From Bacteroidales bacterium (lineage in GTDB: Bacteria > Bacteroidota > Bacteroidia > Bacteroidales > VadinHA17), in contig JANTHB010000035.1 in assembly GCA_024762655.1 (NCBI GenBank), positions 1 to 35,734 on the forward strand: DNA of 35,734 nt, read 5' to 3'. The stretch's first letter is position 1. Every line of letters starts with the position of its first letter. Below the pieces are notes generated by a model. The model did not search any database, was not told where the DNA came from, and worked only from the letters and a program-made list of their open reading frames with translations. Below are positions 1-35,734 of the stretch, piece after piece. The position numbers and the translations under genes are program-made.

Positions 1-1018
1 CTTTGATGGCAAACTGTATCCACCGGTTTTGCTTGATCTTATTATATATTTCCGTAACGACGAGCGTATAAAAGAAGGAGGGGAAGAACATGCCGAATGT
101 AGCAGCCACACTGCCCCAGAATCCGGCCACCTTATAGCCGATAAAAGTAGACGTGATCAGGAAAGGCCCCGGGGTGATCTGACCGAAGGCAATTCCGTCG
201 GCGAACTGCTGCAAGGTGAGCCAGTGGTGGCTGACAACGGCTTCCTGCTGCAACAGGGGCATGATCGTAAAGCCACTGCCAAAGGCTACCGCTCCTACCT
301 TGAACATCGAAAACAGAAGTTTACCCAGCACATTGTTTGTGAGCATTCCAAATATCAGAATACTTATAAAAACGATGCCTGTAATGATGATCCCTGTTAG
401 CCGGTGTGAGAATTTTCCCGGCAGGGATAACGTATCCGCCGGAGATATATTCTTTTTGTTTTGTGGTTCTTTTTTGGAGGTGAGTCTGAAAATAAATTCC
501 AGGACTACGGCTACCAGAATCACGATCAGGGCATTGATATGATAAAGCAGCAACAGGAAAGCGGTGCCGGCAATAATGGCGTTTTTCCCGTTTTTAATAT
601 AACGGTTCGAAAAATCGATCAGTACGTTGACCACCACGCCGACGACCATGGCTTCCAGCGCCACGAAAAGAGGATGCACCCACGCAACAGAACCATAGGC
701 AAAATACAGCCAGGATAAGAACAGAATGAGCAGATAGGAGGGAAGAATAAATAAGAACGTAGCCAGCATGCTCCCGGTAAAGCCTTTTAGCCGGTAGGAA
801 CAATACGTAGTCAGATTGTACATAACCGGACCGGGATAGAACTGTACCATGGCGATTCCTTCATCTACCTGATCCCGGGTCAGCCACTTGCTGCCTATAA
901 TCAGGGTTTTGAGCTGCTGCAGGATGGCCATCCCATAAGCTGTCAGACCGATCTTAAAAAAGGCAAACCCAAAACGGGACAGAGGAAGATCTGCTTTTGA
1001 AGGCTCTTTATTTTTCAT
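1..1018 (-). CDS. chrA: Chromate transporter (CHR family), truncated by left window edge
   Basis: This is the first 339 codons of an inner-membrane CHR-family transporter, read from ATG at 1018 with no stop before the edge. It carries the two homologous halves of the long CHR type: a first half with the Q-x-x-PGP signature (MVQFYPGP) followed by a hydrophobic block ending FILPS, and a second half with FGQITPGP followed by GMFFPSFF. Several strongly hydrophobic segments fit a polytopic membrane protein. Family members are usually about 390-400 residues, so roughly 50 are missing. CHR proteins export chromate or related oxyanions; the substrate here is inferred from family only. It lies 65 bp after the ferredoxin-FNR gene on the same strand and may be its operon partner. 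Confidence 0.9.
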   Translation of the reverse strand, partial: MKNKEPSKADLPLSRFGFAFFKIGLTAYGMAILQQLKTLIIGSKWLTRDQVDEGIAMVQFYPGPVMYNLTTYCSYRLKGFTGSMLATFLFILPSYLLILFLSWLYFAYGSVAWVHPLFVALEAMVVGVVVNVLIDFSNRYIKNGKNAIIAGTAFLLLLYHINALIVILVAVVLEFIFRLTSKKEPQNKKNISPADTLSLPGKFSHRLTGIIITGIVFISILIFGMLTNNVLGKLLFSMFKVGAVAFGSGFTIMPLLQQEAVVSHHWLTLQQFADGIAFGQITPGPFLITSTFIGYKVAGFWGSVAATFGMFFPSFFYTLVVTEIYNKIKQNRWIQFAIK

Positions 1019-1083
1019 GTACGGGAGCTCATTATAACAGGCTAAAGATAATTTATTTTAGCATGCGATTATTTTTTTTGAAT

Positions 1084-2169
1084 CTATCCTCCGAAAGCGT
1101 CGGTATAAATGTTTTTTTCCGGCACTTCTTTTTCTTTCAGTACGTCCAGCACCGCGCGTACGGTTTTTGTAGGTCCTGCGACATAAGCATCCCAGTGTTT
1201 CAGAACGGTTGGTTCCTTTGCCAAAGCATCATATACGGTACCCTGGCGGAATATAATTCCTTTGGGAGCATTGAATCCGGCAGAAACGGTTCGGGCGGTA
1301 AGAACGATCTTCATATCCGGATTTTTCTCTTTCCACTCCTGTAATTTTTCCAGACGGAAGAAATCGGAAGTATCGGTGACCCCCCAATACACCATCATCA
1401 TTCTGGATGGATTGAATTCGATTTGTTGCTCGATCATCGCTTTGATCGGAGCAAAACCGGTTCCTCTTCCCACGAACAGCAAGGGTTTGTCCGGAGGGGA
1501 TTTCAGCCAGAAATTACCCATAGGGCCGATACCGATCAGTTCATCGCTTTCTTTCATCTCTTCGAAAGCCCAGGTAGTAAAGCGGCCCCCCTCCACTCTG
1601 CGCAGGTCCACTTCAAAACTACCATCCGAACGGGGAGCGCTGCCTATGGAATAGGCTCTGGCGGTCCATTCCCTGTCGGGTATGCGAAGGGCCATATACT
1701 GCCCCGGGGTGAACTGACAGGTACAGTCTGCCTCTGTTTTCGGCCGTAAAGTAATAATCATATTTTTTTCATTAATTTTCTCAATGGAAGATACGATCAG
1801 GTGTTTGCTCTTTTCTTCATCCGGGATACTATCCCTCCAGAAAAGCTGTTCTTTACGCTCTACCAGCTCATCTTCCACATGATGATGGGTTTCCGCTTTA
1901 CTTAAAAGGCCGGCTACATAGTCCAGAGGAGGGAAGCTGATAGCATGCTCCGGACAGGTATTGGCACAGGTAGTGCAGCCCACCAGACAATTCAGCGGGT
2001 CGGCAACCACCGCTTTGTTTTTGGAATAATCGAAACGATATACCAACCGGCTGCAGCCGGTTACGCAGGTTCCGCAGCCTATGCAGGCATTTTCGTCAAT
2101 GGTGGGATGCCAATCGATCTCTTCTCTTGGTATCCCGTGCCACGGTTTGGTGAATCTTGGATCAGGCAT
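1084..2169 (-). CDS. Ferredoxin-FNR fusion oxidoreductase (2x[4Fe-4S] + FAD/NAD(P))
   Basis: A 361-residue soluble electron-transfer flavoprotein. The N-terminal part has two cysteine clusters, C29-C32-C35-C39 and C61-C65-C68-C72, the second with an extra residue in its first spacing (C-x3-C-x2-C-x3-CP). From about residue 120 it is a ferredoxin-NADP reductase-like module: RAYS (171-174) for FAD, GRGTGFAP (234-241) for the nicotinamide nucleotide, and an aromatic C-terminus. It probably moves electrons between NAD(P)H and an unknown partner. The start is supported by a strong ribosome site (AATAAGGAGGA, 8 nt spacing). Its N-terminus (WHGI...W-x-P...CIGC) closely matches the ferredoxin at 16032-16700, which suggests a shared partner or pathway. 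The substrate is not known. Confidence 0.9.
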   Translation of the reverse strand: MPDPRFTKPWHGIPREEIDWHPTIDENACIGCGTCVTGCSRLVYRFDYSKNKAVVADPLNCLVGCTTCANTCPEHAISFPPLDYVAGLLSKAETHHHVEDELVERKEQLFWRDSIPDEEKSKHLIVSSIEKINEKNMIITLRPKTEADCTCQFTPGQYMALRIPDREWTARAYSIGSAPRSDGSFEVDLRRVEGGRFTTWAFEEMKESDELIGIGPMGNFWLKSPPDKPLLFVGRGTGFAPIKAMIEQQIEFNPSRMMMVYWGVTDTSDFFRLEKLQEWKEKNPDMKIVLTARTVSAGFNAPKGIIFRQGTVYDALAKEPTVLKHWDAYVAGPTKTVRAVLDVLKEKEVPEKNIYTDAFGG

Positions 2170-2187
2170 GATTAAATCCTCCTTATT
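2170..2187 (-). promoter_or_regulatory. Strong Shine-Dalgarno leader of the ferredoxin-FNR gene
   Basis: Read on the minus strand the leader is AATAAGGAGGATTTAATC, directly before the ATG. It resembles the leaders of the genes starting at 5381 and 18656. Bacteroidota usually have weak ribosome sites, so a full AAGGAGGA is notable and fixes this start. Confidence 0.7.
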
Positions 2188-2268
2188 TATTATAATTTTG
2201 TAAAAACACGAACTAGTTTGATATTAATTTTACGCAAAGCCATGAAAATCAGTTTGGTAATGTTTAGG

Positions 2269-2841
2269 TTACTCTTCCATCCACGGCCACATCCGGGCTT
2301 CCAGGCTCGTTGGATAGCGGTCACGGATCTCCTGCATTACCTTCCGGAAAGCTTTGTTATCGCGTGCAGACAGGTACACGGCCTGCCCTTTTTTCAGGAG
2401 CAGTGCGGAAGCCCTGCCGTTGCCGGGGAAAAGTTTCACCCCCTCATCCATGATCTTGATGGTTTCCCGGTATTTCCCTCTCGGGATGAGGTAGGCTGCC
2501 TGAAACAACCGGAGTTGTACCCTGAAATCTTCGACAGGTAAAAATCCTTCGAAAAAATCAAAACTGCGTCCCGAATGGTCCAGTACATAAAACGAAGGGG
2601 TCCATACGGCCGAATATTTCCGCCTGATCTCCCGGTCTTCAAGGATATCGAGTTGCAGCGGAATAAACCGCTCCGTTAACTCCCGGGTCACTACCGGATC
2701 CGGATAAACGGTTTCGTAGGTTTTATGACATCCCGAACATTTGTCCCGGTGGAACTGCAAAAATACCGGTTTGCGTTCCTTCCGGGAACGCTCCAGCGCT
2801 TCTTCATAATCAAATGTCCATAGTCTCCAGTCGGTTTCCAT
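2269..2841 (-). CDS. Thioredoxin-fold protein with CSGC active site
   Basis: A 190-residue protein without a signal peptide, so probably cytoplasmic. The first ~110 residues look like a thioredoxin fold: FLQFHRDKCSGCHK carries a CxxC at about residues 35-38 and WTPSFYVLD supplies the expected cis-proline region. The remaining ~80 residues are charged and helical, TPR-like in appearance. It resembles the thioredoxin-like proteins annotated near DUF255 families, but the exact family is uncertain. It sits between an SBF permease and the ferredoxin-FNR gene on the same strand, which suggests a reductant or thiol-exchange role in the same stress response. Confidence 0.75.
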   Translation of the reverse strand: METDWRLWTFDYEEALERSRKERKPVFLQFHRDKCSGCHKTYETVYPDPVVTRELTERFIPLQLDILEDREIRRKYSAVWTPSFYVLDHSGRSFDFFEGFLPVEDFRVQLRLFQAAYLIPRGKYRETIKIMDEGVKLFPGNGRASALLLKKGQAVYLSARDNKAFRKVMQEIRDRYPTSLEARMWPWMEE

Positions 2842-2904
2842 ATTTAAGAATATTTTAAGAATTCCTGTTTTTATTGCAGAACAAAGTCTGCATTTCTCTA
2901 CCTG

Positions 2905-3897
2905 TTATCCGCTTGTCCCTGTAACGGCAGGAGATGTTTTCATTTTATAATACCATTTATAATATATGGACGCCAAAGGCATCTGAAACAGGGAGCAGGC
3001 AACTACCCCAAGTAATGCCTGCGGGCCGAAAGCCGTAACAGCCAGTGCCATGGCAATGGACAGGTTTTTTGTTGCCGTTCCGTAGATCAGCGGTATCGCT
3101 TTCACATACGGCATCCTCAACACCTTAAAAGTAAAAACCCCGGCAAGATAAAAGGTGACGACATAATAAACCAAGGCTGCCAGAGCCGGCAGATATATGA
3201 TGCCGGGATGCTGCATGATCTGTTTGGCTTTTATACCGGTAGCGATGAAGACCAACAGCAGGGCAAAGATACCGGAGATCAGCTGAAAATAGGGCATGGA
3301 ATTTACAATGCCTTTTTCTCCCTTTTTCGTAGTGATCAGCTTTCGTGTGATCATACCAAGTATCAGGGGCCCTACAATAATGATCATCAGGTTCTTCAGC
3401 ATAGTCAGATATTGTATGGGCACATAAGCTCCTGCCAGGATCTTCATTCCGAAAGGGATCCAGAAGATGCTGACGATAAAAGTCACGATCTGCAGTACCA
3501 TGGCCAGCGATATCTCGGCATCCAGGATACCGGTCCAGAACGTGATCATGCCTCCCGGAGGCACCACCCCGGCAAGTAATAAGCCGGCCAGTACTTCAGG
3601 ATGAGCACTGACAAATAACCGGGCTTCGGGCCACATGAGCAGGGGGGCTATCACCAGACTTAACAGCAGGCCCCAAAGCAACTCCTTCGGATATTTGACA
3701 GTATTTACCAGGTCATGCATCTTCAGGGGAATGCACATCATATAGATCAGAATGAAAGAAGAAGGCATAATCAGTTTCTTTAAAAAAGGTCCCGATTTCG
3801 GAAATGCCAGTCCGAAAAGAAATCCGCCGAATAACGCTACCAGCGTCCACCAAGTAAGATTCTTCCTGAATCCCTGCGCTATTTTTCTGATATCCAT
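2905..3897 (-). CDS. SBF/BASS-fold permease, arsenic-resistance-protein-like (copy 1)
   Basis: A 330-residue polytopic inner-membrane protein with about ten hydrophobic segments. Two landmarks match the bile acid:sodium symporter/arsenical-resistance superfamily: VVPPGGMITFW (about residues 110-120) and the crossover-like ATKNLSIAMALAV (about 280-292). It lacks the ARC-x-A-M-V motif of true Acr3, which is present at 29404-30444, so the substrate need not be arsenite. It is clearly paralogous to the permease at 4398-5381. An AAGGAG site precedes the ATG. It follows a UspA gene by 12 bp, repeating a UspA-permease pair arrangement. Confidence 0.85.
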   Translation of the reverse strand: MDIRKIAQGFRKNLTWWTLVALFGGFLFGLAFPKSGPFLKKLIMPSSFILIYMMCIPLKMHDLVNTVKYPKELLWGLLLSLVIAPLLMWPEARLFVSAHPEVLAGLLLAGVVPPGGMITFWTGILDAEISLAMVLQIVTFIVSIFWIPFGMKILAGAYVPIQYLTMLKNLMIIIVGPLILGMITRKLITTKKGEKGIVNSMPYFQLISGIFALLLVFIATGIKAKQIMQHPGIIYLPALAALVYYVVTFYLAGVFTFKVLRMPYVKAIPLIYGTATKNLSIAMALAVTAFGPQALLGVVACSLFQMPLASIYYKWYYKMKTSPAVTGTSG

Positions 3898-3909
3898 TTT
3901 TCTCCTTTT

Positions 3910-4365
3910 TTATTTAACAACCAAAACCGATATCGGGGAAAGTTCCACCACGTGTCTGACGGTACTACCCATAAAATAACCTCTTAGCGTACTCTCGCCG
4001 GTATAACCCAGTACAATAAGACTGGCGTGTACCTGTTCAGCTGCCGTACAGATTTGTTTGGAAGCCACACCCTGTTCAATCAGAATGCTGGCCTTAAAAC
4101 CCAGTTTCCTGAGCTCGGCTTCCTTTTCCTTGAGCTTACCGTAAACCTTTTCCAGGATCTTTTTTACAGCATGTTCCTTTGCTTCGCCGGCGGGTGTCAG
4201 TTCAATCTGTTCCTGTATTTCCCAGTACTGGTTAATTTTTCTTTCCTCAATGATGTGAACGATGACCACTTCTTTTGTACCGGCTTCTTTCAGTTTCTTG
4301 ACATATTCATAAGCTTTTTCAGCATTTTGGCTGAAATCGGTCGGATAAATAATTTTTGAATACAT
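3910..4365 (-). CDS. Universal stress protein UspA family (copy 1)
   Basis: A 151-residue single-domain Usp. The N-terminus (KIIYPTDFS) is the usual first strand, and the C-terminus has the ATP-binding pattern G-x2-G-x9-G-S-T (GYTG...MGSTVRHV) followed by SPISVLVVK, so it is of the nucleotide-binding class. It is more like the Usp at 5883 than the one at 5419: both share the QYW/EYW...AKEHAVKKILEK stretch. It lies 12 bp before the SBF permease copy 1 and 32 bp after copy 2. A role in gating or sensing for the permeases is inferred only from this pairing. Confidence 0.92.
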   Translation of the reverse strand: MYSKIIYPTDFSQNAEKAYEYVKKLKEAGTKEVVIVHIIEERKINQYWEIQEQIELTPAGEAKEHAVKKILEKVYGKLKEKEAELRKLGFKASILIEQGVASKQICTAAEQVHASLIVLGYTGESTLRGYFMGSTVRHVVELSPISVLVVK

Positions 4366-4397
4366 AGATGTTCCTTTCTTTATTAATTATTTATTTA

Positions 4398-5381
4398 TTA
4401 AAGTTTGTTTTTTGCTTTGTATTTCAATAGATGCTTATAATACAATGAGGCAACAGGCATCTGAAAAATAGCGGCACCTACAATGCCCAGTAAAGCTTTC
4501 GGACCGAAAGCAACGACAGCTACTGCCATGGCAATGGATAAGTTTTTGGTTCCGGTAGCATAAATGATAGGGACTGCCTTATCAAATTTGATCTTCAATG
4601 TCTTAAGTGCAAACCATCCGGTAAACAGGAATGTTGTCACATAGTAAATAAGTGCAACGATGGCAGGCAATATTATGATCATTGGACTTTTCAGTATAAC
4701 CTTTGATTGCAATGCCAGCGCAATAAAAACGATCAATAAAGCACTTACACCGGAAATGATAGAAAACAATGGCCTCAGATAAATATGTACCCTGAGGTTC
4801 TTTTTTATTTTAATAAGGGTAAAGTGTGTAATGCCCCCCATGATCAGCGGGGCGATGATGAGAATAACAATTTTCTCAATAAGAAACAGGAAATCGATAG
4901 TGACTTTGGCGCCTTCCATCAGTTGCATCCCCAAAGGAATCCAGATAATGCTTAAGAGAAGAGCACTCATTTCTACCATCAAAGCGAGTGAGACATCTGC
5001 GTTTAATACGCCGGCCCAGAAAGCAGTCAACCCGCCCGGGGGGACCAGTACAGCCAGTAAAATACCGGCTAATAACAGTGTTTCTCCTTTAAAAAAAAAT
5101 ATAGATCCTAACGGCCACATAATGATCGGTGCAATAATCAGGCTCATCCCCAGGGCAATAAGAAGCTCTTTGGGTTTTTTGAACACATCAACCAGTGCAT
5201 CGATCCGTAAAGGAATACACATCATATAGATCATTACAAACGATACCGGAAAAATCCACGATTTGAGAGATTGAGCGGTATGAGGTTTCCAAAGCCCGAA
5301 TCCGAACCCTAAAAACAGCATCAGGATGATCCACACTGGTAAAGATTGCTTGAATTTCTTATCAAATGAAGCTAATGTCAT
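4398..5381 (-). CDS. SBF/BASS-fold permease, arsenic-resistance-protein-like (copy 2)
   Basis: A 327-residue multi-spanning transporter paralogous along its whole length to the protein at 2905-3897. Shared landmarks are MIYMMCIPL near residue 55, VLVPPGGLTAFWAG around 110, and GTKNLSIAMAVAVVAFGP around 280. No ARC-x-A-M motif of Acr3 is present, so arsenite transport is only a possibility. The leader AATAAGGAGGAAATTAAG fixes the start. It follows the Usp at 5419 by 37 bp, the same Usp-then-permease order as copy 1, which points to duplication of a two-gene cassette. Confidence 0.85.
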   Translation of the reverse strand: MTLASFDKKFKQSLPVWIILMLFLGFGFGLWKPHTAQSLKSWIFPVSFVMIYMMCIPLRIDALVDVFKKPKELLIALGMSLIIAPIIMWPLGSIFFFKGETLLLAGILLAVLVPPGGLTAFWAGVLNADVSLALMVEMSALLLSIIWIPLGMQLMEGAKVTIDFLFLIEKIVILIIAPLIMGGITHFTLIKIKKNLRVHIYLRPLFSIISGVSALLIVFIALALQSKVILKSPMIIILPAIVALIYYVTTFLFTGWFALKTLKIKFDKAVPIIYATGTKNLSIAMAVAVVAFGPKALLGIVGAAIFQMPVASLYYKHLLKYKAKNKL

Positions 5382-5399
5382 CTTAATTTCCTCCTTATT
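5382..5399 (-). promoter_or_regulatory. Strong Shine-Dalgarno leader, near-identical to that at 18657
   Basis: On the minus strand the leader reads AATAAGGAGGAAATTAAG before the ATG at 5381. Seventeen of 18 bases are identical to the leader of the SPW gene at 18656, although the genes are unrelated. The purine-rich core is a near-perfect anti-SD match. Confidence 0.7.
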
Positions 5400-5418
5400 A
5401 TTTTAATCATTCGTTACT

Positions 5419-5877
5419 TTACTTTACTACCAAAACGGAAACGGGCGATAGTTCCACCACATGACGTACCGTGCTGCCCATGAAATATCCTTTCAGCAGA
5501 CTTTCCCCCGTATATCCCAGTACAATGAGGTCTGCCTTCACTTGTTTGGCAGCAGCACATATCTGTTGAGAGGCAACCCCCTCTTCCACCAGGATACTTG
5601 CTTTTACTCCCATTGTCTTTAATTCATCCTCAATCTTTTGCAGTTTTGGATAAATCTGCTCCAGGAGCAGTTTTACGGCATCTTCGGCTTCGATCATCCC
5701 TTCGGTGGAGGCTTCCATTTGTTCACGGAGTTGTTTATACTCCAGGATTTTACGTTTCTCGATGATGTGGGTGATGACTACTTCCGCATTTCCTGCACAT
5801 TTGAGTTGTTTCACATACTCAAATGCTTTTTCAGCATTTTTACTGAAATCCGTAGGATAGAGAATTTTTGTGAACAT
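5419..5877 (-). CDS. Universal stress protein UspA family (copy 2)
   Basis: A 152-residue single-domain Usp with KILYPTDFS at the start and the nucleotide-binding pattern GYTGESLLKGYFMGSTVRHV near the end. It is the most divergent of the three neighbouring Usp proteins (KQLREQMEAST in place of the YW segment). Its ATG lies 5 bp past the stop of the Usp at 5883, so the two are probably co-transcribed and possibly translationally coupled. No clear ribosome site is visible. It precedes SBF permease copy 2. Confidence 0.92.
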   Translation of the reverse strand: MFTKILYPTDFSKNAEKAFEYVKQLKCAGNAEVVITHIIEKRKILEYKQLREQMEASTEGMIEAEDAVKLLLEQIYPKLQKIEDELKTMGVKASILVEEGVASQQICAAAKQVKADLIVLGYTGESLLKGYFMGSTVRHVVELSPVSVLVVK

Positions 5878-5882
5878 AGTTT

Positions 5883-6347
5883 TTATTTTTTCTTGACCAC
5901 CAAAACCGAAACCGGGGATAATTCGACTACATGTCTGACCGTACTTCCCATAAAAAATCCATGTAACGGGCTGGTACCGGTGTACCCTAAAACGATCAGG
6001 GACACATTCATTTGTTCGGCAGCTTTACAGATTTGTCTGGATGCTACCTTAGCTTGTTCCACCAGAATACTGGCTTTTAATCCCATTTTCTGAAGCTCCT
6101 TTTCCTTTGCTTTTAGTTGATCATATGTTTTTTCCAGGATCTTTTTAACCGCATGTTCTTTGGCCACTCCGGGTGTCCCTCCGTTGATCTGCATCTGCAC
6201 ATCCCAATATTCATTGATTTTTCGATCTTCAATGATATGTGTAATAACGACCTCTTCAGTCCCGGCTTCTTTCAGTTTTTTGACATACTCGTAAGCAATC
6301 TCTGCATTCTCGCTGAAATCCGTCGGATAAAGAATTTTTTTATACAT
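5883..6347 (-). CDS. Universal stress protein UspA family (copy 3)
   Basis: A 154-residue Usp. A longer reading frame opens upstream at 6380, but the ATG at 6347 is preferred because CGGAGGA lies just before it and the protein then begins MYKKILYPTDFS like its paralogues. The C-terminal GYTG...GFFMGSTVRHV fits the ATP-binding class. One extra residue (EQAKVAS against EQGVAS) distinguishes it. It is the first Usp in the beta-barrel-led operon and has no permease of its own directly behind it. Confidence 0.92.
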   Translation of the reverse strand: MYKKILYPTDFSENAEIAYEYVKKLKEAGTEEVVITHIIEDRKINEYWDVQMQINGGTPGVAKEHAVKKILEKTYDQLKAKEKELQKMGLKASILVEQAKVASRQICKAAEQMNVSLIVLGYTGTSPLHGFFMGSTVRHVVELSPVSVLVVKKK

Positions 6348-6388
6348 GATTTTTCCTCCGTGTTTTATTAAATTAAACAAGTATTACT

Positions 6389-7294
6389 TTAAAAAAGATA
6401 GTATAATCCCACCCAGGTTCCAATGGTACTGTCAAAAGTCATTTTACTGGTTAAAGTTACCGGAACCGCCAACTGAACGAGAAAAGTCTGTGCAAGCCGG
6501 TATTGGGCTCCCGGGATCACCTGAAACTGATGGAAGTCTGATTCAGGGATCGCCGAACCTTCTTTAATGTTTTCCCATCCCTTTTTATATACAAGCGAGG
6601 CCTCGCCGATAAACCGTTTACTTGCATTATAGGCTGTGGTCCAGGAGAATTGCATGATATCTCCCAGGTTGATTCCTTCTTTATTTTTGCTTCGCATGAT
6701 ATAAAAAGCAGACCATCGCATATCCCATTTGCCAAATTCTTTCTCGGGCAATACCGCCAGACCGGCATCGAAAGAACCGGTCCCAAGGGGAAGCTCATCG
6801 GTAGCCAGGTTATGGGACTTTCCCACAGGAGATTTGGTGTAGAGTAACAGAGAAGTGAGGAACTTCTGTTCCTGGTTGTGATGAAACTTCCAGAGCAATG
6901 CTCCCACAACATCTCCTAATCCTGCTCCGGTTTTGGTAACATCCGGGGTAGTCATCTCTTTGCTGACAAATGGAATGTTCAGGATGGCAGTCAGTTTTGG
7001 GATTATCCCATACCGGACTTTTGCAATGACGGTGTTGGATGAAAAGTTCATGTTGTCAGGCATGGGGATCATTTCACCACTGCCGGTATCCAGTTTTTGA
7101 TCAAAAAACGGATGAATCCAGTACCCCCGGATGATCCAAAAGCCTTTAGGCAGGGTTTTAGCCGGTATCCCAAAAATAGGAGGGCGTGGTGTTGGCATCT
7201 TTTTTGCATTTGTATTATCCTGCGCCAGGACGACGCTCCCCTGAAAAAGAAATGCTGCGGTCAAAAACAGGGATAAATATTTTTTAGTTTTCAT
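6389..7294 (-). CDS. Outer-membrane beta-barrel, transporter-like (MetA-pathway type)
   Basis: A 301-residue protein with a clear Sec signal peptide (cleavage likely after VVLAQ), then alternating short amphipathic strands and a C-terminal YYLF, typical of an outer-membrane barrel. Features such as FGIPAKTLPKGFWIIRGY and GAGLGDVVGALLWKF resemble the transporter-like barrels annotated 'phenol MetA degradation' family. It leads the Usp/permease operon, with an inverted repeat in its promoter region. A role in moving small molecules across the outer membrane is inferred. A similar barrel, also next to a Usp, occurs at 27844-28776. Confidence 0.75.
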   Translation of the reverse strand: MKTKKYLSLFLTAAFLFQGSVVLAQDNTNAKKMPTPRPPIFGIPAKTLPKGFWIIRGYWIHPFFDQKLDTGSGEMIPMPDNMNFSSNTVIAKVRYGIIPKLTAILNIPFVSKEMTTPDVTKTGAGLGDVVGALLWKFHHNQEQKFLTSLLLYTKSPVGKSHNLATDELPLGTGSFDAGLAVLPEKEFGKWDMRWSAFYIMRSKNKEGINLGDIMQFSWTTAYNASKRFIGEASLVYKKGWENIKEGSAIPESDFHQFQVIPGAQYRLAQTFLVQLAVPVTLTSKMTFDSTIGTWVGLYYLF

Positions 7295-7341
7295 TTGTTT
7301 CGTTTTAATAAGTACTTGTAATTCATTTTATAAAAATATAC

Positions 7342-7361
7342 AATTGCACAAGTATGCAATT
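7342..7361. promoter_or_regulatory. Operator palindrome AATTGCA-N6-TGCAATT before the barrel/Usp/SBF operon
   Basis: A perfect 7-bp inverted repeat with a 6-bp spacer lies 48-67 bp upstream of the barrel start. On the minus strand it falls between a possible -33 TTG and a TATATTTT that resembles the Bacteroidetes -7 box, so a bound protein would block transcription. A near copy lies in front of the arsR at 7844-8191, making that ArsR the likely repressor. Binding is inferred, not shown. Confidence 0.65.
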
Positions 7362-7383
7362 CAGTAACAAAAAAAAATACCGG

Positions 7384-7803
7384 TTAGTCGGTACGTTCGT
7401 AAGCCAGGTTCTTTAATATTCCATCGAGGAAATCACGGACAATGTCATCGATCATGATCTGATCGGTAAGAATGACCTCAAGACCTGTGCGTCTGAAGCT
7501 TTCATAAGCTCCCTGGCCCATCCCTCCTGCCACCAGCACCTGGCAGTCTCCGATTTCATCAGCCATGGAGGCATGTTTCCGGTCGGCATCCCGGCCATAG
7601 CCGTGCCTGCCGGATGAATTTCCGGCGTCTGTTTCAGCAGCATGGGCATGTTGCCGGTTAGCGGCAAAATGACCGGTACCTCTTTCCCTCAGTTCGGTAT
7701 TTACGATTTTATTATTTTCGATCGTGTAAATCTTGTAATACGGAGACCGGCCGAAATGCTGGCTTATGGTTTCTCCGTCAAGGGTCACAATGGCTATTTT
7801 CAT
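7384..7803 (-). CDS. NifX/NafY-type dinitrogenase iron-molybdenum cofactor family protein
   Basis: A 139-residue protein. MKIAIVTLDGETISQHFGRSPYYKIYTIE is the standard opening of the NifX/NifB C-terminal family, and VLVAGGMGQGAYESFRRTGLEVILTD is the conserved second half. Between them lies a His- and Asp-rich linker of about 35 residues with HAHAAE and GRHGYGR, which could bind metal. No nitrogenase genes are visible. Members outside nif clusters are of unknown function, often near redox or metal genes. It lies 40 bp after an arsR and is probably co-transcribed with it. Confidence 0.85.
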   Translation of the reverse strand: MKIAIVTLDGETISQHFGRSPYYKIYTIENNKIVNTELRERGTGHFAANRQHAHAAETDAGNSSGRHGYGRDADRKHASMADEIGDCQVLVAGGMGQGAYESFRRTGLEVILTDQIMIDDIVRDFLDGILKNLAYERTD

Positions 7804-7843
7804 AACAATATTTTTTATTTAATTAAACCTCATCTATTTAACA

Positions 7844-8191
7844 TCAATCAATTTTTCCAAGGTTCCATTTATACAGGTCGGTAATTATTTCCCTGGCAAT
7901 GTCCCACATTTCCAGAACCCGCTTATCAGCAATTGAGAAGAACAAAACATTTCCTTCCTTTCTCACCGCAATGATTCTGAAATTACGCATCATCCTTAAA
8001 TGCCTGGATATGACAGAAGGATCAAGATGAAGCTGCTTTGTGATTTCCAACGAGCTTTTTTCCCCTTCTTTCAATAATCTTAATATTTCCAAACGCTGGT
8101 CACTGGCCAGTACCTTGAAAAGCCTGCTACAGGGATTGGAATGCTCATCCGACCCGCATTTCCCTTTAATATGTTTTTTTCTTCCATACAT
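7844..8191 (-). CDS. ArsR/SmtB-family repressor 1
   Basis: A 115-residue winged-helix regulator. KVLASDQRLEILRLLKEGEKSSLEITKQLHLDPSVISRHLRMM is the helix-turn-helix core (about residues 26-70), followed by the beta-wing (VRKEGNVLFFSIADK). Two cysteines lie near the N-terminus (C13 and C22 in KGKCGSDEHSNPC) and could form part of a metal(loid) site; no classical ELCVCDL motif is present. It is followed by the NifX-like gene. Degenerate copies of the TTGCA-N6-TGCAA operator lie just upstream, which suggests autoregulation. Confidence 0.9.
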   Translation of the reverse strand: MYGRKKHIKGKCGSDEHSNPCSRLFKVLASDQRLEILRLLKEGEKSSLEITKQLHLDPSVISRHLRMMRNFRIIAVRKEGNVLFFSIADKRVLEMWDIAREIITDLYKWNLGKID

Positions 8192-8214
8192 TATTTTAGT
8201 CTGTATAATTGCGT

Positions 8215-8234
8215 AATTGCAAACTTGTGCAAAG
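8215..8234. promoter_or_regulatory. Operator-like palindrome TTGCA-N6-TGCAA before arsR 1
   Basis: AATTGCA-AACTTG-TGCAAAG has 5-bp perfect arms with the same 6-bp spacing as the site at 7342-7361, and its spacer is nearly the reverse complement of that one. It lies 24-43 bp before the ArsR 1 start. A half-site (AATTGCG) sits immediately beside it. Autoregulation is inferred. Confidence 0.6.
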
Positions 8235-8315
8235 TTATAATAAGAAATATTTCTTTTCCAAATATTATTTTATGTTTTTCAACATGAACTTTCACTACCG
8301 TCCGGACAAAAAGAG

Positions 8316-8354
8316 TCGCTCCGTCCCCCTTATGAAAGAAAGAAGACGGAGCGA
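8316..8354 (-). terminator. Rho-independent terminator after the DGC-domain gene
   Basis: A perfect 10-bp stem (TCGCTCCGTC / GACGGAGCGA) with a 19-nt loop lies 29 bp beyond the stop of the gene at 8383. On the minus strand the stem is followed by CTCTTTTTG. It probably ends the arsR2-CDF-osmC-DGC transcript. Confidence 0.75.
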
Positions 8355-8382
8355 AAGAGCAGAATGCGTGGTGGAGAAAGTA

Positions 8383-8850
8383 TTATGCTTCGGATTTCTG
8401 TTTTTCTTTCTCCATCAGTTCCTGTATGTCCCGTATGATCTTTTCGCTGACTTTCAGCATGGTTTCCTGAGCGAATTCGGCCGGCTGCGGGTGTTTTTCC
8501 AGGCCGAAGTCTTCATCCAGCGCATAGGACAGATGAACGGTCATGCCTGCTTTCTCAAGGGTTTTGGCCAGACATCGGTCGGAACACCCGTCGATGGTTA
8601 TGTTATAATCATCATGCAGTAACACCTGTGAAGGTCCTTCCACTTCGGGGTAAAATGCCAAAGGACATCGCATAAAAGCATTCGGGATCTTATTGCGGAT
8701 CTCCCGGGCCAGAAACCCGGTCATCTGCCCCAGGTCAGAACTGCCGAAGCACCCGTTTACACTGATCGTTTTTCCGAACTTCTCATGACCTCCGAGGATG
8801 GCTTTTTTGGCACTCGGAGATTCGATCTCTTCAATATTTTTCTTCTTCAT
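8383..8850 (-). CDS. DGC-domain putative zinc-binding protein
   Basis: A 155-residue cytoplasmic protein. It contains the family-naming motif DGCSDRCLAKTLE (about residues 87-99) plus further cysteines in NGCFGSSD (about 33) and MRCPL (about 61), the four-cysteine pattern proposed to bind zinc. The last 25 residues are highly charged. The biochemical role of the family is unknown. It is the last gene before a terminator in an operon with an osmC and a CDF metal exporter, so a metal or thiol function is reasonable but unproven. Confidence 0.8.
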   Translation of the reverse strand: MKKKNIEEIESPSAKKAILGGHEKFGKTISVNGCFGSSDLGQMTGFLAREIRNKIPNAFMRCPLAFYPEVEGPSQVLLHDDYNITIDGCSDRCLAKTLEKAGMTVHLSYALDEDFGLEKHPQPAEFAQETMLKVSEKIIRDIQELMEKEKQKSEA

Positions 8851-8903
8851 GATTTTAGAAATTTGATTTGAACTCGATAATTAGAATATTTTTCCTTTGC
8901 GGA

Positions 8904-9385
8904 TTAAATGTTTGCAATGTGTATATGTGTGGCTGTTTTAATATTATCGGTAACCGGGCAGCGGGCCTCGGTTTCTTCCAGCCATTCTTGAATGATATGA
9001 TCTGCCACAGGAGATTCAAACACCGGTTTTACCTGTACTTTTATCTCCTGGAATCCTGCCCTTTCATCATAGGAGCATCCCATAAACGTGCAGGGGTTCA
9101 TATCCCCGTCAATCAAAATCTTCATTTTTTTCAGAGGCAGCTCTCTCTCTTTGGCGACCTGGTGTCCGGTTACATTGAGGCAGCCGCCAGGGCCATCAGA
9201 AGAACCTGTACAGGCGAAGGACCCTCGTTGGTGCCTCCCATGTTTTCCGGTTCGTCAATGACCATCTTAAATCTGCCTGAACGCAGGTTAAGTTTGGTAG
9301 GATTTTCACTTTCTCCTGTCACATGGACTTTCACCTGCATATTACAGGCTTCTGTTGTCTCTGTCTTTATTTCCTGTTGATGCAT
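8904..9385 (-). pseudogene. OsmC-family peroxiredoxin, frameshifted at the catalytic cysteine
   Basis: Two adjacent reading frames together make one OsmC protein. Codons 1-67 from ATG at 9385 end ...GGTNEGPSPVQVLLMALA and then run into a stop at 9152-9150-region sequence after a frame change. In the other frame the sequence continues GCLNVTGHQVAKERELPLKK and joins the frame that ends at 8904 with RCPVTDNI. One missing G near 9183-9188 explains the break. The first catalytic Cys of OsmC lies in the GCLN segment directly after it; the second is in RCPVT. OsmC proteins reduce organic hydroperoxides. Either a true inactivating mutation or an assembly indel is possible. An intact, different OsmC occurs at 28966-29382. 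Confidence 0.88.
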
Positions 9386-9444
9386 GTTTTTTGTTTTTAC
9401 GGTTATTAAAATATTTATATATTAGTCTGATAAAATAAAAAAGC

Positions 9445-10326
9445 TTACACGATAAGGGTTTTTTTATGGTTTTTACTTAACTCCGGTTGAATGTTTACAT
9501 GGGTGATCCCATCCTCCTGCAGGAGATCTTCGATACGGGTAACCAAAGTGTCAAAATAGCTGACGGGGACATCCTCCTCCATTTCCACATGTGCTTCGAA
9601 AAGAATATCATGATCATCAAGTTGCCAGACATGCATGTGATGGACATTTTTGACTTTTTCCAGGGACGATATTTTTTCTGCGATCTGTTTTATGTCAATG
9701 GATTTCGGAGTAAATTCCATAAAGATCCGTACCGAAGCTTCAAAGATATCCCAGCTGGCATATAAGAGATAAGAAGCAATGGCCAGCGTCAGAACCGGGT
9801 CAAGCCAGTACCAGGCCAGATACCTGATGGCCACACCCCCCAGCAATACGGCCACGGAGGTGAGCATGTCGGTAAACAAATGCAGGAAGGCAGAACGCAT
9901 GTTCATACTATTTCCGGCTTCTTTTTTTATCAACAACACACCGATCCCGTTCAACAGGATGCTTATGGTAGCCAATGCGATCACCATGTTCCCTTCCACC
10001 GGAACAGGGTGTATCAATCTGCCGATAGCTTCTATGATCAGAATGACGGAAATGATGATCAGTGTAACCGAATTGATAAAACCGGCAAAGATCTCGGCAC
10101 GCCGGTACCCGAAAGTATGCTTATAAGTGTGACTCTTCCCGGAAAGTTTTTTCGCAATATAACTAATGATCAGGGAGAGGACGTCGCTGAAGTTGTGCAT
10201 AGCATCTGACAACAGTGCCATACTGCCGGAAATGATCCCACCGGACAGTTCTGCCAGGGTGATAAGCAAATTAAGGCTAACTGTAATCCCGATATTTTTG
10301 GTAGAATGATGATGTTGATGTGACAT
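9445..10326 (-). CDS. Cation diffusion facilitator (CzcD/ZitB-like) metal exporter
   Basis: A 293-residue inner-membrane antiporter with six hydrophobic segments and a cytoplasmic C-terminal domain of about 80 residues. The metal site is visible: H44-x3-D48 in TM2 (DAMHNFSD) and H-x3-D in TM5 (HLFTDM). The N-terminus begins MSHQHHH, a short His cluster common in zinc exporters. Family members exchange Zn, Cd or Co for protons. It lies 18 bp after the arsR 2 gene, so regulation by that repressor is likely. Confidence 0.95.
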   Translation of the reverse strand: MSHQHHHSTKNIGITVSLNLLITLAELSGGIISGSMALLSDAMHNFSDVLSLIISYIAKKLSGKSHTYKHTFGYRRAEIFAGFINSVTLIIISVILIIEAIGRLIHPVPVEGNMVIALATISILLNGIGVLLIKKEAGNSMNMRSAFLHLFTDMLTSVAVLLGGVAIRYLAWYWLDPVLTLAIASYLLYASWDIFEASVRIFMEFTPKSIDIKQIAEKISSLEKVKNVHHMHVWQLDDHDILFEAHVEMEEDVPVSYFDTLVTRIEDLLQEDGITHVNIQPELSKNHKKTLIV

Positions 10327-10343
10327 TTTTCTAATATACAGGA

Positions 10344-10679
10344 TTATACTTCACAGGTATCGTTGAAAATGGGTGTGTTGAAAAGGGTGGCAAACAACGT
10401 TCCGGCTTTCTCCCAGTTTTCCTTATTGATACAATATCTGACCTTGGGAGGATTGATCTCCCCTTCAATCAGTCCGGCATCCCTGAGTTCTCTGATATGT
10501 TGGGATACCGTTGACTGGGCCAGCGGCAGAAAATCCACCAGATCGCCGGTAAAGCAGTAAGATTGTTGTGCCAGATAACGGATAATTTTGATCCGCGTGG
10601 GGTGAGAGAGCGCTTTTGCGATCCTCGCAACCTCCTCGGTATCTTTGTTGTAATCAATAATTGCTGTGGTTCGTTTCAT
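10344..10679 (-). CDS. arsR: ArsR/SmtB-family repressor 2
   Basis: A 111-residue winged-helix repressor. An upstream in-frame ATG at 10727 exists, but the start at 10679 is preferred: the longer form would run through the operator. Core: AKALSHPTRIKIIRYLAQQ then the recognition helix AQSTVSQHIRELRDAGLI. Three cysteines, C42 (QQSYC), C83 (RYC) and C109 (NDTC), match in position those of ArsR 4 (C41, C82, C109), a possible As(III) site. Its own promoter has the TATCG-N8-CGATA palindrome that also precedes arsE and a ferredoxin, so it probably controls that regulon. Confidence 0.93.
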   Translation of the reverse strand: MKRTTAIIDYNKDTEEVARIAKALSHPTRIKIIRYLAQQSYCFTGDLVDFLPLAQSTVSQHIRELRDAGLIEGEINPPKVRYCINKENWEKAGTLFATLFNTPIFNDTCEV

Positions 10680-10690
10680 TACAATTCTGT

Positions 10691-10710
10691 TTATCGCAAA
10701 TGAACGATAA
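10691..10710. promoter_or_regulatory. Operator TTATCG-N8-CGATAA before arsR 2
   Basis: TATCGCAAATGAACGATA with 6-bp arms if extended (TTATCG/CGATAA), 12-31 bp upstream of the chosen start. It shares 16 of 18 bases with the copies at 15605 and 16789. This fits an autoregulatory ArsR site. Confidence 0.75.
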
Positions 10711-10742
10711 AATATAATATAAACCAAACTTATGTTCCCTTT

Positions 10743-11180
10743 TTATTCATAGAGAAGATTATCAATCACTTCCCTGAACTTTTTGTCAAATTTGTCCGGG
10801 TTGGTAAGGATATACAGGAATCCGTCCCGTGTTAGATCGAATCTTTTGTTCTTTTGCAAGATGATCAGGGCCTGGGTGTTTACACCGGCCTGTTCGGCGG
10901 CTGACCGTGAACTCTTCTTTTCAATGTTATAGACCCTGAATGTAATCAGTCCCGAGGAAAGATATTCGGTATAGACCTGTTTCAGAATGGTCCTGGCTTC
11001 TTCTTCCAGGGAGAGACAGGTCTGACAACGATGGGTGAAATGAAAATAATACACATGTATGGTGTCGGTGGTCAGGTAAATGATCGTATCTGTCTGTGGG
11101 AGAGCCCGGAAAGCATTCATGCAGAAAATAACCATGATAAGCAGGCCGGGAACCAAAGCCGTTTTTGTCTTTAGCAACAT
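10743..11180 (-). CDS. ArsF-like thiol protein (second copy)
   Basis: A 145-residue exported protein: a hydrophobic N-terminal segment (about residues 8-25) precedes a thioredoxin-like domain with VYYFHFTHRCQTCLSLE, giving a C52-x2-C55 pair. It is a paralogue of the ArsF at 14828 (IYSFHFTRRCITCLQLE), with the same GLITF, QALII and GFLYI landmarks. ArsF is known from arsEFG operons as a subunit needed to reduce nitro-aromatic arsenicals. Here the copy lies at the far end of the same operon, without an adjacent arsE or arsG. A partner role with the thioredoxin lipoprotein is possible. Confidence 0.75.
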   Translation of the reverse strand: MLLKTKTALVPGLLIMVIFCMNAFRALPQTDTIIYLTTDTIHVYYFHFTHRCQTCLSLEEEARTILKQVYTEYLSSGLITFRVYNIEKKSSRSAAEQAGVNTQALIILQKNKRFDLTRDGFLYILTNPDKFDKKFREVIDNLLYE

Positions 11181-11213
11181 AATCCTATGCTTAAGCGGTG
11201 TATGAATGAAAGA

Positions 11214-11495
11214 TCAAAGGTTTTCATCAGGAAATAATTCTTCAATATAAAAAGAGCCGTTGGCATAATTGATGCGTATATTGTCCAGAAGGGGTGCAGC
11301 GTGTTTTTCAAGATAGAAATCCAGGTCACCGATGGCCACTACCACATCCCCTTCCTGCGGATGCGGTTCAATGCTCAGTTGTGCTTTGGGGCTGCAGCAA
11401 CCCGGGATCAGCATGACACGAATGCCCGATGTGCTGAGATCGTTGGTGTCGAGTATTTGTCGGAATTGGCGTAAAGCCGGTTCGGTAACTCTCAT
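11214..11495 (-). CDS. HesB/IscA-like small protein with a Cys-Cys pair
   Basis: A 93-residue protein with the fold pattern of A-type iron-sulfur proteins: VTEPALRQFRQIL, then IRVMLIPGCCSPKAQL, then GDLDFYLEKHAAPLLDNIRINY. The usual first cysteine is here a vicinal pair C33-C34, and the C-terminal CGC motif of IscA/ErpA is absent (ends SFYIEELFPDENL). It is therefore unlikely to be a standard cluster carrier. HesB-like proteins of this reduced kind have no settled role. A vicinal thiol pair in an arsenical operon invites an As(III)-binding hypothesis, which is inference only. Confidence 0.75.
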   Translation of the reverse strand: MRVTEPALRQFRQILDTNDLSTSGIRVMLIPGCCSPKAQLSIEPHPQEGDVVVAIGDLDFYLEKHAAPLLDNIRINYANGSFYIEELFPDENL

Positions 11496-11524
11496 GGTAA
11501 AATTATTTTTGAACAGGTTAATAG

Positions 11525-11962
11525 CTATTTTACTCCTTTTATCTGAAGTATCCTGATCAGGTCTTCTTGCGGAAAATACCCTACATGACGATAAAATTCT
11601 TTTCCATCTTTATCCAGAAAAACCTGGGTAGGAATTACGTTGATTTTGAACTTATCTGCAAAAGGGGCACCATCTTTGGTCCAGACATCATAAAAAATCA
11701 CCTTTACCTGGTTTTTGTACTTTGTCCGGATGGAATCCATGATAGGTTGCATCCGCTGGCAGGGTATGCAACGTACCGATCCCAGCTCAATAAAAGTTAC
11801 TTTATAACTCTTCTTTTCTACGTGTTTTTTCTTTTGCGGTTTTTCGGATGTTGACGGTGTTTTGCCCTGTGCTTTGCTGTGGGGCTGATGGCAACTTACG
11901 GCAGGTATAAACACCAGCAGCAGAAAGAGCGGCAATCCGTTCAATAAATTTGATTTTTTCAT
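11525..11962 (-). CDS. Thioredoxin-family lipoprotein
   Basis: A 145-residue protein with a lipoprotein signal (hydrophobic run, lipobox AVSC, lipidated C24), a Lys/Ser/Pro-rich linker to about residue 50 and a thioredoxin domain. The active site is C65-x2-C68 in SVRCIPCQRMQP, with a cis-proline in VIPTQVFLD. It would act on the periplasmic side, reducing disulfides or metalloid-thiol adducts. In this operon it is a plausible periplasmic electron donor to the two exported ArsF-like proteins, receiving electrons through the CcdA-like ArsG. That chain is an inference from gene content. Confidence 0.88.
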   Translation of the reverse strand: MKKSNLLNGLPLFLLLVFIPAVSCHQPHSKAQGKTPSTSEKPQKKKHVEKKSYKVTFIELGSVRCIPCQRMQPIMDSIRTKYKNQVKVIFYDVWTKDGAPFADKFKINVIPTQVFLDKDGKEFYRHVGYFPQEDLIRILQIKGVK

Positions 11963-11982
11963 GAGGATACGGGTTTTAAGGG

Positions 11983-12780
11983 TTATTTTTCTTTTTCTTT
12001 CATTTTCTGATATAGCTTTCCGATAACTTCCCGGTAAAAGGATTTTATCTTTTCACTGTGGTGTACCAGCGGATGAAAAGGGATCAGATCCATAACTTCT
12101 TCATAGCTGAGGTCAGACTCAAGCAATATTTCCACACTGCCTTTGACCATGGCAGCAATGGCCTTACGGGCTTCTTCTTCCGTCAGTCCCATTTCGACGG
12201 CAAGGTTCAGCAATTCATGGAACTGAAACCAGAAATAAGTCGGGCCCATGCCGGTAATGAGCGCGTAGGCTTCCAGCTTATCTTCCGAAGTTTCCGCCAG
12301 ATGACCGAAATGTTTCATCAGCCGGATAAAAGAGCGGTGTTTTTCATTGTCTTTCTCACATCCGGAGAGAGCAATGAGATTGTAGCCCTTTCTTATCACG
12401 GAAGGTGCATTCGGGATGACTCTGACCACACAGCATTTATTGCCAATGAACTCCCTGATCTTTGCTATGGGGAAAGAGGGTGCCAGGGAAACAATGATAC
12501 ATTGTTCGGTTGCAGCAGGACGGATATCTTCCAGAACCTTTTGCATGTTTTGCGGATGCACGGCCAAAAAGATCACATCGCATCCTCCGGCCACCCGGTT
12601 GTCTGAAACGGTCTGGACGTGTGGAAATTCAGCTTTTACTTTCTGCAACTTTTCCGGTCCCGGATCACTGACAACCACCTTTTCAAACGCCGGAAGTTCC
12701 TCTTTCAGGGCATGCAGGAAAATACGTGTGATCCTTCCCCCACCGATAAAGCCTATCGTTTTTATGGTTTTTGTTTTCAT
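11983..12780 (-). CDS. ProC-like NAD(P)-dependent dehydrogenase
   Basis: A 265-residue protein of the pyrroline-5-carboxylate reductase superfamily. The N-terminal Rossmann motif is IGFIGGGRIT (about residues 9-18) and VVSDP, FLAVHPQNM and VRVIPNAPS follow as in ProC. The dimerisation domain starts at ITGMGPTYFWFQFHELL, where ProC has SGSGPAY; the altered substrate loop raises doubt that proline is the product. It is embedded in the arsEFG operon between the permease and the thioredoxin lipoprotein, unusual for a housekeeping enzyme. Recruitment to another imine or carbonyl substrate is possible. Confidence 0.8.
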   Translation of the reverse strand: MKTKTIKTIGFIGGGRITRIFLHALKEELPAFEKVVVSDPGPEKLQKVKAEFPHVQTVSDNRVAGGCDVIFLAVHPQNMQKVLEDIRPAATEQCIIVSLAPSFPIAKIREFIGNKCCVVRVIPNAPSVIRKGYNLIALSGCEKDNEKHRSFIRLMKHFGHLAETSEDKLEAYALITGMGPTYFWFQFHELLNLAVEMGLTEEEARKAIAAMVKGSVEILLESDLSYEEVMDLIPFHPLVHHSEKIKSFYREVIGKLYQKMKEKEK

Positions 12781-12794
12781 GATGTTATATATTT

Positions 12795-14105
12795 TTAAAT
12801 GGCTCCGAAAATCAATCCGCAGATGGTAGCCATAACCACGACCAGTGAGACATAAATAATGGTTTTTTTAGTCCCCATTACGTTGCGTATCACCAGCATA
12901 TTGGGCAGTGACAACGAGGGCCCGGCCAGCAGCAAGGCCAGGGCAGGGCCTTTCCCCATACCGGAGGCGATCAGTCCTTGCAGGATCGGTACTTCGGTCA
13001 GGGTGGCAAAATACATGAAAGCTCCGGTAATGGAAGCAAAGAAATTTGAAAATACGGAATTGCCTCCGACAAACATCACGATCCATTGTTCGGGAATTAT
13101 CCCGGAGAGATGGACCTGATCATGGGTACTCCCCAGCAGAAAACCGGCAATAATAACTCCCAGAGCCAGCATCGGAAAGATTTGTTTCATGAAATCCCAC
13201 GAAGAAAGGGTCCAGTCCATGTTTTCACCACCGGACAGGAGAGTGATTATTGCCAGCATAACAATTGCTGTTGCCACCGGAACCAGTGGACTGGTAAAAA
13301 CAAAAGCACTGATGGTGGTTATGATCAACGCAATTACCACGTATCCCCATTTGATCTTTAATATCCTGACCAACGACCAGGCCAGCAGCAAACCGAAGAA
13401 AGCGGTGATATGCCATTTATGGAACCAGAGAGAATACCAGGTTCCCGAGGAAACTCCCTCCCCGGGTTTTCCCCAGTTGGCAAAGACCAGGATAAAGACG
13501 AGAACAAAAAAATGAAAAGCGGTTTGCCAAAGCGGCCGGGGCTCTTCTATGGCTGTCACGTTCATTTGCTCTTCCGCTTTTACCTTTTCTTCTTTCCGGT
13601 AAATAAGCGACATAATGCTGCCGATGAGTATGGCAAAAACCACGGCACCGATGACACGTGCCAGTCCGATCTCCCATCCCAGGATGCGGGCCGTGAGAAT
13701 GATCGCCAGGATATTGATGGCCGGGCCGGAATACAGAAAGGCAATGGCCGGACCCAGACCGGCACCCCTTTTGTAAATGCTTGAAAACAGAGGCAGAATG
13801 GTGCATGAACAGACTGCCAGGATTGTGCCTGAAACGGCCGCTACCGAATAAGCTACCCATTTTTTTGCCTGGGCCCCAAAATATTTGATCACCGAAGCCT
13901 GGCTGATAAATACAGCAATTACCCCGGCAATAAAAAACGCCGGCAGCAGACACAGGATCACATGTTCCCTCGCATACCATTGGGTGAGGTCAAAGGTGGC
14001 CGTAATCGCTTCTTTGACCCTTGCATGGTCAAAAGGAACAAAAAAAGCAAACAAAAAGAAAAACGTCATCCAAAACAGAATCCTGATCTCTTTCTTCCAA
14101 TCCAT
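12795..14105 (-). CDS. ArsP/DUF318-type permease
   Basis: A 436-residue inner-membrane protein in two homologous halves. Each half has the permease signature: LAVCSCTILPLFSSIYKRGAGLGPAIAFLYSGPAINI (with C99 and C101) and GMGKGPALALLLAGPSLSLPNMLVIR near the C-terminus, separated by a charged cytoplasmic loop (about residues 165-190). ArsP members export trivalent organoarsenicals; other members of this large family have unknown substrates. Its place just after arsG supports an arsenical role. The second half has lost the cysteines, which is seen in the family but could shift substrate choice. Confidence 0.82.
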   Translation of the reverse strand: MDWKKEIRILFWMTFFFLFAFFVPFDHARVKEAITATFDLTQWYAREHVILCLLPAFFIAGVIAVFISQASVIKYFGAQAKKWVAYSVAAVSGTILAVCSCTILPLFSSIYKRGAGLGPAIAFLYSGPAINILAIILTARILGWEIGLARVIGAVVFAILIGSIMSLIYRKEEKVKAEEQMNVTAIEEPRPLWQTAFHFFVLVFILVFANWGKPGEGVSSGTWYSLWFHKWHITAFFGLLLAWSLVRILKIKWGYVVIALIITTISAFVFTSPLVPVATAIVMLAIITLLSGGENMDWTLSSWDFMKQIFPMLALGVIIAGFLLGSTHDQVHLSGIIPEQWIVMFVGGNSVFSNFFASITGAFMYFATLTEVPILQGLIASGMGKGPALALLLAGPSLSLPNMLVIRNVMGTKKTIIYVSLVVVMATICGLIFGAI

Positions 14106-14126
14106 ATCCCGTGTATTAATTCGTAT

Positions 14127-14825
14127 TTATATCCAGGTTATAAGTATATAGTATATGCCTACAGCAATGAAAAGAGCCGATACAACACGCCGGAACCACA
14201 GCTCGAAGATCTTTACCTTATTATATATGTTTCCGATGCCCTCCATGGTATATGCCACGATCCAGGCAAAGATGATCACGGGGAGACCTGTGGCAATGGC
14301 AAAGACCAGGGGCAGGTACAACCCTTTGGCACTGGCTACGGTCATGGGTACCAACATGCCAAAGTAAAGTACCCCGCTGTAAGGACAGAAAGCGAGAGCA
14401 AAAAGAACCCCCAGCAGCAAAACACCTCCGTATCCTTTATGACCGCTTTTTTCCATACGATCTGTCACGACGCCGAATCCCGGAAGATTAATACGTATCA
14501 GATCGAGCATAAAGATTCCGATCACGATCAATAACGGGCCCAGTATTTTTTCGCCCCACTGTTGGATAAAGCCGGATATTCTGAACTGGCTGGCCCCGAA
14601 GAAAAAAATCAGCCCGATACCTGTATAGGTGATGGCTCTTCCCAGTGTGTAGATCAGCCCGTTCATAAAGACCCGGTCTCTGTTAGAGACATCTTTTCCG
14701 ATAAAAGCAATAGCCGTGATGTTGGTAGCCAAAGGGCACGGACTGATGGAAGTCATTAGCCCCAGAATAAAGGCAGAAATAACCGGCACACGGGCATTCT
14801 CAAGTATTTGTTGCAATACTTCCAT
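14127..14825 (-). CDS. arsG: ArsG-family aromatic arsenical efflux / CcdA-like membrane protein
   Basis: A 232-residue membrane protein with about six TM segments of the CcdA/DsbD core type. The two redox-type motifs are SISPCPLATN (C30) and ALAFCPYSGVLYFGM (C147), the pair expected in this fold. In arsEFG operons ArsG is the membrane component reported to export reduced (trivalent, amino) aromatic arsenicals. It begins 3 bp after the arsF stop, so translation is probably coupled. It could also carry electrons outward like CcdA; both views fit the sequence. Confidence 0.85.
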   Translation of the reverse strand: MEVLQQILENARVPVISAFILGLMTSISPCPLATNITAIAFIGKDVSNRDRVFMNGLIYTLGRAITYTGIGLIFFFGASQFRISGFIQQWGEKILGPLLIVIGIFMLDLIRINLPGFGVVTDRMEKSGHKGYGGVLLLGVLFALAFCPYSGVLYFGMLVPMTVASAKGLYLPLVFAIATGLPVIIFAWIVAYTMEGIGNIYNKVKIFELWFRRVVSALFIAVGIYYILITWI

Positions 14826-14827
14826 AT

Positions 14828-15313
14828 TTACCTGCTGGTTAAAGACTGTTCCAGGTGGTGGTCGATGGCTTCTTTCACCAGATCATGCACTTTCTGCGGT
14901 TGGGTATCGATATAAAGAAAACCTTTGGTTGTCAAATCCGTTATTTTTCTCCCTTGTTGTATCAGCAGTGCCTGCCCCGAAACACGGAGCTTCTCGGCCA
15001 GTTGCTTTCCCTCTTTCTTGTCCAGGTTTATGTCCTGAAAAGTGATCAATCCTTTTTGCACCTGGCCGTTATAACAGGTTTTTAGAATGGATCGTACCGT
15101 ATCTTCCAGTTGCAGGCAGGTGATACACCGGCGTGTAAAGTGAAATGAGTAAATATGGATAATGCTGTCATGGTCCGATATTTCCTGCCGGCCCGGGGTT
15201 TCATGGGATTTATTCTCTGTGTGTGATCGTTGGCAGGAAGTGATAAAAATTGCCAGAAGGATTAAAATGCCCAGGGATATATCTGCAACGGCAGATCGTC
15301 TCTTTCTACGCAT
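14828..15313 (-). CDS. arsF: ArsF-like lipoprotein, nitro-arylarsenical reduction subunit
   Basis: A 161-residue protein with a positively charged start, a hydrophobic stretch and a lipobox-like ITSC (C27). The periplasmic domain has IYSFHFTRRCITCLQLED with C63-x2-C66, then a thioredoxin-like beta-alpha pattern (GLITFQDINLD, QALLIQQG, GFLYIDTQP). ArsF is reported in arsEFG operons to act with ArsE in nitroreduction of arsenicals such as nitarsone. The start overlaps the end of arsE by 8 bp. A second ArsF-like protein lies at 10743. Confidence 0.82.
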   Translation of the reverse strand: MRRKRRSAVADISLGILILLAIFITSCQRSHTENKSHETPGRQEISDHDSIIHIYSFHFTRRCITCLQLEDTVRSILKTCYNGQVQKGLITFQDINLDKKEGKQLAEKLRVSGQALLIQQGRKITDLTTKGFLYIDTQPQKVHDLVKEAIDHHLEQSLTSR

Positions 15314-15545
15314 GGCTCTTCAGGATTTCTTTTAGGGAAGACATGGTCGGCACCCTGCCGGAGAAGATCACTTTTTCATTGATGACCAGGCCGGGCGTAC
15401 GCATAACCCCGTATTCCAGTATTTTCATAATATTTTCTTCGCGCAAAATGGTAGCATTCAAATGCATTTCCTCTACCGCTTTCCTTACGGCATTCTCCAG
15501 CGTTTTGCAACTGGCACATCCGGTACCCAGAATTTTTATCTCCAT
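15306..15545 (-). CDS. arsE: ArsE-like small thioredoxin-fold protein
   Basis: A 79-residue cytoplasmic redox protein: MEIKILGTGCASCKTLE has the C10-x2-C13 pair near the start as in redox-active disulfide proteins and small thioredoxin-like ArsE, followed by RTPGLVINEKVIFSGRVPT with a cis-proline. It is first of at least eight genes running in the same direction and overlaps arsF by 8 bp. The palindrome at 15605 lies 60 bp upstream, so the whole operon is probably controlled from here. Confidence 0.85.
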   Translation of the reverse strand: MEIKILGTGCASCKTLENAVRKAVEEMHLNATILREENIMKILEYGVMRTPGLVINEKVIFSGRVPTMSSLKEILKSHA

Positions 15546-16031
15546 ACATAGGAATTTTTAGAAAGTTGTATTAATTTATATTGTTCATAAAGTAACAAGA
15601 TATATATCGCAAATAAACGATTAATAATTATATTTAACAAATTATTTATTCATATATTCACTACACTTAGATTGCAAAAATCCCTTTCTTCCTCAAATTC
15701 AGGAAAATTGAATCAAAAGAATTCCCCGGGTCTTCCGCCCGGATGAATCCGTTCGGACGGGCCCGCGCGGATGACACCAGTCGGACAAGCTGTCCCGGGA
15801 TCGTTCGTTTTAAGAAATTTCTTTATTCTTACAATATCCTGCTTTCCGGAAAATTATTTACATAAATTTATGTTATCCGGAACCTCCTGACGGCCTGACC
15901 AAAGAAACCTGCACATTCGCTGGTATAGCCTCCTGATTTTTGGGTAAGCCCGGACATTATGGCGGCGATTGCCCGTTTATTTTAGCCAAAATGACCATGG
16001 AAAATTTGTGTTATGCTGATTTGGTATTTAT
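15546..16031. other. Intergenic region with one operator and a GC-rich block
   Basis: These 486 bases hold the promoter and operator of the arsE operon in the first ~80 bases. From 15725 to 15805 there is a GC-rich patch with an imperfect 19-bp direct repeat (CGGATGAATCCGTTCGGAC and CGGATGACACCAGTCGGAC, 15 of 19 identical) between two CCCGGG sites. The rest (15840-16030) has short open stretches in several frames but no start, ribosome site or recognisable protein. No gene is called. Confidence 0.6.
15605..15622. promoter_or_regulatory. Operator TATCG-N8-CGATT before the arsEFG operon
   Basis: TATCGCAAATAAACGATT, 60-77 bp upstream of arsE. It matches the ArsR 2 site (10692-10709) at 16 of 18 positions, in the same orientation relative to transcription. 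It links the arsEFG operon to ArsR 2, by inference. Confidence 0.72.
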
Positions 16032-16700
16032 TTAATTCATTGATATCAGTACATTCCCTGTTTCCCTGATTGCCGTAATGATTCGTTCCGCACAGTCTGA
16101 AACATCCTCCATTTTGGTAGAAACCAGGGTAAATGTCAGGTAGGAGGGGGCTTTCATGTCCCAGCATCCTTTCAATGAGGGGGTCTCCAGCCGGATATTG
16201 GTAATGTCCGTATCACATCCTTCAATGATCTGATAGATCCGGTCCATCAGTTTGCTTTCAAAGATGTGTCCGGATACATTGAACACAAAACGGGAAGGGA
16301 TATTTTTCACCTCAGTCATAATTTTCTTCCGGGTTTCTTCCATGTCCAGCCTCTCTTTCTTTTCTTTGGCCTTTTTATATATTCTGGAGAGGATCTTTTC
16401 TTCTTTTTCAATTCGTTGTATCATTTCCCGGTCCGGGAATGTTATGGCATTTGAGGGGCAGATGGTTGCACAGGTAGAGCAACCCACCATGCAGTTGTAT
16501 TTGTTTTTTACCACTGCCCTTTTTGTGTTCAGATCAAAATCAAAAACATCCCTGCCGCAGGAGACAAAACAGAGTTTGCAACCAATGCATTTATCGGGAT
16601 CTATTTCAGGATACCACGGTATTTTTGTCCGTTCGATGCCATGCCATAAGGCAAATTTGGGAGCCAGTTGCTTTTGAATGTTTTCCAATGTATTTTCCAT
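16032..16700 (-). CDS. Two-cluster ferredoxin with C-terminal regulatory-like domain
   Basis: A 222-residue cytoplasmic protein. Residues 18-90 (WHGIERTKIPWYPEIDPDK onward) carry C38-C41-C44-C48 and C70-C74-C77-C81, spaced exactly as in the ferredoxin-FNR fusion at 1084. A charged helical linker (about 92-130) leads to a C-terminal ~90-residue domain with an alpha/beta look (FVFNVSGHIFESKLMDRIYQIIE), possibly ACT- or NIL-like; I cannot assign it firmly. It probably delivers low-potential electrons to a nearby reductase. The operator at 16789 lies 89 bp upstream, shared with arsR 2 and arsE. Confidence 0.82.
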   Translation of the reverse strand: MENTLENIQKQLAPKFALWHGIERTKIPWYPEIDPDKCIGCKLCFVSCGRDVFDFDLNTKRAVVKNKYNCMVGCSTCATICPSNAITFPDREMIQRIEKEEKILSRIYKKAKEKKERLDMEETRKKIMTEVKNIPSRFVFNVSGHIFESKLMDRIYQIIEGCDTDITNIRLETPSLKGCWDMKAPSYLTFTLVSTKMEDVSDCAERIITAIRETGNVLISMN

Positions 16701-16788
16701 TTTTGTGAAAATTAATACGTTAAACCATTATCACTTTTTATGCACATGAGGTCACAATCCGGGAATTTTGTTATCACCCCAAATAGCA

Positions 16789-16806
16789 TATCGCAAATAT
16801 ACGATA
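16789..16806. promoter_or_regulatory. Operator TATCG-N8-CGATA before the ferredoxin gene
   Basis: TATCGCAAATATACGATA, a 5-bp perfect inverted repeat with 8-bp spacer, 89-106 bp upstream of the ferredoxin start and in the intergenic gap shared with the divergent arsR 3. It is nearly identical to the sites at 10692 and 15605 and places the ferredoxin in the same putative regulon. Confidence 0.72.
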
Positions 16807-16950
16807 GGAGATTTTATGAAAACAATGCTAAATGTCATAAAATTCACAAAAAATCAAAATATCAATAAGGAATCAGTGATAATATTACTTTTCCGGGACG
16901 GATTAGATGTTATTTATGTTCAAGAGCATGAAAAAAAAACTAGTAAAAGG

Positions 16951-16970
16951 ATATTCGCATATAAGAATAT
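16951..16970. promoter_or_regulatory. Operator palindrome ATATTC-N8-GAATAT before arsR 3
   Basis: ATATTCGCATATAAGAATAT has perfect 6-bp arms and lies 26-45 bp before the first ATG of ArsR 3. A second half-site TATATTCGCA follows at about 16975. Arm length and spacer match the other ArsR sites in the window but the sequence differs, which suggests a separate specificity. Autoregulation is inferred. Confidence 0.62.
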
Positions 16971-16995
16971 AATTATATTCGCACCTTATTTTTGA

Positions 16996-17331
16996 ATGTT
17001 ATTTATTCTTATAAAAATGATGATTACAGAAAACGAAGCGAACTTGTTATCCAGGTTTTTTTATATTTTTTCTGATCCTACCCGGCTTAAAATTATTTCA
17101 GCACTGTTAACGGCTGAAGAAGGGTCCCGGTGCGTAAACAAAATTTCAGAATTTTTGACGTTACGTCAACCGGTTGTTTCCCAGCAGCTCAGGATACTTA
17201 AGGATGCCGGACTGGTTAAGGTTACCCGGGACGGGCAGTTTTATCGTTATGCGATCGCCGATGATCATATTGCTGATATCATACAGATTGGATTGGATCA
17301 TATTTATGAAAAAAATAAACAGGAGGTATAG
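16996..17331 (+). CDS. ArsR/SmtB-family repressor 3
   Basis: A 111-residue winged-helix regulator, one of few plus-strand genes. SRFFYIFSDPTRLKIISALL opens the domain and LRQPVVSQQLRILKDAGLVKVTRDGQFYRYAI covers the recognition helix and wing. An alternative start at 17017 or 17020 (MMITENEA) would remove seven or eight hydrophobic residues and is at least as likely; no ribosome site decides. One cysteine lies where the metal motif would be (SRCVNKIS), so the effector is unclear. AGGAGG overlaps its 3' end and leads into the flavin-oxidoreductase remnant. Confidence 0.9.
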   Translation: MLFILIKMMITENEANLLSRFFYIFSDPTRLKIISALLTAEEGSRCVNKISEFLTLRQPVVSQQLRILKDAGLVKVTRDGQFYRYAIADDHIADIIQIGLDHIYEKNKQEV

Positions 17332-17334
17332 AAA

Positions 17335-17592
17335 ATGAATTATCCAAACTTGTTTTCACCATTACAGGTAGGCACATGAAATTCATATATTTGGCGGCCT
17401 GGCATTTTTGGAACTTACCCATCCCGGAGCCTTCTCCAGTATAAAAATATCCGGGGAGCGTCTGCATAACTTATTATATCTTAAAATTATATAAAGAAGC
17501 ATTTTGGGACTTACCAGATAGGAGATGTTAGCAAGGTCGGTAAAATCATTGACAGTGTACAGGCAGGCTTTGCTCTTGGGAAAAGTATTTAA
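17335..17592 (+). pseudogene. Remnant of an NADH:flavin oxidoreductase (OYE / dienoyl-CoA reductase type)
   Basis: Three pieces of one enzyme lie in order but in different frames. The ATG at 17335, behind AGGAGGTATAGAAA, encodes MNYPNLFSPLQVGT and stops at 17379, the classic opening of the old-yellow-enzyme barrel. From 17378 a second frame reads EIHIFGGLAFLELTHPGAFSS, an internal barrel segment. From 17509 a third gives TYQIGDVSKVGKIID then SVQAGFALGKSI and a stop at 17590, the usual C-terminal end of the FAD domain. About 85 codons remain of a protein normally near 650 residues, so large deletions removed most of it. Original role: flavin-dependent reduction of an unsaturated substrate. Confidence 0.78.
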
Positions 17593-17617
17593 TGAATACA
17601 ACAAAATAGAAAAGAAT

Positions 17618-18160
17618 ATGGGTAAAAAAGTAATGCTCGGATATTGTCCGACAATGACAGGAATTGCCAGAGAGCTGGCTGATAAAAATAAGAATGAAAA
17701 TATTTCATTTGTTCCGGTAGGAAGTGCAGCAGAAGCTTTGTATTATCTCAAAGCAGATGAGATTCAGGGAGCTTTGATTGGCAGAATAGCAAAAAGTACG
17801 GAGATAAACCCGGAAACCCGGAAAATAAAACTGCAGGAAGAGGGGTATACCATTGTTACCTGGCAGAAAGGATTCATAGACCAATCCAATCTCCCGGATT
17901 TACCGGTAGTCACATACCTTCCTGAGCCGGTAGTACGGAATATCATCCCTGAGGTAAAACAGATCAGGTTTGTCAAATCGGAAGAAGAAATGATCAGACA
18001 TATGAACGATCATGCAGGACTGATTCCCTGGAGTGATTATAAAGATGAATACGAGTTGTTGATTCCCATGGAGCGGGGAGGTAAGATGATTCGTTTCAGA
18101 TTGCCGGTTATTTACTGTAAAGAAGGAAATAAGGAGATTTTTCTTTCTCTGATAAGATAA
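17618..18160 (+). CDS. Uncharacterised alpha/beta protein, possible binding-protein fold
   Basis: A 180-residue protein from ATG at 17618. A longer frame opens at 17525, but that extra part overlaps the C-terminal remnant of the flavin oxidoreductase and is not used. There is no signal peptide. The pattern KVMLGYCPTMTGIARELAD...FVPVGSAAEALYYLKADEIQGALIGRIAK suggests a periplasmic-binding-protein-type domain in cytoplasmic form, sensing or carrying a small ligand; this is only a visual resemblance. I do not recognise the family. It is probably co-transcribed with arsR 3 and ends before a terminator at 18276. Confidence 0.65.
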   Translation: MGKKVMLGYCPTMTGIARELADKNKNENISFVPVGSAAEALYYLKADEIQGALIGRIAKSTEINPETRKIKLQEEGYTIVTWQKGFIDQSNLPDLPVVTYLPEPVVRNIIPEVKQIRFVKSEEEMIRHMNDHAGLIPWSDYKDEYELLIPMERGGKMIRFRLPVIYCKEGNKEIFLSLIR

Positions 18161-18275
18161 TCCCGGATTGCGCAATAGAGATTTTGAAAAAATCTTCTGT
18201 TGCGCACCCGCCTGCGGCCGGGTACCGGGTAAATTTGGGATAATCTATCTCTTGTTTCTTCATCTGCTGATAAAA

Positions 18276-18300
18276 AAAGGAGGCCAACATGGCCTCCTTT
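18276..18300. terminator. Bidirectional hairpin terminator
   Basis: AAAGGAGGCC and GGCCTCCTTT form a perfect 10-bp stem around a 5-nt loop, with a run of seven A on the left flank that becomes a U tract on the minus strand. It lies between converging genes (plus-strand gene ending 18160, SPW gene ending 18327) and can serve both, best the minus one. Confidence 0.85.
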
Positions 18301-18326
18301 CACCCTTAAAACAATATCCCGGGATC

Positions 18327-18656
18327 TTACGATTTAACTTCCGGTGTTGATTTACCCATAGCACCAAATCCGCCAATCATGATAAGAATGCCCGAGATAG
18401 CATCATTCCACATGTTGGCCGTGTGGGCCTGCAGTGAGGGAACAAAAGCGGCAATGATCAGCCATAAACCAATCAGTCCTGACAGCCATCCCTGCCATGG
18501 TTTTGCTTTAACCATCCAGAAACCGGCTGTGGCCACAACGATACCTACAATGAGGTTGTCCCATAAATTCCCCGTCGGAGAGAAGTTCAAAAAGGCGGCG
18601 ATAAAAATCCACACACCCAAAATTGCTACTGTCCAGGATTGCCATGTTGTTTTCAT
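18327..18656 (-). CDS. SPW-repeat small membrane protein
   Basis: A 109-residue inner-membrane protein with four hydrophobic segments arranged as two repeats: WQSWTVAILGVWIFIAAFL and WQGWLSGLIGLWLIIAAFV, the hallmark of SPW-family proteins. Function is unknown; members are often stress-associated. It has a very strong ribosome site (AATAAGGAGGAAATTAAA), so it may be highly expressed. It stands alone between a terminator and the sigma-54 regulator gene. Confidence 0.85.
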   Translation of the reverse strand: MKTTWQSWTVAILGVWIFIAAFLNFSPTGNLWDNLIVGIVVATAGFWMVKAKPWQGWLSGLIGLWLIIAAFVPSLQAHTANMWNDAISGILIMIGGFGAMGKSTPEVKS

Positions 18657-18674
18657 TTTAATTTCCTCCTTATT
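18657..18674 (-). promoter_or_regulatory. Strong Shine-Dalgarno leader of the SPW gene
   Basis: AATAAGGAGGAAATTAAA on the minus strand abuts the ATG. It is identical over 17 bases to the leader of the unrelated permease gene at 5381. Confidence 0.7.
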
Positions 18675-18909
18675 TTAGTTTAACATTTTCAATCACTATC
18701 CTTAATACACGAAGCGTGCCAAACTTTATAAACAACAATGATACAGGTAGATACAAAAAACATTGGAAAGATGGATTCCTGCATTTTACCCGTTTCCGGG
18801 AAAGAGGACTTCCTGCAGAATCGTTTATAAAACCGTAACCGTTTGTAAATGTGATTAATGAACTGTGAAATACGATTTCACACCCTGATTATAATATAAA
18901 AGCCAGGAA

Positions 18910-20349
18910 CTATGACCCTCCCTTGTAGTTCAGTACATTGATATGATACTTATGGATGAGGTTCTGCAACTGCCTGCGGTCGTATCCTGTAAGTTCTGCT
19001 GCCCGGGTAATATTCCCGGAGGTTTTTTTCAGGACGTGATCCATAAAGTCGTATTCCAGTTTTCTGTCAATTTCTTCGTATCTTTTTTTCCGTTCTTTTT
19101 GCAGGGCTTCCTTGGTTTCGGGAATGGCTTCTTCCGGGGTGGTTTCATTTTGTTTCGCCTGACTGACAAATTCCACGGGCAGGGCCTCCGGTACCAGGGT
19201 GTCACCCGGTGTAAACAACATGGTGTGCATCACAATATTTTCCAGTTCGCGGACATTGCCGGGCCAGGAATAATTCATGAACATCTCCATCACCCTGTCG
19301 TCTATGGCCCGGATCGTTTTGCCGATATCTTTCCGGTGTTTTTCCAGAAAATGCCGTATCAGCAGGGGGATATCATCTTTTCGTTCGCGAAGGGGCAGGA
19401 TGCGCAGATTGACCACCTTAAGCCGGTAGTAGAGATCTTCCCTGAAACGGCCTTCTTCCACCTCCTTGTTCAGCATGCGGTTGGTGGCAGCTACAAAGCG
19501 AATATCGGTCTTAATGGTCTGTGTTCCGCCCACACGGGTGAATTGTTGTTCTTCGATGGCTCGCAGTAGTTTTACCTGCATGTTTTTCGGAAGTTCTCCG
19601 ATCTCATCCAGAAAGAGAGTTCCCTGGTGTGCCAGCTCAAATTTTCCTTTTTTCTGTGCGGAAGCGCCGGTAAAAGCTCCTTTTTCATGGCCGAATAATT
19701 CACTTTCAATAAGCTCTGCCGGGATAGCACCACAGTTGATGCTTACAAAGTTTTTATCAGCCCTGGGGCTTAAATAATGGATCGCCCGGGCAAACAGTTC
19801 TTTCCCGGTGCCGCTCTCCCCTTCGATAAGTACCGGTACCCTGGCTCCGGCGACCTGCTGTGTCAGTTCCAGCAATCTTTTCATCTCCGGATTGATCGTG
19901 ATGATCTGACGGAACCCTTCATATTGTTTTAGTTGCTCTTTCAGCCTTACATTCTCGTTTAACAGGGAGCTGTAATTAAGGGCCCGCTCAATCGTAAGTG
20001 AGAGATCTTCTATGTTCAGGGGTTTCAGAATAAAATCGTAAGCTCCCGTCTTCATAGATGCAACGGCATCTTCAATGGTACCGTAGGCGGTCATGATGAT
20101 AACGGGGATATGGTACTCTTTTTGCCGGATCTTTTTTAACAACTCATTCCCCGTCATTTCAGGCATCCGCAGGTCGGTAAGGATCAGGTTGATCGGTTCA
20201 TGTTCCAATAGCGAAAGAGCCTGTTCCCCGTTATTGGCGACCAGGACGCGGTAGGAATCCCGGAAATTGATTTTCAGGATACTGGTAGATCGTTCTTCAT
20301 CATCTACGATGAGAAGGGTCGGTTTTACAGGGTTCGTGTTCTTATCCAT
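18910..20349 (-). CDS. Sigma-54-dependent response regulator (NtrC/AtoC type)
   Basis: A 479-residue three-domain activator. The receiver domain has acidic D16-D17, phosphoacceptor D59 (LTDLRMPEMTG) and K109. The AAA+ domain has Walker A GESGTGKE (177-184) and the sigma-54 contact loop GAFTGA (224-229), so it should activate sigma-54 promoters. A charged linker leads to a Fis-type helix-turn-helix at the C-terminus (NITRAAELTGYDRRQLQNLI). Its partner is probably the histidine kinase ending 256 bp upstream on the same strand. I found no clear sigma-54 promoter in the window, so targets are unknown. Confidence 0.96.
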   Translation of the reverse strand: MDKNTNPVKPTLLIVDDEERSTSILKINFRDSYRVLVANNGEQALSLLEHEPINLILTDLRMPEMTGNELLKKIRQKEYHIPVIIMTAYGTIEDAVASMKTGAYDFILKPLNIEDLSLTIERALNYSSLLNENVRLKEQLKQYEGFRQIITINPEMKRLLELTQQVAGARVPVLIEGESGTGKELFARAIHYLSPRADKNFVSINCGAIPAELIESELFGHEKGAFTGASAQKKGKFELAHQGTLFLDEIGELPKNMQVKLLRAIEEQQFTRVGGTQTIKTDIRFVAATNRMLNKEVEEGRFREDLYYRLKVVNLRILPLRERKDDIPLLIRHFLEKHRKDIGKTIRAIDDRVMEMFMNYSWPGNVRELENIVMHTMLFTPGDTLVPEALPVEFVSQAKQNETTPEEAIPETKEALQKERKKRYEEIDRKLEYDFMDHVLKKTSGNITRAAELTGYDRRQLQNLIHKYHINVLNYKGGS

Positions 20350-20605
20350 ACGCTCTTTTTTTACAGCGGTGTGTTTTCTTTTTAGGCCTTCCTTCGTGCA
20401 TGCATAGTCCCCCGCATTCCCGGTGGAAAATTAACTTTTCTTCGCCTCCCGGGCCCGGGGCACCAAGATAACACAAAGTTTCCCATTTTCTTCAAATATA
20501 TAATCCCGGCAATAGATAAACGAAAGTGTTTTTTATTGCTGATTTTGGGATAAAACCACAGTATTTTGATCTCACAATAATGATGTTCTAATAATGTATC
20601 TGCTT

Positions 20606-22726
20606 TCAGGCTTGAGATTTAGGTAATTCGACTATAAATTCTTTCAAAACACCCTGCACTTCCAGGGACAGACTTCCTCCCATGTTTTTGATCAGGTTAT
20701 TGGAAATGGCAAGTCCCAGCCCGGTGCCGTCCCTTTTAGTGGTAAAAAAAGGATCAAAGATTCTTTCTCTGTTTTCGGCAGGAACGGCAACCCCGTCATC
20801 TATGACCGCAAAACGGATTGCTTGCTTATTTTCCTCCACCCTGAGAAGTAATTTTCCACGGTATCCGGATTCTTCTTTCCGGCGTGTCCGGATAGCATCC
20901 AGCGCGTTGATCATCAGGTTGAGAATGACCTGGTACATTAACTCTTTATCCATGAGCACCTTTTTATTCTGCAACAGGTTCTCGGTCCGGAAAGCGGTTT
21001 GTGGGTCAATGCGCTGGGATACCTCATAGGATATCTCCCGGAGGAAGTCATTCAGCCCGACTTCCTGCACCTGGATGTGCCTGATCTTTGAAAGTTTCAG
21101 AAAGTCGGTCAGGATATGATTCAATCGTTTGGTTTCTTCCAGGATAAAACCCTTTAACTGATCCTCATCCTCCGGATCCAGTTTTTTATGCAGGAGGGTC
21201 TCGGAAGAGGTAGAGATCGTATTCAGGGGGTTGCGTATTTCATGGGCTACGCCTGCCGTAAGTTGTCCGATGGCTGCCAGACGTTCCATACGGGAATGTT
21301 CCCGTTCTTCTTCCCTGATCTTTTCGATAGAGCGGTTTCTGACCAGCGCATTGGCCACCTCATTGCTGAAAATTGTCAGAATCTCGATTTCTTCCTGCGG
21401 GAAGGATCTTTTGTTGTTTTTTTCGGGAAGCAGGATAAAGCTGACCAGTTCTCTTTCATAAAACAAGGGCAGAATAAGTGAGATATGCAAGTCCGTCAGA
21501 AACCGGTGTTGATCCCCGGTTAATTTATGATGGTTCATGTCATAGAATTCAACGGCAGTCCTGTGTCTTGTCAGGTATTCCGGAAGATAATCCTGCGCGG
21601 AAAATGAGATGATACGGTCGTTATCCTGCGGGTTCCATAGCCGGTAGGTGTCTTCATCCTCATTTTTATAGTAGATAAGGACCGTATCAATAAAAAAATT
21701 CTCTTTTAAAAATGCAGATACTTCGCTGAAGAGCTTATCCGTAGAAAAATATTTTAAAAGAGTACGGCTGAACACGAGAAAATTCTTCCGGTAGCGGTAG
21801 ATATTTTTATATAACAAACGGTCAATGAGTTTTTCAATGCGAACTTCCAGCGGCCGGATTAGAATGATCAGAGTAAGAATTAGCAGTGCGTCAAAAAGGA
21901 AAGAATTAATGTGAAACATCTTTCCGACGCTTTCGCTCAATCCTTTGATGACCAGAAAATAGATGGTAAGGATAATACTGGACAAAATGGTGTAGGTCAG
22001 GCTGCCGGTTACCAGGCGGGACAACCGGAACAGCTTGTACTGCATAATGGCGGCAAAAAAGAAAAGGCTGATAAAAAGGGTGAGCAGGGTGGAGAAGAAA
22101 TAAAAGGAAAAGATCCTTTCTCCGTGCGGCGGAAACAAATTGATAATGATATATCCCAGAAAGATCGTCAGGATCCCTCCCAGGAGAAATTTTATCCGGG
22201 TACGCTCTTTACTGGTCCGGGCTTTGCTCAGTTTACGGATCAGCAGGTAAGTGCCCCAGGTAATGTAAATAAGAGACAGAATGACCAGCAGGAGGACAGA
22301 AAGCCCGGAGGTGATTTTAATACGGTAATAGTAGGTGTTGGGATAATTGGCCAGGGGAACGGGATAGATACTGAAGTCGGGGAAGGAAGAGGCCAGGATG
22401 ACGATGGGCAAAGCCAGGATAAGTATCTGTGCCCAGGGTTTGAATTGATGGTGCCTGACGGGACGGGGGAACAGGCTCGCAATGATCAGAAAGATGGGCG
22501 GGGTGAGGAAAAGGGCACGGTAAAGGATCTGCGCACCAAACAGGGCCTTTTCGTAGTGCACACTGTTCAGGAGGATGATCTCAGCCAGGTTCCAGATGGC
22601 AAACATAAAAACAAAGCCGGAGAACCACCGGTTCAGGGTCTCTCCCGGACGGTCCAGCCACACCAGCATGGCAATGCTGAAATTCAGGGTGAAGGCAATG
22701 GCCGACGGCAGAGAGAAAATGTTCAA
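20606..22726 (-). CDS. Multi-TM sensor histidine kinase with GAF-like domain
   Basis: A 706-residue membrane sensor. About eight to nine hydrophobic segments fill residues 1-295, a GAF-like region spans about 325-465, then a HisKA domain with H495 (GVAHEIRNPLN) and a HATPase with N-box NLMINALDAI (603-612) and GTGLGLAI (667-674). The first glycine box reads DDGVAVP instead of D-x-G-x-G. The layout resembles PrsK-type kinases, which pair with sigma-54 regulators. It is transcribed just before the response regulator at 18910. The signal is unknown; a membrane-associated or small-molecule cue is likely from the architecture. Confidence 0.93.
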   Translation of the reverse strand: MNIFSLPSAIAFTLNFSIAMLVWLDRPGETLNRWFSGFVFMFAIWNLAEIILLNSVHYEKALFGAQILYRALFLTPPIFLIIASLFPRPVRHHQFKPWAQILILALPIVILASSFPDFSIYPVPLANYPNTYYYRIKITSGLSVLLLVILSLIYITWGTYLLIRKLSKARTSKERTRIKFLLGGILTIFLGYIIINLFPPHGERIFSFYFFSTLLTLFISLFFFAAIMQYKLFRLSRLVTGSLTYTILSSIILTIYFLVIKGLSESVGKMFHINSFLFDALLILTLIILIRPLEVRIEKLIDRLLYKNIYRYRKNFLVFSRTLLKYFSTDKLFSEVSAFLKENFFIDTVLIYYKNEDEDTYRLWNPQDNDRIISFSAQDYLPEYLTRHRTAVEFYDMNHHKLTGDQHRFLTDLHISLILPLFYERELVSFILLPEKNNKRSFPQEEIEILTIFSNEVANALVRNRSIEKIREEEREHSRMERLAAIGQLTAGVAHEIRNPLNTISTSSETLLHKKLDPEDEDQLKGFILEETKRLNHILTDFLKLSKIRHIQVQEVGLNDFLREISYEVSQRIDPQTAFRTENLLQNKKVLMDKELMYQVILNLMINALDAIRTRRKEESGYRGKLLLRVEENKQAIRFAVIDDGVAVPAENRERIFDPFFTTKRDGTGLGLAISNNLIKNMGGSLSLEVQGVLKEFIVELPKSQA

Positions 22727-22808
22727 TTTGGTCAGTTTTTTTGATGGCAGTATGTAAAGATAAATAATTTTCTGTTGAACGGTCCTGCCGGTACCGCGCT
22801 ATTTCCTT

Positions 22809-23414
22809 TCATGCTTTCCTTTTTTCCAGCACTTTCCGTATCAATAGGTACATTTGTTCGCAGAAGTCGTGCTGAAATCCCTTGTGAGGCCGCAGGTTCA
22901 TTTCAATATTGAGCGTCAGCGGAATACTCATGTATAAGGTGGCCACACTTTCCACCGAGAGGTTGGTATCCCACTGGCCCAGAGTGATCCCGTCAATGAT
23001 GATCTTGCTGAAATATTGTTTGATCGACCGGAATATCTCATGAAGATCTTCTTTCAGCTCCACATCGTGCTGATAGGTAGCTTCGCTAAAAAGCAACAGG
23101 GTGATCCCTTTGTTTTTTATCAGATAGTTGATGTGGTAACACATAAACGTATGAAGTCTTTTTTCCGGCGGAGTATCCTGCAGAGCGATCTCTTTCATCT
23201 TTTCGATCATCTCGTTTTTTACATCCAGGACAATGTCCAGAATAATCTGTTCCTTCGAGGTAAAATGCCGGTAGATGGCACCCTCACTAAGCTTTAGTTT
23301 GCGGGACAGGTTGTGGATAGAGAGCCCTTTCAGCCCTTTCTCCCGGATGATCAGCCGGACTGCTTTTTTGATCTGTTCCTTTCTTATTTCTGTAGATTGC
23401 CGGATCGTTGTCAT
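22809..23414 (-). CDS. TetR/AcrR-family repressor
   Basis: A 201-residue regulator. The N-terminal DNA-binding domain is clear: QIKKAVRLIIREKGLKGLSI, then the helix-turn-helix NLSRKLKLSEGAIYRHFTSKEQ (about residues 34-55). The ligand domain is all-helical and not family-specific. It lies 111 bp downstream of the TolC gene on the same strand and probably regulates the HlyD/ABC-2/TolC efflux genes, a common arrangement. No operator was identified. Confidence 0.93.
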   Translation of the reverse strand: MTTIRQSTEIRKEQIKKAVRLIIREKGLKGLSIHNLSRKLKLSEGAIYRHFTSKEQIILDIVLDVKNEMIEKMKEIALQDTPPEKRLHTFMCYHINYLIKNKGITLLLFSEATYQHDVELKEDLHEIFRSIKQYFSKIIIDGITLGQWDTNLSVESVATLYMSIPLTLNIEMNLRPHKGFQHDFCEQMYLLIRKVLEKRKA

Positions 23415-23525
23415 AACGACTGTTTGTAATGAATCTTAAATATACATCTTTTTAGAAAAGTCTTCGGGAATTTGTATATGGGTTATTGAATATTACAGGT
23501 TCTTCGGTTTTTATATTTTGGGACT

Positions 23526-24896
23526 TTATTTACTCCCCCCCTGAAGATATTCCAGGTCCGCATATTCCAGCAACAGATCTTTGGCAATGCTCAGCAGAGA
23601 CAGCTTTACCCTGGTGACATTCAGTTGTGCATCATTCAGCTCGATATTGGTGATAACTCCGTTTTCATAGCCCACTTCGGCTATATGATACGCTTTTTCA
23701 GCTACGGCAAGATGCTCTTCGGCTGCCTTCTTCTGGGCATGCAACGACCGTATCTCTTCCTGGGCTTTATGATACTCATAACGAAGCTGCAGATCCAGTC
23801 CTTCCCGGTAATTATTGATCTTGTCAATGGAGGCATTCATCTCCTGCACACGGCCTCGGGTCATGTTTCCGTCGAATAGATTTATTTTTAATCCTATACC
23901 GATGGCGAAGCCGTTGCGCCAGGTTTTGTCAAAAGGGGGGAAGTCCATCCCATGATAAATATGATAATTGCCAAACGTAAAAACCGTCGGGAGTTTTCCG
24001 GCTGATTCGATCTTTTTCTTTTGATCGAGAGCTTCTTTCAGATGTTTCAGGCTTTGCAATTTGTAGTTTCCTTTCCGGATATCATCCATATACAATGACC
24101 GGGCCCCGGTTTGTTGAACATATTGTGAAAGGGAGCCGTCCACAGAGATATTTGCCGTATCCGGTAAGGTAAGCAGATTTTTCAAAGCTGTCCCGGCAAT
24201 CACTTTTTTCCCTTCGATCTCGGTCATCCGGTGTTTGAACTCTTCTATCTTGCTCTGGAGATTCAACACATCAAACTCCGATCGCACCCCCTCTTTGTAA
24301 GCGATCCTTGCCAGGCGGAGGTGATCGTTCAATTGATCCAGCACCTGGTCGTACACACCAATGACTTCATTCAGGAAGAGATTGTTGTAATAAGCCGTCT
24401 TCACTTTCAGCCGCAGATCTTCTTCGGTATTCTTCAGATCGCTGGTGTATGCCTCTTTGAGTTTTGCAATGCTTTTTAGGGCATTGACCCTTTTTTCTCC
24501 CGCGTAGATGGGGTACACCACATTGAAGTCAAAGGTCATCACATCCCTGGACCTGTTTGGATAAGGAGCCATAGGATGCATGATGATGTTATCTCCGGTG
24601 GGAGTTCCGTTGTTCAGTACCGGGACACTCATGCCTTCAAGGGGATACATCCCCGGCAGGTTGTTGGAATAGAAATATTTGGACAAAACATCGGCCCGGG
24701 GATACAGTGTCGAGCGGGCTTGCGTATTTTTAGCTTCGGCAATGGTGATCTGATTGCGGGCTACCTTGACGGCAGGGTTGTTCTGCAAAGCCAGGTCAAT
24801 GGCCTCTGTCAGGGTGATCTTTTGCTGGGCCCCCAGATGGATGCTTCCCGCAACGGTCCAGCAAAACAACAGGCTCAGTATGAATCTATTCTTCAT
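23526..24896 (-). CDS. TolC-family outer-membrane efflux protein
   Basis: A 456-residue protein with a signal peptide (hydrophobic start, likely cleavage after LGAQ), then two repeats of the TolC pattern: ITLTEAIDLALQNNPAVKVARNQITIAEAK at the start and long coiled helices with regular heptads. It would form the trimeric outer-membrane duct. It overlaps the permease stop by 4 bp (ATGA-type coupling), so the efflux parts are made together. Confidence 0.94.
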   Translation of the reverse strand: MKNRFILSLLFCWTVAGSIHLGAQQKITLTEAIDLALQNNPAVKVARNQITIAEAKNTQARSTLYPRADVLSKYFYSNNLPGMYPLEGMSVPVLNNGTPTGDNIIMHPMAPYPNRSRDVMTFDFNVVYPIYAGEKRVNALKSIAKLKEAYTSDLKNTEEDLRLKVKTAYYNNLFLNEVIGVYDQVLDQLNDHLRLARIAYKEGVRSEFDVLNLQSKIEEFKHRMTEIEGKKVIAGTALKNLLTLPDTANISVDGSLSQYVQQTGARSLYMDDIRKGNYKLQSLKHLKEALDQKKKIESAGKLPTVFTFGNYHIYHGMDFPPFDKTWRNGFAIGIGLKINLFDGNMTRGRVQEMNASIDKINNYREGLDLQLRYEYHKAQEEIRSLHAQKKAAEEHLAVAEKAYHIAEVGYENGVITNIELNDAQLNVTRVKLSLLSIAKDLLLEYADLEYLQGGSK

Positions 24897-26095
24897 GCTT
24901 TTATCCTTTTTCTGATTAACAGTCTTTCTTCTTTTATTGTTTTTTTCCTCCTGCTGACCCTTTCAAACCTCCCGATGATAATGGAAATAACGGACAGGGA
25001 CAGGAACCCTGCGACAAATTTCCAGAGGATCTGTGAATATTCCCGGACAACGTCCAGGGACAGGTGGTGGTTGAACACGGGGAAAAGAGCATGGAGATAA
25101 TAGCGCAGCGGAAACCAGCTTCCGATGGTGTTGGGCCAGAGTGCCAGTTGTTCTTCCGGGATGAGAAATCCCGAGTACATGAAAGCCGGCATAACGATCA
25201 GGGTGATGATGGCTGCCAGGACAGCTCCGTTATGGATGTTCAAAGAGAGGAAGTAGGAGATACTTTCCATGGAGAGCACGAACAGACCGATTAGTGCTAC
25301 GACCCTTCTTATGGTCCCGGGGTCGAAAGGAACGCCGAAAAGGTACATGGTCCCAAAAAATCCGGCGGAGATACCCGTAGTTACGATGATCCAGCTTATG
25401 ATAAAAGGAGGGACGAGCACTTTTACAGGTAACTGCCGTGCCTGATTTATGTATCTGAGCTTACGTCTCACTACACTAAGGGTGCCCATCAGGGCGAATA
25501 GCACAATAAGCATGGAAACGATCTGCATGGCCAGCCCCATAAAAGCGGGCAGCATGCTTTTTTCCATGGATAAGACCGGATTGTAAAAGACCCGGCTGCT
25601 GACCCGTAGCAATGGCGTTTGGGGGTGTCTGACGTTGGGGATCGTCCCGAGGTCTTCAACCCTCAGATGCATAGCCAGTTGGTTATTAAGCGTCATAATG
25701 ATCTTATTGAGCATCATCATCGCCATGTTAGGAATGATCGGATTGGAGGTGCCGTCGGCGGTAAACAGAATACGTACACCACGTTTGTTCAGTACATCGC
25801 GGTATGCATAAGCGGGGATGACAATGCCCGCATCCACCTGTCCTTCGGCAATCATCTGCTGAAGGGTATTGTAATCGGTCACGGTGCCTTTTACATCGTA
25901 GTAATCAGAGGAGCGTATGGCGTGAATGATGGCCCGGCTTAAAGGAGAGTGGTCCTCATCCACGATGGCTGTTTTGATATGCCGCGGACCGTTGTGGTAA
26001 TACATGCCTGCCATCATGCTGAAAAACAGTAGCAGCGCCATGGATATCAGTACGATCCTTAACAGGATGGTTGCAATGATCTTTAGGGGCTTCAT
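24893..26095 (-). CDS. ABC-2-type efflux permease (YhhJ/YbhR-like)
   Basis: A 400-residue inner-membrane protein with one N-terminal TM segment, a periplasmic domain of about 150 residues (TAIVDEDHSPLSRAIIHAI..., then VDAGIVIPAYAYRD), and a C-terminal block of about five TM segments containing MYSGFLIPEEQLALWPNTIGSWFPLRYYL. This is the ABC-2 half-transporter layout. No ATP-binding subunit gene lies beside it: its upstream neighbour is the adaptor and its downstream one is TolC. The ATPase must be encoded elsewhere, or the protein works in another way. Confidence 0.9.
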   Translation of the reverse strand: MKPLKIIATILLRIVLISMALLLFFSMMAGMYYHNGPRHIKTAIVDEDHSPLSRAIIHAIRSSDYYDVKGTVTDYNTLQQMIAEGQVDAGIVIPAYAYRDVLNKRGVRILFTADGTSNPIIPNMAMMMLNKIIMTLNNQLAMHLRVEDLGTIPNVRHPQTPLLRVSSRVFYNPVLSMEKSMLPAFMGLAMQIVSMLIVLFALMGTLSVVRRKLRYINQARQLPVKVLVPPFIISWIIVTTGISAGFFGTMYLFGVPFDPGTIRRVVALIGLFVLSMESISYFLSLNIHNGAVLAAIITLIVMPAFMYSGFLIPEEQLALWPNTIGSWFPLRYYLHALFPVFNHHLSLDVVREYSQILWKFVAGFLSLSVISIIIGRFERVSRRKKTIKEERLLIRKRIKA

Positions 26096-26098
26096 AAC

Positions 26099-26917
26099 CT
26101 ATTTCTCGTTTTCAGCTTGTTTATGTAAACCCTGCAGTGTAAGGTAAACAGACATGCCCGGCTTGCACTCCTGAACGTTTTCTACGATCTTCATCTTAAC
26201 GTCGAATGTGCGTACATCCCGCTCGCCACGCAGCTCGGTGGGCGTGAACGTGGCAAAGTCTGCCATCGGAATGACCTGGATGACTTTCCCCGTGAAAGTA
26301 AGTCCCGGGACATTGCTGCGCAACGGAAACGTCTTTCCCAAACGGATCTGATCCAGATAACTTTCCGGTACATTGAAACGGGCCCAGGTACCTTCCGGGT
26401 CGGTCTCGATGACTACCGGCATGCCCGGAGGCATCATCTGATTAACCTCAAGGACCTTGACGGTAACAATCCCGTCCATGGGAGCCCGGATGGTCATGTC
26501 GTCAATATTGATCTTCAGCGCTTTTATATTATCTGCCAGCATCGAATAACCCGTTTCGATCTCGTCCAGCTTTTGCTGGGGAATGGCACCGGCCTTATAT
26601 AGATTCTCAATCCTTTTTTTGTTCACGGCAATATTGGCCAGCTTGGTTTGCAGCGCAGAGAGTTGGGCTTCCATAGGACGGGCGTCCAGTTGGGCAATGA
26701 CATCCCCTTCCCTGACCGAGTCTCCTTCGTTTACGTAAATCTTTGTAATCCTGCCCGGCATACGCGTGGTTACATTTACCTGTGTGTTCTCAATGTAACC
26801 CATAAACTCAGGGTTTTTAACACCTTGCTCTTTTTTCATCTGCTGGCATCCGGCTAGTCCCATAGCCAGCAAAAGCCCAAAAATCAACATGTTCCTGTTT
26901 CGTTTTGTTCGTTTCAT
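26099..26917 (-). CDS. HlyD/RND-type periplasmic adaptor lipoprotein
   Basis: A 272-residue membrane-fusion protein. A lipobox LAGC (C24) marks it as a lipoprotein. The biotinyl-lipoyl halves are GRITKIYVNEGDSVREGDVIAQLDA and MTIRAPMDGIVTVKVLEVNQMM, with a short coiled-coil hairpin of about 60 residues between them. The beta-barrel domain follows. It is first in the adaptor-permease-TolC operon, 3 bp before the permease start. Its short hairpin fits an adaptor of an ABC-2-type pump. Confidence 0.93.
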   Translation of the reverse strand: MKRTKRNRNMLIFGLLLAMGLAGCQQMKKEQGVKNPEFMGYIENTQVNVTTRMPGRITKIYVNEGDSVREGDVIAQLDARPMEAQLSALQTKLANIAVNKKRIENLYKAGAIPQQKLDEIETGYSMLADNIKALKINIDDMTIRAPMDGIVTVKVLEVNQMMPPGMPVVIETDPEGTWARFNVPESYLDQIRLGKTFPLRSNVPGLTFTGKVIQVIPMADFATFTPTELRGERDVRTFDVKMKIVENVQECKPGMSVYLTLQGLHKQAENEK

Positions 26918-26999
26918 TTGTTTATTGATTGTATGATTCCCATTGGTTTTTTATTTTTATCTGAATGAAAGGATGTATTTTTAGATATCCGGATAGTGT

Positions 27000-27833
27000 T
27001 TATTGTCCTATGAATACCGGAACACGGTTCTGATCAATAAGATAATTGGTGAATTTGCCTGTGAAAAACTCCTTCACCGGACTTTTGGAATATTTTCCAC
27101 AAATGATCATATCTACGGTATCCAGATAGTCTTTCCCTACGGTTTTACGGAGGGAGTGAGATATCCAACGTTTTGTCACCGGCCTGTTTCCATGATGTGC
27201 CAGATAATCTTCCAGTTTCTCCATTTCTGCCATAGCCGCTTTCTCATCATCGCTTTTGGTTAGGAGAATGATCTCATATTCCATTCCTTTTGTCATGGTT
27301 ACGAAACGTTGTATAGCTTTCATGGATGGGGCACTTGCATCATAGGTCATCAGCACTTTCCGGATGGGTTTATATGTTTTGGGGACGGCAAGCACCGGCG
27401 TGTTAATATATCCGAGAATATCTTTCAGGGAGGTTTCCGGCCGGTTACGGGTCTCAAAATGGAAGAAATTACGTATCCCCATCACGATCAGGTCATTGTA
27501 CAGACTTTCCTTTTCTATGATGAAGTCGGGTCTGCCTTCCATGATCTTTGCCTGACAACGCAGGTTTTCCGCTTTGCATGCTTCTTTGAAATTTATCAGT
27601 TCTTCCTCAACCTTTTTCCGGGCTTTCACCAGCAGATCTTCTTCTTTTTTTATATGCCCTTCTGTCCCCTGAGGCAACGGGAAAAAAGTTACCGCCTGTT
27701 CGACGATATCAAGCACGTCCAGAATGGCAATACCTTCAACGAATGCTTTCTGTAATTTGGAGATTTCAACCACATACTTCCAGGCTGCTTTCGTGTACTC
27801 GGAAGGGTCTATGGGTAATAATATTTTTTTCAT
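27000..27833 (-). CDS. Tandem-domain universal stress protein
   Basis: A 277-residue protein made of two Usp modules. The start at 27833 (MKKILLPIDPSEYTKAAWKY) is chosen; an earlier frame from 27986 reads into the barrel gene and is rejected. The first module ends DILGYINTPVLAVPK, the second begins RKVLMTYDASAPSMKAIQRF and ends LIDQNRVPVFIGQ. The glycine-rich ATP pattern is not evident, so it may not bind ATP like the three short Usps. It begins 10 bp past the end of the beta-barrel gene, repeating a barrel-then-Usp order seen at 5883-7294. Confidence 0.88.
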   Translation of the reverse strand: MKKILLPIDPSEYTKAAWKYVVEISKLQKAFVEGIAILDVLDIVEQAVTFFPLPQGTEGHIKKEEDLLVKARKKVEEELINFKEACKAENLRCQAKIMEGRPDFIIEKESLYNDLIVMGIRNFFHFETRNRPETSLKDILGYINTPVLAVPKTYKPIRKVLMTYDASAPSMKAIQRFVTMTKGMEYEIILLTKSDDEKAAMAEMEKLEDYLAHHGNRPVTKRWISHSLRKTVGKDYLDTVDMIICGKYSKSPVKEFFTGKFTNYLIDQNRVPVFIGQ

Positions 27834-27843
27834 GGGATAAGTA

Positions 27844-28776
27844 TTAAAAATAATAATCCAGTTGTACCATAACCCGGTATTGGGTAAACCAGGCTTTGTT
27901 CCGGAAAACGGCAAAAGGTACATTAAAACGCAGATAAAAATTTCCGATGAAATTATACCAGCCGCCAGCGCCCAGGTGAACGGCATAATCTTCGGAATTC
28001 ATCACCGTATTGCCCTCGAATGTATTTTTGAATTTCCAATATGCATAAGCGGAGGCCTCAACCCCGAAATGTCCAAGGGGTGTATTGAAAGGTTTCTGCA
28101 AAATGGTGTAAACTCCTGTTTCATCACCGATATGCATTCCTGAATGATTCGTACGGTATTCATAATACACGGAATAAATCAGATTGTATTTATCCATACG
28201 GACCAGACCTGTCAGATCTCCTTTAAAACGGAAAGATCCTTCCCCGAGGGCTGCATCATCGTCTCCCAGGTTCTTATATTTTCCGGAGGGAAAACCCAGC
28301 GTAAGACCTGTGCTCAGGCTGTTTTTTTCTTTTTCTCCAAATGGGATAAGACTGTAGCTGATGCCTGTTTGTATATCCCCGAAACCGGTTCCCGACCGCA
28401 CCCCCATGGGTGAGTAGTAGTGAACGTCCCGTATGGGAACAGAAAGAAAAAGATTGATGCGGTTGCTCAGGCCGTAATATCCCCCGGCGTTAAAGTTGGC
28501 TTCGTTGATGACCATCTTATCCGATAGTTTTTCAGGCTTGCCTGAAGAAGGAGCATACCATTTAAAGTAATGCGGGATGTCGGTATTGAAAAGTACCTTG
28601 AAAGATTTTTCCGGCAACAGAACAGGCTGTAGTGGGTAACTGTTTACAAAATAGGGATTGTTAGCAGGATATTTTATGGCTGTCGAATCCGGCGATTTTC
28701 TCTGTGCATCCAGCACCGGTCCTGATAAAAAGAAAATAATCATCCCTAATCCGGACAGTATTGTACTTTTTTTCAT
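27844..28776 (-). CDS. Outer-membrane beta-barrel protein
   Basis: A 310-residue exported protein: signal peptide to about residue 24 (GPVLDAQ), then alternating amphipathic strands with turns such as SGTGFGDIQTGISYSL and GLTLGFPSGKYKNLGDDDAALGEGSF, and a final aromatic strand ending LDYYF. It resembles the barrel at 6389 in overall style (GTGFGD / GAGLGD, G-F-PSG / KSPVGK). Function is unknown; a transport or passive channel role is inferred. The following Usp gene is 10 bp away. Confidence 0.75.
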   Translation of the reverse strand: MKKSTILSGLGMIIFFLSGPVLDAQRKSPDSTAIKYPANNPYFVNSYPLQPVLLPEKSFKVLFNTDIPHYFKWYAPSSGKPEKLSDKMVINEANFNAGGYYGLSNRINLFLSVPIRDVHYYSPMGVRSGTGFGDIQTGISYSLIPFGEKEKNSLSTGLTLGFPSGKYKNLGDDDAALGEGSFRFKGDLTGLVRMDKYNLIYSVYYEYRTNHSGMHIGDETGVYTILQKPFNTPLGHFGVEASAYAYWKFKNTFEGNTVMNSEDYAVHLGAGGWYNFIGNFYLRFNVPFAVFRNKAWFTQYRVMVQLDYYF

Positions 28777-28965
28777 AAACGATTATGTATGTGAGTATAT
28801 ATTCGCTTGCAAAAATACAATGTTTATCCGAATGAACAAGTGTTTATGATAAATAAAATTATAAAATGAATAATATCAGATATGTAAAGTTTTATATAAT
28901 AAATTTATTCCGGATGAATACTTTTCCCGGCTACCTTAACATGTAAATGAATGCTCACATATGTA

Positions 28966-29382
28966 CTATGGTAATTCTGCGGTTTTGTGAATAAGATTCC
29001 CTGATACTTCACAGCTTGTCAGAACCGTGTTGTAGATGGTCCCGAATTTCTTGATATTCCGGTGAAGCAGGTCCGTTTTTCTGTCTTCTTCGGGAGACCA
29101 TACCGTCAGTGCATACTTTACTTTTACCATGGCAGGTGGAATATCCCGGCGCCATCCCCGCACGGCAATGCTGGCCCTCGAATAGGAGATATGCAGAATA
29201 TGGGAATATCTTTCCACGTTTTTCAGGATACAGGCAGCGAATAAAGCCAGATACAGTTCAGCCGGGCTGGGCCATTGCTCACCACTTTCTGCAGCAGCAT
29301 CAAAAGGGATTATTGTCTCTTTGGATTTGGCAATAGCTGTGCCCCCCGGCTTTGATTCTGCAGTAATGTGATATTCAAGCAT
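28966..29382 (-). CDS. OsmC/Ohr-family peroxiredoxin-like protein
   Basis: A 138-residue intact OsmC. The two expected cysteines are present, C51 in LALFAACILKNVERY and C124 in LTSCEVSGNLI, 73 residues apart as in the family. OsmC reduces organic hydroperoxides with thiols. It lies 21 bp after the Acr3 gene and is probably the last gene of the arsR4-arsC-flavoprotein-acr3 cluster. It differs clearly from the broken OsmC at 8904, so it is not a recent copy. Confidence 0.88.
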   Translation of the reverse strand: MLEYHITAESKPGGTAIAKSKETIIPFDAAAESGEQWPSPAELYLALFAACILKNVERYSHILHISYSRASIAVRGWRRDIPPAMVKVKYALTVWSPEEDRKTDLLHRNIKKFGTIYNTVLTSCEVSGNLIHKTAELP

Positions 29383-29403
29383 ATGCTATACTGTTTATTT
29401 AGT

Positions 29404-30444
29404 TCAGGAAACCAAGAATTTCTTTTTCCAACTCAAGGCTACATCCACTAACAATATCAGTACTGGTACCTCAACCAAAGGACCTATGACTGTTGCAAAA
29501 GCAGCCTGAGAGTTGACCCCGAAGACGGCTACAGCGACAGCAATGGCCAGTTCAAAATCATTACTCCCGGCCGTAAAAGCCAGGGTGGCTGTCTTTTCGT
29601 AAGAAGCTCCCATCTGTTTGGCGATGAAAAAAGTAACGAAAAACATGATGGCAAAATAGAACGTGAAAGGAATGGCTACACGCAAAACATCCATGGGAAG
29701 TTCGATGATCTTCTCTCCTTTGAGTGAAAACATGACAAAGATGGTAAAGAGCAATGCGATGGGAGTTAGCCAGGAGGCTTTGGGTATGAATTTCTTAAAA
29801 TACCACTCGTCGGAAAAAATACGCCGCAGGAAAATACTGGATAGCAATCCTGCCAGGAAAGGGATCCCCAGATAAATGAAAACGGTAACCGCAATTTCTA
29901 TGATAGATACTTTGACGATGGTCCCGGATAATCCGAACAAAGGGGGTAGCAACGTGATGAAAACATAGGCATAGACCGAATACAGCAACACCTGAAAAAC
30001 CGCATTGAATGCTACCAGACCGGCTGCCAGCTCTGAGTCTCCCCTGGCCAGATCGTTCCAAACCAATACCATGGCAATACATCGTGCCAGACCAACCAGA
30101 ATAACACCCGTCATCATCTCAGGCTTATCTGGAAGCAACAAAATGGCCAACAAAAACATCACCAGGGGTCCAACGATCCAGTTTTGTATCAGAGAGAGTG
30201 ACAATAGTCTGAAGTTTTTGAAAACCAATGGTAATTTTTCATAACGCACTTTGGCCAGGGGCGGGTACATCATCAGAATCAGTCCCACGGCAATGGGGAT
30301 ATTCGTCGTGCCTCTCGAAAGGGAATTCCAAAAACCGGAAATCGACGGGAAAAAATACCCGATGCCTACACCAATAAACATTACCAGGAAAATCCATAAT
30401 GTGAGATAGCGGTCAAAAAATGAAAGTCTGGGTCTGGTTTTCAT
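29404..30444 (-). CDS. acr3: Arsenite efflux permease Acr3
   Basis: A 346-residue protein with ten TM segments. The key residues of Acr3 are visible: C122 in [20 protein letters not shown] and E298 in [15 protein letters not shown], 176 residues apart, the same distance as the functional Cys and Glu reported for corynebacterial Acr3. It exports As(III), driven by the proton gradient. It follows the iron-sulfur flavoprotein gene by 37 bp and is probably under ArsR 4 control together with arsC, although no operator lies directly before it. Confidence 0.96.
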
Positions 30445-30481
30445 ATTTCATAGTTTTAGTTAATGGAAAAAGCTTATTTCA

Positions 30482-31039
30482 TTATTTTTTGTTATTCGAG
30501 TAGATAAGATCATACAATTCCACCAGCCGCATACCGGTGCCGTGAGCGTCCCGCAAAGCCAGAGGATCAATGTCTATGGTTCCCATCTCGGTAAAGGTAA
30601 ATCCCAGGGCTCCGCTACCCCCCAGGATCATGCGATGGCGCAGCATAAAAGCATGCAGGGTGTTCAGCGTGCTTTCCATATACCGTCTTCCGGTCACCAC
30701 ATACCCGCCGATCTTGTTCCGTAACGCCCCCTTCATCCACCAGGTACGCTCCATCAGCTTCTTTACCTCATTGCTTACATCCGAGAACTGAGACGGACTG
30801 CCGAAGATGATTATCTCGGCCCAGATCATCTCACGGAAAATTTCCTGCATGTCATCATCAATGACACAATGGCCGGTGACCTTGCACTCACGGCAGGGAC
30901 CACATCCTGAATAATTCAGTTCCCCGAGATATACCCGGTGTATCTCTGCTTCCGCCGGAAATTCTGATAAGGCTGCATCCAGCATCCTTGCCGTGTTTCC
31001 TTCTTTTCGCGGACTTCCGTAAATGGCTAATACTTTCAT
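30482..31039 (-). CDS. Iron-sulfur flavoprotein / NADPH-dependent FMN reductase family
   Basis: A 185-residue flavodoxin-fold protein. YGSPRKEGNTARML (about residues 7-20) binds the FMN phosphate, and a compact cysteine motif C46-x2-C49-x2-C52-x5-C58 matches the [4Fe-4S] site of iron-sulfur flavoproteins from anaerobes. The neighbouring acr3 and arsC suggest a redox role in arsenic handling, functionally similar to ArsH, but it lacks any specific ArsH feature I can point to. It suggests an anaerobic lifestyle. Confidence 0.9.
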   Translation of the reverse strand: MKVLAIYGSPRKEGNTARMLDAALSEFPAEAEIHRVYLGELNYSGCGPCRECKVTGHCVIDDDMQEIFREMIWAEIIIFGSPSQFSDVSNEVKKLMERTWWMKGALRNKIGGYVVTGRRYMESTLNTLHAFMLRHRMILGGSGALGFTFTEMGTIDIDPLALRDAHGTGMRLVELYDLIYSNNKK

Positions 31040-31192
31040 AAATGACTTATTGATTAAAAAAACATTTAATAACTATTAATAACTGTCTTTTCAAACTACC
31101 CCCGCCCTCACTACCTCTATCATCGGGAGGGAGTGCTGATAAGACCAATGATTATTACCATATGCCTTTATGGGACTTGTCCTGTAAGGAAC

Positions 31193-31630
31193 TTACTCAT
31201 TCTTTTCTTCATTCCCCTGAATCTCCTCCTCATAGAATCTTCCAAAATCCCTTAGGATCTCATCGCGCACTCTCCGGAAAACGGACAGTATTTCCTCTTC
31301 CGTGCCGGTGGCTTCGGCCGGATCGTCAAACCCGATATGCAAGCGGTGTTTTACCGTTCCCATAAACACAGGACAGGCTTCCTTTGCTCCGTCACATACG
31401 GTGATCACATAGTCGAAGGGGGTCTGTAAAAATTCGTCAACGCTTTTGGGCCGGCCGTTACGGAGGTCAATCCCTTTTTCTTTCATGACACGTATGGCAA
31501 AAGGATGCACCCGCTCGCCCGGTTCGGTGCCGGCGGAATACACCTCGAGGGACGAATCCAGCGATCTCAGGTATCCTTCGGCCATCTGGCTGCGGCAGGT
31601 ATTGCCGGTGCATAGAACAAGTATCTTCAT
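31193..31630 (-). CDS. arsC: Arsenate reductase ArsC, thioredoxin-coupled (LMW-phosphatase type)
   Basis: A 145-residue cytoplasmic enzyme. The start at 31630 (MKILVLCTGNTCRS) is chosen over an earlier frame from 31729 that runs back into arsR. Catalytic residues are C7 in the C-x-G-N-x-C-R-S loop, then C79 and C86 in CDGAKEACP; the spacings (72 and 79 residues) equal those of the Bacillus/Staphylococcus type enzyme, where these three form the disulfide cascade. It reduces arsenate to arsenite for export by Acr3. Its ATG lies 4 bp past the arsR 4 stop. Confidence 0.96.
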   Translation of the reverse strand: MKILVLCTGNTCRSQMAEGYLRSLDSSLEVYSAGTEPGERVHPFAIRVMKEKGIDLRNGRPKSVDEFLQTPFDYVITVCDGAKEACPVFMGTVKHRLHIGFDDPAEATGTEEEILSVFRRVRDEILRDFGRFYEEEIQGNEEKNE

Positions 31631-31634
31631 CTGT

Positions 31635-31979
31635 TTATTGTTTATCGATTTCACATGGGACGGATCTGGCTGCCAGCCCCCATAGGAAATTGTGCAGTTC
31701 CTGTTCCATCTGTTTAATATTTTCCGCATCTACGCAGTAATAGACATTCTTCCCGGAAATGGTTCCTTTAATCAAGCCAGCTTTACGTAGTTCCTGAAGA
31801 TGCTGGGAGACCGTAGGGCGGCTCAGGGGTATTTTATCGGTGATATCTCCGCTGATACATTGATTTTGCTGTGCCAGATAGTCCAGGATCGCCAGCCGGG
31901 CCGGGTGGGAGAGGGCCCGGGACAAGGCCGAGATCTGTTGATAACGCCTGGAAAAACGCTCTTTTTTTGTGTAAGTCAT
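31635..31979 (-). CDS. arsR: ArsR/SmtB-family repressor 4
   Basis: A 114-residue winged-helix repressor, first in the arsenate-resistance operon. ALSRALSHPARLAILDYLAQQNQC and LSRPTVSQHLQELRKAGLI mark the DNA-binding domain. Cysteines C41, C82 and C109 correspond to those of ArsR 2, a likely As(III) site. Its promoter gap holds four copies of a long palindrome, the nearest centred 63 bp before the ATG, so autoregulation through at least one copy is likely. Confidence 0.94.
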   Translation of the reverse strand: MTYTKKERFSRRYQQISALSRALSHPARLAILDYLAQQNQCISGDITDKIPLSRPTVSQHLQELRKAGLIKGTISGKNVYYCVDAENIKQMEQELHNFLWGLAARSVPCEIDKQ

Positions 31980-32027
31980 ATCTTTATGTTTTGTGAAACG
32001 TTTTTTGTTGGTCCAAAACTATTAAAA

Positions 32028-32056
32028 TATGTCGTATGTTGCAAACATACGACATA
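32028..32056. promoter_or_regulatory. Palindrome copy 1
   Basis: Perfect 13-bp arms, TATGTCGTATGTT and AACATACGACATA, around GCA. It is the copy nearest to arsR 4, starting 49 bp upstream of its ATG, and the best candidate for the arsR operator. Confidence 0.75.
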
Positions 32057-32104
32057 AATGAATAAAAATAACAGAAAATGAGATAATTGGAGTGTATAAT
32101 ATTA

Positions 32105-32127
32105 GTCGTATGTTGTAAACATACGAC
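32105..32127. promoter_or_regulatory. Palindrome copy 2
   Basis: Perfect 10-bp arms (GTCGTATGTT / AACATACGAC) around GTA. The changed spacer base (GTA for GCA) shows that the arms rather than the spacer are conserved. Confidence 0.7.
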
Positions 32128-32180
32128 ATAAAAAAAATCAAAATACCGGAACATGAATGAGTTACTGTCGATAATAACGG

Positions 32181-32200
32181 TCGTATGTTGCAAACATACG
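32181..32200. promoter_or_regulatory. Palindrome copy 3
   Basis: Arms CGTATGTT / AACATACG (8 bp perfect) around GCA; the outer right side is changed to TTATAA. It is the least complete copy of the four in the array. Confidence 0.65.
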
Positions 32201-32247
32201 TTATAACTGAATAAAAACGACAGGGAATGTGAGAGTTGGAATATGGA

Positions 32248-32282
32248 ATATTGGTCGTATGTTTGCAACATACGACCAATAT
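32248..32282. promoter_or_regulatory. Palindrome copy 4, inverted and extended
   Basis: The longest copy, with perfect 16-bp arms (ATATTGGTCGTATGTT and its complement) around TGC. The TGC spacer shows that it is inverted relative to the others. It lies 120-154 bp before the cytochrome ATG and is the best candidate for control of that gene. Confidence 0.75.
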
Positions 32283-32401
32283 CTTAGCCCCTCTTTTCTT
32301 CTGCCGGGGGGATATATTGAGAAAAAAAGCACAACGAATCTTTTTATTTATTACATTTGATAGTTGCAATTCTTCCAGGCCCTCCTAAATCATTTGTTGC
32401 C

Positions 32402-34828
32402 ATGAAAAAAATAACCCTTCCTTTTTTCATTGTTATTGTTTTTTCCGTGCTTTCCTTCCCGCTATACAGTCAAACCGGTTATCCTGCACCCCATGAATAT
32501 TGCCTTTCCTGCCATCACGGTATTGCTCCCATCCGTGAGCATAGCAGCGATATGATGAAGGAGATCTATGCGTTAGGGGAAAAAGCAGGCGACCCCAACG
32601 GATGCATCGTTTGTCACGGAGGAAATCCCGCTGCCAGCAAACCATCACTTGCACACAAAGGTACCGTTGGTTATTTTATGAATCATGAGGGGCCGAAGGA
32701 ATACTATCCCGATCCGGGCAGCTCCTGGATCAATCAGAATACCTGTGCCATCTGCCATAAGGAGCAGGTGGCCTCCCAAATGAACTCCCTGATGATGACT
32801 GAGCAGGGCAAAATTCAGGGTACGTTATGGAGCTTCGGAGGTATGGAAGGATACGACCATAATATCGGGAACTATGTAACGGCCAACCCGGACGATCCCC
32901 ATGCCCGTCTGGGTACGGATATATACCGGGAATACATGCAGGCTCTGCATGATAAAAATCCCCGGGTTTATCCCTCTAAAATGAAAAAACTACCTCCTGC
33001 ACCAACGGCAGATGAGGTGGAAAATAATCCGCAACTGGCGGCATATACTTACCTGCGCCAGGAATGTCAACGATGCCATACGGGATCAAAAGGCAGAAAA
33101 AAAAGAGGAGACTACAGGGGTATAGGTTGTTCGGCATGCCATATCCCATATTCTAATAACGGTTTTTATGAAGGGGAGGATCCTGTTATCAAAAAGAACG
33201 AAGCAGGACATATGCTGGTGCATTCCATCCAGGCAGGAAGAGATGCCGCCGTCACCATTCACGGCAAACACTATACCGGCATTCCGGTTGAAACATGTAC
33301 CACATGCCACAACCGGGGCAAACGAATCGGGGTCTCTTACCAGGGGTTGATGGAAACAGAATATACCCCTACCTACGACCGGCATGGAAAAGGGCAACCC
33401 GGCCTGCATAGCAAGCATTACATGCACTTACAGGAAGATATTCATTATAAAAAAGGTATGCTGTGCCAGGATTGCCATACCTCCAACGATTTGCATGGGG
33501 ACGGTTTTCTGTCGGGCAGTACGTTGGCTCCCGTAGAGATCGAATGCCAGGATTGTCACGGTACTACAAAGAAATATCCCTGGGAATTGCCCCTGGGTTT
33601 CGGAGATGAGTTTGATACTTTGCCTGCTACAGGTAGTGGACGGGGTGTTGCAGAAAAGATACCGGAATATCTTGAAAAAGGTACGGTTTATAGTCCGAAG
33701 GATGGCTATTTGATAAGTGCACGTGGAAATCCACTGACCAACGTAATGCGTACGGGCGATTCGGTGCTGGTGCATCTGGCAAGCGGAAAAGATCTGTTTT
33801 TGGATCCTCTGAAAAAACTTACGGATAATAAAAAGCTCTCTGAAGAAGGCCGCGTAGCTATGAGCCAGGTGAATGAACATATGGAGCGTCTGGAATGTTA
33901 TACCTGCCATGCTACCTGGGCGCCTCAGTGTTACGGTTGTCATGTGAAAGTGGATTACAGTCGGGGGAAGAGGCATACCGACTGGCTGGCTGCGGCTTCC
34001 GACCATGACATCCACGGTCTCACCGGCGGTGCCCGGGGGGACCTGGAAAAATATATGGCCGATGGTGAGGTCACCGAAACGCGTAGCTATCTCCGTTGGG
34101 AAGATCCTCCCCTCTCGCAGAATGGCGAGGGAAGAGTTTCTCCTACTATCCCGGGTTGTCAGACCACTATCACGGTGATCGGAAAAGACGGCAATGCCCT
34201 GTTACAGAATCATATCTTTAAAATTCCCAATGCGGAGGGGGCAGGGGAGGAAGGACAACTGGGCATAGATATGTCTCCGGTGAATCCGCATACCATACAA
34301 AAGGAAGCTCGTCCTTGTGAGAGTTGCCATGATAATCCCGCAGCGCTGGGTTATGGAATAGGAGGAGGAAAATACATGGGAGATCCTTCGCAGGACCTTA
34401 TTGTAGACCTTATGACAGCCGGTAAAACAATCCTGCCGGAAAGGGTGACGGTACAGAAACCCGCCATTCCAAACCTGCATATGGACTGGTCCCGCTTCGT
34501 GGATGAGGAGGGTCATCAGTTACAGACGGTGGGGCATCATTTTACACTCTCCGGACCACTGGGTGCCGAAGCCCGTTCCGATCTGGACCGCCGGGGCGTT
34601 TGTCTGGCTTGTCATAAGACCATTCCCAATCGCGATCTTGCCGTATCCCTGATGCACCATACCGCTGAAGTGGCAGGAATAGACATTGATCCAAAGGCCC
34701 ACGCCGGCATCCTGCATAAGGTGATGCTGATAGGTGCCTGGGCGCAGGTGTTGCTGGGCCTGGTCGTTGGTCTGGGTGTGTTGTTCCTTGTTTATCGTTT
34801 CCGGATGAAAAAACGAGAGAAAAAATAA
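32402..34828 (+). CDS. Twelve-heme membrane-anchored c-type cytochrome
   Basis: An 808-residue exported protein. The start at 32402 (MKKITLPFFIVIVFSVLSFPLYSQ, a signal peptide) is used rather than the upstream ATG at 32357. I count twelve CxxCH sites: CLSCH, CIVCH, CAICH, CQRCH, CSACH, CTTCH, two CQDCH, CYTCH, CYGCH, CESCH and CLACH. The C-terminus has one TM anchor (VMLIGAWAQVLLGLVVGLGVLF) and a basic tail. The protein should sit in the periplasm on the inner membrane and carry electrons from the quinone side. No dedicated partner is visible. It is divergent from arsR 4, with palindromes on both sides. I do not recognise a named family. Confidence 0.93.
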   Translation: MKKITLPFFIVIVFSVLSFPLYSQTGYPAPHEYCLSCHHGIAPIREHSSDMMKEIYALGEKAGDPNGCIVCHGGNPAASKPSLAHKGTVGYFMNHEGPKEYYPDPGSSWINQNTCAICHKEQVASQMNSLMMTEQGKIQGTLWSFGGMEGYDHNIGNYVTANPDDPHARLGTDIYREYMQALHDKNPRVYPSKMKKLPPAPTADEVENNPQLAAYTYLRQECQRCHTGSKGRKKRGDYRGIGCSACHIPYSNNGFYEGEDPVIKKNEAGHMLVHSIQAGRDAAVTIHGKHYTGIPVETCTTCHNRGKRIGVSYQGLMETEYTPTYDRHGKGQPGLHSKHYMHLQEDIHYKKGMLCQDCHTSNDLHGDGFLSGSTLAPVEIECQDCHGTTKKYPWELPLGFGDEFDTLPATGSGRGVAEKIPEYLEKGTVYSPKDGYLISARGNPLTNVMRTGDSVLVHLASGKDLFLDPLKKLTDNKKLSEEGRVAMSQVNEHMERLECYTCHATWAPQCYGCHVKVDYSRGKRHTDWLAAASDHDIHGLTGGARGDLEKYMADGEVTETRSYLRWEDPPLSQNGEGRVSPTIPGCQTTITVIGKDGNALLQNHIFKIPNAEGAGEEGQLGIDMSPVNPHTIQKEARPCESCHDNPAALGYGIGGGKYMGDPSQDLIVDLMTAGKTILPERVTVQKPAIPNLHMDWSRFVDEEGHQLQTVGHHFTLSGPLGAEARSDLDRRGVCLACHKTIPNRDLAVSLMHHTAEVAGIDIDPKAHAGILHKVMLIGAWAQVLLGLVVGLGVLFLVYRFRMKKREKK

Positions 34829-34880
34829 TCTTACAATTTCTTTCATTAATTTATCCTGTAATTCGTGCATTCTAAATATG

Positions 34881-34901
34881 TCGTATGTTGCAAACATACG
34901 A
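34881..34901. promoter_or_regulatory. Palindrome copy 5, downstream of the cytochrome
   Basis: TCGTATGTT-GCA-AACATACGA with 9-bp perfect arms, 52 bp after the cytochrome stop. No T-run follows, so it is not a typical terminator. A copy on the far side of the gene either means looping between bound sites or that the motif is a dispersed repeat. Confidence 0.68.
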
Positions 34902-35113
34902 TATATCCGAATCAAAGGAATAAACAAAGGTGAAACTTTTGCAATCAGGGTGAAACAGTTATATCCCCAAACCCATCCGGAAAAATGTTTTGAGACGGGA
35001 GCTGAAGAAATACCTGCATTGAGAGCATTTTAGGATCGTTTGCGGGGAGCGGGTTGGAGACGGCATGGTACGGGTATCGTTATAGCGTACGAAATTCTGC
35101 CGCCAGAAGTGTG

Positions 35114-35506
35114 TTATTCCGTAATCTCTATCCGGTTCCCTTCCGGGTCAAGGATGACACTTTCATAATACCCGTCCCCGGTTACCCTGGGCTCTCCGGC
35201 AACGGTGTAACCGCTGGTCCTGAGCTGTTCGGTCAGCCGGTTTACTTTTTCCCGGCTTCCTGCTGACAGGGCAATGTGGATGAATCCTGCCGATACATCC
35301 GGATCGGGAGGGACGGGCTCATGATCGCTTTCCATGTGGATCAGCTCGATCTGCGTCCCCCGGCCCAAAGACAAAAAAAAGGAAGAAAACCCTTTGGACG
35401 GATTTTGATACAGTGGTCCTGCTTTCATCCCGAAGTATTTCGTGTAAAACAATTTCATTTTTTGCAGGTCCCGGCAGCGGAGGGCTATGTGGTGGATATA
35501 CATCAT
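35114..35506 (-). CDS. VOC / glyoxalase-family protein
   Basis: A 130-residue protein of the vicinal oxygen chelate fold: IHHIALRCRDLQKMKLFYTKYFGM at the start, GRGTQIELIHME in the first half, GFIHIALSAGS opening the second beta-alpha-beta-beta-beta unit, and YYESVILDPEGNRIEITE at the end, with Glu and His residues where metal ligands are expected. It is closest in appearance to lactoylglutathione-lyase-like proteins. The cysteine motif of the ArsI C-As lyase is not visible, so it should not be called ArsI. It is separated from the cytochrome by 285 bp. Confidence 0.85.
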   Translation of the reverse strand: MMYIHHIALRCRDLQKMKLFYTKYFGMKAGPLYQNPSKGFSSFFLSLGRGTQIELIHMESDHEPVPPDPDVSAGFIHIALSAGSREKVNRLTEQLRTSGYTVAGEPRVTGDGYYESVILDPEGNRIEITE

Positions 35507-35536
35507 GACAGCAAAAAGTCCGGGAAGATAATAGGG

Positions 35537-35734
35537 TTACTGAGCCGGTGTATCACGCTTTAGGCATTCGAAAAAGTCGGAAAGTATTTCATCCTTTTTA
35601 AAGTTTTCCCAAAGAATGATCTTTCGAGGGTTTTCCCGATGATCCTGCCACTGCCCTCCGGTATATTCCGGGCAGGGCAGGATACGTGATTCTGCCCAGG
35701 CAGGGTTTTTGACAATCGCTACGGCACAAACATC
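35537..35734 (-). CDS. C-terminal fragment of a gene cut by the right window edge
   Basis: The last 65 codons of a minus-strand gene, open from the edge to a TAA at 35537. It begins DVCAVAIVKNPAWAESRILP and includes NPRKIILWENFKKDEILSDFF. The pattern recalls the C-terminal end of nucleoside-hydrolase-like proteins, but the fragment is short and that is a tentative reading. It ends 31 bp before the VOC gene and could be in the same operon. Confidence 0.6.
   Translation of the reverse strand, partial: DVCAVAIVKNPAWAESRILPCPEYTGGQWQDHRENPRKIILWENFKKDEILSDFFECLKRDTPAQ

Follow-up and report, generated by a model that had tools for sequence, protein, structure and literature searches.

Universal stress proteins and Acr3-like permeases in a rare, ArsR-headed gene module of Bacteroidota

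The Usp–permease locus and its proteins

The window analysed here is the whole stretch of 35,734 nucleotides of contig JANTHB010000035.1 (GenBank assembly GCA_024762655.1), from an anaerobic Bacteroidales bacterium of the VadinHA17 lineage. Five genes on its minus strand are transcribed in the order Usp1, Usp2, SBF-B, Usp3, SBF-A; coordinates, Pfam matches and strand bear out the order Usp, Usp, permease, Usp, permease given in an earlier note on this DNA. All five exceed the Pfam cut-offs for their families (PF00582 or PF01758), and the gaps between them, 5, 37, 32 and 12 bp along the order of transcription, suggest that they form one putative operon. The genes of the locus and its surroundings are listed below in the direction of transcription (G, genomes; L, loci; percentages are identities).

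8383..8850, minus strand: DGC-domain protein with four conserved cysteines (PF08859; diverged, about 33% to other module DGCs)
7844..8191, minus strand: ArsR/SmtB-type regulator with Cys12 and Cys21 (NF033788 above cut-off)
7384..7803, minus strand: NifX-like protein (PF02579; also in the G002 and G527 modules)
6389..7294, minus strand: module outer-membrane protein, PF13557 relative (adjoins Usp/SBF in every module locus that reaches it)
5883..6347, minus strand: Usp1, universal stress protein, first Usp of the operon (PF00582, E 1.4e-21; motif GYTGTSPLHGFFMGS; G002 Usp 95%)
5419..5877, minus strand: Usp2, universal stress protein (PF00582, E 7.9e-26; nucleotide motif; G001 orthologue 84%)
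4398..5381, minus strand: SBF-B, Acr3-like permease, subfamily I, congeneric type (PF01758, 76.5 bits; tree; 82% to G001, 70% to G003)
3910..4365, minus strand: Usp3, local-type Usp preceding SBF-A (PF00582, E 3e-23; G001 Usp3 91%; AU test)
2905..3897, minus strand: SBF-A, Acr3-like permease, subfamily I, Melioribacteraceae type, probably acquired (PF01758, 93.7 bits; 78% to L021 permease; tree and AU test; ASBT-like fold)
2269..2841, minus strand: thioredoxin-like protein (relative in the G1066 module; 52% to an L136 ORF)
1084..2169, minus strand: ferredoxin-FNR type reductase, downstream end of the module (relatives in the modules of G003, 87%, G527, 42%, and G1066)

The same window also carries a true Acr3 (29404-30444), an ArsC-like LMWPc protein and an ArsP-like permease.

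The nucleotide motif G-2x-G-9x-GS is present in all three Usps, as the earlier note had claimed for the ATP-binding motif, and their profile matches include the ATP-binding protein MJ0577 and TeaD (3hgm). On the strength of the motif we regard them as putative nucleotide-binding proteins. The source genome encodes 11 Usp domains. The other local Usps are 68-75% identical to Usp3, and the local Usps share at most ~51% identity with those of the L021 module; judged by these values, the three Usps are local duplicates.

Both permeases clear the PF01758 cut-off of 24.3, but they reach only 77.1 and 83.4 bits against the ACR3 equivalog model TIGR00832, the cut-off of which is 282.8; a true Acr3 in L021 scores 458. 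The TM4 cysteine of Acr3 is essential for As(III) transport. At the aligned column subfamily I has a proline, in agreement with the earlier statement that both permeases lack this cysteine, and at the column of the Acr3 TM9 glutamate SBF-A and SBF-B have a serine; the true Acr3 of the same window has both residues. Score and residues thus rule out that SBF-A or SBF-B is a true Acr3. For the sodium site, the permeases were aligned with the BASS protein of the same genome, which was in turn aligned to 3zuy. The Na+-site residues of ASBT (SN in TM4, E and Q in TM9) are replaced, Lys277 standing where ASBT has the Q, and SBF-A scores below the TIGR00841 cut-off; score and residues likewise rule out Na+ BASS symporters. 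The lysine at the sodium position suggests Na+-independent anion transport or proton coupling. Subfamily I also has an invariant cysteine, Cys55 (MCIPL). The sister modules of G557, G543 and G1066 carry a second subfamily, SBF-II, which shares the lysine with subfamily I and does have a cysteine at the Acr3 position, yet it too falls below the TIGR00832 cut-off. These permeases are Acr3-like throughout, but by the NCBIfam cut-off none of them is an Acr3.

The AF2 model of SBF-A, a modest one (pLDDT 65.7, built from seven sequences), has its fourth and ninth helices broken, as in the ASBT fold, and ASBT entries match it at Z 22-26. It shares this fold with ASBT_NM and YfASBT (3zux, 4n7w; Z ~25), which are only ~20% identical to SBF-A and differ from it at the replaced Na+-site residues. 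The match to SbtA, at Z 11.9, is well below those to ASBT.

Separate permease lineages and locally duplicated Usps

The locus had been described as a duplicated cassette. This holds for the Usps and fails for the SBF pair: SBF-A and SBF-B are 48% identical to each other, whereas SBF-A is 78% identical to the L021 permease of Melioribacteraceae, a family of another class. In maximum-likelihood trees SBF-A fell among the permeases of Melioribacteraceae, SBF-B among congeneric ones. The AU test rejected the sister status of SBF-A and SBF-B (p=0.00016) and the joining of Usp3 with the Usps of SBF-A orthologues (p=0.0014), and rejected more weakly a group of all four permeases of the genus (p=0.02). 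According to these trees the two SBFs belong to lineages that separated long ago and do not stem from a local duplication. The repeated Usp-SBF order and the 68-75% identity of the Usp copies would suit a Usp-SBF pair that duplicated as a unit in the source genome, but the two rejected groupings and the closer kinship of SBF-A with genes of another class make that origin extremely improbable, and local duplication of the whole cassette is ruled out by the trees and AU tests. The phylogeny thus contradicts the joint duplication of Usp-SBF pairs that had been envisaged. Independent origins, named in the earlier note as evidence against its proposal, were found for the SBFs and not for the Usps. 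In the source genome the module accordingly combines two permeases that differ in origin with three Usps that arose by local duplication; these discordant histories are directly visible in the trees, as the residue patterns are in the alignments.

The tree and AU results indicate that one permease probably came from outside and landed behind an already duplicated local Usp. The SBF is present in three of the seven genomes of the genus and absent from all others of the 40 relatives sampled, and in the other order two of the 146 genomes have the close SBF type; this patchy distribution fits horizontal transfer. At 0.57, the GC3 of SBF-A exceeds that of the Usps and SBF-B (0.43-0.45), but since other genes of the window span 0.45-0.62, composition is no proof that SBF-A was transferred.

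A larger ArsR-headed module

The Usp and SBF genes belong to a larger unit, ArsR - (NifX) - outer-membrane protein - Usp - SBF - DGC - ferredoxin/FNR (- thioredoxin), whose gene content and recurrence were observed directly. Four genomes of the genus and six of another family contain it, either complete or truncated where a contig ends. Its core comprises ArsR, the outer-membrane protein (OMP), Usp, SBF, DGC and ferredoxin-FNR, with the NifX-like and thioredoxin-like proteins as frequent extras. None of these parts is missing from the window, where the diverged DGC lies upstream of ArsR. The other loci are arranged as follows.

G003: ArsR - OMP - Usp - SBF-B - DGC - ferredoxin/FNR
G527: ArsR - NifX - small gene - ArsR - OMP - Usp - SBF - DGC - ferredoxin/FNR
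G434 (L021): ArsR - OMP - Usp - SBF - DGC - Usp
G557 and G543: ArsR - OMP - SBF-II - DGC - Usp - Usp (ArsR of G543 cut by contig end)
G1066: ArsR - OMP - SBF-II - DGC - Usp - ferredoxin/FNR - Usp - thioredoxin
G002 (cut by contig end): ArsR - NifX - OMP - Usp
G001 (cut by contig end): OMP - Usp - Usp - SBF-B - Usp
G541 (cut by contig end): ArsR - OMP - start of an SBF

The outer-membrane protein is module-specific: in a sample of 395 genomes of the phylum no homologue was matched apart from that of the window, and the matches in six of 79 genomes of the other family all lie at module loci. TauE and OsmC neighbours were seen in L021 and L058.

All eight module loci that run past the permease contain a Usp (the window, G001, G003, G434, G527, G557, G543 and G1066), although these loci are related by descent and are not an independent sample. 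The Usp is the direct upstream neighbour of the permease in 6/6 cases for subfamily I, and in SBF-II modules it lies two genes downstream, unpaired. With a Usp model that also recovers a held-out haloarchaeal Usp, and within 1.5 kb flanks, no Usp was detected near any of 30 SBF loci or 30 Acr3 loci of the order, two background sets that overlap, the SBF set consisting of best-scoring loci only and mostly of Acr3 type. None was found near 14 distant Acr3-like loci either, eight of which were also viewed over ~10-14 kb. The linkage is therefore not a general property of SBF/Acr3 loci in the order. Two permease subfamilies and the re-formed Usp3/SBF-A pair imply two or three separate associations, and the data support a clustering of Usp and SBF beyond chance, in two lineages of different classes and in two SBF subfamilies. 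In absolute terms the adjacency is rare: a motif scan of ~85,000 species genomes, which depends on near-exact peptides and may miss diverged members, returned only three other close loci. The adjacency that the earlier note wished to see surveyed is hence non-random but uncommon.

Possible function of the module

We read the module as a variant ars operon, in which an ArsR-controlled permease would export a metalloid and the Usp would serve as a nucleotide-binding accessory. A thiophilic metalloid is suggested by the ArsR at the head of the module, the SBF-II cysteine, the KICVCE ArsRs, the DGC cysteines and the Acr3, ArsC-like and ArsP-like genes in the window. The operon contains an ArsR-family regulator, as an ars operon should (NF033788 over cut-off), and of the five Melioribacteraceae module ArsRs that could be read, four have the arsenite-type KICVCE motif (CVC). 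The window ArsR has Cys12 and Cys21 in place of the CVC motif; a named ArsR model, 'TsoR', matched below cut-off, and a literature search on that name yielded nothing relevant. In an alignment of module DGC proteins four cysteines are invariant. A PDB fold search with the AF2 model of DGC (fair, pLDDT 82.8) gave no match below E 0.001, a literature search for DGC with arsenic or ArsR nothing relevant, and a search for DGC on plasmids no match.

From these genes and residues we infer what is transported and in which direction, what each accessory protein contributes, and any contact between Usp and permease. A thiophilic metalloid would release ArsR and so allow expression of the operon; the SBF permease would carry the metalloid out through the inner membrane, either as such or bound to a thiol or sulfide; DGC and the redox proteins may supply thiol chemistry, and the outer-membrane protein outward passage. 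The Usp could act as a cytosolic accessory that binds adenine nucleotides and tunes permease activity to the energy or stress state.

The Usp-SBF pairs had been taken for a possible undescribed transport module of unknown substrate, which proves half right: the unit comprises more than Usp and SBF, has an ArsR at its head and bears arsenic-type marks, and uspA genes have been reported in ars/acr3 clusters of Thioalkalivibrio jannaschii, Alkalilimnicola ehrlichii and Exiguobacterium (PMC6620896, PMC9671657). As far as the available text of these reports goes, their clusters likewise unite uspA with an Acr3-family transporter, together with ArsR in T. jannaschii and A. ehrlichii, but encode a true Acr3 with the cysteine, whereas the module permeases are diverged, and neither the module outer-membrane protein nor DGC or ferredoxin/FNR is mentioned there (PMC6620896, PMC9671657). 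Beside these clusters, the module would be of ars type too and likewise has a Usp, but its Acr3-like permeases are atypical. Two other systems resemble the module in encoding a nucleotide-binding protein beside a transporter. TeaD of Halomonas elongata, a Usp with the nucleotide-binding motif, is encoded with TeaABC and is proposed to regulate it (PMC8280820, PMC5549992); TeaABC, however, is a TRAP transporter and the module permease an SBF, and the Usp-SBF association described here is one of gene order. The cyanobacterial SbtA, with a 5+5 ASBT-like topology, is bound by the adenine-nucleotide sensor SbtB of its own operon (PMC8352866), but SbtB is PII-like and the module protein a Usp, and SbtA is Na+-dependent whereas the module SBFs lack the ASBT Na+-site residues.

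We give about even chances to the reading that the locus represents, in expanded form, a module for the detoxification of an arsenic-type metalloid that is headed by ArsR, is rare and has spread by horizontal transfer among anaerobic Bacteroidota. The uspA genes of ars clusters, which are reported to be induced by arsenite (PMC6620896), speak for it. Against it stand the missing CVC in the window ArsR, the missing Acr3 cysteine and glutamate in both window permeases, and the TauE/OsmC neighbours, which would suit sulfur chemistry too. The module might instead move a sulfur oxyanion, a persulfide or another anion and no metalloid, its ArsR sensing a sulfur species or another metal. Subfamily I, which lacks the Acr3 cysteine and has Lys277 at a Na+-site position of its ASBT relatives, the same TauE and OsmC neighbours, and the ferredoxin, FNR and thioredoxin partners would agree with this, but the CVC of the relatives' module ArsRs and the Acr3-position cysteine of SBF-II leave it rather unlikely.

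The part played by Usp is a separate matter. It may be a co-regulated general stress protein, induced by metalloid stress and making no contact with the permease, its copies having arisen by local tandem duplication. This is how the arsenite-induced uspA genes of the Thioalkalivibrio and Exiguobacterium ars clusters were interpreted (PMC6620896, PMC9671657), and the variable position and number of Usps agree with it. We hold this to be a serious possibility, somewhat short of even, since a Usp that is fixed here and missing from all sampled background SBF/Acr3 loci seems to be more than a passenger. A stronger claim, compatible with the metalloid module, is that Usp is a dedicated gate: an oligomer would bind ATP or another adenine nucleotide, dock on the cytosolic face of the SBF and open or close it, each permease retaining its own upstream Usp. 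Such gating is plausible by analogy. It would account for the direct upstream Usp of all six subfamily I permeases, for the intact nucleotide motif and the profile match to MJ0577 and TeaD, and for the finding that SBF-A, though acquired, again stands behind a Usp; the SBF-A model also matches SbtA, a transporter bound by a nucleotide sensor (PMC8352866), at a Z well below that of ASBT. On the other hand, the SBF-II modules leave Usp unpaired, the order's canonical Acr3 functions with no Usp close by, and Usp3 comes from a different lineage than the Usps that accompany SBF-A orthologues, so that the two do not form a specific co-evolved pair. We therefore treat a dedicated gate as a doubtful though real option. 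The furthest-reaching version, in which Usps would be obligatory nucleotide-sensing subunits of a new class of Acr3-like permease (invariant Cys55 and Lys277, no Na+ site), an energy-gated metalloid exporter that exchanges its permeases but retains its Usp, DGC and outer-membrane components, is in our view improbable.

The roles of Usps for transporters are poorly understood, and uspA in arsenic clusters has been reported without a mechanism. A module in which Usp was kept and multiplied while the permease was exchanged offers a natural system for asking if Usps gate SBF-type permeases, and its one gene set comprises both an Acr3-like transporter without the textbook cysteine (subfamily I) and one with it (SBF-II).

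The true Acr3 locus and other genes of the window

The layout of the true Acr3 locus (27000-30444) parallels that of the Usp-SBF module:

28966-29382, OsmC-like ORF, after Acr3, assigned by eye
within 27000-30444, second outer-membrane protein (OMP2), after the OsmC-like ORF, 24% to the module's outer-membrane protein
within 27000-30444, two-domain Usp, paired with OMP2

Comparison of the neighbourhoods with that of the window showed that the same-genus genome G001 keeps the OMP2-Usp pair together with HlyD, ABC-2, TolC, TetR and kinase genes. A multihaem cytochrome of 823 aa (32357-34828) adjoins the window's arsenic genes. Further metal or thiol genes of the window lie within 9445-15313:

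CDF cation efflux protein
second ArsR-type regulator
ArsP-like permease
DsbD-like protein
several thioredoxin-like proteins

Contig breaks in the close relatives

The contigs of two same-genus genomes, G002 and G001, break at the Usp genes (L044 at its end, L045 at its start), and the breaks were probably caused by near-identical Usp repeats. Because of these breaks, the absence of an SBF from G002 is not certain.

Acr3-like permeases in other genomes

No Usp was found among the flanking genes of the distant Acr3-like SBFs of L061, L062 and L067, all from one Bacteroidota family, where the SBF is oriented divergently from two genes, one OsmC-like and the other with a predicted DNA-binding product. 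Usp, DUF302 and Acr3-like SBF genes adjoin on a Halorubrum megaplasmid (L047:4774-6903), with the Usp on the opposite strand, and possibly represent a separate Usp-SBF association.

Three loci of Melioribacteraceae (L057, L058 and L136) carry the same ArsR-OMP-DGC-Usp set as the module around a different permease, which is about 32% to SBF-A of the window and has the cysteine at the Acr3 position. Compared with the window, these loci represent permease swapping within a conserved gene set.
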